Positions 1 through 64,000 of a DNA stretch of 64,000 nt are shown in pieces. Position 1 is the first letter of the stretch. Each line of letters starts with the position of its first letter. This stretch comes from Halorubrum vacuolatum. GTDB taxonomy: Archaea > Halobacteriota > Halobacteria > Halobacteriales > Haloferacaceae. The stretch is taken from positions 1-64,000 of the forward strand of contig NZ_FZNQ01000013.1 of assembly GCF_900188065.1 (NCBI RefSeq), given 5' to 3'. The notes beneath the pieces were generated by a model. That model had not been told where the DNA came from and did not search any database. It worked only from the letters and a program-made list of their open reading frames with translations. The position numbers and the translations under genes were made by a program.

Positions 1-490
1 GGTTCAGGGATCTCAAACACATCCAGAACCAGACACTTTCTCGTGGTTAATTCGACGATTCAATCTGACCGATTACGTCATTCGTGAAGTACCGACTATA
101 CCAATCAAATTAGAGTCTCTTTCTAGTGACTTAAATAATCTACGAGATTCATTACTTTTATCTTTTATATCGACACGTGATTGTACGATTACAGAAGAGG
201 GATTTAAAAGCGAACCACGGTCATCTGAATCTGATAAATGGTTGTTATTGAATAGTCGGTTTACACAATTTGCGCTTTTATTCACCTTATCCCGGATTAC
301 TAGTAATAAATAGAGTACAAATAGTAGTTTTTAGGAACCCAAACTGCATATCTTAACTACTCTTTCTGGCACCTGAGTAACAACTTAGTGCAGTTATTCC
401 TCTTCCAAAGCTACTCTATGACATGACCTTTTTATATCGAAATCGGACATATTAACGGGAAACAGGACTATCTCTACGAGATAGGCGCCC
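1..490. other. AT-rich gene-poor left end of the island
   Basis: No convincing gene lies here. The sequence is much richer in A+T than the chromosome to the right of 15170. A 70-codon open frame on the minus strand (73-285, GTG start) has no recognisable domain and is not called. The stretch ends in a short perfect hairpin (468-484) just before the first long repeat. The left boundary of the island is outside the window. Confidence 0.5.
468..484. repeat. Perfect short palindrome beside repeat copy 1
   Basis: CTATCTC, a three-base loop TAC, then GAGATAG form a perfect 7-bp stem. It sits 6 bp before the conserved left end of repeat copy 1. A comparable 7-bp hairpin (9723-9740) lies about 40 bp before copy 2. 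Such hairpins can be recognition sites for IS200/IS605-type single-strand transposases, but no such gene is present here, so the role is unknown. Confidence 0.5.
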
Positions 491-780
491 TGTATCTTGC
501 ACGCCAGCGTTTTCATATCTGAATTATGTCACACCACGTGATGAGCGATTCGCGCCCGAGATCGGTCACGAGTATAGACCGACGAGTGTTGTAGATATGA
601 TCCGTATTCAGTAGCCGAACACGATCTCCACCGATAGCTGCTGCACGACCCAAGATCTTTTGATCTTCCACCGATCTTCGGGTCAGTATGATCTACTAGT
701 AGTTCTCGAATATGGAACGCCGTGCCTCGTGATGTCCCCCTCCGACTATGCAGTCACAGCATCGAAAAACTACCAGTAGT
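491..780. repeat. Island long direct repeat, copy 1
   Basis: This is the first of three direct copies of one noncoding sequence; the others are 9780-10070 and 14938-15168. All start with TGTATCTTGCACGCC and share ordered blocks: an inverted pair TCGGTC/GACCGA, a larger imperfect stem of GACCC-type arms closing on GATCTTCGGGTC, and the palindrome CTACTAGTAG. Copies 1 and 2 both run on to a shared ACTACCAGTAGT end. No reading frame is conserved among the copies. It may be a non-autonomous mobile element, a recombination site or a structured RNA. Confidence 0.8.
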
Positions 781-964
781 CCTTTGATATTGACCTAGGG
801 TTTCTTTCAGGATTGCTTTTGCCCAACTACCGTAACCGATCACGATGGTACACACAACAGCAGGACCACTTCGTCCAACTACACAGGAGTTCACGATCTC
901 AGGATGCTCAGATTTGCGCTGTACCGACTCGGGTAGAATGGATCTTTAGTGAACTCTCAGGCCG
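781..964. other. Intergenic spacer, nothing recognised
   Basis: This separates repeat copy 1 from the histone-fold gene, which reads toward it. The plus-strand frame from 813 runs into the opposite strand of the histone-fold gene and shows no domain, so it is not called. Confidence 0.4.
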
Positions 965-1132
965 TTACAAGTCTTGTGGCATGACAGTCTTGCGGTCATT
1001 CGCTTCAGCACGACGGGAGGCTTCCTCAATAAGTTCGGCTACTTCTTCATCCAGAGCATCGTAGAAATCTGCTGCAACCGGGTGGTCTTCTAGTGCATCC
1101 TGCACCCCGCTATTGACGATCAGGTCTGTCAT
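965..1132 (-). CDS. Small histone-fold (DUF1931-like) protein
   Basis: This 55-residue protein starts MTDLIVNSGV and ends in the ANDRKTVMPQDL block typical of archaeal histone-fold DUF1931 proteins. The helix FYDALDEEVAELIEEA matches the central helix of that fold. Haloarchaeal members are single-domain, about 55 residues, and are thought to bind DNA or pair with other proteins; their function is not well known. I chose the ATG at 1132, not the longer frame to 1213. The family begins here and a TATA-like ATATTTAC lies about 28 nt upstream, which fits a leaderless transcript. The gene lies downstream of the 286-residue gene on the same strand, 77 bp away, so it has its own promoter. Confidence 0.8.
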   Translation of the reverse strand: MTDLIVNSGVQDALEDHPVAADFYDALDEEVAELIEEASRRAEANDRKTVMPQDL

Positions 1133-1209
1133 ACAACCCGGTATTAACGGGTCAGAGTAGTAAATATTGGCAAATTGGCTCGTGAGTACCGGGACAATTC
1201 CGAGACTGG

Positions 1210-2070
1210 TCACAGAGTTAGGTCAGCAATCTCCCAGTCGCCCGAGAGCTCATTGTCCAGTCCCTCGTCACTCACGAGCTTCCGTATCCGTTGCTCAACA
1301 TCATGATCAAGCCTAAATTCGAAGTCGAACTCCTCCTGCCATTCCCAGTAGCGCGGGATCGTCGGCGAAAACTCACTCACCGCTCCGGCGGGTGCATCCA
1401 AAAGATGGCGGGTTTCGGATATTTCCCCTCGTGGATGGTCAAACCTTCTGCTGATGTCGCCGTCATTCACGATTCGTTCCAGTAAGTCGATAGCCGCGTG
1501 TTGGTCTGCGTAGAATGCATGTTCGAGCATTGGATTTACGACAAAGATATCCTTCGAGGCATGCTGGTGAATGGTGTCTGCAACAGCGTGATCAGGATGT
1601 CCGATCCCCCAACCGTACGGATGGACTCCCTCGTTGATGAAATCGTATCCGTCTCCCTCGACACGATCAAGAATTGAGCTGAAGAACTCCAACGATTTGG
1701 CTGGGATCTCCGTAACACCCTCTGTGAGTCGGGTCCGGATCAGACACCGACCCGTGACATTCTGAAGGACTGTCGTCACATGAGGGAATTCGTCTGATGT
1801 GTCCGGGTGATAGGCGTCAAGAAACTCTTCAAGCAACTCCCAATCTTCCGCTAGTACGGCATCATCAAGTACAGCGATGAGTCGTTCCCGATACGCACGG
1901 GTAATCCCCCGATAGCGGTCGGAGTCGCCTTGTTCATCTGCCGACAGTAACTTCGCCTCATACGTTGCTACTGCCTGCATGAGTGCCGCCACATCCCCAT
2001 CGTCAGCAGTTGCTAACTGCTGTTCAAGCGCCTCTATTTCGATTGGATCTGATCGTCTATCTGGCACCAT
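1210..2070 (-). CDS. Hypothetical protein, 286 aa
   Basis: I do not recognise this acidic, soluble protein. It has no signal peptide or membrane segment. The first half is predicted helical (residues about 10-100). The middle carries an aromatic, His-rich stretch (HPYGWGIGHPDHAV, about 150-163) that could be structural or metal binding. A Trp/Glu/Phe-rich segment near 245 precedes the C terminus. It is transcribed away from the helicase-nuclease operon with only 61 bp between the divergent starts (2070 and 2132), so the two units may share a control region. Its position on the island suggests an accessory role, which is inference only. Confidence 0.6.
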   Translation of the reverse strand: MVPDRRSDPIEIEALEQQLATADDGDVAALMQAVATYEAKLLSADEQGDSDRYRGITRAYRERLIAVLDDAVLAEDWELLEEFLDAYHPDTSDEFPHVTTVLQNVTGRCLIRTRLTEGVTEIPAKSLEFFSSILDRVEGDGYDFINEGVHPYGWGIGHPDHAVADTIHQHASKDIFVVNPMLEHAFYADQHAAIDLLERIVNDGDISRRFDHPRGEISETRHLLDAPAGAVSEFSPTIPRYWEWQEEFDFEFRLDHDVEQRIRKLVSDEGLDNELSGDWEIADLTL

Positions 2071-2131
2071 TGGTTCTCTCTACAGAAACCCTAGTCGTAA
2101 TGCTTGTGTCTCAAAACCGTAATAGTAGCAT

Positions 2132-2491
2132 ATGACCGCGACGTATGCGCTCAGTGTTGCCATCGAATCACACGACTACAGGGGCGAGTTCTATCTTATG
2201 GGCGATAAATACGATACAGGTGAAGATGTCCTAAAATACGTTGCAACTGACCATATCTTAGCACTAAAGCAACGCCCACACGTTGCCGAGTACCTTTTAG
2301 AGACACTCCGAGATGGTGAGAACGTGAGCAAGGCAGAGTACGACCAAGCTACCCCGGATGTCTCCTGTGGGCTCCACTTCGATGTTAACCACCAACAGTT
2401 CGGATTCTGGGTTGGCGACCGTAGAGTCGAGATCGGGAGGCGACCAACAAAGAGCGAATTGCGCTCAATCGCTGACGACCTTTCGGTGTAG
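2132..2491 (+). CDS. Hypothetical protein, 119 aa, first gene of helicase-nuclease operon
   Basis: This small soluble protein has no domain I recognise. It ends about 60 bp before the XPB-like helicase start, on the same strand, so the two are probably cotranscribed. Alternating charged and aromatic stretches (residues about 80-100, with FGFWVGDRRVEIG) look like beta strands. It could be an accessory subunit or specificity factor for the helicase-nuclease pair, but no motif proves this. Confidence 0.6.
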   Translation: MTATYALSVAIESHDYRGEFYLMGDKYDTGEDVLKYVATDHILALKQRPHVAEYLLETLRDGENVSKAEYDQATPDVSCGLHFDVNHQQFGFWVGDRRVEIGRRPTKSELRSIADDLSV

Positions 2492-2551
2492 TCCCTTCCT
2501 CGTTCTCCACTCCAGCAACGACAAGTATGCGACCTGCATAAAGAGAGTTGA

Positions 2552-3961
2552 ATGCGTCTCTCGTTTGATGACGGGACACTCCTTGTTGAAGACGCTCCTG
2601 AGTCTGTGCCGTATGCTGAGTGGGACGACCGTGTCGATGAGTACCGAGCACAGGCACACCATTACCGTGACATTCGAAAGTGGGTGAGCGGATCTGATGG
2701 GCAAGCCAGTCTTGAACAGCCAATGGGAACTGTGGCTGAATTGGAAGACGAGGCTCGTGCGTACTCGAAGTTCCATCTCACGCCTTCTGTCGCTATCGAA
2801 CCTCGTGATTACCAGCAGGAGGCACTCTCAGCGTGGCAGGATAACAACCGTCAGGGCAGTGTGATCCTCCCCACAGGAAGCGGAAAGACGTTTCTCGCCG
2901 TCCAAGCAATTGCTGACGCCGGTGTCAGCACGCTTGTTGTCGTTCCGACTATCGACCTGATGAACCAGTGGCACGCCACTCTCACAAACGCTTTCGGGAA
3001 TCAACTCCCTGATGGAATCGGCGTCTTGGGCGGTGGAAGCCACAATGTGACCAATATCACGGTGACGACCTACGACTCTGCGTACCGGTATATCAACGAG
3101 TACGGCGACCGGTTCGGGCTTCTCGTGGTGGACGAAGTACACCACCTTCCGGCACCGACCTACCAACAGATCCCTGAGATGACGATTGCCCCGTATCGAC
3201 TTGGACTCACGGCTACCTACGAGCGTGCTGACGGGAAACATGAAGAGCTAGCGGAACTGTTGGGCACAGTTGTGTATCGAGAAGGAGTCGACGAACTTGC
3301 AGGAGAGTATCTGAGCGAGTACGAGACGCTCCATCTCAGCGTGGAACTCACTGATGAGGAACGGAAGCAGTATACTGAGGAATACCAGATTTACCGCGAC
3401 TACGTCGACAGTCATGATTTTGACCTCTGGAAAGAGAGCGGCTATCAGGAATTTCTCAAACGCACGTCATACGATCCGCAGGGACGACGCGCCCTCATTG
3501 CGAAGCAACGAGCCGAGAAAATCGCTCGGACCGCCGAGAAGAAACTCGATACGCTGGATAATTTGCTGAAGAGACACCACGACGACCGTACAATCATCTT
3601 TACAGCGAACAACGAGTTTGCATACGAGATCTCTCAAGAGTTTGTTGTTCCCTGTATCACGCATCAGACCCAGACTGAGGAGCGAACAGAGATTCTCGAA
3701 CGATTTCGAACAGGAAAGTACTCGATGCTTGCTACCTCGCAGGTGCTGGATGAGGGAATCGACGTCCCGTCTGCAAACGTGGGTATCATCCTCTCTGGAA
3801 GTGCATCGAAACGACAGTACGCACAACGGCTGGGACGGATTCTACGTCCAACAGATGACCGCCAGCCAGCCCGACTCTACGAAATCATCACGGAAGACAC
3901 GATGGAGACTTACGTCTCTGAACGGCGTCGGCAAGGGGTGAGTGCCAATGCTGACAGCTGA
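2552..3961 (+). CDS. XPB/Rad25-type superfamily 2 DNA helicase
   Basis: This 469-residue SF2 helicase has a Q-motif-like RDYQQEAL (about 85), Walker A PTGSGKT (about 107-113), Walker B DEVHH (194-198), motif III LTATYERADG (the XPB RED-type position), and motif VI QRLGRILR (about 425). XPB helicases open DNA in nucleotide excision repair and transcription. Archaeal members act with the nuclease Bax1, and the next gene overlaps this one and is Bax1-like. The N-terminal about 80 residues are shorter than eukaryotic damage-recognition regions. The gene lies on an AT-richer island between two repeat copies, so it may be an accessory rather than the housekeeping copy. A defence role is possible but unproven. 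Confidence 0.9.
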   Translation: MRLSFDDGTLLVEDAPESVPYAEWDDRVDEYRAQAHHYRDIRKWVSGSDGQASLEQPMGTVAELEDEARAYSKFHLTPSVAIEPRDYQQEALSAWQDNNRQGSVILPTGSGKTFLAVQAIADAGVSTLVVVPTIDLMNQWHATLTNAFGNQLPDGIGVLGGGSHNVTNITVTTYDSAYRYINEYGDRFGLLVVDEVHHLPAPTYQQIPEMTIAPYRLGLTATYERADGKHEELAELLGTVVYREGVDELAGEYLSEYETLHLSVELTDEERKQYTEEYQIYRDYVDSHDFDLWKESGYQEFLKRTSYDPQGRRALIAKQRAEKIARTAEKKLDTLDNLLKRHHDDRTIIFTANNEFAYEISQEFVVPCITHQTQTEERTEILERFRTGKYSMLATSQVLDEGIDVPSANVGIILSGSASKRQYAQRLGRILRPTDDRQPARLYEIITEDTMETYVSERRRQGVSANADS

Positions 3962-5297
3962 CCTCGCCCGCTCACGTACGTACGACGGAACTATCTCTCC
4001 GCTGTTCATCGACGCGGACGACCAGCAGTACCGAGAGACCGCAACAGAACTCATCCAGATCTTCGAGGAGCATCTCGGACAATCCAAGGGTGGGCTGGAG
4101 GAGACGATAGACCAGCTCACTATCGCAGACACGGACTACAAGATCGTACAAGGACTGGCGAAACTCCTGAAAGATGAGTGCGAATTCAAAACCGTTGCAC
4201 CAGTAGATCCGCAGGCGATCCGGCAGCAGCTTTTTGAGAAAGCGAACGATTCGTACCCGATTGCACGTCAGCCCACGCTCGGTGAGGACACACAAAAGTT
4301 GGAGGTGTACAGTGCTGTTGCTGACCAGTTCGGGATCTCACTCGAAGACTGCTACCGAGGCATGTATGCCGATTTAGAGGAGAACAAGCAACTTGTACGA
4401 TTTGGACACCGTACGTCCGATGAGTATGATGAGGCTGACGACGGGACGACCACGACACGGTTGACTGGAGATAGTGAGGAATCGTATGCTGAGGATACGA
4501 TAACGGTCGATTGGCTTCTCACACGCTACAATCTCGCTCTGGCACAAGCAGTACTGTACGATGCGACAGAGATGCGGATACGAGTCTGGGACTCGTTTGC
4601 GACGGTGTTCAGCTACGTGAAACTGTTTGGGCTGATGCACCGCATCTATCCAATCGACGCCAACGGCAACCGCGTTTCCAGTACTGACGTTGCTGACGGG
4701 TACGAGGCCATTCTGGATGGAGCAGCATCTCTTTTTTCGAAATCGAGGAAATACGGAATACGGATGTCAAACTTCCTTCCAGCTCTCCCGTTGTGCGACC
4801 GCTGGGAGATGGAAGCTGATATTCTTGATGACGATGGAGGAGCAACGAGTCAAACGCTCTCGTTTGAGCTTGACCACACGGACGAACTCTCCTCGCACTA
4901 CTCGGCTCAGAGCGATTTTGACTCCGATGTGGAACGCACACTTGCTCAAAAGTGGGAACGTGCCAACACTGACTGGCAACTCGTCCGCGAGGATGACGTA
5001 CTGGACCTAGGGGCAGAGGTAATGCTCCCGGACTTCGCTATCGAACACCCTGATGGACGCCGAGTCGTATTCGAGATCATCGGGTTCTGGACGCCAGAGT
5101 ATCTGAATGGAAAGCTGGCGAAGATACGGAATGCTGACCGGGACAACCTCATTGTCGCCGTCTCTGAACGGCTGGACTGTTCATCTGAAGATTTCGATGG
5201 ACTGGATGACCGTGTCTTGTGGTTCAAATCGGGTATCCACGTCTATGACGTGATTGAATTAGCGAAGGAGTATGCTGTCAAGTTCTCACCACGGTAA
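3948..5297 (+). CDS. Bax1-like (DUF790) nuclease, partner of XPB
   Basis: This 449-residue protein matches archaeal Bax1 (binds archaeal XPB, DUF790). It begins MLTADLARSR, as in that family. It ends in a PD-(D/E)xK-like nuclease core with LPDFAIEHPDGRR, then VVFEIIGFWTPEYL (about 360-385). Bax1 is a structure-specific endonuclease that cuts DNA opened by XPB. The start overlaps the helicase stop by 14 nt, which implies translational coupling. A GTG two codons earlier (3942) is the alternative start. A charged Asp/Thr linker (about 150-185) separates the N-terminal region from a helical middle. The role of the pair on this island is not shown by the sequence. Confidence 0.87.
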   Translation: MLTADLARSRTYDGTISPLFIDADDQQYRETATELIQIFEEHLGQSKGGLEETIDQLTIADTDYKIVQGLAKLLKDECEFKTVAPVDPQAIRQQLFEKANDSYPIARQPTLGEDTQKLEVYSAVADQFGISLEDCYRGMYADLEENKQLVRFGHRTSDEYDEADDGTTTTRLTGDSEESYAEDTITVDWLLTRYNLALAQAVLYDATEMRIRVWDSFATVFSYVKLFGLMHRIYPIDANGNRVSSTDVADGYEAILDGAASLFSKSRKYGIRMSNFLPALPLCDRWEMEADILDDDGGATSQTLSFELDHTDELSSHYSAQSDFDSDVERTLAQKWERANTDWQLVREDDVLDLGAEVMLPDFAIEHPDGRRVVFEIIGFWTPEYLNGKLAKIRNADRDNLIVAVSERLDCSSEDFDGLDDRVLWFKSGIHVYDVIELAKEYAVKFSPR

Positions 5298-5414
5298 TAG
5301 CGTTGATCTCGCCTATTACTTCCGCTGGACTCTCATTGGTTATACAACAGCGGGGTGCGTAGATCACCGTGGAACTTGGAATCCTGTCACACGCTCCAAG
5401 TTCCTCATCACATC

Positions 5415-5564
5415 ATGTCCAATGCAGTGTCGGAACTCGGTACGTGTCCATATTGTGGGTCGGCTGTTCCAGCCGGAGCGATACTTATCGAATACGAAGT
5501 GGAAAGTGAAACGCGTCTCTTTGCGGAGTGCTACGAATGTGAAGAGCCGGTCCAGCCACAGTAG
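5415..5564 (+). CDS. Small zinc-ribbon protein, 49 aa
   Basis: The protein has CPYCGSAVPAG near residue 11 and CYECEEPV near residue 40, two Cys pairs that should bind one zinc. Short zinc-ribbon proteins of this kind are common in haloarchaea and resemble the DUF7837 family; their function is unknown. I chose the ATG at 5415, since the upstream part of the frame looks noncoding. It follows the Bax1-like gene by 117 bp and may be cotranscribed with it. Confidence 0.7.
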   Translation: MSNAVSELGTCPYCGSAVPAGAILIEYEVESETRLFAECYECEEPVQPQ

Positions 5565-5634
5565 CTGTAACACGCACAAACTACTGTTCATGTCATACTG
5601 TCGAGTCACTATCACCTAGCTGCTACGGACACCA

Positions 5635-6126
5635 TCACGCTACGTATAGAACACGGCATAGATCGAATACAGTCCGCCGCAGGCGAACTGCATTGGTGGT
5701 TAGAAGAATCTCCGCATGTGGAACGTTTCTCTTATTGAGCAGCTCGTAGCCTCTCGGGACCACCGTGTGCTCTGTTATGAAGGCAACTACGAATCCAATA
5801 AAACCGCCGACAATGAGAGCCTGAAACGGTGGAACGTACGAAGGAACGCCGAACGCCAGCGCAAGCCCGAGCGTGATCGGAGCAGCTATCATAACGACTC
5901 CAAACGCGACTAATGCCAGACGTTCTCTGTGCTGTTCGGAGTAGTGGTCCCGCAGTAGCCAGACAACCGGGCCAGCAAGAATTGCTATAATGACTCCAAT
6001 GCCAGTAATTGAAATCCATGGAATGGCACCCCTCTCCATGAGTTGCAGAACGCTCAAAAGAGCAAATATCCCAACAAATACGAACACAAGTAACTGCCGC
6101 ATGAAGTGAGAAAGCGACTTCATCAC
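5635..6126 (-). CDS. Four-helix membrane protein of unknown function
   Basis: This 163-residue protein has four hydrophobic segments (about 10-28, 36-56, 68-92 and 98-118) and a charged C-terminal tail. Its ATG overlaps the stop of the upstream 330-residue gene as ATGA, so the two are translationally coupled. I recognise no family. Being the last gene of a three-gene minus-strand operon, it could anchor the partner proteins to the membrane. A small membrane protein coupled to soluble unknowns is also a common layout for toxin or effector genes, but nothing here proves that. Confidence 0.65.
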   Translation of the reverse strand: MMKSLSHFMRQLLVFVFVGIFALLSVLQLMERGAIPWISITGIGVIIAILAGPVVWLLRDHYSEQHRERLALVAFGVVMIAAPITLGLALAFGVPSYVPPFQALIVGGFIGFVVAFITEHTVVPRGYELLNKRNVPHAEILLTTNAVRLRRTVFDLCRVLYVA

Positions 6127-7115
6127 GGCCCTCCTCGGGGATGTGTATGAAATTGTGAGCCGGATTTGAATTCGGTTAGCTCCGCGATCCGATTTTCAAG
6201 CTCTTTGATTTCTCCACGGAGCTCTTCCGCCTCGCTCCCCTCTGTTGCAGCCAACTGGTCTTTCAGCCCCTGCAGCCGTGTTTCTTTGTGTTCCTCGTCA
6301 ACCTCGGCCTTCCGGACATACTCCGACTCTTCGATATCGTACACATCACTGTCAGATAGGGGTGTGACCTCAATTGCATCGTCCACTTTGCTCCGGTCGA
6401 CGCCCAGCACGCGCTCACGCTCAATCCCGGCTTCTTCCAGCGTCTCCAGTACCTCTTCATCGGGTTTGAGCGACCGGTTTCTCCGTGTCGTCCGTTGAAC
6501 GGACCCAAACGGTCCAGAGACGGGTTGATCGTGATGGAGTCGGTTGAGAAGCACATCGCTCACATCCTGCCGGAGGTCGTTGGCGTTCCGTTGGACATCC
6601 GAGAGTAGCGTGTAGAGATTCACCAGCACGTCCGTATCCATCTCTTCGAGAGTGGTTACCTCGTGTCGCTCCAGTACATCAACCAGCAAGAGTGCATCCG
6701 CATATACGTCCAAGTCTGGCTCAGTCCGTTCTCTTTCCTCACTCTCTGGCTCGTCCCCAGTGTCGAGAATCTGGGTAGTGGTCGGTCCGTCCTTTTCGAC
6801 GATCACGCCGGCATCCTCATCGATCTCAAAGCGTGGATGGAGACTCCACACCGCTGGGTAGGGGTCCGCATTGGGTGGGAGTCGGTCTAACTCAAATCCC
6901 GCCTCGGAGTCAGTGATCCGGCGATATAGTGTCTCGAATTGGTCCTGCTGGAGCGGCTGTGAGTCACCGCTGTGTATAAATTGGATCACGACGCGGTGCT
7001 CTTGGACGTCCGTGATCCAAAACCGGTCGTGGGACAGCGGCGTCCGGAGAGTAGCTCCCTCTGGCAGCTCATCCAACCGCTCGATGAGATTATGCCAGTT
7101 AACTCTGAACGACAT
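6123..7115 (-). CDS. Hypothetical protein with C-terminal coiled coil, 330 aa
   Basis: This acidic protein has an N-terminal mixed domain (1-110) and an acidic linker (about 115-135). A helical segment follows (about 135-190), then a conserved-looking block with GPFGSVQRTTRR (about 200). A coiled coil near the end (about 270-318) is rich in E, L and K. Similar unnamed proteins occur in haloarchaeal proviruses and islands; that is from memory and not checked. It is the middle gene of a three-gene minus-strand operon, 99 bp after the 184-residue gene and coupled by ATGA to the membrane protein. Confidence 0.65.
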   Translation of the reverse strand: MSFRVNWHNLIERLDELPEGATLRTPLSHDRFWITDVQEHRVVIQFIHSGDSQPLQQDQFETLYRRITDSEAGFELDRLPPNADPYPAVWSLHPRFEIDEDAGVIVEKDGPTTTQILDTGDEPESEERERTEPDLDVYADALLLVDVLERHEVTTLEEMDTDVLVNLYTLLSDVQRNANDLRQDVSDVLLNRLHHDQPVSGPFGSVQRTTRRNRSLKPDEEVLETLEEAGIERERVLGVDRSKVDDAIEVTPLSDSDVYDIEESEYVRKAEVDEEHKETRLQGLKDQLAATEGSEAEELRGEIKELENRIAELTEFKSGSQFHTHPRGGP

Positions 7116-7214
7116 ACCTGCATGGAGAGGGTCAGGTGCTAAATGTCTGCGGGCGATTCAGGCTGAATTCTCAGAAGATATTCGGTCAGCGCATCCAGAG
7201 TGCCGTCGAAAAAG

Positions 7215-7769
7215 CTACTCCGAGTCGTCCTCAGCGATGTCTGCTCGGCGGCGGGCAGCCTGTTCGAGAACGGCAAGCATCTCGGTGCGTTGCTCAGCAG
7301 GGACGTTACGCCACTGCTCGCGATAGCTCTCGATAAACTGGTCGAACTCCTCAGCAAACGCCGTTTCAGGATCGTCGGACGCCTGAATTCGAGCAACCGC
7401 GTCCTGCCAGAGCTCTCGTGTTGCCCCGCGCTCAAATACGTAATCGATCAAGAGGGTTGCATCGAACGAGAACTCGCGGGTGAGCTCTGTCACCTCCCAC
7501 TCGCCACTGGTGAGGTGGTAGCGATAGCGGGTCCGAATGTGCCAGCGCGCAGGTGTTGGCCCTCCAACCATTGAGGCAGCTAATAGTGGAGAGGGGTGCC
7601 GTTCAAGACGGAAACTGAAGTCCTCTTTATTGAACTGCCACCATGCGCCACGCTCCCGAATTTTCCTGACTGTCAATCCATCTGGCAGCAAGATCTCGCT
7701 CGTGGTCAACAGTCGGAGTGCATCTTCCCGATCCTCAATGCGCACCTGCGATGGATCGGACTTGTTCAT
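7215..7769 (-). CDS. Hypothetical protein, 184 aa
   Basis: This soluble protein has a beta-rich first half (including GAWWQFNKEDFSFRLERHP near 41-59) and a helical, charged second half (about 115-175). I do not recognise the family. It is the probable first gene of the operon that runs to 5635. The 240 bp upstream, before the lipoprotein gene on the other strand, hold no other gene and must contain both promoters. Confidence 0.6.
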   Translation of the reverse strand: MNKSDPSQVRIEDREDALRLLTTSEILLPDGLTVRKIRERGAWWQFNKEDFSFRLERHPSPLLAASMVGGPTPARWHIRTRYRYHLTSGEWEVTELTREFSFDATLLIDYVFERGATRELWQDAVARIQASDDPETAFAEEFDQFIESYREQWRNVPAEQRTEMLAVLEQAARRRADIAEDDSE

Positions 7770-8009
7770 ATCTTGAGATAGTCACACACTCACAAAGCTG
7801 TTATCCAGACTCTCAGTCTCCCCTGATCGGAATGATTAGAGAGTCTCTGACAGAAAGCAGAGAGTTCATTCGGCAGATGCTGAATACAGAGGTTCAATGC
7901 AGCAAAAGCTTCGTCTTAATCTACGAGAGCGGTGATCGATCAGTACGGAAAACCCGTAACCCACCTATGGAATAAAATAGTTAGACCTGCTAACATTATC
8001 CACTTAAGC

Positions 8010-9383
8010 ATGAACAGGGAGAAAGTAAATAAAAGACAATTTTTGAAAGGCCTTGGAGGACTAGGAGCAACAGCAGGCCTAGCAGGATGTGGGGACACAG
8101 GAAACGGATCACCTTCAGATGGCAGTTCTGATACCAGTGATACCGGAGATGATATTGAAACTGATTCATCTCCAGAAGATGATGGTAAAGATCGAGATGA
8201 TGATGATGGTGAAGTGGAAGATGAGGATCAATTTGAGGTAGTTGATGCTGAAGTGTTGGGCGCGTATGATTCTGAATCCGATTCCTTAAATTTGAATATT
8301 GATTATGAAGGTGATTTAGATGAAGGTTATACTCCTGATGTCAGGTTGAATGGTGAGGCCTTAACAAATCTAGATGCCTTGGAAGCTGATGGCTCTTTCA
8401 AAGTTGAAGACATTGACGGAATGCTGGAAGGCGGAGAAGGCAATCTAATAATAGTTGATGGCAACCGTGTCAACTTCAGAGTATATGACTCCTGGAACGA
8501 CATAGAACAAGCAGAATACGAATTTTGGAGATATCGAGCAGATAGAGCTCCTAGAGGAGCAGAACAAGCTGCCAGAAGAATATTTGATCCCGACGCTGAC
8601 TTCTCAGATAAAAATACTTTCATGGAAGAACATCTAAATATTATAAATGAAATAGTGAAAGACCCTGAATACGGTGACGGATTCTCAGGTGCAATCGATT
8701 GGGTTTATCCAATATTAAACGTTATTCACATAGAAAATGATAATAAAATCAGGTTGAGCCCAGGAACTATATCACATGGCTTTACAAAAATCAAGTCAGG
8801 TCATGAAACAGATGATCAAGGCTATGGTTTTCCATTAATTACCGCTGACTCTAACTACCCTGCAGTGGGCCTAACCGAAGATAATCCACTAGATGAAAGA
8901 GGACAATCAAACGTCTACGGAGATCTAGGAAAAAATGTAGTAGGCGAAGATTTTGAAGACTTAGATACTAGTGGAAGACGAGCAGGCAGTATGATGTGGA
9001 ATAATATTATAAGAGTTCCTAGTGCGGGTAATGATAACGTTGTAAGCTTTGATCCAAGTGTGATGACTGAGTATCTTGATCTTTATTGGGATGGCGATGG
9101 ACATATATTGTTTGGTAAGGTAAGACATGCGCTTGGTACTTTAACAAAGGCCTTAGCAAACGGTTTTGTAGAAGAAGATTTCAGCGACCATTACAATGGT
9201 GATGATGAAGAAGAACTAGCTAACTTGATGATTACCTCAGGTGTTGAAGACCTTCCTAGTCCTGAAAACTTTGATAACCATGGAGAATATGCAGAGGAAC
9301 TGCTTCATGGAGGACACGTTGAGGCCTATGCTGAGGCCGCCTTCTGGAAAAAGCTTTTGGATTCTGAACACTATTATGGATGA
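8010..9383 (+). CDS. AT-rich Tat-exported lipoprotein of unknown function
   Basis: The protein is 457 residues from the ATG at 8010. I chose this start because it gives a Tat signal, NKRQFLKGLGGLG, followed by the lipobox LAGC with Cys27. The mature N terminus is a long Asp/Ser/Gly spacer (about 30-80), as is usual for haloarchaeal lipoproteins on the outer face of the membrane. The rest shows no domain I know. Codon use is striking: many AGA, TTA, ATA and AAT codons in a genome that avoids them. This suggests recent acquisition from a low-GC source. The next reading frame downstream, on the other strand, is a fragment with the same composition. Confidence 0.75.
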   Translation: MNREKVNKRQFLKGLGGLGATAGLAGCGDTGNGSPSDGSSDTSDTGDDIETDSSPEDDGKDRDDDDGEVEDEDQFEVVDAEVLGAYDSESDSLNLNIDYEGDLDEGYTPDVRLNGEALTNLDALEADGSFKVEDIDGMLEGGEGNLIIVDGNRVNFRVYDSWNDIEQAEYEFWRYRADRAPRGAEQAARRIFDPDADFSDKNTFMEEHLNIINEIVKDPEYGDGFSGAIDWVYPILNVIHIENDNKIRLSPGTISHGFTKIKSGHETDDQGYGFPLITADSNYPAVGLTEDNPLDERGQSNVYGDLGKNVVGEDFEDLDTSGRRAGSMMWNNIIRVPSAGNDNVVSFDPSVMTEYLDLYWDGDGHILFGKVRHALGTLTKALANGFVEEDFSDHYNGDDEEELANLMITSGVEDLPSPENFDNHGEYAEELLHGGHVEAYAEAAFWKKLLDSEHYYG

Positions 9384-9396
9384 ATTCTTATTTACT

Positions 9397-9621
9397 TCAC
9401 TGGAATGAGTCTTCTGACAAGTCGAAGTTTTCGTTCATTATTTCTTTTCTTGAGTTGTCCTTGTGTATTTCGAATACTTGATCGTTCTCTCCACCTCTAA
9501 CTAAGTCGCTTCTATCTTGTACTTCGTAAGCCCACTGACATGCATAACCTGAGTAACCACCGCTTGTATCAACAGTATCAGAAACACTCCATAACTGATC
9601 GAAAAATGTCTGTACCTTACA
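9397..9621 (-). pseudogene. C-terminal fragment of an AT-rich gene
   Basis: On the minus strand a 74-codon frame with no start is open from just after a TAG (9622-9624) to a TGA at 9397-9399. It has the same codon use as the lipoprotein gene (AGA, TTA, AGC). The product includes FFDQLWSVSDTVDT and ends NENFDLSEDSFQ. Lack of a start, matching composition and clean reading suggest the tail of a gene cut on its upstream side, convergent with the lipoprotein gene. The missing part should have lain where repeat copy 2 now stands. The family is unknown. Confidence 0.5.
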
Positions 9622-9722
9622 CTATGTTGAAAGACGGTATGCAAAGCAAACCTCTGCATGTTGCACCGGTCTTCTGATGGATTTCATATAAGTCGCCACT
9701 CCTCACGGTACGTGTACACCCT

Positions 9723-9740
9723 GTAGTGACCGATCACTAC
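9723..9740. repeat. Short palindrome upstream of repeat copy 2
   Basis: GTAGTGA, loop CCGA, TCACTAC form a perfect 7-bp stem, about 40 bp before the left end of repeat copy 2. It is comparable in size to the hairpin before copy 1 (468-484) but different in sequence. Confidence 0.45.
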
Positions 9741-9779
9741 TCTTTGGGATCTGCTTCAGTCCGTGCTGCATTCGCGCGC

Positions 9780-10070
9780 TGTATCTTGCACGCCCGCGGT
9801 TTTATGTGTGAATTATGTCACTCCAAGCGATTAGCGACTCGCGCCCGAAATCGGTCACGAGTACAGACCGACGCGGGCTGTAGATATGATCCGTATTCAG
9901 TAGCCGAACACGATCTCCACACATAAGCTGCTGCACGACCCGAGATCTTTCCGTCTTCCACCGATCTTCGGGCCAGTACGATCTACTAGTAGTTCTCGAA
10001 TATGGAACGCCGTGCCTCATGTTGTCCCCCTCCGACTATGCGGTCACAACACGGCAAAACTACCAGTAGT
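9780..10070. repeat. Island long direct repeat, copy 2
   Basis: This is the full-length copy, colinear with copy 1 from TGTATCTTGCACGCC to ACTACCAGTAGT with scattered substitutions and single-base indels. It lies between the AT-rich lipoprotein module and the downstream end of the STAND-like NTPase gene. A 12-bp sequence at its left end (CTGTATCTTGCA, 9779-9790) recurs in perfect inverted orientation at 10190-10201. The 423 bp between could therefore be a small element with terminal inverted repeats. No coding frame is conserved. Confidence 0.8.
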
Positions 10071-10189
10071 CTCTTAGTGGTCGGCTCAGGGCGTGAATAC
10101 AGCACTCATCGTTGGCTCCTTGTAAGCAATTAAGAGGCGAGAGCGCTCAACGGAACTGACGGTTTGTCGAGTAGCCGAGAAGAATATGC

Positions 10190-10201
10190 TGCAAGATACA
10201 G
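10190..10201. repeat. Inverted partner of the repeat left end
   Basis: TGCAAGATACAG is the exact reverse complement of CTGTATCTTGCA at 9779-9790. It lies in the spacer between copy 2 and the NTPase gene. Flanking bases match only loosely and I see no clear target-site duplication. I found no matching inverted partner near copies 1 or 3. Confidence 0.4.
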
Positions 10202-10259
10202 AGCGTGAGTTCAGCACGCACTTCGATTAGAGGTGTCTCAGATGTGCACGGTCGAACGC

Positions 10260-13200
10260 TTACTCAGTCTGTACCGAAACTGCCTCGCGCCAAGCTGTCG
10301 CAGTCGGGATATCGAAGCCGCATTTCGACGATTTGAGTTCGTCAGCGATCGTCGCGACGACCTCTGTATGGAGCTCCGGATCTATCTCGGTCAACTGGTC
10401 GATAGACTCTACGACCAAGTCGAAGGGTGGCTCAGGCTCGATGTCAACGGGCGTTCGTTCGAGAACTGCGGCAGTCACGGCCGCTAGTGCGTCAACACGG
10501 GAATCCCCGTCGAGCAACGAGTGGCCGTCTCCAACTTCGTCGATAGTTGCTTCCACTAACGTGACTGCCTGCTCTGGGTCGGCGTGGTCGAGCCCTCCAG
10601 CCCGGCGCACACAATCGACGTATGTATTGTCGGGGTCGGTGGTCCGGTCAGCGAGGTTGGCGAGATGGGCAAACAGAGTATCGAGTTCTTCGTGGCCGTC
10701 GGCGGCGGCGCTCATTGCAAGACCATGAGCGATCGTCCGTTCGACGAAGACATCCCGCGCATTCGTAGATTTTAGTGAGGGACCTAATAGGCCAACCGGC
10801 GGTTGATTACCGTCAAGCAGTTCAGCGGCGCGAGCCGTAACCGCAACGAACTCATCCGCGTTGCTCACGGCAAGTTTCCCGACGAGAGTAAAGAAGTCCT
10901 GAACATCGTCGTCGACGAGCGGCACACCGCTCTCAACGAATCTGTGATGGGCTCTTCCAATCCCGACGGCGACAACTTCGATCCGATCGGCTTGCGACTC
11001 GGAGTGTGGATCCGCTTTTTCGATCTTGTGGATGAGATCAGCAAGGATATCGACAACGTTATCCAGCGGATTGGCATGGGAAATCAAAATATCGTACAGG
11101 ATGAGGAATCCATCGCGGTTGAGAGTCCTACTCGCCCGATCGAGGAGTGTCTGTGTCCATGGGTCCAGCAAAAGCGATCCAGAGTCGGGGATTACTTGCA
11201 GGATCGACAAACCGACATACGCTGCTCGGAAACTATCTGAGCTCATTCCGTGTCGGTCGTCGGTGGCTGCGGTGGCGGCGCGGTCGTCGAGTTCGTCGAG
11301 CCACGGTTCGACCTCCCCGGGAGCGTACTGATCGGCCAACCTCTTGATAGCCGTCGAGTAGACGTTTGCGAGGAACTGGCCGGGCGGTTCGCCGTGTCGG
11401 TCGTCAGCGAGGACAGCTGCGGTGGCGGCGCGGTCGTCGAGTTCGTCGAGCCACGGTTCGACCTCCCCGGGAGCGTGCTTATCGGCCAAGTTTGAGATGG
11501 CCATCGAGTAGACGTTTGCGAGGAACTGGCCGGCCGGAAGGCCGTGTCGGTCGTCAGCGAGGACAGCTGCGGTGGCGGCGCGGTCGTCGAGTTCGTCGAG
11601 CCACGGTTCGACCTCCCCGGGAGCGTACTGATCGGTCAACCTCTTGATAGCCATCGAGTAGACGTTTGCGAGGAACTGGCCGGCCGGAAGGCCGTGTCGG
11701 TCGTCAGCGAGGACAGCTGCGGTGGCGGCGCGGTCGTCGAGTTCGTCGAGCCACGGTTCGACCTCCCCGGGAGCGTACTGATCGGTCAAGTTTGAGATGG
11801 CCATCGAGTAGACGTTTTCGAGGAACTGGCCGGCCGGAAGGCCGTGTCGGTCGTCAGCGAGGACAGCTGCGGTGGCGGCGCGGTCGTCGAGTTCGTCGAG
11901 CCACGGTTCGACCTCCCCGGGAGCGTGCTTATCGGTCAAGTTTGAGATGGCCATCGAGTAGACGTTTTCGAGGAACTGGCCGACATCCCATCCGAGTTCT
12001 TGCTCTGTTGCCACCTCGACGTACTCCTGAACGACTTCGTCTGCCTCTGTTAGACGGGTTGGGTTGCTGGATACTCCCAGTAACCCACCGAACCAGTTCT
12101 GTATGATAACACTCTGCTCGACGGGACTTGCCCCAGATATCTGCAGCAACTGAGTTCGATGGTCGCGCATCACCGAGGGGTCGATTGGGACTCTCGTGAG
12201 GGGCAGTGCGAGTCGTGAGAATGGTTCCGGGTCTGTATCAGCCAACGCCTGCTCGAAGGTCGCCTCACTTGCGTCGACCACCTTTGATATGAGCTCGTCG
12301 TCACTGCGCTCCTGTCCAACGCTGTGGGCCATCAGTAAATTCAGTGCTAGCCCCATGTAGGACTCGGCCGCTACGTCGTGCTCTGAATCAGCAAGTGTAG
12401 CCAGAAACCCTTGGAGTTTATTTTCCGTAATCGCCCTCCGACGGAATACGACCTCACCGTAGATATCCGGCGAAATACTCCACGTCTTATCTTCGTCCAG
12501 AGGTCTGAAAGAATCCCCGAGGAGAACATCCATTTCTTCGCCTTCGAGGTACCCCGACAATTGCTCCAGCACGTCGCGTAAGGTACCCAAATCTTCGCCA
12601 GTCAACGTCGATAGTTGGCCAAGCGACAGCGATCGGGTAAACGCAAGTGTCTGGAACACCCGTGGCCCCAGCGACTCTCCGTGAACCATCGCCGATGGAG
12701 GATTAACTACGTTATCGATGTCCTCCCAGATCAAGTCGTCGACTGTCTCGAACGCCGATAGTGGTTCGTCCTCGACCGCAACGTACCGGGCCGCGAGTTT
12801 GGCTATCTCCGCGTTCCCACGGGCAAACTCGACAACTTCCGGCACTGCCCCTTCACGCCGTTCAGGAGACAGCTCATATACATCCTTCAGAACCCAATCG
12901 ACGAGGTCGCCCAAGGTTCCGTCTTCACTATCATCGTCCGAATGTTCCGGGAGTTTCGAAAACGGGATCCGTTCACGGTTCTTCCATGCCTCACTTCCGA
13001 CCCGGAACTCTCGACTCTCGTACTGCTGTTTGAGCGCGGTGGAGAACTCTTCACGTACCTCGACGATCACTGCGTGACAAGGGCCCTCCTGAACCAATTC
13101 GAGGATCGTGGCTAAATCGTCGTTATCGAAATGTGCGGTCCCGACTCGATAGCTCGTCACTAACACTGATGGCTCGTCGGTTCGGTCTACTGCCCACTCG

Positions 13201-14774
13201 ATATACTCTGGAGAGTCCCAATCGTCCGGCAAGCGCACGTCATAGCCCCGGTCGGCGAGTTCTCGTGCCGCATTCAGCGCTCCCGCCGTCTTTCCTGTCC
13301 CGTATGCTCCTTCGAGTGTCACCAAGCCACCGTCGGCGACCGCTTTCACAATTTGATCGACCTCGTCCCCGTAGTACGGTATATTGGTCATCTCTGGAAG
13401 CGTCAGATCCTCATCTCCGGCCGATCGATCGCCGCCAGTGAGTAGTGTCCGTTCGTTATCTCGGACTGTCTCTTCGAACGCCGGCAGTCCTCGTGTTGCT
13501 CCTGCCAGCCTGTTGGACATTATCGATTCGAACTCCGAGGCTCGCCGGGTGTGTTCAGCGAGGTGCTCGACTGCGGCATCGATGTCGTCGAACTCCGTCT
13601 CGAACTCTTCGGTCCACGCATCGACGGCTGCGTCAAACTCTGTACGGAGTTCCGGAACTTCCTCGCAGGTCGTTCTGATACGTCGCAGGTTCCCCTTCCT
13701 GCCGAGCCACGTTAGGTTGTCTACCGTCCCCGGCGGGAGGTCGAACGTGTCCTCAACTTGCTCCCGAGCCGGCGGTGTGAGGGTGTTGTCGACGACCTGA
13801 TCTAACAGTGCATCTACCGGAAGCGCATCAGTACCCTCTCCGCTTTCCTCCCAGTCACGAAGTGCCAGCCAGAGTCCGAGTCCGAGAAGTGGTCCCAACG
13901 GAGTAGCCCAGATCGTGGGCGATCCGAGACTTCCTCTAAGCGATGACCGTGCTTCGTCGATTATGGTTTCCGTGTTCGACAGGACCTCGCCTAGATTGGT
14001 CTCCCGAAGTGTATCGAGATCGGCGGTCGGAAGGTGAGACCTCACAAACCCGACCACTTCTGAAAGACCGGCACTTGCACCGAAGTCGGTGAGTGCGTCC
14101 CGGACAACACTGCCGGTCAGCACACCGTCGGACTCGGCTTCAGATGTTCCTAGTCTGTCGGAGACGAATCCAACCATCGGCGGCAGGAGCGTGGGCTCGT
14201 ACGGGCCGAGGGCCTCGGAGAGCGTATGGTGTTCGAACTCGTACCCTTCGTATCGGAGTAAGTCGAGTGACCCTTCGACCACTTCCGCAACGAGATCGTC
14301 ACCAATCACCACACATCGCTGAACCGCTCGGGCGACGTCTTCGTCGCTCTCGGGATCGTATTGAAGTTTGAACACCTGATCGACCGGTGTGAAATCTCCA
14401 GCTTCGATCGGTATCTCGCTCTCGTCTTGCCGGACCATCCAATCGAGTGTTCGCGGACGGGTCGCCAAACAAACACCCGCGTCCCTGTCGAACAGTTGCG
14501 TCAGTCGCTCGCGAACAGATACGTCTCCGAACTGCGTAGCCACGATCGACTCGTAGAGATGATCGACGATCAGGAGTGCGTCGTCGGCGTCCTCGATTGC
14601 CTCGTCGCTCAAGTCCTCGACGTACTTGACGCCGCTTTCCTTTCCGAGACTCTTCAATCGTTCTGTGGTTCCGACGTAGGGGGCACCGAGGATGAGAGTT
14701 GCCTCACCGTGTAGTTGCTCTACCTGAAGCCGATCAGGTCGGCGTGATGTGACGGTGAGATCTCCTTCCGTCAT
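10260..14774 (-). CDS. Giant STAND-like NTPase with near-identical tandem repeats
   Basis: This 1504-residue protein starts MTEGDLTVTS. The N-terminal region (about 1-280) has a P-loop-like LILGAPYVGTT but no recognised enzyme domain. A hydrophobic stretch follows at about 283-306 (TPLGPLLGLGLWLAL), a possible membrane segment. The NTPase module begins near 465 with Walker A GAYGTGKT (489-496), a Walker B-like HAVIVEVREE, and a GNAEIAKL motif like the late STAND signature. The C-terminal half is helical, with five 48-50-residue repeats (about 932-1179) nearly identical even in DNA, then degenerate repeats. This order (effector, STAND NTPase, repeat sensor) is that of Avs and other NLR-like immune receptors. 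Function and ligand are inferred. Confidence 0.82.
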   Translation of the reverse strand: MTEGDLTVTSRRPDRLQVEQLHGEATLILGAPYVGTTERLKSLGKESGVKYVEDLSDEAIEDADDALLIVDHLYESIVATQFGDVSVRERLTQLFDRDAGVCLATRPRTLDWMVRQDESEIPIEAGDFTPVDQVFKLQYDPESDEDVARAVQRCVVIGDDLVAEVVEGSLDLLRYEGYEFEHHTLSEALGPYEPTLLPPMVGFVSDRLGTSEAESDGVLTGSVVRDALTDFGASAGLSEVVGFVRSHLPTADLDTLRETNLGEVLSNTETIIDEARSSLRGSLGSPTIWATPLGPLLGLGLWLALRDWEESGEGTDALPVDALLDQVVDNTLTPPAREQVEDTFDLPPGTVDNLTWLGRKGNLRRIRTTCEEVPELRTEFDAAVDAWTEEFETEFDDIDAAVEHLAEHTRRASEFESIMSNRLAGATRGLPAFEETVRDNERTLLTGGDRSAGDEDLTLPEMTNIPYYGDEVDQIVKAVADGGLVTLEGAYGTGKTAGALNAARELADRGYDVRLPDDWDSPEYIEWAVDRTDEPSVLVTSYRVGTAHFDNDDLATILELVQEGPCHAVIVEVREEFSTALKQQYESREFRVGSEAWKNRERIPFSKLPEHSDDDSEDGTLGDLVDWVLKDVYELSPERREGAVPEVVEFARGNAEIAKLAARYVAVEDEPLSAFETVDDLIWEDIDNVVNPPSAMVHGESLGPRVFQTLAFTRSLSLGQLSTLTGEDLGTLRDVLEQLSGYLEGEEMDVLLGDSFRPLDEDKTWSISPDIYGEVVFRRRAITENKLQGFLATLADSEHDVAAESYMGLALNLLMAHSVGQERSDDELISKVVDASEATFEQALADTDPEPFSRLALPLTRVPIDPSVMRDHRTQLLQISGASPVEQSVIIQNWFGGLLGVSSNPTRLTEADEVVQEYVEVATEQELGWDVGQFLENVYSMAISNLTDKHAPGEVEPWLDELDDRAATAAVLADDRHGLPAGQFLENVYSMAISNLTDQYAPGEVEPWLDELDDRAATAAVLADDRHGLPAGQFLANVYSMAIKRLTDQYAPGEVEPWLDELDDRAATAAVLADDRHGLPAGQFLANVYSMAISNLADKHAPGEVEPWLDELDDRAATAAVLADDRHGEPPGQFLANVYSTAIKRLADQYAPGEVEPWLDELDDRAATAATDDRHGMSSDSFRAAYVGLSILQVIPDSGSLLLDPWTQTLLDRASRTLNRDGFLILYDILISHANPLDNVVDILADLIHKIEKADPHSESQADRIEVVAVGIGRAHHRFVESGVPLVDDDVQDFFTLVGKLAVSNADEFVAVTARAAELLDGNQPPVGLLGPSLKSTNARDVFVERTIAHGLAMSAAADGHEELDTLFAHLANLADRTTDPDNTYVDCVRRAGGLDHADPEQAVTLVEATIDEVGDGHSLLDGDSRVDALAAVTAAVLERTPVDIEPEPPFDLVVESIDQLTEIDPELHTEVVATIADELKSSKCGFDIPTATAWREAVSVQTE
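11238..11981 (-). repeat. Five 150-bp coding tandem repeats
   Basis: Units on the minus strand are 11981-11832, 11831-11682, 11681-11532, 11531-11382 and 11381-11238. Each encodes about 50 residues starting GQFL and containing APGEVEPWLDELDDRAAT. The last unit lacks two residues. Differences cluster at a few codons: residue 5 (E or A), residues 13-14 (SN or KR), residue 16 (T or A), residues 18-19 (KH or QY). The remaining bases are almost all identical between units. The variable codons occur in shuffled combinations, which suggests recombination or gene conversion. Confidence 0.92.
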
Positions 14775-14937
14775 TTCGTCGTTTCTTGCCAGAATGTTAA
14801 CTCAAGGCAATTTAAGTCTATCTTACAGTCGTCCCGTCTCCCGGGCGGAACTACATCAGGAATATGGGTGACCGACTCAGGGAAGATATTTGTCCTAATT
14901 AGTGTGTTGAGGTATCGCCTGTGGTGATTATGCGCGC
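14775..14937. promoter_or_regulatory. Upstream region of the NTPase gene
   Basis: This 163-bp spacer lies between the NTPase start (minus strand) and repeat copy 3. It must hold the NTPase promoter. I see AT-rich stretches near 14800-14825 but no single convincing TATA box. No gene is visible. Confidence 0.35.
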
Positions 14938-15168
14938 TGTATCTTGCACGCCCGCATGTTCATATCTGAATTATGTCACTCCAAGCGATTAGCGACTCGC
15001 ACCCGAAATCGGTCACGAGTACAGACCGACGAATGTTGTAGGTATGATCCGTATTCAGTAGCCGAACACGATCTCCACCGATAGCTGCTGCACGACCCGA
15101 AATCTCTCCGTCTTCCACCGATCTTCGGGTCAGTATGATCTACTAGTAGTTATTGAATATGGAACGCC
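14938..15168. repeat. Island long direct repeat, copy 3, at right border
   Basis: This copy matches copies 1 and 2 from TGTATCTTGCACGCC through the CTACTAGTAG palindrome to GGAACGCC. It then stops matching, about 55 bp short of the end shared by copies 1 and 2, and runs straight into the reading frame of a pilus ATPase. The last shared bases, GAACGCC (15162-15168), could be junction microhomology with an Asn-Ala codon pair of the ATPase gene. This marks the right border of the island. Confidence 0.82.
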
Positions 15169-15171
15169 CAC

Positions 15172-16005
15172 ATGCCGTTCATTCCCTTCGATGACCGTCC
15201 GATCTCCATCGATGAGGGCTCACGGGAGGTCCAACTGCCACATGAGACCGGCATCTCGCTCACCACGCGGGAACACGAGAACCCGTATAAAGCCGTCTCG
15301 ATGGCGGACCTCATGACCGAGACGAACTACCTCAACCCCGACGTCGAGGTGATAGCCGAGATCAATACCGCCGAAAGCTTCGAGACGTTCGGCGAGCTGT
15401 TGAACACCGGTCACGGGGTGATCGGAACGACACACGCCGAGGACGTTGAGACGCTCGTCAACCGCGTGATCGAACAGGGATTGGCCGCATATCTGCTCCG
15501 GGAGATCGACGTGGTCGTCTTTCCACACCACGTCGAGGGGAAGCGATACGTCACGCAGGTCGTCGAACTGCTCTCCGGGTCGGAGTACGACTCGCTCGCG
15601 CCGGAGACCAAACGCGGACGGGATGGACGTCCGAAACACGGCGGGGCAGGAACCATCGAAAAGGGTGACGCGACCATCCACTACAACACCATCGCCTGGC
15701 GTGAGCCGGATGGAACCTTCCGGTTCGTCGGCAATCCCGAGAGGACGGCACACGACGGGTCGGTGAAAACCCCGGATCACACGGCGCGCAGCCGACACCA
15801 CGTCTTTACCCGACTCGCTGAACGCACCGATCGGGATCTCGAGGCGGTGAAAGAGGAATACGTGCGAAAGCATCGATACGTGCGGTATCTCGTCCGTGAC
15901 GGCGTAACCGACTTCGAGGAACTCTTCGAGTTCCTCTCGGACCTCCGAACAGACGAGGCCGCGACGGTGGAACGTGCCGCACGGACGATGCGAGGTCGGC
16001 CGTGA
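15172..16005 (+). CDS. 5'-truncated type IV pilus/secretion ATPase (PilB/VirB11-like)
   Basis: This open frame of 277 codons is the C-terminal part of an archaeal pilus or secretion ATPase. It keeps the acidic strand RPISIDEGSREV, a Walker B-like VIAEINTAESF, and the His-box TGHGVIGTTHAED. The family is normally over 500 residues, with Walker A just upstream of this start. The N-terminal domain and Walker A are gone, replaced by repeat copy 3, so the product cannot bind ATP normally. The ATG at 15172 may be an internal Met of the former gene. It overlaps the PilC-like gene by one base, so it headed that operon. It is probably a pseudogene; the intact second ATPase (29236-31221) might serve instead. 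Confidence 0.88.
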   Translation: MPFIPFDDRPISIDEGSREVQLPHETGISLTTREHENPYKAVSMADLMTETNYLNPDVEVIAEINTAESFETFGELLNTGHGVIGTTHAEDVETLVNRVIEQGLAAYLLREIDVVVFPHHVEGKRYVTQVVELLSGSEYDSLAPETKRGRDGRPKHGGAGTIEKGDATIHYNTIAWREPDGTFRFVGNPERTAHDGSVKTPDHTARSRHHVFTRLAERTDRDLEAVKEEYVRKHRYVRYLVRDGVTDFEELFEFLSDLRTDEAATVERAARTMRGRP

Positions 16006-17963
16006 TGCGGATCGGACCGATGAAGCGGCGTGCCGACCGTGGCCTCTCGCTTCTCGACCGTGGGTTGTACGCGCTGTTCGCGAGACACGCCGACGAACGT
16101 CGGCACGCGCTCGACCGGAAACGATACCCCGGGACCGGCCTCCGTACCGGCTTCGACAGCTACCTCGCCAGGACGTATGCGGTATCGTGGGTCGTCTGTC
16201 TCCTCTCGATAGTCCTGACGCTCGTGTTCGTCTCGGCCGTCGCACCGACGTTCATGCCGCTTCTCGATCGGCTCGCCGAATCCGCTGCTTTCGGCCGTGT
16301 GGGGACGATCGCTGACGTACCCATGCTGTGGATCGCTGCGGGAACCGCCGGGGTGGTCGGTGTGGCGGCCAAACGCCTCACCGTACGGCTAAGCGGGCGC
16401 TATCTTCGCTGGCTCGCGGCCGCCCGACGTGCGGACATCGAGCGGACGCTTCCCGGGGCGGTCCGGTATCTCAATGCGCTCGCGGCGGGAACCGACGACG
16501 CGCGGACGATGGTCGCGAAGGCCGCCGCGAGCGACGCCTACGGCGAAACGGGCGTCACGTTTCGAAAGGTAGTCAACACGACACGGCTCACGGGAAGCCT
16601 CGACGAGGGGCTTCGTCGAGGTGCGAGGGAAACCCCCTCACGCGACCTGTTGGCGCCGTTTCTGCTGAAGTTCCGCGAGCACGCGAGCCAAGGCGAGGAC
16701 GCGTTGGCCGACTACCTCCGGATGGAGAGCCGGATGCTTCGCTATCGACAGGACCGGGCGCGAAAGCGGGCCGAAGGCTACCTCGAACTCCTCGCGGAGC
16801 TGTTCATCGTCGTGCTCGTCCTGCCCGCGTTGCTCGTGATCGTCGTGACCGTCATGGGTGTGCTCGCCCCCGGCCTCTCCCGGCTGATCGAGACCCCGTT
16901 CGGGACGATGGAGACGCGGACGATGATCATCTACGGGGCCGCGGGATTCGTTCTCGCGGTCGGGCTCGCCGGTGCGATAACCGTCGAGACGATCCGACCG
17001 TCCGACCAGCGCGTCACGTACCGGCGGCCAAGCGCACCGGTCGCGACCGTCCGATCCGCGGCCAGAAACCCGAAGAGTGCGACGGTAATCGTGCTGATCC
17101 CGGCGCTGCTCGTCGGTGTCGTGGCATCGACCATCGTCCATCCGGTACAGGCGGCTCTCGCCGCCTACGTCGCATTCGCCGTTCCCGTGGGCGGCGTCGC
17201 CGTAAGACGCGCCCGCCTCGACGATGCAAAGGATCGGGAGTTGAAGGACTTTATCCACGCGGTTTCGGGACACGTCTCGCTCGGTCGACCGTTTGCTGAC
17301 GCCGTCGAGACGGTCGCGACGGAGGTCGATCTCGGCGCGTTGAACGAGGACGTTGCCGACCTCGCGTTCAACCTCTCGTTGACGAACACGGGGACACCAC
17401 GGCCCGATGAGGCGATCGTGTTGGCGACGGCGGGATCCGTCTTTGGGACGGACGCCGACCGGAGGGTCGACCGTCGAACGGCCGCGCTCGACCGGTTCGT
17501 CGAGCGGGTCGGAACGCCGCTTGCACGACAGACTGTGGGGTTGGTCACGGGCGCGTTAAACGCAGGCAGCGACGCGGACACGGTCTTCGAGACGCTGCAA
17601 ACGGAGGTCGGCCAACTGTACCACGAAAAACAGGCGCTCCGGTCGGCGATGCTCGTCTATGCGGTCGTCGGATGGACGACGGCGCTGCTCATCGTCGGGA
17701 TCGTCGTCGCGGTCAACACGCAGGTGATCGACGGGTTCGCACAGCTTTCGGAGCTCTCCGGGACGTCGGGGTTCGCCCTCGATCCGAACGCCGTGGAGCC
17801 CGAACGGGAGCGGTTCCGGTTTTATATCGTCACGCAGGCGACGATGCTGGCGTCGGGCTGGTTTGCGGGCGTCGCCTCACGCGGCCCATACGAGGCGTTG
17901 CTGCACTCGGGACTGTTAGTGACGTGTTGTTATGCGATCTTCGCCGGGGGTGGCATGATATGA
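16005..17963 (+). CDS. pilC: PilC-like (GspF/TadB family) pilus platform protein
   Basis: This 652-residue polytopic membrane protein has type II secretion F domains in two copies, each followed by hydrophobic pairs (about 65-90 and 105-125; 265-320; 370-405; 555-580; 620-650). In archaeal type IV pili this protein is the inner-membrane platform that works with the PilB ATPase to assemble pilins. The ATG overlaps the stop of the truncated ATPase (TGATG); a GTG one codon earlier is possible. The downstream pilin-like gene overlaps by ATGA, so translation is coupled. The coding frame looks intact, unlike its ATPase. Confidence 0.88.
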   Translation: MRIGPMKRRADRGLSLLDRGLYALFARHADERRHALDRKRYPGTGLRTGFDSYLARTYAVSWVVCLLSIVLTLVFVSAVAPTFMPLLDRLAESAAFGRVGTIADVPMLWIAAGTAGVVGVAAKRLTVRLSGRYLRWLAAARRADIERTLPGAVRYLNALAAGTDDARTMVAKAAASDAYGETGVTFRKVVNTTRLTGSLDEGLRRGARETPSRDLLAPFLLKFREHASQGEDALADYLRMESRMLRYRQDRARKRAEGYLELLAELFIVVLVLPALLVIVVTVMGVLAPGLSRLIETPFGTMETRTMIIYGAAGFVLAVGLAGAITVETIRPSDQRVTYRRPSAPVATVRSAARNPKSATVIVLIPALLVGVVASTIVHPVQAALAAYVAFAVPVGGVAVRRARLDDAKDRELKDFIHAVSGHVSLGRPFADAVETVATEVDLGALNEDVADLAFNLSLTNTGTPRPDEAIVLATAGSVFGTDADRRVDRRTAALDRFVERVGTPLARQTVGLVTGALNAGSDADTVFETLQTEVGQLYHEKQALRSAMLVYAVVGWTTALLIVGIVVAVNTQVIDGFAQLSELSGTSGFALDPNAVEPERERFRFYIVTQATMLASGWFAGVASRGPYEALLHSGLLVTCCYAIFAGGGMI

Positions 17964-18706
17964 GCGACTGTCGGAGGGGAACGATCGGACGCAGCCGTCG
18001 GGCACAATCGAACGTGATCGGCGTCGCGCTACTGGTCGGGTTGACCATGGTGAGCCTCGGCGCGCTCACCGCGACCGTCGGCACCGTCGTCGATAGCAAC
18101 GCCGCCGTCGGCGACGTGGACCGCGTCGCGAGCGACCTCGACCGCGCCATCGATCCGGTCGAGTCGATCGGCACCGGAACCGGACGGGTGACCTATACGG
18201 AAGGGACGCTCCGGACGGAGATGCGGACGGTCCGTGTCTTCCGCGATGACGACCTCGTCGTGAGTCGGGAGACGGAGGCCATCGTCTATGAACGCGGCGC
18301 CTATCGGGTGACTGCCGTCGGCGGGGCGGTGATCCGTGACCACGCCGGAAGTCACTCGATCGCGAGGGGCCCCCCGGTCTCGGCGTCATCGGAGGTCGTC
18401 ACGATCGGGGTGGTCGCGCTCACGGCGACGGACGTGGCGATCGACGGGTCGGGACCGACGACGCGAACCCTCGTCAGCGAGGTCTCACACGAACGCATCG
18501 TCGATGGCGAATCGGGGGAGTGGACGGTCGCGGTCGAAACGCCGGAACCGGATCCGTGGGTGCGGTCGTTCGAGAATGTCGGCGCGACCGTCTATACGGG
18601 GGAGTTCGACGACGACGAACACCAGAGCGTCGTCGCGACCTTCGAGGGCGACAGGCGGGGACACGTCGTGGTACACCGGGTCGAGACGGAGGGACGCGAT
18701 GGGTGA
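17960..18706 (+). CDS. Pilin-like protein, 248 aa
   Basis: The N terminus has a charged leader followed by RAQSNVIGVALLVGLTMVSL, a hydrophobic segment of the archaeal pilin type. The rest is an extracellular, beta-rich domain. A prepilin peptidase would cut just before the QS pair if it behaves as a pilin, which is inference. The start overlaps the PilC stop by ATGA and the stop overlaps the next gene. Its position resembles the DUF7289-type proteins of haloarchaeal pilus operons, from memory. Confidence 0.75.
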   Translation: MSDCRRGTIGRSRRAQSNVIGVALLVGLTMVSLGALTATVGTVVDSNAAVGDVDRVASDLDRAIDPVESIGTGTGRVTYTEGTLRTEMRTVRVFRDDDLVVSRETEAIVYERGAYRVTAVGGAVIRDHAGSHSIARGPPVSASSEVVTIGVVALTATDVAIDGSGPTTRTLVSEVSHERIVDGESGEWTVAVETPEPDPWVRSFENVGATVYTGEFDDDEHQSVVATFEGDRRGHVVVHRVETEGRDG

Positions 18707-19223
18707 TCGAACGCGACGGATGCGAACGCGGCGGATGCGAACGCGGGAACGGGCGACGACTCCGATGATAGCGAAATCGATCGAGGCGGCGGTCGTCATC
18801 CTCTTCATCGGGGTGGTAACGAGTGGCCTGTATGCGGGCGTGATCCCCGAGTACCGGTCGGTGACGGCAGCGGAGGTCGGTGACCGGACGCTCGCGACGG
18901 CCGGTCACGAGATCGAACGCGCCGTCCCCCCTAAACAGGGCGGAACCGTCCTCGAACAGCGGACCGAACGCCGCGTGTCGTTGCCGGCGACGATCCGAGC
19001 CGAACCCTACCACATCGTCCCCGACGAGGGAGCCTCACGGATCGAACTCAGACATCCACACCGGTCGATCGGGGGATCGAGAGCGCTGTCGCTGCCCGAG
19101 CACGTCGTCGAGATACGCGGCGAGCTCCCCGGTGGCGAGGGCTGGATCGTGGTCACGACCGCCCCGGAGGGTGACGGCGTGATCATCATCCTCGGGGCCG
19201 AGCCAACGGAGGCGGGAGAATGA
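18699..19223 (+). CDS. Pilus-operon membrane-anchored protein, 174 aa
   Basis: A basic N terminus of repeated Arg/Met/Thr is followed by one hydrophobic segment (about 26-46, EAAVVILFIGVVTSG) and an exported domain. It overlaps the previous gene by 8 nt and the next by 4 nt. It resembles the DUF7266-type accessory pilin-like protein of haloarchaeal pilus operons. The run of near-repeated RMRTR at the start suggests that the real start may be a later Met (about residue 23). Confidence 0.7.
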   Translation: MGDRTRRMRTRRMRTRERATTPMIAKSIEAAVVILFIGVVTSGLYAGVIPEYRSVTAAEVGDRTLATAGHEIERAVPPKQGGTVLEQRTERRVSLPATIRAEPYHIVPDEGASRIELRHPHRSIGGSRALSLPEHVVEIRGELPGGEGWIVVTTAPEGDGVIIILGAEPTEAGE

Positions 19224-19951
19224 AGCGGTGCACGCGTGGGGAACCCACATGTCGTGGAGGATTGGGGGCCGCAGGCAACGACTCTCGGGAAACCGTGTCG
19301 GGAACGGGGCGCGCACAGGCAAACCTTCCCGTCGTCGCGGTCGCGCTCGTCGTGCTCACGGCCGTGACCGGCATGACGGTCGCGATGGCGGAGGGCGCAC
19401 AGCTCGCCGCGGAGCGGGACGTCGAAGAGCGTGCGGCGGCCGTGTCGATCGCGGACGCCTTCGTCGACGGGGAAGCCGAACACACCCGGCGGGACAACGT
19501 CCTCGATGCCGAGGCGCTCGCAGCGCTGACAGCGAACGAGTGGCCCCCCGTGGCAGCGGTGGACGACGCTGCCGTGCGGGTCCGCGCGGGCGAGGAGGTC
19601 CTCCTCGAACGCGGTGACCCCGAAGGCGGGACGACGGTGCGTCGGCTCGCGCTCATCGCGACCGAGGAAACCGATGACGGGAGCATCTCTGCCGACGGAA
19701 CGGAGGAGTTCGACCTACCGGAGGGAACCACCGCCGTCGAGGTCGATCCCGAGGGATCGGTCGAAACCGTCCGGATTGACGGCCGCGTGATCACACACGA
19801 GGGACGCGGAGCAGATGCGACGACGCGTGTCGACGTTCGGCCGGATCGTGACGTCGCCGTCTCCGCGAGCGGTGGGCATGGACGGGTCCACGTCACCGCG
19901 GTCCGTGAACGGACCGAACGGGTCGTCGTCGAGGTGACCGTCGATGCCTGA
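19220..19951 (+). CDS. Pilus-operon pilin-like protein, 243 aa
   Basis: A leader ending in GRAQANLPVV precedes a single hydrophobic helix (about 33-55), followed by a long acidic extracellular domain. The start overlaps the preceding stop (ATGA), and the end overlaps the next gene by 8 nt. It fits the DUF7263-like member of the same conserved haloarchaeal operon. The function, minor pilin or surface subunit, is inferred from context. Confidence 0.7.
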   Translation: MKRCTRGEPTCRGGLGAAGNDSRETVSGTGRAQANLPVVAVALVVLTAVTGMTVAMAEGAQLAAERDVEERAAAVSIADAFVDGEAEHTRRDNVLDAEALAALTANEWPPVAAVDDAAVRVRAGEEVLLERGDPEGGTTVRRLALIATEETDDGSISADGTEEFDLPEGTTAVEVDPEGSVETVRIDGRVITHEGRGADATTRVDVRPDRDVAVSASGGHGRVHVTAVRERTERVVVEVTVDA

Positions 19952-20363
19952 GCGGGCCGACGACGAGCGTGGCCAGTTGTCCCTCTCGCTCGTTGAGGCG
20001 GCGGTCGGACTCGTGTTCGTGTTGACCGTCGCGGCGACGTTCGGGCTGGCCCTCCCGGAGCCGGGGACGACGGAGGCACAGCTCGACACGTACGCGACGG
20101 ACGTGGCGACGATCGTGGCACATGAGCGACCGGCCGACGGGGACGGACCGCGGATGGCCGATATCGACGATCGGGAGACGTTCGAGCGCGAACGGGAAAC
20201 GCTGGAGCGGCGGATCGACGAGCTGCTGCCCGATAACCTGTTGTATCGGATGGAGACTCCATGGGGAACGCTCGGCGTCGAGCCGCCCGCAAGCGTGCGG
20301 ACGGGTGGAGCGACAGTCACGATTCCGGCCGGGACGGTCACCGTCGAGGTGTGGTACGGATGA
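19944..20363 (+). CDS. Pilus-operon pilin-like protein, 139 aa
   Basis: It carries RGQLSLSLVEAAVGLVFVL (about 9-27), a pilin-like segment with the Glu near the start of the hydrophobic helix that is typical of type IV pilin assembly. A short acidic domain follows. It is coupled by overlap to both neighbours. It is probably the minor pilin of this locus most like classical type IV pilins (DUF7262-like by position). Confidence 0.7.
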   Translation: MPERADDERGQLSLSLVEAAVGLVFVLTVAATFGLALPEPGTTEAQLDTYATDVATIVAHERPADGDGPRMADIDDRETFERERETLERRIDELLPDNLLYRMETPWGTLGVEPPASVRTGGATVTIPAGTVTVEVWYG

Positions 20364-20983
20364 ATCGGCGGCGGCTGAATCCGGTTGCCCGACGATTGGC
20401 CGGGCGTGGGGACGACCGTGGACAACTGATCCTCGTCGCGGCGGCCGCACTCGCCATCGCGCTGTTCCCGCTGGTGCTCGCGTATCTCCAACTCGGGTAC
20501 GCGGGCGATGTCGACGCGGAGCCGACCGGGACGGATCCCGAATCGGAACTGACGCAGGCGCTTGAGCGGGCGGTTCACGACGCGGCCGCCGAGGTCGATC
20601 ATCGGACGACATCGGAGTCGGGTGCGGGAGAGTCGACCGATGACGGAGGGGTTGGAGACGGCCATATCGACAGCCCAGAGGGTGCTGCTGCGGCGTTTCG
20701 GACGTCGGCCAGTGACGACCTCAAGCGGATCGAAACCGCCTACGTCGCCGACGGGTCGGCGGCGCGGATCGAATACGCACCGACGGGCGCCGAGACCTGG
20801 ATCGATGACGGCCATTGGCGAGATGGCATCGCGGGCGACTTTTCCGAGCCGACGGCTCACGGTGGCGTGGTGATCCAAGAGCGGGGCGGTGAACCCACAG
20901 TCATCGCCGTCGCCGTCGACGTCCACCTACGAACCCCGGAGGCGACGATCGATCGGCGCGTCATCGTTCACGTACCGCGGTGA
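20360..20983 (+). CDS. Pilus-operon pilin-like protein, 207 aa
   Basis: DRGQLILVAAAALAIALFPLV (residues about 19-39) forms the hydrophobic N-terminal helix. The rest is exported and acidic, with a Gly/Glu/Ser-rich loop near 85-110. This is the last gene of the first pilus operon, coupled by ATGA to the previous one. The following 76 bp separate it from the convergent tctA gene and show no strong terminator. It resembles the DUF7261-type protein. Confidence 0.7.
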   Translation: MNRRRLNPVARRLAGRGDDRGQLILVAAAALAIALFPLVLAYLQLGYAGDVDAEPTGTDPESELTQALERAVHDAAAEVDHRTTSESGAGESTDDGGVGDGHIDSPEGAAAAFRTSASDDLKRIETAYVADGSAARIEYAPTGAETWIDDGHWRDGIAGDFSEPTAHGGVVIQERGGEPTVIAVAVDVHLRTPEATIDRRVIVHVPR

Positions 20984-21059
20984 TCCGCGGGCGCGTCGTT
21001 TGCGTGCCGGGCGGAGCCGAAGAGACGCAAATGGCGAGGGGATGTCGAGGAAGTGCCCC

Positions 21060-22568
21060 TCACCGATCGAAATACGGACGGAGGATCGGCCCGAGAATGA
21101 TCGCGACGATCGCGACGAGCAGGAGCAGCGAGATGGGTCGCACGAAGAAGATCGAGATGGGGAGATCGACGGGGAAATCGACGCGTCGCGAGAGCAGCAC
21201 CGAACGGTAGAGGTTCTCCTCGGCGATGGAGCCGAGCACCACCCCGAGCACGAACGCGATGATGGAGTAGTTGTACCGTTTCATGTAGTAGCCCATGATC
21301 CCGAGCGCGACGATGGTGATCACGTCGAACCAGTTCCCCGATCGCAGCGCGAACGCGCCGAGGAATGCGAGCGCGATGATCATCGGGATGATGTACTTCG
21401 TGTCGATCCGGGTGAGATAGCCCGCCCGGGTGACCAGCCCGAGCCCGACCAGCAGGATGACGATGTTGCCGAGCAGCAACGCGATGAACACCGAATAGGT
21501 GACGACGAGGTTCGCGTCGGCGTCGAACAGCTCCGGCCCCGGCACGAGCCCGTGCATGATCAGCCCGCCGATGAGGACCGCGGTCGCGGCGCTACCGGGG
21601 ATACCGAAGGCGATTGCGGGGACGACGGAGCCGCCGATCGTCCCGTTGTTCGACGCCTCCGAGGCGATGACGCCGACCTCGTTACCCTTACCGAAGGTAC
21701 TTGCATCGTCGGAGGAGCGCACCGCTTCGGTGTAGGCGACGAAGTTCGAGACGGTCGAGCCAGCGCCGGGGATCGCGCCGATCCCCATGCCGATAAACGC
21801 CGATTTCAACAGCGTGACCGGATGGTTTATCACGGATTTGACGGCTGGTAACACGTCGCCGCCCATCCGTACCTCCCCCCGGGAAATACCACCCCGTTCG
21901 CCGGCGAGTTTGAGCATCTCGGCGATGGCGAACAGCCCGATCAGCGCGGCGACGAACGAGACGCCATCGAAGAGCGCGAACTGTCCGAAGGTGTAGCGAA
22001 CGTCCGCGGTCATCGGCGCGGTGCCGATGGTCGTCAACGAGAGCCCGAAGAAGCCGGCGATCAGCCCCTTCACCATCGCCCCCTGTGCGACGATGGTGAT
22101 CATCGCGAGCCCGAGGATGGCGATCAGGAAGTACTCCGGCGAGCCGAACATCCGGACGACGGTGATCAACACCGGCGAAGCGATGATGAGCACGGCGATG
22201 GTGATGAATCCAGCGAGCGCCGATGAGGTCGCCGAGAGCGACAGCGCGGTCACCGCCTGTCCCTGTCTCGACATCGGATAGCCGTCGAACGTCGTCGCCG
22301 CCGCCGCGGAGGTTCCCGGCGCGTTCACGAGGATGGCCGAGATCGACCCGCCGTACATCGCGCCGCTGTAGATGCTTATAAGCAGGATGATCGCCGAGAT
22401 ACCGTCGAGCGTCAGGGTGAGCGGCAGGAGGATCGCCATCCCGAGTGAGGCACCGAGCCCGGGAAGCGAGCCGACGACGATCCCGATGAGCATGCCGGCG
22501 ACGAGCCAGAAGGCAACGGGCCAACTGAGCACGACGCCGAACGCCTCGACGAAGACGCCGAGCGACAT
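21060..22568 (-). CDS. tctA: Tripartite tricarboxylate transporter, large permease TctA
   Basis: The protein is 502 residues with about ten or more membrane helices. The TctA signature GSLPGLGASLGMAILLPLT near residue 30 and the internal LVNAPGTSAAAATTFDGYP are clear, and a second GAIPGAGSTVSNFVAY motif lies near 270. TctA is the main permease for citrate-type carboxylates, fed by the binding protein TctC. I start at the ATG at 22568, which overlaps the tctB stop (ATGA). The gene ends the operon tctC-tctB-tctA, which faces the pilus operon. Confidence 0.93.
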   Translation of the reverse strand: MSLGVFVEAFGVVLSWPVAFWLVAGMLIGIVVGSLPGLGASLGMAILLPLTLTLDGISAIILLISIYSGAMYGGSISAILVNAPGTSAAAATTFDGYPMSRQGQAVTALSLSATSSALAGFITIAVLIIASPVLITVVRMFGSPEYFLIAILGLAMITIVAQGAMVKGLIAGFFGLSLTTIGTAPMTADVRYTFGQFALFDGVSFVAALIGLFAIAEMLKLAGERGGISRGEVRMGGDVLPAVKSVINHPVTLLKSAFIGMGIGAIPGAGSTVSNFVAYTEAVRSSDDASTFGKGNEVGVIASEASNNGTIGGSVVPAIAFGIPGSAATAVLIGGLIMHGLVPGPELFDADANLVVTYSVFIALLLGNIVILLVGLGLVTRAGYLTRIDTKYIIPMIIALAFLGAFALRSGNWFDVITIVALGIMGYYMKRYNYSIIAFVLGVVLGSIAEENLYRSVLLSRRVDFPVDLPISIFFVRPISLLLLVAIVAIILGPILRPYFDR

Positions 22569-23197
22569 CAGAGCACCCCCACGAGCCACTCGTGGATCCA
22601 TCCGGTCATGATATCCAGGTTGAGCACGTCATAAAACAGGAAGGCGAGCACGAACGAGAGCGCCGTGAGCCCGATCACCGCGAGCCATCGCTGGCCGGTC
22701 CATCTCGTGTACGCGGCGACGAAAAGCGGCGTCGCCCACAGCATGCCGATCAGATAGGACGCAAAGAGGTACGCGACACAGAACCCACCGGTGACGAAGG
22801 AGCCACCCGCGATCCCCACGGACTCGGATTCCGTCTCCGATTTCTCGCTGGCCTCGACCTCCTCGTCCGTGACGTCCGCCTCGCCGGCCGTGGCTCGCTC
22901 CCCTTCGGCTTCGTCCTCGGAGATATCGACATCGACGTCTTCGACGATCTCGTCGACGTCGAACATCGCCTCCTCGTCGATGACGATCCGCTGGAGCGAC
23001 GCCGGGAGGTATTCCCGAAAGACGAGGAGCAACCCCAACACGATCACGGCGCCGGCGGTGAACCGGGGAAACATGCCGCCGGCGGGTTGGAAGGTAAGCG
23101 ATTCGACGAACATGTACACCGACGTGCCGATGAACGTCGCGAGGAGCACGTGCTCCATGGTGAGCCGCTCTCGGACGTCGCGAACGCGATCCTTCAT
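22568..23197 (-). CDS. tctB: Tripartite tricarboxylate transporter, small permease TctB
   Basis: The protein is 209 residues with four hydrophobic segments: about 18-35, 45-62, 135-160 and 170-195. Between helices 2 and 3 lies a strongly acidic insert of some 50 residues (about 75-127), a cytosolic loop longer and more acidic than in bacterial TctB. TctB partners TctA in the membrane. It is coupled to tctA by ATGA and lies 56 bp after tctC. Confidence 0.85.
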   Translation of the reverse strand: MKDRVRDVRERLTMEHVLLATFIGTSVYMFVESLTFQPAGGMFPRFTAGAVIVLGLLLVFREYLPASLQRIVIDEEAMFDVDEIVEDVDVDISEDEAEGERATAGEADVTDEEVEASEKSETESESVGIAGGSFVTGGFCVAYLFASYLIGMLWATPLFVAAYTRWTGQRWLAVIGLTALSFVLAFLFYDVLNLDIMTGWIHEWLVGVL

Positions 23198-23253
23198 TTA
23201 TCTGGTTGAATGTCGCGGGGAGAAGCCGCTCGTCCCCCGCGAACGCAGCGTGC

Positions 23254-24249
23254 TCACTCGCGGAGCTGTTCGAGGTCGACGGAGTCCTGAATGTTCGAGA
23301 TCGACTCCTCCATCAGCTGGTACGTCTCTTCGGGGCCAGTGTAGTCGACGGCGTTGCCCGTATCGTCGGACCACTCCTGGACGCTGTCGCTGTTGACGCC
23401 TGCCTCCATCGCCTCCGTGATAACCTGGATGCGATCCGGGTCGGTTCCCGGCGGTGCGAACTTCGCGAGCACCGTCTCGGAGACGAAGTCGATGTTGGGA
23501 TAGCCGAGGTCCGTCGCCGGCGTGATGTCGGGGAAGACCGGCGTTTCGGAGCTCGAGAGGTTGGCGACGACGTTGACGTCGCCCGCCTCCGCCGGGCCGA
23601 GCGCGGAGGTCGCCGTGGCGATCCCCACGGATACCTCGTCCGTCGCGACCGCCTCGTTGGTCGGACCACCGCCGTCGTACGGGACGATATCCTCCCACGC
23701 CATGCCGTACTCGTCACGGAGCAACAGCGCGATCGCGTGTGTCGAGTGACCGATCCCCTGCATCGCGAACTGGGTGAACTCGCCGTCCTCGTAGGCGTCG
23801 ACGAGCTCGTCGAGGTCCGTGATGTGGTCGTAATCGGAGTTGACGATGAGCATGAACGGGTACCGCCCGACCGTTCCGACGCCCTCGACCTCCAGCATGT
23901 CAAAGCCGGGCTCCTGAACGAGCCATGCCGTCACGACCGACGGAAGGTTCACCGAACCGATGGTGTAGCCGTTCGGGTCCGCACCATGCATCGACTGTGC
24001 GCCGTTCAAGCCACCGGCACCCGGGTCGTTATCGATCTCTATCGACTCGCCGAACGCCTCCTGCATCGGGCCCTGTACCTGCCGTGCGTACGTGTCGGTT
24101 CCGCCACCTTCACCGAACGGGACGACCCACGTCAGCGACTGGGACGGGTAGTCGTCGTCATCCTCCGCGTCGTCGAGACAGCCGGCAAGTCCCATCGTCG
24201 CCGGGATAGTTGCCGCGCCGACACCTTTCAGATAGTCACGTCGTTGCAT
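23254..24249 (-). CDS. tctC: Tripartite tricarboxylate transporter, substrate-binding lipoprotein TctC
   Basis: The protein is 331 residues from the ATG at 24249. This start gives a twin-arginine signal MQRRDYLKGVG and a lipobox LAGC (Cys near 24), so the binding protein is Tat-exported and lipid-anchored, as is usual in haloarchaea. The mature part begins SLTWVVPFGEGGGTD, the TctC (Bug family) ligand-binding start. Substrate cannot be read from sequence; carboxylates such as citrate are known for the family. A TATA box 22-31 bp upstream supports this start. Confidence 0.92.
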   Translation of the reverse strand: MQRRDYLKGVGAATIPATMGLAGCLDDAEDDDDYPSQSLTWVVPFGEGGGTDTYARQVQGPMQEAFGESIEIDNDPGAGGLNGAQSMHGADPNGYTIGSVNLPSVVTAWLVQEPGFDMLEVEGVGTVGRYPFMLIVNSDYDHITDLDELVDAYEDGEFTQFAMQGIGHSTHAIALLLRDEYGMAWEDIVPYDGGGPTNEAVATDEVSVGIATATSALGPAEAGDVNVVANLSSSETPVFPDITPATDLGYPNIDFVSETVLAKFAPPGTDPDRIQVITEAMEAGVNSDSVQEWSDDTGNAVDYTGPEETYQLMEESISNIQDSVDLEQLRE

Positions 24250-24270
24250 ATCGTATTGCTGGAGAGAGGC

Positions 24271-24280
24271 ATATATAAAT
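24271..24280 (-). promoter_or_regulatory. TATA box of the tct operon
   Basis: On the minus strand, ATTTATATAT lies 22-31 bp before the tctC ATG, the spacing expected for a leaderless or near-leaderless haloarchaeal transcript. The surrounding 24290-24400 is very AT-rich and has no gene. Confidence 0.7.
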
Positions 24281-24399
24281 ATGTCTGTGGACACCATCTA
24301 AGGGTTTGAATTGTGTAAATAATCGAACGACAATAAAAAATTTTATTTTTATATGCCGAAAAAGCACCTATAAGTTAAATTGCTGGTGGAGCAACGATA

Positions 24400-24422
24400 G
24401 GAAGGTGCCGTGAGCACCTTCC
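24400..24422. promoter_or_regulatory. Perfect 9-bp hairpin between divergent promoters
   Basis: GGAAGGTGC, loop CGTGA, GCACCTTCC form a perfect inverted repeat in the spacer between tctC (minus) and the DUF460 gene (plus). It could be an operator, or the end of a small transcript. It has no adjacent T-run, so an intrinsic terminator is less likely. Confidence 0.45.
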
Positions 24423-24576
24423 AAACTCGATCCCGAGGCACGCTGCCTGCGACCGCTATGGGTTCGGACAGGATGGGGTCCGAGAAACGTGAACACGACG
24501 CCGCACCGAACCGCGTTGTTTGGCCACGACTCGCGGAGTGTCGGACGGACAGCGGGTCGATGCACCCGGCGTGGGG

Positions 24577-24582
24577 TATATA
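24577..24582 (+). promoter_or_regulatory. TATA box of the DUF460 gene
   Basis: TATATA ends 24 nt before the GTG at 24607. This spacing favours the leaderless GTG over the longer frame that begins with a TTG at 24520. Confidence 0.6.
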
Positions 24583-24606
24583 CGAATCGATAGCCTACGT
24601 TTCGGC

Positions 24607-26649
24607 GTGACAGCCCGGACCATCCGCGCCCGCGACCGGCCGGTGTTCGGCGTCGACGTCCAGAGCGGCGACGTCCGCGGTGACGACCCCTCATACGCGC
24701 TCGTGATCCTCGATCCGGTCGACGAGGACGACCCTGACGCACCGGACATCGACGGACCGCTCGCCCGGATAACCCGTGACGTAGTCTCACTCAGGAAGCT
24801 TCGGCGGCTGATCGACGACCGGGAACCCCTCTACGTCGCCACCGACAACGTCTACGAGCTGGCACCCGACAAAAAGGCGCTCATCCACCTGCTCGGAACC
24901 CTCCCCGACCGGACCCGGCTCGTACAGGTGACGGGCGCGGAACGGCCCGAACCGCTCTCACGGGTCGCCTCCAGACACGGGATCCCCTACGGCAAGGAGC
25001 CGATGAAGGAGGCGGAGGCCGCCGCCCGTCTCGCTGCCGCGGACGTCGGACACGAGGTGACGGCGTTCACCGACGAGACGACGGTGAAGGTCTCCCGTGG
25101 GCGCTCGACCGGAAAGGGAGGCTGGAGCCAGGACCGATACACCCGTCGGATCCACGGCAACGTAAAAAAGCGGAGCCGACAGGTCGAATCGAAGCTTCGC
25201 TCGGCGGGGCTTGATTATGAGCGTGAGGTGACTGAAAAGTACGGCGGCTACTCCAGTGCGGTCTTCTCGGTCGAGGCCCGTCCGGAGGACATCCCCGTCT
25301 CGAACTCCCGGGCGGGCGACGTGCGGGTGGCCGTCGAGCGGGAACGACGCGACGGGATCGAGTATGAACCGCTCGTCAAACGCCGCGACCGGGTCATCGT
25401 CGGGATCGATCCCGGGACGACGACCGCAGTCGCCGTCGTCGGCCTCGACGGTTCCGTGCTCGACGTCTACTCCTCGCGAACGGCGGATACGGCCGGCGTG
25501 ATCGAGTGGATCGTCGAACGTGGGCGACCGATCATCGTCGCCGCCGACGTCGAGCCGATGCCGGAGACCGTCGAGAAGTTCCGGCGGTCCTTCGATGCGG
25601 CCGGGTGGCGGCCGACAACTGATCTCCCCGTCGACGAGAAGCTCCACCGAACCCGTGCGGTTCCCTACGACAACGACCACGAACGGGACGCGCTCGCGGC
25701 GGCGCTGTTCGCCTACGACGACCACGAGGACCAGTTCGAGCGGATCGCCGAACGGACGCCGCCTCGATTAGACCGCGAGGAGGTCATCGCTCGGGTGATC
25801 GCCGACGATGCGAGCGTCGAGGCGGTGATCGAGGAGTTGACCGCGACGCCGGAGACGGAAGGCGACGAGACGGAGGACGGCGAGGACCCGACGGAGCCGG
25901 AACGAACCGAGGAGGAGGAAACGATCCGGCGGCTTCGCGAGCGGGTCGACCGGCTCGAATCACACACCGAATCGCTCGAGGACGACCTCGCGGATCGGGA
26001 CGGGCGGATCGACGAGTTGGAGACGGCGCTCGAGGAGGCGAAACGCGAGGAGCGGATCGAAGCTCGCAGCCGCCGGATCGTCTCCCGGCTCGAACGTGAA
26101 ACCGACCGGCTCGAACGCGAACGCGACGACGCACGCGAACGGGTCGATGAGCTCCGGACGAAAGTGGAGACGCTGAAGCGGCTGTGGAAACTCGATCACA
26201 CGAACTTCGCCGACGTCGCCGGCGGGCGGGACCTGATCACCGTAAAGCCCGTCGCACAGTTCACGCTCGATGAGATCGACGCGGCGGTCGAAGCGTACGG
26301 GATCGCCGCCGGCGACGTGGTCTACCTCCGGGACGCGTCGGGTGCGGGCCGGCGAACCGCCGAGCGACTCGCCGATCACGAGCCACGCGCGGTGATCCGC
26401 GACGGAAACCTCTCCGACGACGCCGACGCGGTGCTGTTTGAGCGCTCGATCCCCGTCGTCCCCGTCGAGGACGTGCCGGTTCGGGAGGTCGACGAACTCG
26501 CTATCGTCGACGAGGCGGCACTGGAGACGGCGATCGACGAGTGGCACGAGCGGGCCGCCGAGCGAGCCCGAGAGGAGAAGGCCGAACGACTCGATCGGAT
26601 CATCTCCGAGCATCGCGCGGGGACGACGCTGCCGGAGACCGAGGAGTAG
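24607..26649 (+). CDS. DUF460 RNase H-fold and coiled-coil protein
   Basis: This 680-residue archaeal protein has an N-terminal domain (about 1-200) and a central RNase H-like domain beginning VIVGIDPGTTTAVAVVG (about 265). A long coiled coil spans about 430-525, and a basic/acidic C-terminal domain follows. DUF460 proteins are conserved in archaea, and their RNase H-like core resembles Holliday-junction resolvase folds; activity has not been established to my knowledge. I take the GTG at 24607 because the family start is near TARTIRARDRPVFGVD and a TATA box is correctly placed. Confidence 0.82.
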   Translation: MTARTIRARDRPVFGVDVQSGDVRGDDPSYALVILDPVDEDDPDAPDIDGPLARITRDVVSLRKLRRLIDDREPLYVATDNVYELAPDKKALIHLLGTLPDRTRLVQVTGAERPEPLSRVASRHGIPYGKEPMKEAEAAARLAAADVGHEVTAFTDETTVKVSRGRSTGKGGWSQDRYTRRIHGNVKKRSRQVESKLRSAGLDYEREVTEKYGGYSSAVFSVEARPEDIPVSNSRAGDVRVAVERERRDGIEYEPLVKRRDRVIVGIDPGTTTAVAVVGLDGSVLDVYSSRTADTAGVIEWIVERGRPIIVAADVEPMPETVEKFRRSFDAAGWRPTTDLPVDEKLHRTRAVPYDNDHERDALAAALFAYDDHEDQFERIAERTPPRLDREEVIARVIADDASVEAVIEELTATPETEGDETEDGEDPTEPERTEEEETIRRLRERVDRLESHTESLEDDLADRDGRIDELETALEEAKREERIEARSRRIVSRLERETDRLERERDDARERVDELRTKVETLKRLWKLDHTNFADVAGGRDLITVKPVAQFTLDEIDAAVEAYGIAAGDVVYLRDASGAGRRTAERLADHEPRAVIRDGNLSDDADAVLFERSIPVVPVEDVPVREVDELAIVDEAALETAIDEWHERAAERAREEKAERLDRIISEHRAGTTLPETEE

Positions 26650-26727
26650 CGGACGAGAACGCAGAACGGGACCGAAACCCGACCGCCTTCCAGAAGTCAT
26701 ATGTCCGGTAACCACACAGACGGACGT

Positions 26728-27714
26728 ATGGATGCCCACGAGCTGATCACCCGGAACGTGGCCGAGGTGGTCACCGAGGCGGAGATCGAGGCGTTAGCCG
26801 AAGACCCCGAGGGAAAACGGGCGTACGTCGGCTATGAGCCCTCGGGCGTGCTCCACATCGGTCACATGCTCACGGCGAACAAGCTCATCGACCTCCAAGA
26901 GGCGGGCTTCGAGGTGACGGTGCTTCTCGCGGACGTTCACGCCTACCTCAACGATAAGGGCTCGTTCGAGGAGATCCGCCGCACGGCCGAGCGGATGCGC
27001 GATCAGTTCATCGCCTACGGCCTCGAGGAGTCGCGCACGCAGTTCGTCCTCGGCTCCGACTTCCAGCTCGATGACGACTACACCCTCGATCTGCATGCGC
27101 TCGGGCTGGAGACGACGATCGCCCGCGCGGAGCGCGCCATGGCCGAGATCAAATCGGGCGATTCGGTGAAGGTCTCACAGGCGGTCTACCCGCTGATGCA
27201 GGCGCTCGATATCCCCTATCTCGGCGTCGACCTCGCCGTCGGCGGGATGGAACAGCGAAAGGTTCACATGCTCGCACGGGATGTCCTCCCCGGAATCGAC
27301 CGGGAGCCACCGACGAGCCTCCACACCCCGCTCATCGCGGATCTCACCACCGGTGCGGGGAAGATGTCCTCCAGTATGGGTGTCACCATCTCGATGGAGG
27401 ATTCCCGCGAGGAGATCGACGCCAAAGTCGAGAAGGCGTACTGCCCCCCGACCGCGGAGCCGGAGCCGACCGGCGAGGGGATCGAACGGGAGAACCCCGT
27501 GCTCCAGATATTCGAATACCACGTCTTCCCGCGGTTCGAGACGGTCGTCGTCGAACGACCTGAGAAGTACGGCGGTGACCTCGTCTATGACGAGTACGCC
27601 CCGCTCGAAGCCGACCTCGAGTCGGGCGAACTCCACCCGGCGGACGCGAAGGGCGCGCTCGCGACATATCTCGATCGACTGATCGCACCCGGACGTGAAC
27701 AGCTGGCTGAGTGA
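26728..27714 (+). CDS. tyrS: Tyrosyl-tRNA synthetase
   Basis: The protein is 328 residues, the length of archaeal TyrRS. Class I motifs are the HIGH sequence (43-46, followed by Met) and KMSSS (about 212-216). YVGYEPSG and the DLAVGGMEQRK segment bind tyrosine and ATP in the family. It charges tRNA-Tyr in the cytoplasm. I prefer the ATG at 26728 over 26701: homologues begin MDxxELITRN, and a TATA-like TCATAT lies about 25 nt before it. Confidence 0.95.
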   Translation: MDAHELITRNVAEVVTEAEIEALAEDPEGKRAYVGYEPSGVLHIGHMLTANKLIDLQEAGFEVTVLLADVHAYLNDKGSFEEIRRTAERMRDQFIAYGLEESRTQFVLGSDFQLDDDYTLDLHALGLETTIARAERAMAEIKSGDSVKVSQAVYPLMQALDIPYLGVDLAVGGMEQRKVHMLARDVLPGIDREPPTSLHTPLIADLTTGAGKMSSSMGVTISMEDSREEIDAKVEKAYCPPTAEPEPTGEGIERENPVLQIFEYHVFPRFETVVVERPEKYGGDLVYDEYAPLEADLESGELHPADAKGALATYLDRLIAPGREQLAE

Positions 27715-27764
27715 GCCGCGGGACGCCCCGACTCCTTATATATCGAGACGCGGCCACCACCTCC

Positions 27765-28571
27765 ATGTTCGCGAACGGTGTCACTCGGGGTTCCGGGGGA
27801 CGTTCGAGTCGAAGGAATGATCGACCGGTTCGAACGGACGGCGGAGCGGCGACGAAAACGGACGGTGGATCGAGGACAACGGCCGACGAGAGCACGGACA
27901 TCGGTGTCGATCCCGCAGGAAACGACCGAATTCGAGGCGACGACACCGAACCGAACGGTCGAAACGACGCGGCCGGAAACGACGAGTGGCGGCTCGAAGA
28001 GCGGCTCCGCGCGGTCGAGCGCGCCCTGACCGGCGGCGGGCGTCCCGTCGCTGATCTCGAGCCGGGCGCGGCGGCCGCCGACGAGCGGGAGCGTCTCGAC
28101 GAGCGATTGTGTGATCTCGAGTCCCGTGTCGAGGAGTTGGAGGCGGCCACCCAGGCGGTCCGCGGTTACGTCGGGGCGGTTCGGGCGGTCAACTGCGAGG
28201 TCGAGCGCCGTGCCGACCTCGCGTTGGCGGCCGCAACCGAGGCGCGCGCGGAGGGCGCACGAAAAGCGGAGGACTGTGCCGAGGACGAGATGCGGTCCGG
28301 AACCGACGGGACGGCCGTCGGCGCGGACGAGCGTGACCCGCTTGACGCCCCCGCGGTCGCCGCCGCGCTTCCAGACGCTCGGTTGGAAGCAGCAGGCCAC
28401 GGACGGGCGGCGGATCCGGAGAACGTCGGGGGCAACCGTGACGATACGTCGGGGGAGGACGGAACGATCAACGGCAGCGCCGGCGATGACGGACAACCGA
28501 AGGAGGAACGGTCGAAGGATCGATCGGCTTCAGCGTCGACGGCGCTCAAGCGGCTCAGGGAGGTGTTGTAA
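27765..28571 (+). CDS. Coiled-coil protein heading the second pilus locus
   Basis: This 268-residue acidic protein is low complexity in its first 70 residues. It has a coiled coil at about 75-135 (LEERLRAVERAL, then LDERLCDLESRVEELEAA) and a disordered tail ending ALKRLREVL. It resembles the haloarchaeal DUF7310 coiled-coil family, which stands before pilus ATPase genes. TTATATAT at about 27736 lies some 20-25 nt before the ATG at 27765 and supports this start and a new transcription unit. Confidence 0.7.
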   Translation: MFANGVTRGSGGRSSRRNDRPVRTDGGAATKTDGGSRTTADESTDIGVDPAGNDRIRGDDTEPNGRNDAAGNDEWRLEERLRAVERALTGGGRPVADLEPGAAAADERERLDERLCDLESRVEELEAATQAVRGYVGAVRAVNCEVERRADLALAAATEARAEGARKAEDCAEDEMRSGTDGTAVGADERDPLDAPAVAAALPDARLEAAGHGRAADPENVGGNRDDTSGEDGTINGSAGDDGQPKEERSKDRSASASTALKRLREVL

Positions 28572-28680
28572 TCGTGGAGAACGGGTGGACGAGCGAGACG
28601 GGTGACAAACCAGCGGACGGATCGAGCACGTATGCGGATCGCTGCCACCGAACCGTAGGCAGGGTGGACGGAAGCGATCC

Positions 28681-29202
28681 GTGATCCGCGCGGTGCTTGC
28701 GGTGCTCGTCGCCGTCGCGCTGCTCGCCGTGACCGCACCGGCGCTTGAGACCGCCCGAACGGACACGACCGCCGAACGGCTCAACGTCGAAGCGGAGCGC
28801 CTGGAGCGGCACGCCGGCGCATTGACTGCGGACGCGGTCGCCGTCGACGATCCGACGCTTGCCGCCCGAAAGACCGTCACCGTTCGGGTGCCCTCGGGAT
28901 TCACCACCGCCCCGATAGAGCGGGTCGTCATCGGCACTCCGGAGACGATACCGGGGGTTGCGACCGATGACGAGCGCGATGTGACGGGCCCCTCCGATAT
29001 GACCGGGACGACCGCCGATATCGTGTTCGTGTATCAGTTCACCGGCGCCGAACCGGAGGCCATCCCTATCACCACTCCCACGGGGGCGGAACTCGATGTC
29101 ATCGACGGACCGATCCACCTCCGACATGGTGGGGAAACCCGGGTGCGGCTGTCGTTGATCGACGACGGAGAACCGACGGTTCGTCTCACCCGCGTCGGGT
29201 GA
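28681..29202 (+). CDS. Exported pilus-locus protein, 173 aa
   Basis: It starts with GTG, giving VIRAVLAVLVAVALLAVTAPAL, a signal anchor with almost no leader. A beta-rich extracellular domain follows, with repeated Val/Thr strands. It fits the DUF7311-like protein that precedes the ATPase in haloarchaeal pilus loci. It lies 109 bp after the coiled-coil gene and 33 bp before the ATPase gene. Confidence 0.65.
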   Translation: MIRAVLAVLVAVALLAVTAPALETARTDTTAERLNVEAERLERHAGALTADAVAVDDPTLAARKTVTVRVPSGFTTAPIERVVIGTPETIPGVATDDERDVTGPSDMTGTTADIVFVYQFTGAEPEAIPITTPTGAELDVIDGPIHLRHGGETRVRLSLIDDGEPTVRLTRVG

Positions 29203-29235
29203 CGAGTTAAATACGATGTGGGAGCCAGCGACCCC

Positions 29236-31221
29236 ATGACGTTCGATCCCCCGACAGCGTCCATCGGACGCTCGCTCCGCCGGACCGTCGGTGACTCACT
29301 GGACGAGTACGTTGGGCAGATATTACGGTTCGGATGGGTAGATGGCCGATTCGAAGCCGCCCTTGAAGCGGTCGCTCCCGACGATGGAACGTCCGACGGC
29401 TGTGGCTGTTCGGCGACGTTTCATGAGCCGACCGGAACGGACATCGGCGACCACGTCGTGCTCGTCGTCGACGCGGACGACTGTCCCGGTCGAGGTGACC
29501 TCGCTTCGAGCCAGGCCTGTCGGGCCACCGTCGTCCGGGCGCTCACCGACCGCGATGCCGACACGATCCGAACCCGATCCGGCGGGCGGGAGCGTCGGTA
29601 TGCGGGACGGGCGGCGGCGCTACTCCTCGCCGCCGGGCGGTTCCGCGAACGGGTCCGGTTTCATGAGGACCGGCTGGCGGACCGAGTCGCCCGCGATCCG
29701 CTGGGTGCGGCCCGGGAGGCTTCCGGGCGTGCCGGAGTACCGAAGCGGATCGCAGCCGAAACCGGGCTCGAAGCCATCGCCACCGAAGCCGTCGACGACG
29801 CGGACGCCTTCAGGGCGCAGATCGGACCGTCGATCGCCGCGGCCCGGATCGTCGCCGAACCCCCGGCGGAGGCGAGGCTGATCGATCGCTGGGAGGTGGA
29901 CACCGGCGCGGTGATCCGGTTATATGAAGGAACGGATGCGCTCCGAACGTATCACCTCACGCCGCCGACGGCCGATTTCACGGACGAAGCGCTCGCGACG
30001 CTCGATGCTGCCCGCGAGCGCCTCGTTCGGGATCCGATCGGGGGCGATCGCGCCCCGTATCGCGCCGTGCGGGCCGTCGCGTCGGCCGAGGACCCCGTCG
30101 AGGACCTCCATGAGACGCTACGGAGACACACGAGCGGCCACGGAATGCTCGAACACGTCTTCGCCGACGAACGTGTCGGCGACGCCACGCTCACCGCGCC
30201 GGTGACGGAGAATCCGCTCCGGGTCGTCGTCGACGGCGAACGGTGTCACAGCAACATCTGGGTGCCACCGACTGGAGCGGCGACGCTCGCCTCCCGGCTT
30301 CGGCGCGCGAGCGGACGATCCTTTTCACGGGCGAGTCCAACGCTCGATGCGACCCTCGAGACGGAGTCCGGGTCCGTTCGGGTGGCGGCGACCACCCCGC
30401 CCGCGAGCGACGGCCTATCGTTCACCTTCCGCCGCGGCGACCCCGGCGCGTGGACGCTCGCCCGCCTCGTCGAGGTCGGGACGTTGACGCCGGCGGCGGC
30501 GGGGTTGCTCTCCGTGGCGGTCGAGCACGGCGTCTCCGGACTCATCGCCGGTGGGCGCGGCGCCGGGAAAACGACGATGCTCGGCTCGTTGCTCTTCGAG
30601 CTGCCGCCGAGAACGCGTTCGTTGCTGATCGAGGACACGCCCGAGCTTCCTGTCGACGCCCTCGCCGCCGTCGGGCGCGACGTACAACGCCTTCGCGTCG
30701 GTGACGGTGCCGAACCGTCACCGCGATCGGCGGTGCGAACGGCGCTCCGGCTCGGATCGGGGGCGCTCGTCGTCGGGGAGGTCCGTGGCGAGGAGGCGGC
30801 GGCGCTGTACGAGGCGATGCGGGTCGGTGCCGCGGGTGAAACCGTCCTCGGAACGATCCACGGCGAGGATCCCGAAGCCGTCAGGGAGCGTGTCGTCTCG
30901 GATCTCGGCGTTCCGGTCACGTCGTTCGCGACGACCGATCTCGTCGTGATCGTTGACGATCGGCGTGTCGAGACGATCGCTGAGGTGTGCGATCGCGGCG
31001 GCGAGATCGGATTCGAGGCGCTCTTCGAACGCACCTCGGAGGGACTCGTGGCGTCCGGTCGGATCGATCGTGGGGAGAGCCATCTCATCGAATCGGTAAC
31101 GGGATCGTCCGGGGAGTACGCGGCGACGCGTGAAGTCATCGAGGCTCGAACGACGGCGATCGGCCGGGCCGTCGAGACACGGCGGCTCGATCCGCGACGA
31201 TACGTGGAGGGACGAGGATGA
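29236..31221 (+). CDS. Intact type II/IV secretion-type pilus ATPase
   Basis: The protein is 661 residues. The N-terminal half is divergent (about 1-330), with CGCS near 60 and several Cys/His residues. The VirB11/PilB core has Walker A GGRGAGKT (439-446), an acidic strand LLIEDTPELP, Walker B LVVGEVRGEEAAAL and a His-box TVLGTIHGEDP. It should power assembly of a pilus or related fibre with the PilC-like partner, whose ATG overlaps its stop. I take the ATG at 29236, not the GTG at 29218, because of a TAAATAC box about 22 nt upstream. It is the only complete pilus ATPase in the window. Confidence 0.88.
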   Translation: MTFDPPTASIGRSLRRTVGDSLDEYVGQILRFGWVDGRFEAALEAVAPDDGTSDGCGCSATFHEPTGTDIGDHVVLVVDADDCPGRGDLASSQACRATVVRALTDRDADTIRTRSGGRERRYAGRAAALLLAAGRFRERVRFHEDRLADRVARDPLGAAREASGRAGVPKRIAAETGLEAIATEAVDDADAFRAQIGPSIAAARIVAEPPAEARLIDRWEVDTGAVIRLYEGTDALRTYHLTPPTADFTDEALATLDAARERLVRDPIGGDRAPYRAVRAVASAEDPVEDLHETLRRHTSGHGMLEHVFADERVGDATLTAPVTENPLRVVVDGERCHSNIWVPPTGAATLASRLRRASGRSFSRASPTLDATLETESGSVRVAATTPPASDGLSFTFRRGDPGAWTLARLVEVGTLTPAAAGLLSVAVEHGVSGLIAGGRGAGKTTMLGSLLFELPPRTRSLLIEDTPELPVDALAAVGRDVQRLRVGDGAEPSPRSAVRTALRLGSGALVVGEVRGEEAAALYEAMRVGAAGETVLGTIHGEDPEAVRERVVSDLGVPVTSFATTDLVVIVDDRRVETIAEVCDRGGEIGFEALFERTSEGLVASGRIDRGESHLIESVTGSSGEYAATREVIEARTTAIGRAVETRRLDPRRYVEGRG

Positions 31222-33098
31222 CCGGCGACGACGGGGGTCGCCGCGCGATGACCGAGTTGGGAACGGTGTTCAACGGGAAGGCGGCGGATTCGAGGACGGC
31301 GATGACGGGATCGACGGACGACCTTCAGCGGGCGCTCACGTTCCTTGGATGGGACGTGAGCCGGGATCGGATCGTGGAGGCGGGATACGTGGCAGGTGGC
31401 GTACTCGCGGCGCTCGGTGTGATCCCCGCGGCGTGGTGGTTCGGGATATTTCCGGGCATCGTCGTCGGGATGGCCGTGGGGACGGCGACAGTCCACGCGG
31501 TCCATCGAGCGCCGATATGGTGTGCGACGCTCAGACGGACGCGAGCGTTAGGGGCGGCTCCCGGCTTGGTTGGACGGCTCGTGTTACGGATGCGGCTCGA
31601 TCCGTCGACCGAGCGTGCCGTTCGGTTCGCCGCCCGAACCGGCGAGGGACCGCTCGCCGACGATCTGGCCGCCTACGAACGGCGTCACGTCGATTCCCCG
31701 ACGAGCGGCCTGGATAGGTTCGCCCGCGAATGGCGGCCGTGGTTCCCCGCTCTGGATCGAGCCGTCACGCTCGTTCGGACGGCCGCATCCACGCCGCCGA
31801 ATCGACGGGACCGTTCGCTCGATCGCGCGCTCGACGCCGTGCTCTCCGGCACGACGGATCGGCTCGCCGCGTTCGTCGGTGACGTGCAGGGTCCCGTCTC
31901 CGCGCTCTACGCGTTCGGCGTGTTGTTGCCGCTCGCGCTGATCGCCCTCCTTCCCGCTGCAGCCGCTTCGGGGGTCCCGATCGGGCCGGCTGTCGTCGCC
32001 GTGCTCTATCTGATCGGTCTGCCGATCGGCCTGCTCGCTGCCGGGGCGTGGCTCCTCTCGCGACGGCCTGTCGCCTTCCCGCCGCCGGTCGTCGACGCCG
32101 ATCACCCGGAGGTCCCACGGCGAGGACCGATGGCGACGGCGGCTGGGATCGTCTCCGGAGGGGTGGCCGCCCTCGTGTCGGGAATACTCGTCGAGCCGTG
32201 GACGATCCCGATTGCCGGTGCCGGCGTCGGAATCGGGGTCGCACTGCTCGTCTTCGCCCGGCCACGACGGCGCGTCCTCACGCAGATCCGGGCGGTGGAA
32301 CGTGGGCTGCCGGACGCGATGACCGTCATCGGCGGGGACGTCGCCGAGGGGGTGTCGGTCGAGCGGGCGATCGCGGAGGCGAGCGAACGTATCGACGGCG
32401 CGACCGGACGACTGTTGCGGCGTGCAGCACGTCGAAGCCGGACCCTCCGTGTCGGTGTTCGTGAGGCGTTTATCGGCCACGGGGGGCCGGCTGAGACGAT
32501 CCCTTCACCGCGGGTGCACGGGGGCGTCTCGTTGCTCGCCGTCGCCGCCCGGGAAGGCGACCCCGCCGGCGACGTGATACTCGACCTCGCCGATCAGTTG
32601 GAGCGGTTGCGTGAACTCGAGCGGGAGTCGCGACGGCAGTTGGCGACCGTGACGGGAACGCTATTAAATACCGCCGCGGTCTTCGCACCCCTCGTCGGCG
32701 GTGCGACCGTGGCGCTCGCGACCGGGATCGACGCGACCGGATCGCTGAGCGGAAGCGGCCTCGGCGCGCTCACCGATGTCGGGACGATGACGACGGATCC
32801 GGCGGCGACGGGTTCGGCGGCCACCGACCCGGGAGCAGTCACGGCGGGCGACCAACCGCCGGAAACGGACACGGACGGCGGATCGGCCGATAAAGTCGAA
32901 ACGGGGCTGACCGTCCCCGTCCTCGGGCTGATCGTCGGGACGTACGTTCTGCTGCTCGCCGTGATCCTCACCGCGCTGGCGACTGGGCTTGAACGGGGGT
33001 TCGATCCCACGCTCATCGCGTATCGAACGGGTATCGCGCTGCCGACGGCGAGTGCGACATACCTCGTCGCGTTCGTCGGCGCGGGCGCGTTGCTGTGA
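31218..33098 (+). CDS. PilC-like (GspF/TadB) platform protein of the second locus
   Basis: The protein is 626 residues and has multiple hydrophobic segments (about 60-100, 235-280, 305-350, 480-500, 570-620). Two F-type helical domains flank the middle membrane region. A low-complexity Thr/Ala/Gly/Asp insert (about 510-565) precedes the last helices. Start and ATPase stop overlap as ATGA. It resembles the first-locus PilC in layout but is divergent in sequence, so the loci are paralogous and not recent duplicates. Confidence 0.85.
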   Translation: MTGDDGGRRAMTELGTVFNGKAADSRTAMTGSTDDLQRALTFLGWDVSRDRIVEAGYVAGGVLAALGVIPAAWWFGIFPGIVVGMAVGTATVHAVHRAPIWCATLRRTRALGAAPGLVGRLVLRMRLDPSTERAVRFAARTGEGPLADDLAAYERRHVDSPTSGLDRFAREWRPWFPALDRAVTLVRTAASTPPNRRDRSLDRALDAVLSGTTDRLAAFVGDVQGPVSALYAFGVLLPLALIALLPAAAASGVPIGPAVVAVLYLIGLPIGLLAAGAWLLSRRPVAFPPPVVDADHPEVPRRGPMATAAGIVSGGVAALVSGILVEPWTIPIAGAGVGIGVALLVFARPRRRVLTQIRAVERGLPDAMTVIGGDVAEGVSVERAIAEASERIDGATGRLLRRAARRSRTLRVGVREAFIGHGGPAETIPSPRVHGGVSLLAVAAREGDPAGDVILDLADQLERLRELERESRRQLATVTGTLLNTAAVFAPLVGGATVALATGIDATGSLSGSGLGALTDVGTMTTDPAATGSAATDPGAVTAGDQPPETDTDGGSADKVETGLTVPVLGLIVGTYVLLLAVILTALATGLERGFDPTLIAYRTGIALPTASATYLVAFVGAGALL

Positions 33099-33213
33099 TC
33101 GACCGACGGTATCTGAGGAAGCGATCCCCGGAGTGGCTCACGGCGGAAGGGGTGGCCCGAGCGCGGATCGCCACGGCCGACAGTTTACATACGATATCGA
33201 GGCCAACCGACCT

Positions 33214-33693
33214 ATGTTCGATGCACCCATCGACGCGACGTACGCGTGGCTCGGTATCGCACTCGTCAGCGTCGTGACTGCCGGCGTGGTCGCGTCGCTC
33301 CCGTCGTCACCGCCGCCGGACGCGGCCGGTGTCGCACACACGATCGACTCCGTCGCCGACGGTGAACACCCGGCGACCGCGGAACACGGCCTCGGAGCCG
33401 ACCGGATCCGACTCACCGACCGGAGCGTCGCGCTCGAAACCGGTGACGAGGTCGCCCACACGACGCTGCTCGCACCACGGATCACGCCGGTTTTGACGTG
33501 GGAGGAGGGATCGGATGACCTCCGACGCGTGCTCAAGGGCGTCCCGCCGGAGCAGGTTTTCGACGATCCGGGCGCGTTCGAGGACGCCGCCCGGGATGCC
33601 CGGGCGGCCGATCACGAGTGGCATCCCGCACCGAACAGGCTGCGAGTCCGGCAGGCTCACTACGACGATGTTCGGGTCACCCTTGTCGGATAG
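33214..33693 (+). CDS. Pilus-locus membrane-anchored protein, 159 aa
   Basis: One N-terminal hydrophobic helix (about 10-30, WLGIALVSVVTAGVVASLP) precedes an exported domain. The ATG at 33214 lies about 23 nt after TTTACATA, a good TATA box, so this gene may start its own transcript even though it follows the PilC gene by 115 bp. It resembles the DUF7283-type protein of these loci. Confidence 0.68.
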   Translation: MFDAPIDATYAWLGIALVSVVTAGVVASLPSSPPPDAAGVAHTIDSVADGEHPATAEHGLGADRIRLTDRSVALETGDEVAHTTLLAPRITPVLTWEEGSDDLRRVLKGVPPEQVFDDPGAFEDAARDARAADHEWHPAPNRLRVRQAHYDDVRVTLVG

Positions 33694-33700
33694 AACAACG

Positions 33701-34180
33701 ATGGTGGGCGGAACGCACGACGTGGGAGCCGGTCGAGTAGCGCGGACGGAACGAGCAGTGCAGACGGAGCGGGCATGGCAGACGGAACGAGCGGCCGTCG
33801 AACCGGTTGCGGCCCTCATCGCGCTCGTCGCCGTCGGCCTCGCACTCGGCCTCTACACCGTTGCATTGAGCGACGCCGAACCGGAGCAGGAGAACGGATC
33901 CGCGACGACAGTCCTCGAACGGATCGAACGAGAATCGAGCGTCGGCGGCATCGTGCATCCCGACCGGCTGGATATCCCGACAGACGGATCACAGATGGGG
34001 GTCGCGGTCGAGTTGCGAACCCGCTCGGAGACGTGGCGACTCCGGAGTGGATCGGATCCGCCGTCGCTTCGGGGCGGGGACACGGCCCGGGAGACCGCCG
34101 TCGCCGAGCGGGCCGTCACGGTGAGGGTCGGCCCTGGACGGAACGTACCGGGAACGCTCCGTGTGGTGGTGCGCGGATGA
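33701..34180 (+). CDS. Pilus-locus pilin-like protein, 159 aa
   Basis: A leader of repeated RTERA/QTERA is followed by AAVEPVAALIALVAVGLALG (about 30-50), a pilin-type helix with Glu near its start. A short exported domain follows. The three imperfect leader repeats suggest a slippage-prone start or a leader of variable length. It lies 7 bp after the preceding gene and overlaps the next by ATGA. Confidence 0.68.
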   Translation: MVGGTHDVGAGRVARTERAVQTERAWQTERAAVEPVAALIALVAVGLALGLYTVALSDAEPEQENGSATTVLERIERESSVGGIVHPDRLDIPTDGSQMGVAVELRTRSETWRLRSGSDPPSLRGGDTARETAVAERAVTVRVGPGRNVPGTLRVVVRG

Positions 34181-34728
34181 CGAGCACCGTCCTGGACGTG
34201 ACGGTCATGCTGCTCTGTGTCTCCGCGAGCGTCGTCGCCCTCGTTGCCGTCGACGACGGGACGTCGACTGCAGCCCCGGACGCGGAATCGGCCGCCGATC
34301 GGCTCGCGACCGAAACCGCCACCGTCGGGGTGGGTGAGACGGTCGAATCGCTCACATCCCCGAAGGTCGTTATCGGGGATACCGAAGGGACTATCCATGC
34401 GACACTGGCCGAACTCCTGGTGATGGTCGCCGAAATCGACGAAGGGGACGACGCGCGGGCGAAAGGGTCCGCTGATGAACGGATGCAGGCGATCGAGGAG
34501 TTTCGTACGACGGTCATCGAAACGGTCTCCGAACGTCTCGGGCCACGGGTTCGGATAGACGTCCATGCGGCGACGGACGACGGATCGATCACCGACACCG
34601 TGGACGTCGCCGTGGGCGACACACCGCCACGAAGCACCGACGTGAACACCGCCGTCGTGTCCGCACCGGGACCCCGCACCGACGGCGGACGGGTGAACGG
34701 ATGGCGAGTGATCGTTCGGACGTGGTGA
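34177..34728 (+). CDS. Pilus-locus exported protein, 183 aa
   Basis: A signal-anchor helix (TVMLLCVSASVVALVAV, about 9-25) is followed by a domain that holds a long amphipathic helix (about 65-125). A DUF7284-like identity is suggested by position. The start is coupled by ATGA to the previous gene, and the stop lies 2 bp before the giant protein's preferred start. Confidence 0.65.
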   Translation: MTSTVLDVTVMLLCVSASVVALVAVDDGTSTAAPDAESAADRLATETATVGVGETVESLTSPKVVIGDTEGTIHATLAELLVMVAEIDEGDDARAKGSADERMQAIEEFRTTVIETVSERLGPRVRIDVHAATDDGSITDTVDVAVGDTPPRSTDVNTAVVSAPGPRTDGGRVNGWRVIVRTW

Positions 34729-34730
34729 GA

Positions 34731-37700
34731 ATGACCGAGGGAAACCCGGACGGCCACCGATCGGGGAACGTGACCGGACTGATCGCCGACCGGAGGGCGC
34801 GCGTCCCGTTCGCGCTGATCGGCGTGTTACTCCTCGTGACGAGCACGGCGTACGCGCTCGGGGTCGCAGAACAGGGACTCGTCGGCGAGGACCGGAGCGT
34901 CGAACGCGCCGTCGAACGCGTCGAGGCGGACACGACGACGGCGCTGAAAACCGCCGCACGGGAGGCGTCCCACGATGCCGCCGCGGAGCCGGTGACAGCC
35001 GCACCTAGCCGAATCGATGGCGTCGAAACCGGAGCGGACGGAACGACGCAACAGACCACCGATGCCGTTCGTTCGGAGTCGGCGTTCGAGGACGCGTTGC
35101 GTATCCGTCTCGCCATCGCCGCCGCCGAATCGCTCTCGAACGTCGAGACGAATGTGGGGGAGGTCTCGGCATCGGCGTCGATGGCCGGCGCGGACGAGCC
35201 CGATGAGTTGGCCGAGGCACGCGATCGTGTGTCGATCGAGCCGGTCGCCGACGGTACCGCGATCCGTGTGACGTTCGCCGAGGTCCGGACGGTCGCGACG
35301 CGGGATGGCCGGACCGTCGCGGATCGAACCGCGGATCGGACGGTCGTCGTCGACGTGCCGATCCTCGGCGCACACGAACGAACGGAACGGTTCGAAAAGC
35401 GACTCAACAGCGGGCCGGTCGAGGGACCGGGACTGGGGAGACAGCTCACTGCGAGCCTCTATCCGATGACATGGGCCCGTGGCTACGCCCAGTACGCCGG
35501 CGCGCCCGTGCGCAATGTACTTGCAAACCGACACGTCGAACTCGCGACGAACGCCGGGGTCGTCCGCACACAACGTGACGTCTTCGGTGCCGCGGATCCG
35601 TCCGCACGCGGTGGGCTCGCCAGGGCGACCGCCGAAACCGGCGTCGCCGACGTGCTCGAACCGACCGATCTCGACGAGGAGGACTGGGCGGAGACCGTGC
35701 TCGATGCACCGACGCCCGACCGTGACGCCATAGGGACCGGCGACGGACGCGATCCATCGCTACCCGGAGCGGATCCCGAAGGTGGCCTCTCGGAAAACGA
35801 CCATGCGGATGAAACGACATCCGTCGCGGTCGACCATGCGGCCGATGTCGGCCTCACCCGGACGACCGAGGAGATGGACCGACTCCTGCGTGAGGCACAC
35901 CGCGTCGAGGCGACCCTCGAAGCGGAGGGAACGCGCGTCGAATACGGTGGTCGTCTCAGACCACCCTCGCCGGGAAGTGACTGGAGACGGGTCGACAGAC
36001 GGACCAGCTCGTCGCTCTCCGTCAGCGGGGAGGGAACCCCGACCGGAGTGCCATCGGGGACGGTCGAACCGCGGGAATCGGTATCGTTCGGGGACGCCAC
36101 ACGGGAGGTCGTCGTCGAGCGGCGGGCGACGGCCGATTGGGAACGGGAGGTCGAACGGCGCGATGAGGACGGGGAGGTTACCACGGTGACCCAACGAAGG
36201 ACCACGCGGGACCGGGCGACCGATCGATATCGTGTCGATGTCTCCGTGACGGGAGAATATGCGCCGACGGATCCCGGCCCAAGTCGGCGAACCGCGACGT
36301 TCGGGGCAAGCGGGTCGGACGCGGAGCCGGACCTCTCCGATACCCCGGAGACCGCACGTGCGGATCTCAACGTCGCGGACGCATCGGGGGTCGACCGGAT
36401 CGCCCGTCGGGCGGTTTCGGAGGGTGATGTCACCGAGTCGACGACCGTCGTCGGGGCTCGACCCGACGACGCGGAAGAACGGATCACGGCGGACCTGATC
36501 GAGGTACACGAGGAGGTCCGTGGGATCGAGACGGAGACACGGATGGGCGACGTCGCCGGGAGCGAGGCCGATCCACACGGAACGTTGGCGTCGCAGATCG
36601 AAACGAAACGGATGGCCCTCGCGGACCCGCCCGAGCGCTACGACGGCGCCATCGACAGGGGGCGCCTCGGCGTGAGGATCTACTACATCGACGCCGTCAT
36701 CGAGGAACTCGAGTCGGCATCCGAGGACCAAACGGGAGCCGTCGACCGGCTGTTCGATCGCATCGAATCGGCGTTCGGCGGGCCCTCGATCGGCGAGGTC
36801 ATCGCCTCGAAAGAGAAGACACGCGACGTGGAGCCACACGCCGTCGGGGCGGACGGTCCCGGCGGGGAGGTGCGGTTCGTGCCGGAGGGCTCACCGGGAT
36901 ATCTCCCACGAACGGCCATCGACGGGGCCGACGTCGACGGAGTCGACGGCACCGAAACACGGCCGCTCGCCACGCGAAACCTGAACTACGTGACCGTCCC
37001 CTACGACGACATCTCGGGCGGAATCGTCGATCGGATCCTCGGAACTGAAGAGACCGTCGGCCCGGGTGTCGCCGGGCGGGCGTTGGTGACGGCCGACGCG
37101 GCGCTTGAGGCGTCGGGCGGTCCGGATGCGGATCCGGATCTCCGCGCGGACCGTGACGTGCTCGCGTATCGACTCGATCGGTCGCTGATGACGGTCGACC
37201 GCGAACTCGTGGACGCCGCCGCCGATCGGACCGACCTCTCCGAGACGGAGCGACGGGATGCCGTGGAGGCCGTCACGGACTCGTATGGGTCGACGGGGGA
37301 ACACGCGCTGCACGTTGGAAATGGGAGCCACGCCGACCGCGTCGCGAACGAACTAGCCGCTCGTGACGGTCTGTCACGGCGCGACGAGGTCGCGCTCGGG
37401 GCCTCGCTCCGAGTAAGCGTTCGTACAGCCGCGGGTCGGGACGCGGTCCGCGTTCCAGCCAGGTTCGTCGACGAGACGACCGACGAAGCCCGCGATCACG
37501 TCCGTGACCGGCTCGAGGACGCTGCGGAGGACGGAACCGAACGTGCCGTCGAGGAGGCGAGCGAGCGGTGGGCACCGGAGCCCGTACGACGTGTCGGTGC
37601 CGGCCTTCCCGTCGCCCCGACGCCCGGATATTGGGTAGCAACCGTGAACGCGTGGCAGGTCGAGGTTCGCGGCGAGTATCCCGCGTTCACTGTCCACGCC

Positions 37701-38006
37701 GACGTGGGATCGCCGGGCCGGTCGTTCGAGTACGTGCGGACGGCCGGGAAAGCGACGGTGACCGTCGGGGACACCGAGATCGTTCTCGGGGAAACCGAAC
37801 CCGTTCGCTTCGAGACGGGGACGCTCGTCGTGATCGCGGTTCCCCCGGGACCGCCGGGGGTTGGCGATGTCGACGGGACACGAGATGAGACGTCCGACGG
37901 TTGGCCCTGTCCGGGCGTCCCGGCCGGCGTGGACGGGGCGAGCGCGTCCGAGGGGGACGACGCGACAGGGGAACCGTGGGACGGTGAGTGTGACACGAGG
38001 CCATGA
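34731..38006 (+). CDS. Giant pilus-locus protein, 1091 aa
   Basis: This very long acidic protein has one clear N-terminal membrane helix (about 26-46, PFALIGVLLLVTSTAYALG) and a hydrophobic strand near the C terminus (about 1030-1055), so most of it is probably outside the cell. Long Ala/Glu/Arg/Asp helices and Thr/Asp-rich linkers alternate. It resembles the DUF7286-type protein found only at haloarchaeal pilus loci; its function is unknown. Size and position suggest a surface or tip structure built by this locus. An ATG at 34701 would add 10 residues. Confidence 0.72.
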   Translation: MTEGNPDGHRSGNVTGLIADRRARVPFALIGVLLLVTSTAYALGVAEQGLVGEDRSVERAVERVEADTTTALKTAAREASHDAAAEPVTAAPSRIDGVETGADGTTQQTTDAVRSESAFEDALRIRLAIAAAESLSNVETNVGEVSASASMAGADEPDELAEARDRVSIEPVADGTAIRVTFAEVRTVATRDGRTVADRTADRTVVVDVPILGAHERTERFEKRLNSGPVEGPGLGRQLTASLYPMTWARGYAQYAGAPVRNVLANRHVELATNAGVVRTQRDVFGAADPSARGGLARATAETGVADVLEPTDLDEEDWAETVLDAPTPDRDAIGTGDGRDPSLPGADPEGGLSENDHADETTSVAVDHAADVGLTRTTEEMDRLLREAHRVEATLEAEGTRVEYGGRLRPPSPGSDWRRVDRRTSSSLSVSGEGTPTGVPSGTVEPRESVSFGDATREVVVERRATADWEREVERRDEDGEVTTVTQRRTTRDRATDRYRVDVSVTGEYAPTDPGPSRRTATFGASGSDAEPDLSDTPETARADLNVADASGVDRIARRAVSEGDVTESTTVVGARPDDAEERITADLIEVHEEVRGIETETRMGDVAGSEADPHGTLASQIETKRMALADPPERYDGAIDRGRLGVRIYYIDAVIEELESASEDQTGAVDRLFDRIESAFGGPSIGEVIASKEKTRDVEPHAVGADGPGGEVRFVPEGSPGYLPRTAIDGADVDGVDGTETRPLATRNLNYVTVPYDDISGGIVDRILGTEETVGPGVAGRALVTADAALEASGGPDADPDLRADRDVLAYRLDRSLMTVDRELVDAAADRTDLSETERRDAVEAVTDSYGSTGEHALHVGNGSHADRVANELAARDGLSRRDEVALGASLRVSVRTAAGRDAVRVPARFVDETTDEARDHVRDRLEDAAEDGTERAVEEASERWAPEPVRRVGAGLPVAPTPGYWVATVNAWQVEVRGEYPAFTVHADVGSPGRSFEYVRTAGKATVTVGDTEIVLGETEPVRFETGTLVVIAVPPGPPGVGDVDGTRDETSDGWPCPGVPAGVDGASASEGDDATGEPWDGECDTRP

Positions 38007-38109
38007 CTCGCGAACACCGAGAGCGAGATCGTCGCGGGACGACGTATCGGCTGGGCCCAACGCGTCCCCAACCGGTGTCGTTTTGCGCCACGCGTCCCGA
38101 TCCGAGGAC

Positions 38110-38553
38110 ATGTTTCAGGAAGCCGTTGCCGACGCGACGGGAGACGGTGAGCGGGAGACGATCGAGGCAGCAACGCTGCTCGCATCGTTCGAGGCGATCC
38201 TCGCGGAGGCGGTCGAGGATGCCGGTGTCGAACGCGTCGTCGAGGCGACGGCGCTCGATCCGGAGCGGGTTTCGGCCGTCAAATCGGGTGATTCGGCGGC
38301 GGTAACCGTCGAGACGGGAGCCACGATACTCGCGACCGCGCGCGGGATCGATGCCGAAGCGGTCGTTGCCGAGCTACGCGATCACCTGCTTTTGGGAATG
38401 ACGACGGCGGTGCTCGACGTGGACACCATCGCGGGAGCGATCGACGCCGACCTCACCGGCCAGGAGGTGCAGCAGGCGCTTGAGGGACGTGCCGACATGA
38501 CGCTCGCGGAGCTGGCGGAGGTGATGGCGGTGATCGAGGGGCGGAAGCCATGA
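38110..38553 (+). CDS. Conserved haloarchaeal protein, 147 aa
   Basis: This acidic, mostly helical soluble protein begins MFQEAVADATGDGERETI. An SGDSAAVTVETGATILA segment (about 58-74) looks like a compact helix-turn-helix. It lies 103 bp after the giant protein and overlaps the SDR gene by ATGA, so it is probably cotranscribed with that enzyme. I cannot assign a function. Confidence 0.65.
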   Translation: MFQEAVADATGDGERETIEAATLLASFEAILAEAVEDAGVERVVEATALDPERVSAVKSGDSAAVTVETGATILATARGIDAEAVVAELRDHLLLGMTTAVLDVDTIAGAIDADLTGQEVQQALEGRADMTLAELAEVMAVIEGRKP

Positions 38554-39464
38554 GCGTCGTCATCGTCGGATGCGGCTACGTCGGCATGGAGCTGGCGAGA
38601 CAGCTCGCCAGCCGCGGTCACGAGGTGACGGGGGTGAGACGCTCCGAGGCGGGAATGGAGGCGATCGAGGCGCTCGAAGCCGAGGGGGACGGATCGATCG
38701 CTGCCGTCGGCGCTGACGCCACCGATCCCGAATCCCTTGCCGTCCTGCCGGATGCGAACGCGGTGGTCTTTGCGGCCAGTTCGGGTGGACGCGGCGCGAC
38801 GGCCGCACGAACCGTCTACGTCGAGGGCCTCAAGGCGGTCATCGAGGAGTACCGAACCCGGGAAGAACCGCCCGACCGGATCGTCTATACCTCCTCAACG
38901 GGGGTCTACGGCGATCACGGCGGTGCATGGGTGGACGAGTCGACGCCCATCGAGCCGACGACCGAAAAGACGCGTGTGCTGGCGGAGGCGGAGCGCGTCG
39001 CGATCGAGGGGGCCGAAGCGGCCGGGATCGATGGAACCGTCGCCCGATTTGCCGGCCTGTACGGGCCGGACCGATACCGACTCCAGCGATATCTCGACGG
39101 CCCGGTGACGGCGGGCTACCTGAACATGGTCCATCGCGACGACGCTGCCGGTGCGGTCCGGTACCTGCTCGAAGGGGATCTCGCACGCGGTGAGCCGGTC
39201 GTCGTCGTCGACGACGAGCCGGCGGATAAACACGCGTTCGCCGACTGGCTCGCCGACGAGTGTGGAACTGAGCGCCCAGCGAAACAGTCGAAGGCGGAAC
39301 GGATCACAGCGGGTGACCTTTCGGAGCCGGCGAAGCGTCGGATCCTGACGAGCAAGCGCTGTTCGAACGCGTACCTCCGCGAGCTCGGCTATTCGCCCGC
39401 GTATCCGACGTTCCGAGAGGGGTATCGGGCCGCGATCGACGCGTTCCGTGCGGAACGAGGCTGA
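38550..39464 (+). CDS. NAD(P)-dependent extended SDR / epimerase-like protein
   Basis: The protein is 304 residues. A Rossmann start VIVGCGYVGMELARQL (3-18) supplies the dinucleotide-binding GxGxxG. YTSSTGVYGDH (about 112-122) carries the active-site Ser/Thr and a Tyr. RFAGLYGPDRY follows near 167. These are marks of the extended SDR family related to YeeZ and sugar epimerases. The canonical YxxxK is not obvious, since the usual position reads TTEKTRVLAE, so the catalytic mode may differ. Substrate unknown. Confidence 0.8.
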   Translation: MSVVIVGCGYVGMELARQLASRGHEVTGVRRSEAGMEAIEALEAEGDGSIAAVGADATDPESLAVLPDANAVVFAASSGGRGATAARTVYVEGLKAVIEEYRTREEPPDRIVYTSSTGVYGDHGGAWVDESTPIEPTTEKTRVLAEAERVAIEGAEAAGIDGTVARFAGLYGPDRYRLQRYLDGPVTAGYLNMVHRDDAAGAVRYLLEGDLARGEPVVVVDDEPADKHAFADWLADECGTERPAKQSKAERITAGDLSEPAKRRILTSKRCSNAYLRELGYSPAYPTFREGYRAAIDAFRAERG

Positions 39465-39520
39465 CCCATCAGGACCGTGTGAGGTGGGCGACCGTCGATG
39501 CAGGAGTGTTGCACCGTAAC

Positions 39521-39560
39521 CACGGACAGAGCACGAAGATCACGGATAGAGCACGAAGAT
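39521..39560. repeat. Two 20-bp direct tandem repeats
   Basis: CACGGACAGAGCACGAAGAT (39521-39540) and the same 20 bases with one change (39541-39560) lie back to back. They end 31 bp before the start of the DHH phosphoesterase gene. They could be paired binding sites for a regulator of that gene or leftover sequence duplication. Confidence 0.5.
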
Positions 39561-39591
39561 TCTTGTGTCGGCGGCGATTCCGGGGTGGTGT

Positions 39592-40767
39592 ATGTGGGTG
39601 CAAGCGACGGTCGGCGACGCGCTCGTCGAAATCGAGGCGTTCGTGCGAGCGAACCCCGAGCTGACCGTCGCCGGCATCGTTGCGGCGTTGGTGATCGCCA
39701 CGAGCGCGTACGCGTTTTTGCGGCTTCGACGCGTTCCCGGGGCTCGGTTCAGACGACTGCTCGCTGAACAGGACGAGATTACGGTGTTGATGCATCCGAA
39801 TCCGGATCCGGACGCGATGGCCGCCGCCATCGGGGTTGCGTCGCTCGCCGAACAGGTCGATGTCGACGCGACCGTGCAGTTCCCCGGACAGATCCGCCAT
39901 CAGGAGAACCGGGCGTTCCGAACGGTCCTGGATCTCGAACTCGAACAGATCGACCATGTGACCGATCTGGCCGCAGGGTTCGTCGTCCTCGTCGATCACA
40001 ACGAGCCGCGCGGATTCGAGGGATCCGATGGCGTCCTTCCCGCCGCGATAGTGGACCACCATCCGGGCGATGGGACCGCTGAGACGTTCACCGACGTTCG
40101 GACCGATTACGGCGCGACCGCCTCCATCATCGCGGAGTATTTCAAGGAGAACGACGCGATCCCGGTGCCGCCTGATAAGCACGCGAGCGAGACGGACGGG
40201 GCCCTTGCGCTCCCGACGGACGCTGCAACTGGGCTGTTATACGGGATCTTATCCGATACGAAGAACCTCACCGTCGGCGCGAGCGACTCGGATTTCGCGG
40301 CGGCGGGCTACGTCTATCCGGGCGTCGATCAGGATCGACTCGATCGGATCGCAAACCCCGCGGTCGACGCGGAGGTACTGGAGGTGAAGGCACGGGCGAT
40401 CGCCGGCCGACAGGTCGAGGGATCGTTCGCGGTGGCGGATGTCGGCGGGGTGAACAACGTCGATGCGATCCCGCAGGCCGCCGATGAACTCATCCAGTTG
40501 GAGGGAATCAGCGCGGTGGTGGTCCTCGGCGAACGGAACGGAACGATCCATCTATCCGGGCGGTCACGGGATGATCGTGTGCATATGGGCAACGCGCTCG
40601 CGGCCGTCCTCGATGACGTGCCCAACGGCGGCGGTGGCGGACACGCCAGGATGGGGGGTGGAACCATCGAATCCCGCACCGATCCGACCGGCGAGCAGGA
40701 AGTCGAGCAGATCGATCGGAACGCGCTCTGTGACGAGCTCTTTCGGGCGATGGCCGGAGACGTCTAA
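39592..40767 (+). CDS. Membrane-anchored DHH/DHHA1 phosphoesterase
   Basis: The protein is 391 residues. One N-terminal transmembrane segment (about 23-45, TVAGIVAALVIATSAYAFL) is followed by a DHH domain with MHPNPDPDAMAAA (about 66), VDHNEP and the signature DHHPG (about 155). It ends in a DHHA1 domain with GGGGGHARMGGG (about 340). Related enzymes are oligoribonucleases (NrnA) and cyclic dinucleotide phosphodiesterases (GdpP). The membrane anchor and cytosolic DHH unit make a nanoRNase or c-di-AMP hydrolase plausible, but sequence alone does not decide. The ATG at 39592 starts just before the hydrophobic helix. Confidence 0.85.
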   Translation: MWVQATVGDALVEIEAFVRANPELTVAGIVAALVIATSAYAFLRLRRVPGARFRRLLAEQDEITVLMHPNPDPDAMAAAIGVASLAEQVDVDATVQFPGQIRHQENRAFRTVLDLELEQIDHVTDLAAGFVVLVDHNEPRGFEGSDGVLPAAIVDHHPGDGTAETFTDVRTDYGATASIIAEYFKENDAIPVPPDKHASETDGALALPTDAATGLLYGILSDTKNLTVGASDSDFAAAGYVYPGVDQDRLDRIANPAVDAEVLEVKARAIAGRQVEGSFAVADVGGVNNVDAIPQAADELIQLEGISAVVVLGERNGTIHLSGRSRDDRVHMGNALAAVLDDVPNGGGGGHARMGGGTIESRTDPTGEQEVEQIDRNALCDELFRAMAGDV

Positions 40768-40824
40768 GCGACAGGAAAGGTTCGGAGCCCACAGCTTTAG
40801 GTCCCATCCGAACGAGCGAGGCGT

Positions 40825-40956
40825 ATGGATTGGAGCACGTTCAAAACCGATGGGTGGCCAGCGCTCGCCGGCGTCGGCGTCGGCTACCTACTTGCATGTG
40901 CACTGATATTCGCGGCGTTCTTCGTGGTGCCGTACCTGTTGGTCACAGTAGCGTGA
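40825..40956 (+). CDS. Small single-helix membrane protein, 43 aa
   Basis: The product begins MDWSTFKTDGWPALAGVGVG and continues with one hydrophobic helix (about 14-42) rich in A, F, L and V. A TATA-like CTTTAGG lies about 25 nt before the ATG, so this looks like a separate leaderless gene in the gap between the DHH gene and pan. Tiny proteins of this type are conserved in haloarchaea; their function is unknown. Confidence 0.65.
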   Translation: MDWSTFKTDGWPALAGVGVGYLLACALIFAAFFVVPYLLVTVA

Positions 40957-40993
40957 ACGAGGAGCTTGGCGGAAAATCGGAGCGGTTGACGGT

Positions 40994-42211
40994 TCAGGCG
41001 AACGCCAACGAATCGTCGGCGTCCGTGTCGGCGTCCTGGCGAAGCTTCTCGTAGGCCGCGAGGAAGTCCGCCATGGTCACTTCGGTACGGTCGTCGCGGA
41101 TGGCGAACATCCCCGCCTCCGTGCAGATCGCCTTGACGTCCGCGCCGGACGCATCGGCGGCGAGTTCGGCGAGTTCCGTAAAGTCGACCTCGCCGGCGAG
41201 GTTCATCCGGCGGGTGTGGATCTGGAAGATGATCTCCCGACCCATCGAATCGGGTTTGGGCACCTCGATAAGCCGGTCAAACCGGCCGGGGCGAAGGATG
41301 GCGGGGTCGAGCATGTCGAAGCGGTTCGTCGCGGCGATGAGGCGGATCTCGCCGCGCTCGTCGAAGCCGTCCATCTCGCTGAGCAGCTGCATCATCGTGC
41401 GCTGGACCTCCGCGTCCCCGGAGGTCTTCGAGTCCGTCCGCTTCGAGGCGATCGCGTCGATCTCGTCGATGAAGATCACCGCGGGCTGGTTCTCGCGAGC
41501 GACCTCGAAGAGGTCACGGACGAGCTTCGCACCCTCGCCGATGAACTTGTGGACGAGCTCGGAGCCGGCCATCTTGATGAACGTCGCGTCGGTCTCGTTG
41601 GCGACCGCCTTCGCGAGCATCGTCTTGCCCGTCCCCGGCGGACCGTACAGCAGGACCCCGCTCGGCGGGTTGATACCGACGTCTTCGAACATTTCCGGAT
41701 GTTCGAGCGGCATCTCGACGGTTTCACGCACCTCCTGCATCTGCTCGTCGAGCCCGCCGATGTCGGCGTAGGTGACGTCCGGGGAGTGTTCGACCTGCAT
41801 GACGCGGGCGCGGACATCGGTCTCCTTTTCGAGCCGTTTGACGATCGAAAGCGAGTTGTTGACCGCGACCCGGTCGTCCGGTTCGAGCCGCTCGCGCATC
41901 TCGTCCGTGATCTCCGTGAGCGCCTCCTGGTTGTTGCCGTGCTGTTTGATCACGGCGCCGTCGTCCGTAAGTTCCTGGACCGTCGCGACGAACAGCGGTG
42001 ACTGTTTGAGCTTTTTGTTCTCGTGGGTGAGTCGTTCCAACTTCTGCTGGTACTTGTTGTTCTCCGCGTTCGCATCGAGGAGTTTGTCGCGCATCTCCTC
42101 GTTTTGCGATTCGAGAACCTCGAGTCTGTCCCGTAACGACTCGATCTTCTCCCGTCTCGACGCCGATCCCTCCTCGTACGGCATCTCGACGTCATCGACC
42201 GTATCACTCAT
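40994..42211 (-). CDS. pan: Proteasome-activating nucleotidase (Pan)
   Basis: The protein is 405 residues. An N-terminal coiled coil (about 14-62) and OB-like domain are followed by the AAA+ core, with Walker A GPPGTGKT (about 190), Walker B FIDEIDA (about 250), sensor ATNRFDML and arginine-finger LRPGRFDR. Pan unfolds substrates and opens the 20S proteasome gate. Its C terminus is SLAFA, so the tyrosine of the usual HbYX docking motif is replaced by Phe. The order pan, winged-helix regulator, small protein, mre11, rad50 matches what I recall of the Haloferax volcanii arrangement. Confidence 0.96.
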   Translation of the reverse strand: MSDTVDDVEMPYEEGSASRREKIESLRDRLEVLESQNEEMRDKLLDANAENNKYQQKLERLTHENKKLKQSPLFVATVQELTDDGAVIKQHGNNQEALTEITDEMRERLEPDDRVAVNNSLSIVKRLEKETDVRARVMQVEHSPDVTYADIGGLDEQMQEVRETVEMPLEHPEMFEDVGINPPSGVLLYGPPGTGKTMLAKAVANETDATFIKMAGSELVHKFIGEGAKLVRDLFEVARENQPAVIFIDEIDAIASKRTDSKTSGDAEVQRTMMQLLSEMDGFDERGEIRLIAATNRFDMLDPAILRPGRFDRLIEVPKPDSMGREIIFQIHTRRMNLAGEVDFTELAELAADASGADVKAICTEAGMFAIRDDRTEVTMADFLAAYEKLRQDADTDADDSLAFA

Positions 42212-42438
42212 TAAGCCGATTTAGGGTGCTTGCGGATAAGAGGCTTCGGGTGCGGGCATTCCCGGAGTGAAGAGCGTTGCGCTCTCGGCGGCGCTCGCGT
42301 TCGTCGCCCGCGATGAAAGCGGGGGCGCGATGCCGAGAGGTCGGTAGTATGGTGACAGAGGCGGGATAATTAATTCCCAATAGTAATCAAATAGGATAGT
42401 AAATATTATCTTACAGCATTACCGAGTGAGTTGTACGC

Positions 42439-42705
42439 ATGAGTACGACAGAGGCAGTCACTGCCGACGACGAGGAGGTCGCGGATCGCTGGGAGTCCGT
42501 TCGTGACCTCCCACCGAGCGCGAAATTGGTCGCGAAGGTGCTCGATTACAACGACACGCTGACCCAAAGCGAGATCGCCGAGGAAACCCTGCTTCCGCCC
42601 CGGACCGTACGATATGCGCTCTCGCGGCTCGAAGAGGAGGACGTCGTCGATGCACGATTCTCCTTTGCTGACGCGCGGAAACGGCTCTACTCGCTCGCGG
42701 TGTAG
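42439..42705 (+). CDS. MarR-like winged-helix transcription regulator, 88 aa
   Basis: The protein has a disordered acidic N terminus (1-22), then a winged helix-turn-helix with LTQSEIAEETLLPPRTVRYA (about 41-60) as helices 2 and 3 and a wing before DARKRLYSLAV. The fold is common in haloarchaeal single-domain regulators, and its position between pan and mre11 is conserved. The upstream 227 bp contains the pan and regulator promoters and a GAGCG-type hairpin near 42270. Its target genes cannot be read from sequence. Confidence 0.82.
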   Translation: MSTTEAVTADDEEVADRWESVRDLPPSAKLVAKVLDYNDTLTQSEIAEETLLPPRTVRYALSRLEEEDVVDARFSFADARKRLYSLAV

Positions 42706-42823
42706 GTGATCGTCGTCACGGGCGTTGCTGAGAGCGTCGGTTCCCTCAGCTTTCGCTTCCCAGTGACCACCCCACGGAGCTCGCAAGGATCGATTTATAC
42801 CACATACCGACGCCAACGACCCT

Positions 42824-43216
42824 GTGGTCTCGACCGTCACCGTCAAGCGCGCGCTCGCCGCGCTGGCAACACGCACGGACACCGCGAGACGACCATACGC
42901 CGCCGTGATCGACGAGGCGGACGCCGCCCGCGGGGATCTTCGGCGGGCCGCCGGGTTCGTCGACGCCGTCGGCTTGGACCGGCTTGTGGAGGCGATCTCG
43001 AACGCCGAGCGCGATGGACGTGAGGCACGAGCTCAACGGGGGCGTGACGCACTCGCGGCGTATCGGCGATTTCAAGCGGCCGCCGCCGACGAGAGGGGAA
43101 CCGCAGGGACGGGCCGAGTGGACGGGGTGGCCCCCGATACCACGATGGGGGCGGATCACTTTCACTCCGGTCCCGGAACCACTAAACCCGGCAACGGCCA
43201 AGGGTCGAACCGATGA
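42824..43216 (+). CDS. Conserved protein preceding mre11, 130 aa
   Basis: This helical, Arg/Ala-rich protein starts from the GTG at 42824. TTTATACC lies about 25 nt upstream, so translation is probably leaderless. The stop overlaps mre11 by ATGA, so it heads the mre11-rad50 operon. The C-terminal 40 residues are Gly/Thr/His-rich and look disordered. I recognise no domain; conserved linkage to mre11 suggests a role in DNA repair or its control, which is inference. Confidence 0.65.
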   Translation: MVSTVTVKRALAALATRTDTARRPYAAVIDEADAARGDLRRAAGFVDAVGLDRLVEAISNAERDGREARAQRGRDALAAYRRFQAAAADERGTAGTGRVDGVAPDTTMGADHFHSGPGTTKPGNGQGSNR

Positions 43217-44565
43217 CACGGGTGATCCACACCGGCGACACCCACATCGGGTATCAACAGTACCATTCGCCGGTGCGGCGGCGGGACTTCCTCGCGGCCT
43301 TCGAGTCGGTGATCGATGACGCGGTCGATGACGACGTCGACGCCGTCGTGCACGCGGGCGATCTCTTTCACGACCGGCGACCCGATCTCCCGGACCTCCT
43401 CGGAACGATCTCGGCGCTTCGACGACTCGATGACGCCGACATTCCGTTTCTGGCCGTCGTCGGGAATCACGAATCGACGCGGGGTGGCCAGTGGCTCGAC
43501 CTCTTCGAGCGTCTGGGACTCGCCACTCGCCTCGGTGAGGAGCCGGTCGTCGTCGGCGACACGGCCTTTTATGGGCTCGATCACGTCCCCGCCTCCCGCC
43601 GTGACGAACTGGAATACGCCTACGAGCCGCACGACGTCGACTACGCGGCGCTCGTCGCACACGGCCTCTTCGAGCCGTTCGCGCACGCTGACTGGGATAC
43701 CGAGACGGTACTCACGGAGAGCACCGTGGCGTTCGATGCGCTCCTGCTCGGGGACAACCACAAACCGGATCGAGCGACGGTCGCCGGGACGTGGGTCACC
43801 TATCCCGGATCGACCGAGCGCGCGAGCGCGAGCGAGCGCGAGGGACGCGGCTACAACCTCGTCACGTTCGGCGGCGATGGATCCGGCGACGGGGACGCCG
43901 TCGACATTCGGAGGCGTGCCCTCGAGACGCGCGAGTTCGTATTTATCACCGTGGAGCTTCACGACGGTGAGGGCGAGTCGCGTGCGCGTGAAGCGGTGAG
44001 AGCACACGACCTGACGGACGCCGTCGCGCTCGTGGAGATCGTCGGTGAGGGCGATCCGGTCACCCCCGCGGCCATCGAGGAGGTGGCGGAATCCGAGGGC
44101 GCGCTCATCGCCCGCGTCACCGATCGTCGGGAGATCGATACGGAGGCCGAGTTCGACGTGAGCTTCGCCGATCCGGAGGCCGCCGTTCGGGAACGGGTCG
44201 AATCCATGGGGCTTTCGGAGGCCGCCCGAGGCATCGATGAGACGGTTCGATCCGAAGGCGTCGTCGACACCAACGTCCGTGAGACCGTCAAGGATCAAAT
44301 CAGCGAGCTGATCGACGATCCCGGGGCATTCACGCCGGCGACGGGTGAGGACGCAACGAGCGGTGGCGATGGGCAGGAAGAACCGAGCGGTGAGGAACGG
44401 ACCGAAGCGACCGAACGAGACGGGGCTGACGGTGATGAAAGCGGAGGTAGCTCCGATGAGGACGAAAGGGATGACGGGGCCGAAGGGAACGACGGGGACG
44501 ATGGAGATCACGGGACGGAGTCGATCCCAAGCGAACAGCAGGTCTCGATGGAGGACTACCTATGA
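43213..44565 (+). CDS. mre11: Mre11 double-strand-break repair nuclease
   Basis: The protein is 450 residues. The metallophosphoesterase motifs are IHTGDTHIG (about 5-13), VHAGDLFHD (about 46-54), VVGNHES (about 82-88) and LLGDNHKP (about 180). With Rad50 it holds and trims DNA ends. The C-terminal 120 residues are a Gly/Asp/Glu-rich, disordered tail that ends QVSMEDYL, which fits a PCNA-interacting (PIP) consensus. The gene overlaps both the small upstream gene and rad50 by ATGA. Confidence 0.95.
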
Positions 44566-47264
44566 GATTCGACCGCATCCGGCTGGTGAATTTCAAACCC
44601 TACGGCGACGCCGATCTCCGGTTCACCGATGGCGTCACCGTCATCCACGGGCTCAACGGGAGCGGGAAATCCTCGTTGCTTGAGGCGTGCTTCTTCGCGC
44701 TGTATGGCTCCTCGGCGCTCGACGGCACGCTGGATGACGTCATCACGAACGGCGAGGAGGGGACGGAAGTCGACCTGTGGTTTACCCACGATGGGACCGC
44801 CTACCACATCGAACGGCAGTTGAAACAGTACGACGGGAGAGTCGCACACGACTGCACGTTGGCGGCCGTTGACGGTGAGGACGATGCGGACGGCGACGTC
44901 TTTCGAGACGGCGCACGGGACGTGCGCGCGTTCGTGACGGAGTTGCTTCGGATGGACGCGGAAGCGTTCGTCAACTGCGCATACGTTCGACAGGGCGAGG
45001 TAAACGCGCTCATCAACGCCACCGCCACGCAGCGACAGGACATCATCGACGATCTGCTTCAACTCGGTACGCTGGAGGAGTACCGTGACCGCGCAGGTGA
45101 TGCGAGACTCGGTGTGGAGGACGTGTTGAACGCGAAACGGGCCGTGCTCGATGAAAAGGAGCGCCAGATAGCACAAAAGGAGGAACAGAACCTCCATGGC
45201 CGGCTGAACGACCTCGAAAGCGACCTGTCAGCGGTCGAATCGAAGATCGACGGATACAACGAACAGAAGCGAAAGGCCGAAAAGACGCGTGAGGAGGCCG
45301 CTGAAGTACTCAGGGAGTCGAAGCGAAAACGAGAGGAGCTGACGGAGGTCGAAGCCGACGTTGAGACGCTGGAAGAAACGATACGTGAAGCCGAGCGTGA
45401 GCGCGAGGAACACCGAACGAAGATTCGGGAGGTACGCGAGCGGATCGACGAACTCCAGTCAAGCATCGACGACCGATTGTCCGACGCTGGACTCGAGGAG
45501 GCGACGGCGGAAGCGGTCGCGACACGGCGTGCGGAGGTCGATACGGCGGAGGCGGAGTTGCGCGAAAAAGTGAGCGACGTTCGCGTGCAGGCGGAGGGTT
45601 TCCGTAATCAAGCGACGAACCTTGCGGCGAAAGCCGACGATCTGGACGGGAGAGCCGAGGAGGCCTTCGATCGGGCAGAGCGTCTGGAAGCGGAGGCAGA
45701 AGAAGCCGAGGCAGCCGTCGAGGAGGCAGAAACAACTATCGAGACGCTCCGCGAGGAGGCGACCGAGCGCAAGGAGCGTTTCGACGGGACGGACGTTGCA
45801 CACGGGGAGGCCACGGAGCGCCACGAACAACTCCAAGAGAAGCGAACGGAGCTCCGGGAGCGGATCGCGGAGCTGGAAACGGAACACAAGAACGCGAAAC
45901 GGCGAGTACGCGAAGCCGAGGAGTTACTCGACGCCGGCAAGTGTCCAGAGTGCGGACAGTCAGTCGATGACTCCCCACACGCGGATCGCATCGAGGACGA
46001 CCGCGAGCGCGTCGCGGAGTTGGAGGCCGAACTATCGGCTGCCCGTGGGCGCACGACGGAACTGAAAGAACGGATCGAAACGACACGTGATCTCGTTGCC
46101 GCCGAAGAGCGATTGACGGAGATCGAGCGGGCGATCGAGACGACCGAGACGCGAATCGCCGAGAAGCGTGAAGCTGCGGAACGAAAACGTGAGCGGACAA
46201 AAGGGGAACGAGCGACCGCAGAGGAATTGTCGGCGCGTGCAGAGCAAACCCGTGAGGTCGCGAGCGAGAAGCGCGCGGAGGCGCAGGAAGCCACGGAAGA
46301 AGCAGCGAGGCTGGAGGAACGCCTCGACGAGCTTGAAACCACGCTGGATCAACTCGAGGGGATAGAGCGGCGGCTCGAAACCGTTTTCGAAGCGGAAGAT
46401 CGGATCGAACAGCTCCGTGAGCGGCGCGAAGCCATCCAAGAGCTGAACGACGAGCGGCGAACGCGGCTCTCCGAACTGCGCAACCGGCGTGATGAGTTAC
46501 GCGAGGTGGTCGACGAGGCTGCCGTGGAGAACGCCCGGAACGCAGAGCGGAAGGCAAAAGCGTATCTCGAGAAAGTCGAAGCCGAGTTGGAGACGCTCAC
46601 GTCGCAGCGAACGGAGCTTCAAAACGCTATCGGTGGGATCAAAGGGGAGATCGAGGCATTGGAAACCCTCCGCTCGGAGCGGGATGAGTTGACCGAGACG
46701 GTCGAGATGCTCGAGACGCTCCATGAAGAGACCGCAGCGCTTGAGACGGCCTATGGCGATCTGCGGGCGGAGCTTCGTCAGCGAAACGTCGTCGAGTTGG
46801 AGCGGATGCTCAACGAAACGTTCGAACTCGTCTACGGCAACGACGCCTACTCACACATCGAGTTGGACGGCGAGTACGCGCTCACAGTGTATCAAAAGGA
46901 CGGCGAGGCGCTCGATCCCGAGCAGCTCTCCGGGGGCGAGCGCGCGTTGTTCAACCTCTCGTTACGCTGTGCGATCTATCGGCTGCTCGTCGAGGGGATC
47001 GACGGGGCAGCACCGACGCCGCCGCTCATTCTCGATGAGCCGACCGTCTTTCTGGACGCCGGTCACGTCACCCGGCTCGTCGATCTCGTCGAGGAGATGC
47101 GCGGCTTCGGCGTTCGACAGATCGTCATCGTCAGCCACGATGACGAACTGGTCGGGGCGGCCGACGAACTCGTCGTCGTTGAGAAGGACCCACGGACGAA
47201 CCGTTCGACGGTCCGTAGAGAAGACGCCGGTGGACCCACCGTCGCCAGCCTGAGCGACGATTAG
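44562..47264 (+). CDS. rad50: Rad50 SMC-like ATPase
   Basis: The protein is 900 residues. The Walker A sequence [11 protein letters not shown] lies near 30. Long antiparallel coiled-coil arms (about 180-450 and 475-745) are joined by the zinc hook CPECGQ (Cys461 and Cys464). The ABC signature [14 protein letters not shown] (about 788) and Walker [12 protein letters not shown] (about 825) complete the ATPase head. The two Cys of each monomer's hook bind zinc with a second monomer. It acts with Mre11 at DNA ends. Confidence 0.96.
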
Positions 47265-47301
47265 AAAACGGAGGCTGGCGGATGAAGGACATTCAAGTGG
47301 C

Positions 47302-48648
47302 TCACGCATACGCGTCGTACTCCTCGCCGTACAACAGAAAATAGCCGACGCCAAGCAGGCCGATCACGCTCGCCAGCGTGAAGGCAACCGGCGGGCTTCC
47401 GGCGAACGTAAGAGCCGTTCCCGGGACCGAAAAGCCACCGTAGATCAGTCCCCCAAGCGCGGCACTGGGGATGACGACCGCGTTCCGGACGAGATAGTAC
47501 GAGCCGGAGACGCGACCACCGGTGTCGCGCTCAGCGGGGCCGACGATCAACGCTTTGTGTGCGGGAAGACCGGCGAATCGGAGCCCCGAAAAGGCGAAGA
47601 GCGCGATCACGAGGGGCGCGGTCGCCGCGGTGTCCGCGGGAACGCTGATGAGCAGGACGGGGAAGGCGGCGTAAACGAAGAACCCGGACGCAACGACGGG
47701 CTTGAGGCCGACGCGTTCGGCGAGCCGCGCGGCGGGGGGCATCGAGACGAGCGCGACGAGCATCTCGATGGCCAGAAGGACGCCGAAGAGGACGGCCGGG
47801 GAGAGCGAGATCGGGCCGATATCGAGGCTCACCGCGAGGTACTGGGTGATCACGATGACGAAGAAGACGTAGACCATCCCGTTCGCAAATCGGACGAGGG
47901 TGTCGGCGATGAGGAGGGGTCTGAGTTCGGCAGGGAGGTTCCGAAGGTCGTCCGCGATCCCGCGGACGCCCTCGAACGTCTTTCCGAGCGAGTCCCCGCT
48001 CGCATCATAGAGGACGTGCTGGGCGACGGTTGCGACGAGTCCGGCGGCGAGCCCGATCGCGAGGATATACTGAAACCCGACCGTGAAATCGGCCACGACA
48101 TAGAGGACCCCCGCGGCGATCAGCGGGCCGATGAGGAACGCGGTCCGGCGGAACACCTCGGTGCTCGCGAAGCCACGAGCGAGTCGGTGGGGCGGGACCG
48201 ATTGTTTGACGATCGCGAACGTCGCACCGAGCCCGAAGGACTTCCACGCCTGCGCGAGAAACAGGCCGACGAAGATCCAGATCCACGGTTCGAGGGTCAC
48301 GCCGGCGACCACGACGGTCCCGAGCGCCGGAGCGACGAGCCAGACGGCGAACCCGACCGTGGAGATGAGCCCGAAGAGCGTGAGCGCGAGACGCGATCCG
48401 ATCCGGTCCGAGAGGCGGCCACCGGGATACGGATAGACCGCGCCGATAATATTGCCGACCGTGCCGAACAGCCCGATCACGAACGCGCTCGCCCCGAGCG
48501 CGGCCATGTACTCCGGGATGTACCGGTTCGTCATCTGAAAGCCGAGGCTGAACGCGAACATCGCGAGCGACAACACGAGCACGTCACGTTCCAGCGAGAG
48601 GAACTGCCGGAACGGATCGAGGAGGTCGACATCGTCCCCATCGCCCAT
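47302..48648 (-). CDS. Major facilitator superfamily transporter
   Basis: The protein is 448 residues with about 12 membrane helices. The MFS loop 2-3 motif is present as GGRLSDRIGSR (about 76-86). MGDGDDVDLLDPFRQFL precedes helix 1. Several Asp and Arg residues lie in loops as expected of MFS exporters. I cannot assign a substrate. It is convergent with rad50, 37 bp away. Confidence 0.85.
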   Translation of the reverse strand: MGDGDDVDLLDPFRQFLSLERDVLVLSLAMFAFSLGFQMTNRYIPEYMAALGASAFVIGLFGTVGNIIGAVYPYPGGRLSDRIGSRLALTLFGLISTVGFAVWLVAPALGTVVVAGVTLEPWIWIFVGLFLAQAWKSFGLGATFAIVKQSVPPHRLARGFASTEVFRRTAFLIGPLIAAGVLYVVADFTVGFQYILAIGLAAGLVATVAQHVLYDASGDSLGKTFEGVRGIADDLRNLPAELRPLLIADTLVRFANGMVYVFFVIVITQYLAVSLDIGPISLSPAVLFGVLLAIEMLVALVSMPPAARLAERVGLKPVVASGFFVYAAFPVLLISVPADTAATAPLVIALFAFSGLRFAGLPAHKALIVGPAERDTGGRVSGSYYLVRNAVVIPSAALGGLIYGGFSVPGTALTFAGSPPVAFTLASVIGLLGVGYFLLYGEEYDAYA

Positions 48649-48900
48649 ACAGGGGGCTCAACTAGCGCGTCCATTAATCCCTCGGACCGGACGGGAGGTG
48701 ATCCGCGTGCGGCCGCTTAAGACCCGATTTTCAGGATCGGTAACCGAACCGATGTGGTTATCCGGTATCCGAAAACTCCTTCACCTGAGGGCGGTTACGA
48801 GCGGCCTGACGTTTTATTTCAATTGCATAAATTTAGAACAGTAATCGATTATCAGTTCGTATAAACCTCCATCTTAATATCACGCGATATCTGCTGTAAT

Positions 48901-49032
48901 ATGCACGAAAGTGTTGCAAACTACGTGGCAGAGAACCCGAAGATGGCTGGCGTCCTGTTCACCGCGCTCCTGCTGTTGACGCAGGCGTCCTCGGTGGCGG
49001 CGAACGCGGCGGCCTCTAATCCGGGTCCGTAA
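48901..49032 (+). CDS. Hydrophobic 43-residue peptide (DUF7503-like)
   Basis: The product begins MHESVANYVAENPKMAGVLF and has one strongly hydrophobic helix (about 17-38). It ends in Ala-rich sequence and NPGP. It fits the tiny haloarchaeal DUF7503 proteins as I recall them. An AT-rich stretch with CTTAATATC about 28 nt upstream is a possible TATA box. It faces the CHAT protein gene, with 315 bp between their ends. Confidence 0.68.
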   Translation: MHESVANYVAENPKMAGVLFTALLLLTQASSVAANAAASNPGP

Positions 49033-49347
49033 TCAACGTCCAGAAACGCTCGTTCTGTAGTAATAGCTAGTGGGTCGATAATTCGACCCCATTCGAAAAC
49101 AATCCCAATCACCGAGTGATATTTTCCGCGCGAGTCTCGAAAAATAGGACGACAGTGAGAGACGTGGCTGCTTCCTCAATAAACACCAACTGATTGTGAA
49201 ATTTGCTCCAAAAACCGTGAATTAGTTTACATTCAAACAGTCATAGTAGAAATTATTGTGGAAAATTGCTGTGCAGTCCGTAGCTTAGCACCGCCACTGA
49301 AACAGCGATAATACTGGTGCAACGCCAACGATATCCTCACGATAATC
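49033..49347. other. AT-rich intergenic spacer, nothing recognised
   Basis: Between the small peptide gene and the end of the CHAT protein gene, 315 bp of AT-rich sequence hold no open frame of note. A transcript from the peptide gene could extend here, since there is a run of A and T near 49080-49150. No hairpin stands out. Confidence 0.4.
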
Positions 49348-51600
49348 TCACACGTCCTCTGAGATGAACTCGTCAGTCCATACAAGTTGTCCATCGATGA
49401 ACAGTGGGAGCATTTCCAGGCTGGCTATTTCATTGATCTTCGAACGAGGAAGATCAAAAAATGAGATTTTCCCGGGGATGTAGTAGTTTTGCATCGAGAT
49501 GGCGGTCATACAGGTCATAGTTCCGACACCATAGGGACCATTTGGGAAGGCTCGGGCACTAAAATTCCAGTCATCGTCGGCATTTTGCTCCGCCTCAAAG
49601 ACAAGCGCCACTCCACTCCGATTCTGACAGATCGTCGTTCCCCCGTCGCCGACGACGATGTACTGGTTGCCGGTGATGAGTTCACGCTGGGCGACGTGGA
49701 GGGCGGTACGAAGGTTGAAACCGCTGTTCATCAGGCGGGCGATGATCCGGCCGAGGCGGGTCGCCGAGGAGTTCGCGACATCGGTGAGCGTCACGATCCC
49801 GCCACGGCTGCCCCGGTGGATCAGCGCCTCACCCTGCTCGTATGACTGACAGGCGTTCAACAGGAAGGCGTCGACGCCGACCTCGACGGACGTCCCACGG
49901 AGATCGAGGTAGCCGTCGGTACACTGCATCCCCCGTTCGTCGACGTGGCCGATGTAATGGAGGAAGTCGACGTCCGAAGCGAGCGTCGTCTCCATCTCCT
50001 CACGGGTGAGGTCATACCGTACCTCGATGTCGAACTGCACCATGTCACGCAGCCCGTAGAGCTCCGCGACGTTTCCCTCCTCGCGCATCTGCTCGTCGTT
50101 ACAGACCACGAGCACGGAGATCCGCGACTGATCGACCGATCCGGCCTTCAGGCGTCGGTGATACGCCTCAAGCGTGGCCTTGTTTGCCCCGAGGGGAACC
50201 CCCTCACCGACCCACGCGTGCTCCACCGTATCTGTGGGCTCCGGACACACGAAGTCGGCGTCGTCCGGGATGAAGCCGGTGAACGTGCCACTCGTCTCAT
50301 CCGGATCGATCGACGTGATCTCCGCGTCGACATCGATCGACTCCTCGGAGCCGGTCGGTTCGCCGACCGGTTGCCGATCGGACTCGTCGACACCCCTCGA
50401 GCCGCGAGCACCGCGGGTGAACGCGCCGGCGGGGACTGAATTGGATCCGGCGTTCGATGCGGTGCTCGTTCCCCCGCGCAGCAGTCCGGCGGTCGCGGGG
50501 TCCGGCGAGCGGAGGAAGCCGGCCGCCGGGCTCTGTTCGGTCGCCGTCGGTCGGTTGACGGTCTCCGGCGACCGGACGAGCGAGAGCTCGGCCGCGATGA
50601 ACGGCAACATCTCCGCGTTCTCTGGGTGGGGCCGAACGTCGGTCGTCAGCGTCCACCGAGGGAGCTCGGATGCGACCCGCTCGAAGGGGATCGAAACGTG
50701 TTCGCCGAGCCGTTCCGCGAGCGGCATCTCATACAGGCGCTCCCAGTCGAGATCGAGCGACGTCGTCTCACGTTCGTGGAGATCGACCGGATAGAGCCCC
50801 TCCGTGCGGGTGATACAGTCGAGATGGAAGGACAGGCGGAGAAGCTCGCCGGCCCGCCGTTCGAGGTCCGGCTCCAGGGAGTGCTCCCACCCGTCGCCGA
50901 CGATCCGGGCCGACGAACCCGGCACCACGTCCGCTGCAAAGTAGTACGCGAGCGGCACGATCGGGTAGATGGAGCGATACTCCGGGGGAACCACGATCTG
51001 CACCCCGCTCGTAGTTGAGTCAACGTGTTCGGGGACGGTGAACGTCTCGGCGGGTTCGAGCAGGGGCGGGTGACCCCGCAGCGTCGGGAACGACCGCTCC
51101 GGACTCAGCGTCTGCAGCGCGGAGCCGAACAACGAGACCGCCCCCATCAACGACTCGGGATCCGTCGGCGTCCCGATCGTCCCGGCCGGCACCTGATGAA
51201 GCGACCGAAAGCCGAGCGAAACCGTTCTGCAGTCGTCGAACTCGAGACGGGTGCTGCGGTCGGTGGTGGTGACCGTGACGGCCGCCTCGACGGTGAGATA
51301 ACACTTCGTGGGGACCGGATCGATCCCGATCGAATAGCGGCCGAACGGGAGCGTGTAGTCGTCACCCTGTGTGACCATGTCACCGTCCGCGGTGTGGGAA
51401 CTAACCACTGCGAGCCGCGGGATCTCGATCGTACCCGTCTCGACGGTCACAGCGGTGCCGACCGGGAAGTAGTGGTCATCCGGGTCGCTGGGCTCGGGGG
51501 TGACCGGCCGGTCGGTGTAGATCACGAACTGTGTCTGCTCGATGTGGTCGGTAACGGTGATACCATCGTCGACGGGAAGCGGTTCGATCTCGATGCTCAT
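49348..51600 (-). CDS. CHAT-domain (caspase-like) protein, 750 aa
   Basis: The C-terminal third matches a CHAT protease domain. The catalytic His region is FLHYIGHVDERG (His552, with His548 before it), and the catalytic Cys region is FLLNACQSYEQG (Cys584), followed by GIVTLTDV and a long helix ending TALHVAQREL. CHAT proteins are caspase relatives that cut partner proteins in prokaryotic immunity and other pathways. The N-terminal 360 residues form a beta-rich domain of unknown identity, followed by a disordered Ser/Thr/Gly linker (about 365-440). I see no signal peptide. The adjacent hydrophobic peptide gene might be a substrate or toxin partner, which is speculation. Confidence 0.8.
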   Translation of the reverse strand: MSIEIEPLPVDDGITVTDHIEQTQFVIYTDRPVTPEPSDPDDHYFPVGTAVTVETGTIEIPRLAVVSSHTADGDMVTQGDDYTLPFGRYSIGIDPVPTKCYLTVEAAVTVTTTDRSTRLEFDDCRTVSLGFRSLHQVPAGTIGTPTDPESLMGAVSLFGSALQTLSPERSFPTLRGHPPLLEPAETFTVPEHVDSTTSGVQIVVPPEYRSIYPIVPLAYYFAADVVPGSSARIVGDGWEHSLEPDLERRAGELLRLSFHLDCITRTEGLYPVDLHERETTSLDLDWERLYEMPLAERLGEHVSIPFERVASELPRWTLTTDVRPHPENAEMLPFIAAELSLVRSPETVNRPTATEQSPAAGFLRSPDPATAGLLRGGTSTASNAGSNSVPAGAFTRGARGSRGVDESDRQPVGEPTGSEESIDVDAEITSIDPDETSGTFTGFIPDDADFVCPEPTDTVEHAWVGEGVPLGANKATLEAYHRRLKAGSVDQSRISVLVVCNDEQMREEGNVAELYGLRDMVQFDIEVRYDLTREEMETTLASDVDFLHYIGHVDERGMQCTDGYLDLRGTSVEVGVDAFLLNACQSYEQGEALIHRGSRGGIVTLTDVANSSATRLGRIIARLMNSGFNLRTALHVAQRELITGNQYIVVGDGGTTICQNRSGVALVFEAEQNADDDWNFSARAFPNGPYGVGTMTCMTAISMQNYYIPGKISFFDLPRSKINEIASLEMLPLFIDGQLVWTDEFISEDV

Positions 51601-51771
51601 GTGGGTGGGGCGGTCAGTTGATGAGTGGAGGATCGCTATCGCACCGGAGGCGCCGAACGATATCGCGAAATCAATTTACAGTAAGCCAATAACAGCAATA
51701 AAGCTTGTGTCGGTGCAGGACACGGCGCCGGGACCGAATCGATAAAGTGCTCTACGTTCCAGTTTCAGGTG

Positions 51772-52728
51772 ATGATCACGCTGGGAACGGCGAGCGCGGC
51801 GCCGGGTGAGACCGACACCGGACGGCTCGAGGTCGGCGAGACGCGTGACGGAAGCCCGGTTCGACTCCCCGTGGCCGTAATCAACGGCGCGGGTGACGGC
51901 AAGACCATTTATATACAGGCGGTCAGCGACGGCGACGAGCTCAACGGGCTGGGCGTGATCAATCGCGTCGTCCCGCGCATCGACCCGGCCGAGCTGTCCG
52001 GGACGGTCCTCGTCGTGGGCATCGTGAACTACTTCGCCTTTCAGGTCGCCGAACACCGAAACCCGATAGACGACCGAAAAATGAATCGTGGCTATCCCGG
52101 CGACCGGAACGGGACCACGAGCGAGCGGATCGCCTACGAGACGTTTCAGATCGCCAAAGACGCGGACCTGATCCTCGATCTCCACCAGGGCTCGACGAGC
52201 CGGATGCTCAACGAGACGCGGGTACGCTGTGGCGTCCGTCACCGGCTCCACGGGGACTGTCTTCGGCTCGCAAAGGTGTTCGGCTGTGGCCACGTCCTCG
52301 ATATCAAAGGCCCGAACGGCCAACTCGCCCGGGTCGGCCCGGACAGGGGGATCCCGACCATCGACCCTGAACTCGGGGGGGCGGTCGGCTGGGACGAGGA
52401 GTCGATCCAGTACGGCGTGGAGGGCGTCTTCAACGTCCTCCGATACTACGGGTTTCTCGACGGCGACGTGGCGATGGAAACGCAGACCCGCGCACGCGGA
52501 TTCGACCAGTATGGGTCGCCCGCCGGCGGCCTCGTCCACTTCAACTCCGACCTCGGCGACCGCGTCGCCGCCGGCGACGTCCTCTTCGAGGTGACCGACG
52601 CCTTCGGCGCGCGGAAGGGTCGCGTCACCGCCGACAACGACGGGATCTTCTGGCGGACCCGCCGGCTCCCGCAAGTCGCCACCGGCGAGTACGTCTGCTC
52701 CGTCGGAACCGACATCGACTCGTACTGA
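51772..52728 (+). CDS. Aspartoacylase / succinylglutamate desuccinylase-family protein
   Basis: The protein is 318 residues with the AstE/AspA zinc-peptidase fold. The expected first zinc motif HGDE reads DGDE here, within QAVSDGDELNG near residue 50. The second ligand is in LILDLHQGS near 125. Loss of the first His might alter or abolish metal binding, unless Asp substitutes for it. The ATG at 51772 is favoured; a GTG precedes it by one codon. It overlaps the next gene by one base, so the two are cotranscribed. Confidence 0.75.
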   Translation: MITLGTASAAPGETDTGRLEVGETRDGSPVRLPVAVINGAGDGKTIYIQAVSDGDELNGLGVINRVVPRIDPAELSGTVLVVGIVNYFAFQVAEHRNPIDDRKMNRGYPGDRNGTTSERIAYETFQIAKDADLILDLHQGSTSRMLNETRVRCGVRHRLHGDCLRLAKVFGCGHVLDIKGPNGQLARVGPDRGIPTIDPELGGAVGWDEESIQYGVEGVFNVLRYYGFLDGDVAMETQTRARGFDQYGSPAGGLVHFNSDLGDRVAAGDVLFEVTDAFGARKGRVTADNDGIFWRTRRLPQVATGEYVCSVGTDIDSY

Positions 52729-53903
52729 TGGCGAACCGAAACGACGGGCCGGAACACCTGCGATGCCAGACGTGTGCGACGACGGTTCTCGACCGCTGGC
52801 GCTGTCGGTGTGGCGAGCCGTTGACGTTCGCGGACCCACCCATACCGGAGGGCAACGCGCCGGAGACGGCCGACGTCGACGCTCGACGGGGCCTGTGGGC
52901 GTTTGACTCGTTTCTGCCCGTCGGCGCGGACCCGAGCGACCGGGTGACGCTCGGCGAGGGGATGACGCCACTCGTCGACGCGCCGGGATGGGATGCTCGG
53001 TTCAAGCTCGAATACGTGTTTCCGACGGGGTCGTTCAAGGATCGGGGCGCGAGCGCGACGCTGACCCGGGCGGTCGAGTTGGGCGTCGATCGCGTGGTCG
53101 AGGACTCCTCGGGGAACGCCGGCGCGGCCATCGCGACCTACGCCGCCCGTGCGGGTCTCGACGCGGAGATCTACGTCCCGGCGGACGTCGCCGAGGGGAA
53201 ACTCCGAGCGATCCGGCGGGCTGGAGCCACGCCGGTTCGTATCCCGGGGGATCGGGCGGCGGTCACCGACGCCTGTATGGCGGCGATCGGGGGAGACGAG
53301 GGCGTGGAGACCGGCTTCGATTCCACGAAAAGCGACGGAAACGGCGAGCGGAGCGCCTGGTACGCCAGCCACGCGTGGAACCCCGCCTTCTTCGAGGGGA
53401 CGGCGACGTTTGCGTACGAGGTCGCGTTTGCACGGGACTGGGTCGCCCCCGACGCGGTGGTGACGCCGCTCGGACATGGCACCCTCTTTCTGGGCGCCCA
53501 CTGGGGCTTTAAACGGCTCCATCGCGCCGGCTGGATCGACGAGCTTCCGCGCCTCTACGGCGCACAGGCCGCCGGTATCGCGCCGATCGTCCGGGAGCGA
53601 CGCGGACCGAAAGCGGCCGACCCGAACGGGAGGATCGCCGACGCCGCCGACGGTATCCGGATCGCCAACCCGGTCAGGGGTGAGGAGATCCACGAGGCGA
53701 TACGGGAAACGGACGGCGACGCGGTGGCCGTAACCGCGGACGAACTGAACGCCGAGCTCGACCGGCTCCACGCGGCCGGGTTTTATACCGAGCCGACCTG
53801 CGCGGTCGCGCCGGCGGCGCTCCGAAGGCTCCGGGAGCGGGGGGCGATCGATCCCGACGACGACGTCGTCGTCCCGCTGACGGGGAGCGGTTTAAAAACG
53901 TGA
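52728..53903 (+). CDS. Threonine-synthase-like PLP enzyme
   Basis: The protein is 391 residues of the fold-type II PLP (tryptophan synthase beta) family. An N-terminal zinc-ribbon-like CQTCATTVLDRWRCRCG (about 13-29) is followed by PTGSFKDRGAS (Lys near 104 binds PLP) and SSGNAGAAI (about 127). This resembles threonine synthase and related enzymes. It overlaps the aspartoacylase-like gene. The product could be a genuine threonine synthase or a paralogue; no substrate motif decides. Confidence 0.8.
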   Translation: MANRNDGPEHLRCQTCATTVLDRWRCRCGEPLTFADPPIPEGNAPETADVDARRGLWAFDSFLPVGADPSDRVTLGEGMTPLVDAPGWDARFKLEYVFPTGSFKDRGASATLTRAVELGVDRVVEDSSGNAGAAIATYAARAGLDAEIYVPADVAEGKLRAIRRAGATPVRIPGDRAAVTDACMAAIGGDEGVETGFDSTKSDGNGERSAWYASHAWNPAFFEGTATFAYEVAFARDWVAPDAVVTPLGHGTLFLGAHWGFKRLHRAGWIDELPRLYGAQAAGIAPIVRERRGPKAADPNGRIADAADGIRIANPVRGEEIHEAIRETDGDAVAVTADELNAELDRLHAAGFYTEPTCAVAPAALRRLRERGAIDPDDDVVVPLTGSGLKT

Positions 53904-53947
53904 GTGCCCGCACGTTCTAAGTTCCTGGAGGTCGAATTCTGACCTGT

Positions 53948-54442
53948 ATGCCACGACGAGATCCCTTCCGCGAGATCGAGGAGCTGTTCGAGCGCATGGG
54001 TCGGGAGTTCGAGGAGCTCAGCGGCAGCCTCGAAGTACCCACCACCGCGAGCCTCCGTGTCGACGTCGCGGAGGACGACGAGAACGTGATCGTGACCGCC
54101 GATATGCCGGGCTTCGAGCGCGAGGAGATCGACGTCGAGCTCAACGAGGATGCGGTGACGATAGCTGCGACCCACGAGGACGAAACCGTCCACGACGGGT
54201 CAGCCGGAACGGACGACACGGACAGCGGGGAAGCCGACGACGCGGAGCCGCCGACGACCGCCGACGCCGTCCACTATCACCGCCGGGAGCGACGACGCCA
54301 GGCGGTTTCACGGCGGATCGCGCTTCCCGCGCCGGTGAAACGGGAGGGAGCGGCAGCGACGTACAACAACGGCGTCCTCACGGTTACCCTCCCGAAACGC
54401 GCGAGCGACGGCGACGGTGGCAAAAGTATTGAAGTGAGCTGA
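53948..54442 (+). CDS. Hsp20 / alpha-crystallin small heat-shock protein (1)
   Basis: The protein is 164 residues with an alpha-crystallin core: DVAEDDENVIVTADMPGFER (about 37-56) and RRIALPAPVKREGAAATYNN (about 118-137), then GVLTVTLPK. A Gly/Asp/Glu loop of about 30 residues (about 80-110) expands the middle. Such chaperones bind unfolded proteins without ATP. It lies 44 bp after the PLP enzyme gene and 110 bp before a second Hsp20 gene. Confidence 0.9.
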   Translation: MPRRDPFREIEELFERMGREFEELSGSLEVPTTASLRVDVAEDDENVIVTADMPGFEREEIDVELNEDAVTIAATHEDETVHDGSAGTDDTDSGEADDAEPPTTADAVHYHRRERRRQAVSRRIALPAPVKREGAAATYNNGVLTVTLPKRASDGDGGKSIEVS

Positions 54443-54540
54443 GAGGACGTTGTATACAAATATCGGTGGATAGCACCGTCCTTCCGTGCTGCTTGCTATC
54501 AACGTGTCGTATTACTTTATTATCTCAGCGCGCCTTTTAG

Positions 54541-54549
54541 GGGGTGATC
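54541..54549 (+). promoter_or_regulatory. Strong Shine-Dalgarno before Hsp20 (2)
   Basis: GGGGTGATC matches the haloarchaeal 16S anti-SD and stands 3 nt before the ATG at 54553. This fixes the start and makes this gene unusual here, where most transcription units look leaderless. AT-rich sequence with ATTACTTTATTATC (about 54510-54523) upstream may hold the promoter. Confidence 0.75.
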
Positions 54550-54552
54550 ACT

Positions 54553-55035
54553 ATGAGCCGATCAAACCCATTTGACGAATTAGAGCAGTTCTTCGGGCGA
54601 CACCCGTTCTTCGGCGAGGGGACGGCTGGACGGGCGGATCTGTGGGGCCGCGGGCGGAGACGTGGGGCCGATATCGACGTCGCCGACTACGACGACGAGT
54701 TCGTCGTGATGGCCGACCTGCCCGGCTTCGACCGCGAACACATCGAGGTGCACGCGACCGACGGCCGGCTGACGATCGGCGCCGAACGCGGCACCGAACA
54801 CGGAGACGATGAGGACCGATATCTTCACCGTGAGCGGCGACACGAGTCGGTTACCCGAAGTATCGATCTCCCCGCCGCGGTGATCGAATCGGAGGCCGCC
54901 GCCGTCTACCGGAACGGCGTCCTTACCGTCACGCTCCCCAAGGAGCACCACGGGGAGAGAGAGAGGGTGGCCACCGGATCGACGTCGAGTGACGTCGACG
55001 GCGACAACGGGGGACGGCAGTTTTTTTTATTGTAA
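54553..55035 (+). CDS. Hsp20 small heat-shock protein (2)
   Basis: The protein is 160 residues, with the core DIDVADYDDEFVVMADLPGF (about 38-57) and YRNGVLTVTLPKEHH near 120-134. It is a paralogue of the previous gene, with a shorter middle loop. The reading frame ends within a run of eight T residues (55021-55028), a possible transcript end. The next gene (leuS) is on the other strand, 25 bp away. Confidence 0.9.
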   Translation: MSRSNPFDELEQFFGRHPFFGEGTAGRADLWGRGRRRGADIDVADYDDEFVVMADLPGFDREHIEVHATDGRLTIGAERGTEHGDDEDRYLHRERRHESVTRSIDLPAAVIESEAAAVYRNGVLTVTLPKEHHGERERVATGSTSSDVDGDNGGRQFFLL

Positions 55036-55060
55036 CGTTGGGGACGGCGTCGAAGCGCCG

Positions 55061-57841
55061 CTACTCCGTAATATCGATCGCCGGCCGGCCGGGTTCGGCC
55101 TTTCGAACGACGGCGTCGTCGGCCTCCGACGCACGCGCGACCGTCACCGGCGCGTCGAACTCCCGTTCGATGAGCCACGCGGCCGCACGCAGCGCCTCGT
55201 ATTCGGCATCGCCCGGAAGCGTCCGTGAGAGCGCCTCACGTTCGGCCTGAAGGTCCTGTCCGTAGCTCGCGGCCGCATCCCCCTGCTCGCGGATGTGCGA
55301 TTCGGCCATGATCGCGGAGATGAGGTTGTCCGCGTCGCTCTCGACGGCGATCTCGAGCGCGTCGTACTTCCAGTCGGGCGCGACGACGACATCGATGGCG
55401 GTGGGGTCCTCGATGCCGGCGACCTCGATGATCTGGCGGACGTCCTCGCGCGTGTTCGCCACCAACCGTCGTCGGAGCTCCGCAGCCTCCCGATCGACAT
55501 CTGCGGTCGGCCAGGGGGCGTCGACGACGAAGGGGTGATCGGCGGCGGAATCGACGTCGACACCGTCGTCGACGACGTTCGCAGGCTTGCCCGACAGCGT
55601 CGCATACAGCTCCTCCGCAAGATGCGGAATGACGGGAGCGAGCAGCCGGATCGCGACGGACAAGCCATGGCCGAGAACCGCCGGATCCGGTTCTTCGTGA
55701 TCGGCGTAGCTGCGGAGCGTTCCGACGAGCCCCTGTGCCTCGCGAAGGGCGACGTTGAACGTGAGATCGTCGTACTCGGCTGTCGCGACGGCGACGGTCG
55801 CGTCGATTTCGCCCGCGACGTAGGCCGCGGTTGGGTCATCGGGATCGACCCAGATGAGGTCGTCCTCATCGAGGGCAGCGGTCGCGTCCGGAACGTGCTC
55901 GCTCAGGGCCTCGGCGTGATCCTCGACGAGGGCCGTGAGGCGCGTGAGGAACCGGTACGTCGAGCGAACGCCCTCCTCGGACCAGTCGAAGTCGCGTTCG
56001 GGCTGGGCCGCCTGCATCATGAACAGCCGTGCGGTATCGGCACCGTACTCCTCGACGATGCGCTGCGGGGAGACGACGTTCCCCTTCGATTTCGACATCT
56101 TCGAACCGTCGAGCTGGACCATCCCCTGTGCGAGCAGGTTGGTGAACGGTTCACGGGCGGTGAGCCCCTCGTAGTCGGCGAGGAACTTCGTGACGAACCG
56201 ACTGTACAGCAGGTGCATCACCGCGTGTTCGATGCCGCCGACGTACTGGTCGACGGGCATCCAGTCGTTCGCCCGGTCGGAGTCAAATGGCGCATCCGAC
56301 AGCTCCGGGGAGACGTATCGCAGGAAGTACCACGAGGAGTCGACGAAGGTGTCCATCGTGTCCGTTTCGCGGGTCCCGGGCCCGCCACACGACGGACAGG
56401 TCGTCGCCTTCCACTCCTCGGCGGCATCGAGCGGGTTCCCGGTGGTGTTGATGAACGCGGGCAGTTCGACCGGGAGCTCCGCCTCCGGAACCAGCACCGA
56501 GCCACAGTCGCCGTGACAGTGAACGACCGGGATCGGCGTTCCCCAGTAGCGCTGACGCGATATCCCCCAGTCACGGAGCCGGTACTGGGTCGTGGGTTCG
56601 GCTCCCGCGGTCTCCTCGGTGATCGCCTCGCGAGCGGCGGCGCTCTCCATCCCGGTGTAGTCGTCCGAATTCACGAGGACGCCGTCGTCGGTGAATGCGG
56701 CCTCGCTCACGTCCGGCGGGGCTGGCGGATCGCCCGATTCGGGGTCGTAGCCGTCGGGTTTCGGGGCGATCACGGGCTCGATGGGGAGGCCCATCTTCGA
56801 GGCGAACGCGTGGTCGCGGTCGTCGTGGCCGGGGACGCCCATCAGCGCGCCCGTGCCGACATCGGAGAGGACGAAATCGGCGACGAACACGGGGAGCTCC
56901 GCGCCGGTGACCGGGTTTTTGGCGGTCAAGTCGGTGGCGACGCCGTTCGGTTCGTCGCCCTCGGGATCGGCCTCCTCGTCGATGAAGGTTCGAACGGCCG
57001 CGTCGGCCTCGGCGATCGTCTCGCTGATCGGATGGCCCGGGGCGAGCGCGAAGAAGGTCGCCCCGTAGACGGTGTCCGCACGGGTGGTGAAGGCTTCCAC
57101 CGCACCGTGATCCGTCTCCGGCCCGCCCACCTCGAAGGTGAGGGTCGTGCCGTACTGCCGGCCGATCCAGTTGCGCTGCATCTGCCGGACGGAGTCGGGC
57201 CAGCCCTCCAGGTCGTCGATGGCGTCGATCAGTTCGTCGGCGTACTCGGTGATGCGCAGGAACCACTGTTCGAGTTCGCGCTGTTCGACCGGGTGATCAC
57301 AGCGCCAACAGAGCTCGGCCTCACCCTCGACCTGCTCGTCGGCGAGGACGGTCTCACAGTCGGGACACCAGTTGACCTCGGCGTCACGCCGCTCGGCGAG
57401 GCCCTCCTCGTAAAAGCGGCGGAAGAGCCACTGGTTCCACTCGTAATACTCGGGTGTACAGGTCGCGATCTCGCGGTCCCAGTCGTAGCCGAACCCCATC
57501 GACCGCATCTGCCCGCGCATGGTGTCGATGCAGTCGAACGTCCAGTCGCGGGGGTTGGTGTCGCGCTCCTTGGCGGCGTTCTCCGCCGGGAGCCCGAAGG
57601 CGTCCCAGCCCATCGGGTGGAGGACGTCGTCGCCGCGCATGCGGCGGAAGCGGGCGTAGGCGTCCGTGATCGTGTAGTTCCGGACGTGACCCATGTGGAG
57701 CTTGCCGGACGGATACGGATACATCCCGAGGACGTACGTCGGGTCCGTGACGTCGTCCGGCGTCCGGTACACGGAGGCGTCCGCCCACGCCTCCTGCCAC
57801 CGCTTTTCGACCGCCGTGTGGTCGTAACCCTCCTGAGACAT
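55061..57841 (-). CDS. leuS: Leucyl-tRNA synthetase, bacterial type
   Basis: The protein is 926 residues. The class I motifs are KLHMGHVRNY (HMGH near 48) and KMSKS (about 578-582). An editing domain lies at about 230-430 with FTTRADTVYGAT. A Cys4 zinc site near 165-190 is formed by CPDC and CWRC, and a second by CPSCGG near 480. The layout (HMGH, KMSKS, internal editing domain) is bacterial. Haloarchaea are known to carry bacterial-type LeuRS. I take the ATG at 57841 (MSQEGYDHTAVEKRW), since upstream sequence is not homologous in character. Confidence 0.95.
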   Translation of the reverse strand: MSQEGYDHTAVEKRWQEAWADASVYRTPDDVTDPTYVLGMYPYPSGKLHMGHVRNYTITDAYARFRRMRGDDVLHPMGWDAFGLPAENAAKERDTNPRDWTFDCIDTMRGQMRSMGFGYDWDREIATCTPEYYEWNQWLFRRFYEEGLAERRDAEVNWCPDCETVLADEQVEGEAELCWRCDHPVEQRELEQWFLRITEYADELIDAIDDLEGWPDSVRQMQRNWIGRQYGTTLTFEVGGPETDHGAVEAFTTRADTVYGATFFALAPGHPISETIAEADAAVRTFIDEEADPEGDEPNGVATDLTAKNPVTGAELPVFVADFVLSDVGTGALMGVPGHDDRDHAFASKMGLPIEPVIAPKPDGYDPESGDPPAPPDVSEAAFTDDGVLVNSDDYTGMESAAAREAITEETAGAEPTTQYRLRDWGISRQRYWGTPIPVVHCHGDCGSVLVPEAELPVELPAFINTTGNPLDAAEEWKATTCPSCGGPGTRETDTMDTFVDSSWYFLRYVSPELSDAPFDSDRANDWMPVDQYVGGIEHAVMHLLYSRFVTKFLADYEGLTAREPFTNLLAQGMVQLDGSKMSKSKGNVVSPQRIVEEYGADTARLFMMQAAQPERDFDWSEEGVRSTYRFLTRLTALVEDHAEALSEHVPDATAALDEDDLIWVDPDDPTAAYVAGEIDATVAVATAEYDDLTFNVALREAQGLVGTLRSYADHEEPDPAVLGHGLSVAIRLLAPVIPHLAEELYATLSGKPANVVDDGVDVDSAADHPFVVDAPWPTADVDREAAELRRRLVANTREDVRQIIEVAGIEDPTAIDVVVAPDWKYDALEIAVESDADNLISAIMAESHIREQGDAAASYGQDLQAEREALSRTLPGDAEYEALRAAAWLIEREFDAPVTVARASEADDAVVRKAEPGRPAIDITE

Positions 57842-57929
57842 CTGCGTATATCCGCGTGGTGCGGTCGAAGCCGTATAGCTTTCCATTCGGTGGGGTAAGC
57901 TACTTGACTACGGAGCCGCCAGATCGGGT

Positions 57930-58316
57930 ATGGCGTGGAAAAAGGCCCTCTACTACGGCGCGATCGCGATCGCGATCCTGATCGCCGTCAGCATCATCGT
58001 CTCCATCGTCTCCGCGCTGTTGAGCCTCGCGTGGACCGTCATCTCCGCGGCCGTCTCGCTGGCGATCCTCGCCGCGCTGATCTACGCGGTATATAAGATC
58101 GGCTCGTGGTTGCTCGGCGGGGACGGCGGCGCGTCGGCGGATGAATTTGGAACGTCGCGGACGAGCACCACCTCCAAGACGGTCGATCCGCAGGAGAAAC
58201 TCCGACGCGACTACGTCGAGGGGCGCATCAGCGAGGCGGAGTTCGAGCGGCGGATCGGCGAGGAGTTGGAGACGGAGTCGCTGAGTCGGGATCTCAACCT
58301 CGAACGCGAGAGGTGA
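57930..58316 (+). CDS. Small membrane protein with SHOCT-like C terminus
   Basis: The protein is 128 residues. Two hydrophobic segments (about 9-33 and 37-65) precede a Ser/Thr spacer (about 75-90). A short C-terminal helix pair, LRRDYVEGRISEAEFERRIG (about 92-111), matches the SHOCT motif (short C-terminal domain). SHOCT regions are thought to mediate oligomerisation. Function unknown. It is divergent from leuS. Confidence 0.78.
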   Translation: MAWKKALYYGAIAIAILIAVSIIVSIVSALLSLAWTVISAAVSLAILAALIYAVYKIGSWLLGGDGGASADEFGTSRTSTTSKTVDPQEKLRRDYVEGRISEAEFERRIGEELETESLSRDLNLERER

Positions 58317-58351
58317 GCGGAACGGCGGGGAGTACTTATAACTCAGCCGGG

Positions 58352-59050
58352 CTATCCGCGAACCGCGCGGACGATGAGGTAGACGAACGGCGTGTCGACG
58401 ACGGCGATGAGGAGTTTTAACAGGTACTGTCCGACGACCAAAAGCGCCGCCTCGCCGACCGACATCGGCATCCCGATCCCGAGGACGGCGGGCGCGACGA
58501 CGAACGCGACGGCCACGAAGATCACGGTGTCGATCGCCTGGCTCGTCGCCGTGGAGGCGACGTTGCGCAGCCAGAGCAGCCCCTCGCCGGTGCGGTCGCG
58601 GATCGCATGAAAGAGCACGACGTCGACGTTCTGACTGACCACGTACGCGAGGAGGCTCCCGATCACGATGTTCGTCGCCGGGCCGAGGGCGGTATCGAAG
58701 GCGGCGGCAACCTCGGGGTCGATGCCGGGCGCGACGAGCGTCGACCAGACGAGCGCGAGGACGACGAAGTTCATCGCGAACGCGACGTTGACGACCACCT
58801 GCGCCGCCCGGCGGCCGTAGAGCTCGGCGTAGCAGTCGGACGCGAGGAAGGTGACCGCGTAGGCGAGCGCGGCGCCCGGCAGGAGGATCTGTGCGCCGAG
58901 CGCCGGAAGTTCGAACGGGAGCGGGAGCGCGAGCACCTTCGCCGCCGTCACCTGCGCGGTGACGAGCGCGGTGACGAAGAGCGCGACGAGCCCCACCTGT
59001 CCCACCGCCTCGCGGTCGAGCGGGTCGCCGACGAACGGGTCCTCACTCAT
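58352..59050 (-). CDS. VUT-family (YhhQ-like) queuosine/archaeosine precursor transporter
   Basis: The protein is 232 residues with about six membrane helices. SDCYAELYGRRAAQ (about 69-82) and SQNVDVVLFHAIRDRTGEG (about 137-155) are the YhhQ/VUT signature motifs. Characterised members import 7-deazaguanine precursors for queuosine or archaeosine tRNA modification. The gene overlaps by 8 nt with the upstream ribbon-helix-helix gene. Confidence 0.88.
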   Translation of the reverse strand: MSEDPFVGDPLDREAVGQVGLVALFVTALVTAQVTAAKVLALPLPFELPALGAQILLPGAALAYAVTFLASDCYAELYGRRAAQVVVNVAFAMNFVVLALVWSTLVAPGIDPEVAAAFDTALGPATNIVIGSLLAYVVSQNVDVVLFHAIRDRTGEGLLWLRNVASTATSQAIDTVIFVAVAFVVAPAVLGIGMPMSVGEAALLVVGQYLLKLLIAVVDTPFVYLIVRAVRG

Positions 59051-59273
59051 CCGTCACAGCCTCCGAACCGCCCGCATCGTGCACATCACTCGTATCGCCC
59101 GCATCGTCTTCCAGCCGGCCGTGTCGCTCGTCGATCTCATCGAGTAGATCGAGGGTCTTGCGGATCGAGGCACGGACCGCGTCGCTGCGGTTCACGAACT
59201 TCCCGTCGTCGCCGACGTGTTCATCGAGGTCGTCGAGCAACTCCTGTGGGATCTCGACGCTGATCTTTGGCAT
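59043..59273 (-). CDS. Ribbon-helix-helix (CopG-like) regulator, 76 aa
   Basis: MPKISVEIPQELLDDLDEHV starts a beta-strand and helix of the RHH fold, followed by FVNRSDAVRASIRKTLDLL, the second helix. The C-terminal 25 residues are acidic and disordered. It probably binds its own operator. I start at the ATG at 59273, since the upstream 35 codons look noncoding. Its last bases overlap the transporter start, so the regulator and transporter form an operon. Confidence 0.82.
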   Translation of the reverse strand: MPKISVEIPQELLDDLDEHVGDDGKFVNRSDAVRASIRKTLDLLDEIDERHGRLEDDAGDTSDVHDAGGSEAVTDE

Positions 59274-59438
59274 ATTCGCTGGATAATACTCCGAGCATAT
59301 AGGCGAGTCGATCGGGTCGTGACCGCAACGGCAGCGGCGTGTCGTGAACGTCATGTGTAGGATGTGCTCACACCCCACGATTCAAAACATTCAAATAGAA
59401 CCGCAAACATAGATCAAAATGCACCGAGGTGTTCAGTA

Positions 59439-59810
59439 ATGGCGCTGCCACGAACCACACCAAGCTCCTGGATGAGCGGCATCGACTTCCCAACCAGGCT
59501 CTTCGAGACGGGGAGCGACGACTTCGAGCTATACGAGGAGGACGACGAGTTCGTCCTCGCGGTGGAGCTTCCCGGCTTCGATCCCGAGGAGATAACCGCC
59601 TCGTGGGACGACGGTATGTTGAACGTCGCCGCCCGACGTGAGGACGATGCACGCGGCGAGCGACGGACCTATCACCGACGGTTCCGCTTCCCGAAGGAGG
59701 TCGACGACGACGCGATCTACGCGGAATACGTGAACGGCGTCCTCGAGGTCCATCTCCCGATCGATACGAACGGGATGGTCACGGGTCGTGAGATCCCGAT
59801 CGAGGCCTGA
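59439..59810 (+). CDS. Hsp20 small heat-shock protein (3)
   Basis: The protein is 123 residues. The core has LYEEDDEFVLAVELPGFDPE (about 31-50) and EVDDDAIYAEYVNGVLEVHL (about 91-110). It has almost no N-terminal arm, so its oligomer may differ from the other two. The ATG at 59439 begins MALPRTTPSS. It is divergent from the RHH regulator gene, with a 165-bp shared control region. Confidence 0.85.
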   Translation: MALPRTTPSSWMSGIDFPTRLFETGSDDFELYEEDDEFVLAVELPGFDPEEITASWDDGMLNVAARREDDARGERRTYHRRFRFPKEVDDDAIYAEYVNGVLEVHLPIDTNGMVTGREIPIEA

Positions 59811-60135
59811 TCCCGCTTGAGACCCGACCGGGCTTCCGTGGCGGTTTTTGTCGACCGATCGACACCGGCCCCCGAACGTCTGCGTTCCTTTTTTGGGTCA
59901 TATCGATCGGAGAGCTCCGCATGGACGCCTCTCGCCCCCTGTGAGCATCACACACGGGTCGCGACGGAGCGAAGCGCTTACAACCGAACGGGCGGTACGA
60001 CCGGTAACTCGCTGGGACGGACGTCCAGCGGGCACTCGCCGCCGGGGAGTGGCGTGGGTCGATCCATCCGCCCCCGGGACGAGACGAAATGTGGCCGCAT
60101 GCGCGGCTGAATCGCAACCGTCCGTGGACAAACCC
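59811..60135. other. Intergenic region before rpl15e, no gene seen
   Basis: This 325-bp spacer contains T-rich runs near 59852-59856 and 59889-59894, which may end the Hsp20 transcript. The remainder is GC-rich without an RNA gene I can recognise; a tRNA-like arm pattern was looked for and not found. The rpl15e promoter should lie in its last 60 bp, but no clean TATA box stands out. Confidence 0.4.
59889..59894 (+). terminator. T-run, possible transcript end after Hsp20 (3)
   Basis: Six T residues follow a GC-rich stretch about 80 bp after the Hsp20 (3) stop. Archaeal transcription ends at such T-runs, often with little hairpin. A shorter T5 run lies at 59852-59856. Confidence 0.3.
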
Positions 60136-60726
60136 ATGGCACGAAGCTTCTACTCGCATATCAAGGAGGCATGGCAGTCCCCGAAGGAGGGGAAACTCGC
60201 AGAGCTACAGTGGCGGCGAAAACAGGATTGGCGAAAGCAGGGCGCGATCGAGCGGATCGACCGCCCGACGCGGCTCGATAAGGCCCGCGAGCTGGGCTAC
60301 AAAGCGAAACAGGGGATCGTCGTCGCCCGCGTGAGCGTCCGAAAGGGCGGTGCGCGGAAGCAGCGGCACAAGGCCGGCCGACGCTCGAAGCGGCAGGGTG
60401 TCAACCGGCTCTCGCGACGCAAGTCGATCCAGCGCATCGCCGAGGAGCGCGCCTCGCGGAAGTTCCGAAACCTCCGCGTGCTCAACTCCTACTGGGTCGG
60501 CGAGGACGGCTCCCAGAAGTGGCACGAGGTCATTCTCGTGGACCCGAGTCATCCCGCCATCGAGAACGACGCGGACCTCAACTGGATCTGCTCGGACGAC
60601 CACAAGGGTCGCGCGTTCCGCGGGCTCACCTCCGCCGGCACCAAGGGCCGCGGCCAGCGCAAACGCGGCAAGGGGACCGAACACACCCGTCCCTCGATCG
60701 GCGGCGACCGCCGACGCGGCAACTGA
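60136..60726 (+). CDS. rpl15e: Ribosomal protein L15e
   Basis: The protein is 196 residues and basic, with [20 protein letters not shown] at the start, the L15e signature [20 protein letters not shown] (about 58-77) and [20 protein letters not shown] (about 156-175). It is a component of the 50S subunit found in archaea and eukaryotes. The first Met is at 60136; a longer frame upstream is not homologous. Confidence 0.97.
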
Positions 60727-60834
60727 GCCGCTCGGGAGGGTCCGGCCGTTCGAAGGACCGGGGCGGACGAACGACCGCGAACGCGGCCCGTTCGTGGCCC
60801 CGGCTTTTTATCCATCGACGGGGTACGCCCCGGT

Positions 60835-61647
60835 ATGACGCTCTCGCTCGACGCGACACAGCTCGACCGCTACTCCAGACACATCATCATGGAGGAGGTC
60901 GGTCCGGAGGGGCAGGCACGGCTCCTCGAGGGGAGCGCGCTCGTTCTCGGCGCTGGCGGACTCGGCTCCCCGGCGATCCAGTACCTCGCCGCGGCGGGCG
61001 TGGGGACGATCGGGATCGTCGACGACGACGTCGTTGAGCGCTCAAACCTGCAGCGACAGATCATCCACGGCGACGCCGACGTCGGCGACCCGAAGGTCGA
61101 ATCGGCGCGCCGCTACGTCGAGGCGCTCAACCCGGACGTGACCGTCGAGACGCACCAAACCCGGCTCGATGAGACCAACGTCCACGACCTGATCGGCGAG
61201 CACGACGTGATCGTCGACTGCGCGGACAACTTCCGAACCCGGTACGTCATCAACGACGCCGCCCGCATCGAGTCGATCCCGGTCGTCCACGGAGCCATTT
61301 ATAAATTCGAGGGGCAGGCGACGACGCTCGTGCCCGACGGCCCGTGTTACCGCTGTCTGTTTCCGGAGCCGCCGGAGCCGGGGACCGTCCCGGACTGCGC
61401 GACGACGGGCGTTCTCGGCGTCCTTCCGGGAACGATGGGCTGTATTCAGGCGACGGAGGCGGTGAAGGTGCTTCTCGACGTCGGCGAGACGCTCGCGGGT
61501 CGGCTGCTCTTTTATGACGCGATGGAGATGAGCGTCGAGACGGTACCGTACACGCAAAAAATGGACTGTCCCGTCTGTGGAGAAGACGGCATCGAGACGA
61601 TCGACGGGATCGACTACGCCGGCGGCTGTCGGATCGACGCCGACTGA
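60835..61647 (+). CDS. ubaA: SAMP-activating E1-like enzyme UbaA
   Basis: The protein is 270 residues of the ThiF/MoeB/E1 family. A nucleotide-binding glycine motif VLGAGGLGSPAIQYLAAAG (about 37-55), RSNLQRQ (about 69) and a CxxC...CxxC zinc site (CYRC near 168 and CPVC near 247) are present. CATTGVLG (about 186) holds the likely catalytic Cys. In haloarchaea UbaA adenylates ubiquitin-like SAMP proteins for conjugation and for tRNA thiolation and molybdopterin synthesis. A CTTTTTATCC TATA box lies about 25 nt before the ATG. Confidence 0.95.
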   Translation: MTLSLDATQLDRYSRHIIMEEVGPEGQARLLEGSALVLGAGGLGSPAIQYLAAAGVGTIGIVDDDVVERSNLQRQIIHGDADVGDPKVESARRYVEALNPDVTVETHQTRLDETNVHDLIGEHDVIVDCADNFRTRYVINDAARIESIPVVHGAIYKFEGQATTLVPDGPCYRCLFPEPPEPGTVPDCATTGVLGVLPGTMGCIQATEAVKVLLDVGETLAGRLLFYDAMEMSVETVPYTQKMDCPVCGEDGIETIDGIDYAGGCRIDAD

Positions 61648-61657
61648 GTCGGCGACT

Positions 61658-61910
61658 GGGTTTATATGAAGGGCCCTGTTGGAAGTTTCGATAAACCGGA
61701 CCATGGCGGTCGGCGCGCTCCGGTGAGCGCCCAGAGGGCGCGAAACCGAGCGCGAGGGAGCCCACAGCTGGCGGCTCCGCCAGCCGTGGCGAGGCTGGGG
61801 AGGCGTGAGGCTGCGGTGCGGATGCGGCACGGGTGCGGTCAGTGTCTGGCGTGCGGGGGCGATGGTCGCTCCTCGCTCCACCGACGGTCCCGGAACACCG
61901 TTCTCCCATA
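61658..61910 (+). other. Structured GC-rich region downstream of strong TATA, candidate ncRNA
   Basis: GTTTATATG (about 61659-61667) is a good plus-strand TATA box with no convincing protein frame behind it. From about 61700, hairpins GCGCTC/GAGCGC and GCTGGCG/CGCCAGC are visible, followed by G-rich sequence. A second TATA-like CATATAAATA lies near 61909-61918. The whole 61648-62079 gap holds no other gene. It could be a small RNA or only low-complexity haloarchaeal spacer of the GCGAGGGAGC type. Confidence 0.4.
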
Positions 61911-62079
61911 TAAATACCCACACGACCCCTCAGCGCCGATGATACACAAACCGAGCAAAGGACCGCTCAATTCGCACGCTTCGGCGACCGGCTGTTTCAG
62001 ACGATGATAGATGTCGATAAATGGATTTCAGCGGGGACTTACACGAGGATCGCGGACAGAAACGGCTTGGTGCGCCGAG

Positions 62080-62328
62080 TTACGCGCCGTAGGTCTCCTC
62101 TAAATACGCGACGATGTCGTCGCTCTCGGCCATGCCCTCGACGTCATGGTCCGGGTCGACGAGCACCGGAACGCCGGTCTGGCCGCTTACCTCCTTCACC
62201 TCTGTGCGCTCGCCGTGCGAGCGTGGGACCTCGATCGACTCGTACTCCAACTCGAGGGCGGCGAGCGTCTCTTTCACCTTCGCACAGTAGGGGCAACCCG
62301 GGAGTTCATACAGGGTCAGGTTCGTCAT
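62080..62328 (-). CDS. Glutaredoxin-like protein, 82 aa
   Basis: MTNLTLYELPGCPYCAKVKE contains the CPYC redox centre (about 12-15). TGVPVLVDPD near 52-61 supplies the conserved cis-proline, and DDIVAYLEETYG closes the thioredoxin fold. Glutaredoxins reduce disulfides; the electron donor in haloarchaea may be gamma-glutamylcysteine-based. I start at the ATG at 62328. Confidence 0.88.
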   Translation of the reverse strand: MTNLTLYELPGCPYCAKVKETLAALELEYESIEVPRSHGERTEVKEVSGQTGVPVLVDPDHDVEGMAESDDIVAYLEETYGA

Positions 62329-62390
62329 CGATCGCCAATACGGGCGCTCGGATAAAGAACGCCGTGGTCGGAGGCGAGTGAACGGGTCGT

Positions 62391-62870
62391 TCACCCGACC
62401 CGAACCGTTCCCCCGTCGGGCTCGGTCCCAAGCGGCGGTCGGGTTCGCTCGCGAGGGATCCGGTCGATCCGGTAGTCGTGGATGTCGCGGTGGCACGCCG
62501 AACAGAGCGTGAGCAGGTTCGAGAGGTCGTTCGAGCCGCCGTTTGCCCGCGGAACGACGTGATGGACATCAAGGTGGCGGGCCGCCGCGTCCTGAATCGA
62601 CGCGCCCGGCGGGCGTTTCAGCGAGCGACCGTCACGGGCACGCCATCGGGTCGCCCCGTCCAGCGTGTCGAGACGGCCCGCCGGACAGAGCGCACAGCGG
62701 AACAGATCGCGCAATCGAACGCGGGCTTTGATTTCCCAATGCGGCTGGGGCGTCCGATGGCCGTTTGGGCCGGTCTCTGAAAGCTTCGAGCAAAGCTCGC
62801 TCACCGTGAGCGACGGCGGGTCGGGAAGCTCACGGAGCTTCCACGCGCGAACCGCCTCCCACCGTTCCAT
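62391..62870 (-). CDS. HNH endonuclease-type protein, 159 aa
   Basis: CALCPAG near 59 and CSACHRDIH near 120 give two Cys pairs, and LDVHHVVPRANGGSNDLSN (about 98-116) carries the HNH core His-His and Asn. The domain is a metal-dependent nuclease fold common in restriction, repair and mobile proteins. The role here is unknown. It is upstream of the glutaredoxin gene on the same strand, 62 bp away. Confidence 0.82.
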   Translation of the reverse strand: MERWEAVRAWKLRELPDPPSLTVSELCSKLSETGPNGHRTPQPHWEIKARVRLRDLFRCALCPAGRLDTLDGATRWRARDGRSLKRPPGASIQDAAARHLDVHHVVPRANGGSNDLSNLLTLCSACHRDIHDYRIDRIPRERTRPPLGTEPDGGTVRVG

Positions 62871-62954
62871 ACGAAACGGTGGCGGTGAAGGGAGAAAAGC
62901 CGTCCGTCAGGGAGCGAACGGAACGAAAAAGCAGAAGGGACGCGGGCGACCCGG

Positions 62955-64000
62955 TCAGAGGATGAACCCGCCCGTCTGCAGGACGTAGTAGGTGATGATC
63001 AGCACCGCCAGCACCCACTGTCCGGGGTGGACGTCGTCATTCTCGCCCATCGCCGCCTTGATGATCGGGAACGCGACGATCCCGGCCGCGAGCCCGTCGG
63101 CGATCGAGTACGCCAGCGGCATCACGAGGATCGTGAGCGTCGCGGAGATGGCCCACGCCGGGTGATCCCACTTGATATCGACGACGCCCTGGAACATCAT
63201 CACGCCCACGACGACGAGCGCGAGGAACGACGCGTACTCGGGCAACAGCGGCACGAGCGCAATGAAGGGGATCGCGAGCAGGAAACACGCCGCCACGACG
63301 AGCGCCGTCAACCCGGTCCGGCCGCCCTCCTCGACGCCGGTCGAGGACTCGATGTAGGTCGTCACCGTGGACGTGCCGAGCATCGCCCCGACCGTGGTCC
63401 CCACCGCGTCGGCCATCAGCGGCTTGTCCATCTCGGGAAGTTCGCCCTCCTCATCGAGGAAGTCACCGAACTGGGAGACGCCGATGAGCGTCCCCGCGGT
63501 GTCGAAGAAGTCGACGAAGAGGAAGGTGAAGACGACGAAGGTGAACGTGAGCGGATCGATATCGGCGAGGCCGTCGAGGAACGCGCCCGCAAGCGGCGTG
63601 AAGTCGAACTGGACGGTCGTGATGAGTTGGACGATCCCGGCGGCGATCCCCTCCTCGGCGAAGGTGAAATAGAGGCCGTCGTCGACGACGTTTTCCGGGG
63701 CGGTGAGCCCGGCGATGGCGGCGACCCAGCCGGCGGCCGCCGTCGTGAGGATCCCGATGACGATGGAGCCGGTGACCCCGCGTGCCCAGAGGATCAGCGT
63801 GAACAGCACGCCGAGGACGCCGAGGAGGGCACCCGGCGTCGCGGCCACGTCGCCGAGTTCGACGAGCGTCCCTTCGTACCCGACGATCACCTGCATCTCC
63901 TGGAGGCCGATGAAGAGCAGGAACGCGCCGATACCCGCGCCGACGGCGTACTTCACCGGCTTCGGAAAGAGGTTGATGATGTACTCACGCGCGCCGACCG
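62955..64000 (-). CDS. NCS2/AzgA-type purine permease, 5' end beyond window
   Basis: The visible part is polytopic, about 348 codons, and the frame stays open to the window edge, so the start is outside. TFLFVDFFDTAGTLIGVSQ and MDKPLMADAVGTTVGAMLG, then STVTTYIESSTGVEEGGRTG, are the AzgA/PbuG-type motifs of guanine/hypoxanthine permeases. It probably imports purine bases by cation symport. Specificity is inferred from the subfamily. Confidence 0.88.
   Translation of the reverse strand, partial: VGAREYIINLFPKPVKYAVGAGIGAFLLFIGLQEMQVIVGYEGTLVELGDVAATPGALLGVLGVLFTLILWARGVTGSIVIGILTTAAAGWVAAIAGLTAPENVVDDGLYFTFAEEGIAAGIVQLITTVQFDFTPLAGAFLDGLADIDPLTFTFVVFTFLFVDFFDTAGTLIGVSQFGDFLDEEGELPEMDKPLMADAVGTTVGAMLGTSTVTTYIESSTGVEEGGRTGLTALVVAACFLLAIPFIALVPLLPEYASFLALVVVGVMMFQGVVDIKWDHPAWAISATLTILVMPLAYSIADGLAAGIVAFPIIKAAMGENDDVHPGQWVLAVLIITYYVLQTGGFIL

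What the first reader, a model, noticed from the sequence alone, without database searches (positions are those of the whole stretch)
8010..9621. Foreign AT-rich lipoprotein gene and a truncated AT-rich neighbour
The lipoprotein at 8010-9383 uses AGA, TTA, ATA and AAT codons freely, unlike all other genes here. Downstream, a start-less 74-codon frame of the same composition (9397-9621, minus) looks like the tail of a second foreign gene, broken on the side facing repeat copy 2. The two convergent genes probably arrived together, perhaps as a surface-protein cassette, and one was then damaged at the repeat.
Basis: partly seen in the sequence, partly recalled or inferred. Interest (0 to 1): 0.5.

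Follow-up and report, generated by a model that had tools for sequence, protein, structure and literature searches.

The report
Lipoprotein cassette from archaeal conjugative element
A small AT-rich pair of genes, one for a lipid-anchored surface protein, sits in the GC-rich DNA of a salt-loving archaeon and most likely is a displaced copy of cargo from a family of self-transferring DNA elements, recognisable by a six-letter word (AGGCCT) repeated far more often than chance in that DNA.

Summary
In detail: window 8010-9383 encodes a 457-aa Tat lipoprotein with foreign codon bias, and 9397-9621 (minus) is an open frame without a start codon. The two genes form one foreign cassette (about 7955-9651): a diverged copy of the pair, in the same convergent order, lies at C21:1-891 of this genome. 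The small gene was not broken at the repeat: its C21 copy also lacks ATG/GTG, has the same in-frame stop upstream and no repeat beside it, and dN/dS is near 0.4. The likely source is an integrative conjugative element (ICE) at tRNA-Thr, pieced from five contigs by synteny with a complete relative in another genome. In these ICEs a spot beside an Orc1/Cdc6 gene holds varying cargo (empty in 5 of 11 relatives). AGGCCT is 11-fold over-represented in the own ICE and 20-fold in the cassette (5 sites, 0.25 expected), but depleted in host DNA. No convincing relative of the mature lipoprotein or the small protein was found outside this genome, within the limits of the searches. Function is inference. 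Side finds: a diversity-generating retroelement on a sister ICE; an AGGCCT signature resembling cyanobacterial HIP1.

The parts
7955..8009 (+). Conserved 5' flank of the lipoprotein gene (promoter-like, AATAAAATAG), shared with C49:10204-10258
   Evidence: window 7955-8107 matches C49 10204-10365 at 88%; alignment; promoter role inferred
8010..9383 (+). Tat-type lipoprotein, 457 aa, AT-rich; leader shared with C49, C-terminal part homologous to C21:1-612
   Evidence: Smith-Waterman Z 7.4 against C21 over 300 shuffles
9397..9621 (-). Convergent 74-codon open frame without a canonical start codon; homologue at C21:643-861 (-)
9622..9651 (-). Conserved block upstream of the frame, with an in-frame stop (TAG here, TAA in C21)
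   Evidence: 84% identity over window 9532-9651 / C21 775-891
8048..9327 (.). Five AGGCCT palindromes (8048, 8075, 8356, 9148, 9322), signature of the source ICE; none in the rest of window 1-15000
   Evidence: 5 against 0.25 expected, Poisson 6e-6; 0 against 3.8 expected in the other 13.3 kb
9758..10222 (.). Repeat copy 2 with 33-nt inverted ends (MITE-like); starts about 107 bp beyond the end of the cassette homology and is not part of the cassette

Best explanation
The feature is a two-gene cargo module of about 1.7 kb (window 7955-9651), an AT-rich Tat lipoprotein and a convergent small gene, displaced from or exchanged with an AGGCCT-rich family of haloarchaeal integrative conjugative elements. 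In the ICE of this genome the related module lies between a coiled-coil-like gene (end of C49) and an Orc1/Cdc6-like gene (start of C21), a spot that is empty or filled with other cargo in sister ICEs. Shown: homology of both genes to the ICE copies, the same convergent order, homology that ends between, not inside, the ICE backbone genes, the shared AGGCCT signature and codon style, and a complete sister ICE. Inferred: that C49 and C21 are joined (from synteny); that the protein is exported by Tat and lipid-anchored outside the cell; that it works as a surface factor of the element. Of named roles, exclusion of or recognition between mating partners is my first guess (0.15). How the module moved is not known; no terminal repeats were found.
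For: Own-genome DNA matches at C49, C34 and C21. C49 and C34 both end in lipoprotein genes and share exactly 95 nt there. tRNA-Thr at C36:92739-92810 with 36 bp identical to C21:3165-3200, and an integrase-like gene behind it. A sister ICE at G135:C1 about 1251-1288 kb carries homologues from C36, C34, C49 and C21 in one order and of C26. Spot survey in 11 relatives. AGGCCT is the top hexamer of the own ICE (66 against 6.0 expected) and stands 5 against 0.25 in the cassette. Lipoprotein window-C21 Z 7.4; window or C21 against four other ICE lipoproteins Z 1.4 or less.
Against: No contig shows the whole ICE lipoprotein: C49 stops after 57 codons and C21 starts inside the gene. The C-terminal parts are only about 26% identical over 128 residues, and plain single-sequence searches of the own genome did not recover C21. 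AlphaFold2 models were useless (mean pLDDT 36.5 and 39.1). Lipoproteins are not visibly enriched in ICE DNA. No empty target site for the cassette was found (which scored only 5 candidates a genome). A chimeric contig cannot be excluded without reads.
Confidence: 0.73

Rival explanations
1. The cassette is a dead relic: both genes are decaying leftovers of an earlier ICE and nothing is expressed.
For: The 74-codon frame has no canonical start; no AGGCCT, the ICE mark, in the other 13.3 kb of window 1-15000, so no ICE backbone around it is evident.
Against: The 457-codon lipoprotein frame is intact, and its first 22 codons differ from C49 by one nonsynonymous and no synonymous change. The small frame shows dN/dS near 0.4 between the copies.
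Confidence: 0.25
2. The lipoprotein is an entry or surface exclusion factor of the ICE, working like TrbK/Eex or TraT, and the chromosomal copy protects the cell from related ICEs.
For: Lipoprotein genes lie 1.1-1.6 kb from the membrane-protein gene next to virB4 in C34 and in L254. In bacteria trbK/eex genes sit next to trbL/virB6, and TrbK has a lipoprotein signal (PMC8923210, passages). Divergent mature domains would suit a specificity factor.
Against: The membrane protein is VirB6-like by position and membrane segments only; Pfam gave no family. The window gene's own relative lies beside Orc1/Cdc6. It is much larger than TrbK. No sequence link; model too poor for a fold link. No lipoprotein enrichment in these ICEs. 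Lowered from 0.2.
Confidence: 0.15
3. The lipoprotein is an ordinary passenger, for example a solute-binding, enzymatic or virus-blocking surface protein, unrelated to transfer.
For: Other cargo in the same spot is varied: KAP-type NTPases (L282, L292), AAA_15 ATPase with weak HATPase and OLD-TOPRIM signals (L275), transglutaminase-like (L276), a protein with a weak winged-helix signal (L281).
Against: No family match for the lipoprotein in Pfam, PHROGs or PADLOC at the limits used, beyond the Tat signal and one insignificant hit.
Confidence: 0.5
4. The genes came from a low-GC haloarchaeon or nanohaloarchaeon directly, not through an ICE.
For: AT-rich codon use.
Against: Relatives are on an ICE in the same genome with the same AGGCCT signature; ICE relatives are in haloarchaea. 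Three Haloquadratum loci (GC 0.49-0.52) have AGGCCT at 0-0.2 times expectation.
Confidence: 0.07

Closest known systems
Cargo regions of integrative conjugative elements (ICEs) integrated at tRNA genes
   Same: The source element has a tRNA-Thr att site, tyrosine integrase, VirB4- and TraG-type ATPases, Orc1/Cdc6-like genes, type I restriction-modification genes, and variable cargo between conserved backbone genes
   Different: The window copy lies outside any recognisable ICE; the cargo is a lipoprotein without known relatives
TrbK/Eex entry-exclusion lipoproteins (IncP, IncN plasmids)
   Same: Lipoprotein encoded by a conjugative element
   Different: No sequence similarity found; 457 aa against 69 and 151 aa for two TrbK proteins; Tat-type leader; its own ICE location is beside Orc1/Cdc6; function untested
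HIP1, highly iterated palindrome of cyanobacteria (PMC4390886, outline and abstract seen)
   Same: A short GC-rich palindrome strongly over-represented
   Different: Hexamer AGGCCT, high in ICE DNA and depleted in the host DNA examined; matching methyltransferase not identified
Mycoplasma vsp/vpma variable lipoprotein genes (architecture recalled; search listing only)
   Same: Conserved 5' flank and leader joined to divergent mature domains
   Different: Only three gene starts seen; no switching shown

Membership tests
Haloarchaeal tRNA-Thr ICE (source element) | Integration at a tRNA gene with direct repeat and integrase | tested here: met
   For the ICE: 36-bp identical ends, tRNA-Thr(ggt), integrase-like gene 91% identical to one in G135; only the C49 integrase was scanned in Pfam. 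The window cassette has neither
Haloarchaeal tRNA-Thr ICE (source element) | Conjugation ATPases VirB4 and TraG | tested here: met
   C34: TraG/TrwB families and AAA_10/DUF87 above cut-off, VirB-type CagE_TrbE_VirB below it; TraG homologues in 15 of 15 stretches that had been picked by VirB4
Haloarchaeal tRNA-Thr ICE (source element) | VirB6-type membrane channel protein | tested here: inconclusive
   Gene next to virB4 conserved in 15 of 15 stretches, but no Pfam family
ICE cargo module | Same genes in the same order in the variable spot of an ICE | tested here: met
   C49 end and C21 start against G135 synteny; the join across the gap is inferred
Tat lipoprotein | Twin-arginine-type leader, hydrophobic stretch, lipobox with Cys | tested here: inconclusive
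   KRQFLKGLGGLGATAGLAGC: KR rather than RR; TAT_signal 22.2 bits against a cut-off of 22.7; lipobox judged by eye; export not tested
TrbK/Eex exclusion proteins | Sequence or fold similarity | tested here: not met
   No family hit, no PDB sequence hit; fold not testable, model too poor
TrbK/Eex exclusion proteins | Reduces entry of a related element when present in the recipient | not testable with these tools
   Needs mating assays
Highly iterated palindromes | Palindrome far above base-composition expectation | tested here: met
   AGGCCT is the top hexamer in three of four ICEs and second in G155
Highly iterated palindromes | Cognate DNA methyltransferase in the genome | tested here: inconclusive
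   Of eight G135 ICE proteins scanned only a type I HsdM is a methylase; the rest of the ICEs and the hosts were not scanned

The most novel reading that the evidence does not exclude
A lineage of haloarchaeal ICEs carries its own highly iterated palindrome (AGGCCT), made and kept by an ICE- or donor-coded methylation/repair system or used as a transfer or recognition tag. It also carries mosaic surface lipoproteins, in which a conserved promoter-leader is joined to interchangeable mature domains at the lipobox, that set mating or exclusion specificity; the window holds a captured spare copy in the chromosome.
Probability: 0.15. Interest if true: 0.75.

Novelty: new member of a known kind. Interest (0 to 1): 0.42.

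Why it matters
It identifies the likely source of an apparently orphan foreign gene: mobile-element cargo can be recognised in a host chromosome by a six-letter signature where protein homology is almost silent. It also defines an ICE family in Halobacteria with a fixed spot for changing cargo, and raises a testable question: why AGGCCT is enriched in these elements although the host DNA examined depletes it.

Tried and rejected
Signal-peptide matches: the full-length lipoprotein hit 180 of 391 class genomes, own included; the listed matches lie almost wholly in the leader and linker. With the mature part, 9 of 390 other genomes had something at E 0.1 or less: best 8.4e-4 (35% over 79 aa in a 700-aa frame), eight more between 0.007 and 0.1. 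That search scored at most 4 candidates a genome and did not recover C21 either, so I repeated it with a profile of the window and C21 C-termini: it finds both own copies, and in 316 other genomes only 4 weak matches (best 0.0175).

(5.3-kb query, 5 candidates scored a genome) missed even the own C49 and C21 copies and cannot show absence; with the cassette alone finds the four own places and nothing in the 50 other genomes of the genus.

Ranked; positions looked at for six loci and ORFs for two, L139 and L148, which carry collagen-like QGLQG repeat proteins; no element protein matched those loci. Dead end.

Conserved RNA in the block upstream of the small frame: four folds, z -0.43 to 0.51. 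No sign.

Structure models were too poor; no fold search was run. Terminal repeats of the module: none of 8 nt shared between its ends.

'ICEs are enriched in lipoproteins': one rule gave 2 hits in 152 kb of host DNA and 9 in the ICE loci with their flanks; one of the nine is host DNA of C21, two (G240:38107, L253:17415) are probably not lipoproteins, and the rule does not report the open-ended starts in C49 and C34. Total length was not computed in that call; no enrichment claimed.

Two labels that I had given by eye did not stand the check: 'VirB6' of C34 and 'PLD-like' of L281 have no such Pfam family.

Literature: 'AGGCCT' with 'archaea' gave 21 papers, 10 listed, none on this topic by title; ICE searches gave 0, 5 and 16 papers, DGR with haloarchaea 8, HIP 10, exclusion 17, vsp 17. 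I saw these listings, the outline and abstract of PMC4390886, and passages of PMC8923210, PMC8144416, PMC13107129 and PMC8371274. The library holds open-licence papers only, so 'not in print' is not claimed.

Full report
What is there. The window is the first 64 kb of contig C43 (89.7 kb) of a 3.48-Mb haloarchaeal genome in 72 contigs ('haloarchaeal' from the relatives named and from composition). Most of its left 15 kb has lower GC (about 0.52-0.61) than most of the rest (about 0.60-0.71); the first kb and 8001-10000 drop to 0.41-0.44. The lipoprotein gene 8010-9383 and the start-less frame 9397-9621 are as described. By codon use the lipoprotein is an outlier even against its low-GC neighbours.

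Relatives in the same genome. DNA searches gave three further places: C49:10204-10365 to window 7955-8107 (88%), C34:10207-10278 to 8033-8107 (81%) and C21:775-891 to 9532-9651 (84%). C49 and C34 end inside lipoprotein genes and share exactly 95 nt at their ends, probably the assembler's k-mer overlap (inference; 95 identical nt are also shared between the window's contig start and ends of C67, C45 and C23). C21 begins inside a lipoprotein gene whose C-terminal 204 residues resemble the window protein (Smith-Waterman 86 against a shuffle mean of 38.7 and maximum of 73 in 300; Z 7.4). It is followed in convergent orientation by the homologue of the small frame.

The small frame is not a piece broken at the repeat. 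In C21 it has nearly the same length (73 against 74 codons), no ATG/GTG start (a TTG stands at codon 7 where the window has TTC) and the same in-frame stop upstream (TAA against TAG); 18 bp beyond the conserved block ends an AAA gene, not a repeat. Over the best-aligned part of the frame mismatches fall 6/1/9 on the three codon positions, 33 sites each, and dN/dS over 72 codons is 0.38/0.98 (Fisher p 0.003 on rounded counts). It was therefore a protein under selection for much of the divergence; its start is unexplained.

The source element. C36 has a tRNA-Thr gene (92739-92810), of which 36 bp recur at C21:3165-3200; an integrase-like gene follows. C34 carries VirB4- and TraG-like genes and next to them a membrane protein that is VirB6-like only by position. 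C49 carries a second integrase, an ATPase with weak FtsK/TrwB signals, a GmrSD-type gene and HsdS; C21 two Orc1/Cdc6-like genes. VirB4 of C34 matched 159 of 390 other class genomes at 1e-10; 24 of them form the strong group (30-47% identity, over 200 bits). Among these, G135 holds a complete element, about 1251-1288 kb, with homologues from C36 (integrase 91%), C34 (TraG 81%, VirB6-like 52%, VirB4 32%), C49 and C21 in one order. C26 (7.5 kb, AGGCCT 18 against 1.7 expected) matches the stretch between the C34 and C49 parts. The own ICE is thus at least 34.5 kb in five pieces. VirB4 does not follow the AGGCCT group (own VirB4 is closer to unmarked ICEs), whereas TraG does, so the elements are mosaic.

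The cargo spot. An Orc1/Cdc6-like pattern scan of the 84,980-species collection returned 26 loci. Ten of them, and G135, have both the coiled-coil-like gene and the first Orc gene; G240 and G155 have the coiled-coil-like gene but no match to that Orc gene in the fetched stretches. The space between is under 300 bp in 5 of 11 (L274, L279, L280, L287, G135) and holds cargo in 6 of 11: L275, L276, L277, L281, L282, L292. Among these six only L277 (Halonotius pteroides) has a lipoprotein there, by its leader; it shows no similarity to the window protein (Z 0.3) but is 45% identical to one near the VirB6-like gene in L254 (L254 is probably Halobellus clavatus by its equal contig length). tblastn of the window lipoprotein, the C21 part and the small protein found nothing in these loci (E 1e-3, 1e-2).

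The AGGCCT signature. Without cassette and C26, AGGCCT is the most over-represented hexamer of the own ICE contigs (66 against 6.0 expected), of G135 (89 against 8.5) and of G240 (103 against 14.4), and second in G155 (67 against 12.7); host stretches have 0.15-0.55 of expectation. The other 21 of the 24 VirB4 relatives have 0-2 times expectation in 4-5 kb each, so the mark belongs to a subset. The cassette has 5 sites against 0.25 expected, the other 13.3 kb of window 1-15000 none against 3.8. Genome-wide, 16 places have two AGGCCT within 60 nt; 11 lie in ICE contigs or the cassette and 5 elsewhere (my count; the tool's control, the pattern read backwards, a word natural to GC-rich DNA, gave 104). 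The correlation is shown; the cause is unknown.

Absence elsewhere. The C-terminal profile finds both own copies and nothing convincing in 316 other class genomes (best 0.0175). The small protein had none in 390 class genomes (best 0.0045), nor by peptide patterns in genome contigs or viral contigs. The whole lipoprotein had none in 72,556 plasmid or 50,697 phage records at E 1e-5, nor by patterns in viral contigs; these would miss relatives as distant as C21. The cassette DNA was not matched in 50 other genomes of the genus.

Mosaic build. The window and C49 genes differ by one substitution in the first 22 codons; then C49 has 9 nt more, and DNA similarity ends at window 8107, shortly after the lipobox. 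C49 and C34 have different leaders but are identical for 95 nt starting inside the lipobox. This suggests exchange at the lipobox; three gene starts are too few to claim a diversification system.

How it most likely works. Shown: origin and composition. From established knowledge: a Tat leader with lipobox means export and lipid anchoring at the outer face of the haloarchaeal membrane. Inferred: a surface factor of the ICE; exclusion or partner recognition is my first named guess at 0.15, an ordinary passenger role is more likely.

Noticed in passing
L267:4510-7828 (G135 ICE, between orcB and att): Diversity-generating retroelement: reverse transcriptase (YMDD, IGTLYSQ) and a protein with pilin-like leader (by eye) and FGE-sulfatase (C-lectin) domain; 118-nt template/variable repeat pair with 12 of 14 differences at template adenines. 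It would diversify a surface protein of a conjugative element.
   Followed up: partly
C36, C34, C26, C49, C21 of the own genome; G135, G240, G155: AGGCCT highly iterated palindrome in one group of ICEs, depleted in the host DNA examined.
   Followed up: partly
window 9758-10222, also 482-802 and 14929-15168: Repeat with 33-nt inverted ends at copy 2; further partial copies in C52, C69, C11 and C20: MITE-like.
   Followed up: partly
window 10260-14774 (-): 1504-aa protein with weak STAND/AAA similarity below cut-off and near-identical 50-residue repeats (150-nt period, 11248-11982).
   Followed up: no
window 2552-5297: XPB-like helicase followed by a DUF790 protein, an XPB-Bax1-like pair (name recalled); C24 matches 3377-5263 at 73%.
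   Followed up: no
window 6123-7115 (-): Gene matching phrog_35116 over nearly its whole length, with several copies in this genome and in the genus.
   Followed up: no
L288-L291, L293-L296, L298, L299: Ten archaeal contigs, seven titled Micrarchaeota, one each Aenigmatarchaeota, Woesearchaeota and unspecified, encode 30-37% relatives of the ICE Orc1/Cdc6-like protein.
   Followed up: no

Follow-up and report, generated by a model that had tools for sequence, protein, structure and literature searches.

Position 15168 of the analysed window, a stretch of 64,000 nucleotides that begins at the start of contig C43 of Halorubrum vacuolatum, is most probably (at a probability of about 0.92) the right attachment junction of an array of segments that integrated site-specifically and in tandem and so split the pilus assembly ATPase gene pilB. 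This reading draws on the two gene halves, the empty site of a relative, the junctions, the tandem copies and their recurrence in other haloarchaea, each of which could be read directly in the genome sequences.

In the proposed mechanism, a tyrosine recombinase would join the att site of an element, in which two CTACTAGTAG-type arms lie around the core GGAACGCC, to an attB in pilB made up of the Walker A-proximal codons ATG AAC GCC CAC ATG. Further segments carrying this att would then enter beside the first one, leaving arm-core-arm copies between segments (copies 1 and 2 in the window), so that the core adjoins the gene solely at the outermost left and right junctions of the array. The ATPase would be split into an N part with Walker A, on contig C54, and a C part with Walker B and the His box, in the window, and the pilus motor would presumably be inactive while the array is in place. 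Since both flanks have the core in common, the gene would be made whole again by a precise excision, and the disruption could be reversible.

A pilus ATPase gene in two parts

Judged by homology, the frame at 15172-16005 is the C-terminal third of a haloarchaeal ATPase of the VirB11/PilB superfamily. It is 81% identical to residues 506-782 of the homologue in L024, and its Pfam T2SSE match (3e-07) spans residues 4-111 only, at profile positions 166-267 of 370. Intact homologues from Halorubrum, Halogranum and others hold about 500-630 in-frame residues 5' of the fragment's Met, Walker A included, ending in GPTGxGKTTLMNAH right before it. This bears out the initial annotation, which had placed the cut just after Walker A of a pilus ATPase, and it excludes a native start at this Met in a protein lacking a P-loop. 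In the unsplit gene, Walker A, Walker B and the His box all belong to one T2SSE domain, which in H. vacuolatum is divided over two contigs. The rest of the pilus operon is open in frame, as had been claimed, with a PilC-like gene (T2SSF) and five short ORFs, each encoding a hydrophobic segment at its N-terminus:

15172..16005, forward strand: C-terminal 277 aa of a PilB-type ATPase; Walker B, His box and C-terminal extension kept, Walker A absent
16005..17963, forward strand: PilC/TadC-like membrane protein, intact frame; T2SSF 5.9e-15; 82% identity to L024
17960..18706, forward strand: predicted pilin-like ORF 1, hydrophobic N-terminal segment
18699..19223, forward strand: predicted pilin-like ORF 2; homologue in L024 and L025
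19220..19951, forward strand: predicted pilin-like ORF 3
19944..20363, forward strand: predicted pilin-like ORF 4
20360..20983, forward strand: predicted pilin-like ORF 5

The missing N-terminal half, for which the initial annotation had proposed a search, was found in the same genome (C54:14197-15684, minus strand); it aligns to residues 9-505 of the closest relative with 88% identity, and its end, ...GKTTLMNAH, falls at the same codons as the break. The relative with an empty site that had also been sought is L025, in which the flanking gene, the intact ATPase, PilC, the pilin-like genes and TctA lie on one contig. The genes flanking the ATPase there are those on C54 plus those in the window, that is, the two sides of the insertion. 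No intact copy of the split ATPase gene was found in the H. vacuolatum genome, which contains three paralogous PilB-family ATPases of about 32% identity. The left junction on C54 reads CTGATGAACGCCCAT up to the break and ATCTAGATACTACTAGTAG beyond it, and the right junction in the window reads CTACTAGTAGTTATTGAATATGGAACGCCCACATGCC, with CTACTAGTAGTTATTGAATATGGAACGCC up to the break and CACATGCC beyond it; AACGCC(CA) is identical at both junctions and in the intact pilB of L024 and L025. The array itself is spread over contigs C54, C52 and C43, unjoined in the draft assembly, a point against the proposed reading. The island part beside the N half on C54 (448-9865 of L093) contains an inverted repeat pair (448-747 and 9568-9865) and a duplicated gene stretch (3479-4897 and 8346-9468).

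Between H. vacuolatum and L024, dN/dS was 0.107 for the N half, 0.104 for the C half and 0.182 for PilC, versus 0.141, 0.199 and 0.224 for the same three parts of two intact genes, and residue changes specific to the H. vacuolatum lineage numbered 22 vs 16, 16 vs 9 and 33 vs 27. By these measures neither ATPase half shows a sign of decay, indicating that the insertion could be recent or that the gene could be restored at times. Of the two possibilities in the initial annotation, a recent event or another ATPase as substitute, either may apply, the three paralogues being candidates for the second.

Attachment sites, tandem segments and a candidate recombinase

The array in the window is made up of the following features:

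482..781, forward strand: repeat copy 1, predicted full att site (P'-O-P), core near 716-721
722..10011, no strand assigned: segment B, 9.29 kb, with an XPB-like helicase, a Bax1/DUF790 nuclease and others; no integrase
9774..10071, forward strand: repeat copy 2, predicted full att site (P'-O-P) at the junction of two tandem segments, core near 10006-10011
10012..15168, no strand assigned: segment A, 5.16 kb, one gene, no integrase
10260-14774, minus strand: gene of segment A, 1504 aa; matches nSTAND3 weakly, short of the Pfam cut-off
14929..15168, forward strand: repeat copy 3, by alignment the element right arm (P') and core fused to pilB (P'-O-B')
15140..15149, no strand assigned: palindromic arm CTACTAGTAG, present at both array ends and in att copies of other genera
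15162..15168, forward strand: att core GAACGCC, junction of element arm and pilB, codons ..N-A-H-M..

The 240 bp repeat parts lie at 482-721, 9771-10010 and 14929-15168, and copy 3 ends at 15168 as first described, with 90% identity to copy 1 over 482-721. In the alignment, copies 1 and 2 run about 60 bp past the core GGAACGCC, beyond the equivalent of 15168, whereas copy 3 enters the ATPase gene at the core; copy 3 is therefore, on this alignment, a half att site joined to the gene rather than a shorter repeat. The stretch common to repeat and gene is GAACGCC (15162-15168) plus CA, and the same core was present in G003, G092, G239, G372, G361, G046 and G059. The initial annotation was thus right that GAACGCC is common to both sides, but its suggestion of shared microhomology gives way to an att core reused by different elements and genera. 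Its island border likewise stands, with the island recast as an array of tandem elements that meet one another at the repeat copies.

The aligned att sites read CTACTAGTAGTT-N-CTGAATRTGGAACGCC-about 45 nt-AACTACTAGTAG, a core region of about 90 bp with two CTACTAGTAG-type arms. The motif AGTAGTTNCTGAATRTGGAACGCC, at no more than 2 mismatches, gave 31 matches, which came from 18 of 392 haloarchaeal genomes and represent 12 of 95 genera, and 0 in the control; with up to 7 mismatches allowed, five shuffled windows gave 0 matches. Copies adjoining on one contig stretch were always direct and 1.3-10.5 kb apart, and direct arm-core-arm arrays were found in the window (698, 9988 and 15145), G372, G128, G370 and G369. 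Copies 1 and 2 have another arm than the left junction of H. vacuolatum, which suggests that the leftmost element is of another type and likewise counts against the proposed reading. An attC-like folded site was considered and rejected: RNAalifold on 14 sites gave 4 pairs with no compensatory change, and the arms pair in single sequences but are palindromes. A weak arm-core pattern in viral contigs was dropped for its chance-like matches (at least 120). A Salinirubellus plasmid carries an att match of 29 bases inside a hypothetical protein gene.

Segments A and B lie in tandem at one predicted attachment site, with at least one further segment to their left. In Halorubrum alkaliphilum (G009:C46), DNA 94% identical to segment B adjoins the same att site with another left flank beyond the att arm, which argues that segments move singly. 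The helicase-nuclease pair of segment B (2552-5297) is mobile cargo, and segments elsewhere carry LtrA, FAD oxidoreductase, and PAS and Bat-type regulators. A defence-island reading was rejected, given this varied cargo and a PADLOC search for known defence genes that yielded only cross-matches of the XPB-like helicase. Within the 1504 aa gene of segment A, four to five tandem 150 bp units (11266-12015) encode near-identical 50-residue repeats.

No tyrosine recombinase gene was found in the window, and the genome holds 18 PF00589 matches. The candidate among them is a tyrosine recombinase of 382 aa (C52:24416-25561, PF00589), whose contig also bears two att copies; the operon runs in the order RHH-like, 161 aa, 382 aa integrase, the two small upstream proteins being 161 and 161 aa. 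Relatives of this integrase sit within the pilB insertions of G003 and G092, and the catalytic residues R215, H337, R340 and Y378 (R..H-x-x-R..Y) are near-invariant in 19 integrases. The C52 integrase is the likely enzyme and might act in trans on segments that lack an integrase. In several att-bearing genomes no close relative of it was found, so another recombinase may act. Two integrases searched against NCBIfam had no match above cut-off, the best being archaeal XerA, well below it; the G003 integrase as query gave no phage match, two weak plasmid matches and none in IMG/VR or viral contigs. In other haloarchaea, numerous members of this integrase family (L132, L134-L150) lie away from pilB.

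Recurrence in the pilus ATPase gene of other haloarchaea

The survey covered about 390 haloarchaeal genomes (392 in the pattern scans). Both ATPase halves, parted at the same codon, were found in five genomes: H. vacuolatum, G003 (a 7.6 kb element between the halves on a single contig), G092 from another family (8.1 kb; its integrase and the one in G003 share 91% identity), G239 (4.4 kb) and G372, again from another family. In G372, gene-core-P lies at C71:6863, P'-core-P at C71:9666, C71:15501 and C50:22525, and P'-core-gene at C50:11993, so that all predicted junction types are present, the series that successive integration at one att site predicts. Junction relics remain in three more genomes (G046, Halosimplex aquaticum (G059/L064) and G361). 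The exact right-junction pattern occurred in 4 of 392 genomes, every time in pilB, and the reversed-pattern control gave 0; the same junction appears in several genera, in several cases within single contigs and complete chromosomes.

Two elements at the same pilB site in different haloarchaeal families (L094 and L133) have integrases 91% and RHH-like proteins 98% identical, pointing to recent transfer between families. Some apparent breaks in the gene were set aside. G361 also has an intact gene, and its junction fragment is a relic (around C1:1151169, L278), in which about 135 ATPase residues share one reading frame with an aldo/keto reductase-like protein. The break in G002 is a contig end only. 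In a Haloplanus MAG (L066), the change at the same codon is a one-base frameshift: an otherwise open ATPase near 7990 has one extra base beside the core (GATCGAACGCC vs GATGAACGCC in relatives), possibly an excision scar or an assembly error.

Furthermore, the gene is split at two other motifs. In G022 and G025 the break falls at the Walker B codons; the shared core is about 15 bp long (AATTACCTCAACCCC in G022), and the elements have outer arms TTAACAGCGCAAAC and GTTTGCGTTGTTAA and a different integrase of 335 aa. In the H. alkaliphilum genome (G009, G061) and in G019 the His-box codons are interrupted, with the core ACACSGGC, by elements carrying an integrase of the Walker A family. Among 35 genomes of the genus Halorubrum the gene is present in 31, six of them with a split copy. 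Among the paralogue matches listed, long open frames of at least 450 aa are kept unsplit, and paralogues hold AAC-GC at Walker A (AACGCC in two of the three in H. vacuolatum), indicating that the choice of target is gene-specific. Across these genomes the pilus ATPase gene is an apparent recurrent docking site for unrelated haloarchaeal elements.

Explanations for the choice of target and relation to known systems

At roughly even odds, the choice of site is neutral: conserved codons, alike in all hosts, would serve as attB, and the loss of the pilus would be collateral and mostly tolerated through paralogues. All three sites lie in Walker A, Walker B and His-box codons, three paralogous ATPases are available in the genome, and in Haloferax volcanii PilB3-C3 can rescue the loss of PilB1-C1 (PMC6491452). 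Nevertheless, the paralogues that stay intact despite their similar Walker A DNA count against a purely neutral choice.

Somewhat short of even odds, the elements might instead disarm the pilus for their own benefit, blocking DNA exchange that would cure them or closing a virus receptor, with convergence on the motif sites. Three att sites in one gene, used with at least two dissimilar integrase families, and the split in six of 31 Halorubrum copies would fit such selection, as would the bacterial precedent, where comFA is hit at convergent sites and comYC, comK and comM also carry insertions (PMC4774983); conserved motif codons could, however, also simply be good attB DNA. Targeted disarming is compatible with site-specific tandem integration, the latter covering the structure and the former an advantage.

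It is a more tentative idea that excision of the array in a fraction of the population restores the ATPase and makes the pilus phase-variable. The comK prophages are a precedent for phase-variable excision. The identical core on both flanks, the undecayed halves with dN/dS of about 0.10 as in intact pairs, and the Haloplanus extra base, if an excision scar, would agree with such a switch; yet that base could be an assembly error, and the array, with its several tens of kb and its internal att copies, would lose single segments more easily than excise whole. Comparably speculative is an integron-like cassette system of haloarchaea, in which a trans-acting tyrosine recombinase would collect integrase-less segments bounded by the two-arm att of about 90 bp, with the Walker A codons as main dock and with capture and pilus function mutually exclusive and reversible. 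A one-off illegitimate recombination, IS activity or an assembly artefact at a seven-base microhomology is very improbable, for although just seven to nine bases are in common and the assembly is a draft, the junction recurs across genera, arms and cores are conserved and the control pattern gave 0/392.

Tandem site-specific integration is known from SGI1 arrays and from SCC and the Enterococcus cassette chromosome. The array described here resembles them in its direct segments at one chromosomal attachment site with att copies between, but it splits a gene in an internal conserved motif, has a two-arm att of about 90 bp, and most of its segments lack an integrase. It shares with integrons the integrase-less direct segments between conserved recombination sites, whereas no IntI or attI is known here, the sites have no conserved single-strand fold, and the segments are 1.3-10.5 kb long and often multi-gene. 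By operon layout, the C52 genes can be likened to the three-gene operon of SNJ2, a tyrosine recombinase with two small proteins; IntSNJ2 is encoded with Orf2 and Orf3 of 111 and 140 aa and targets the 3' end of a tRNA gene (PMC8371274), while the C52 small proteins differ in size and order and the target is a protein gene. Archaeal att sites in protein genes such as HMG-CoA reductase are known, and the pilus ATPase is absent from that review (PMC8371274). Going by architecture, the long ATPase of the window, with its own PilC and pilins, might correspond to the PilB4 locus of Haloferax volcanii (HVO_1160), a Halobacteria-specific ATPase with extra N- and C-terminal domains and its own PilC and pilins (PMC4858521). 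Like the prophages in comYC, comFA, comK and comM (PMC4774983), these mobile elements converge on a pilus or competence machine, here through an archaeal pilus assembly ATPase, three catalytic-motif sites and cassette-like tandem arrays. Within the open-access literature searched, both the target and the conserved cassette-like att site appear new.

Taken together, an apparent pseudogene becomes the map of a recurrent recombination system. Several types of element, in different families of haloarchaea, would use the catalytic-motif codons of one pilus ATPase for attachment, an archaeal counterpart to the disruption of competence genes by prophages in bacteria. With the att motif, many haloarchaeal islands that lack annotation could be located and their borders defined, and the idea that mobile DNA gains from shutting down archaeal pili can be put to a direct test.
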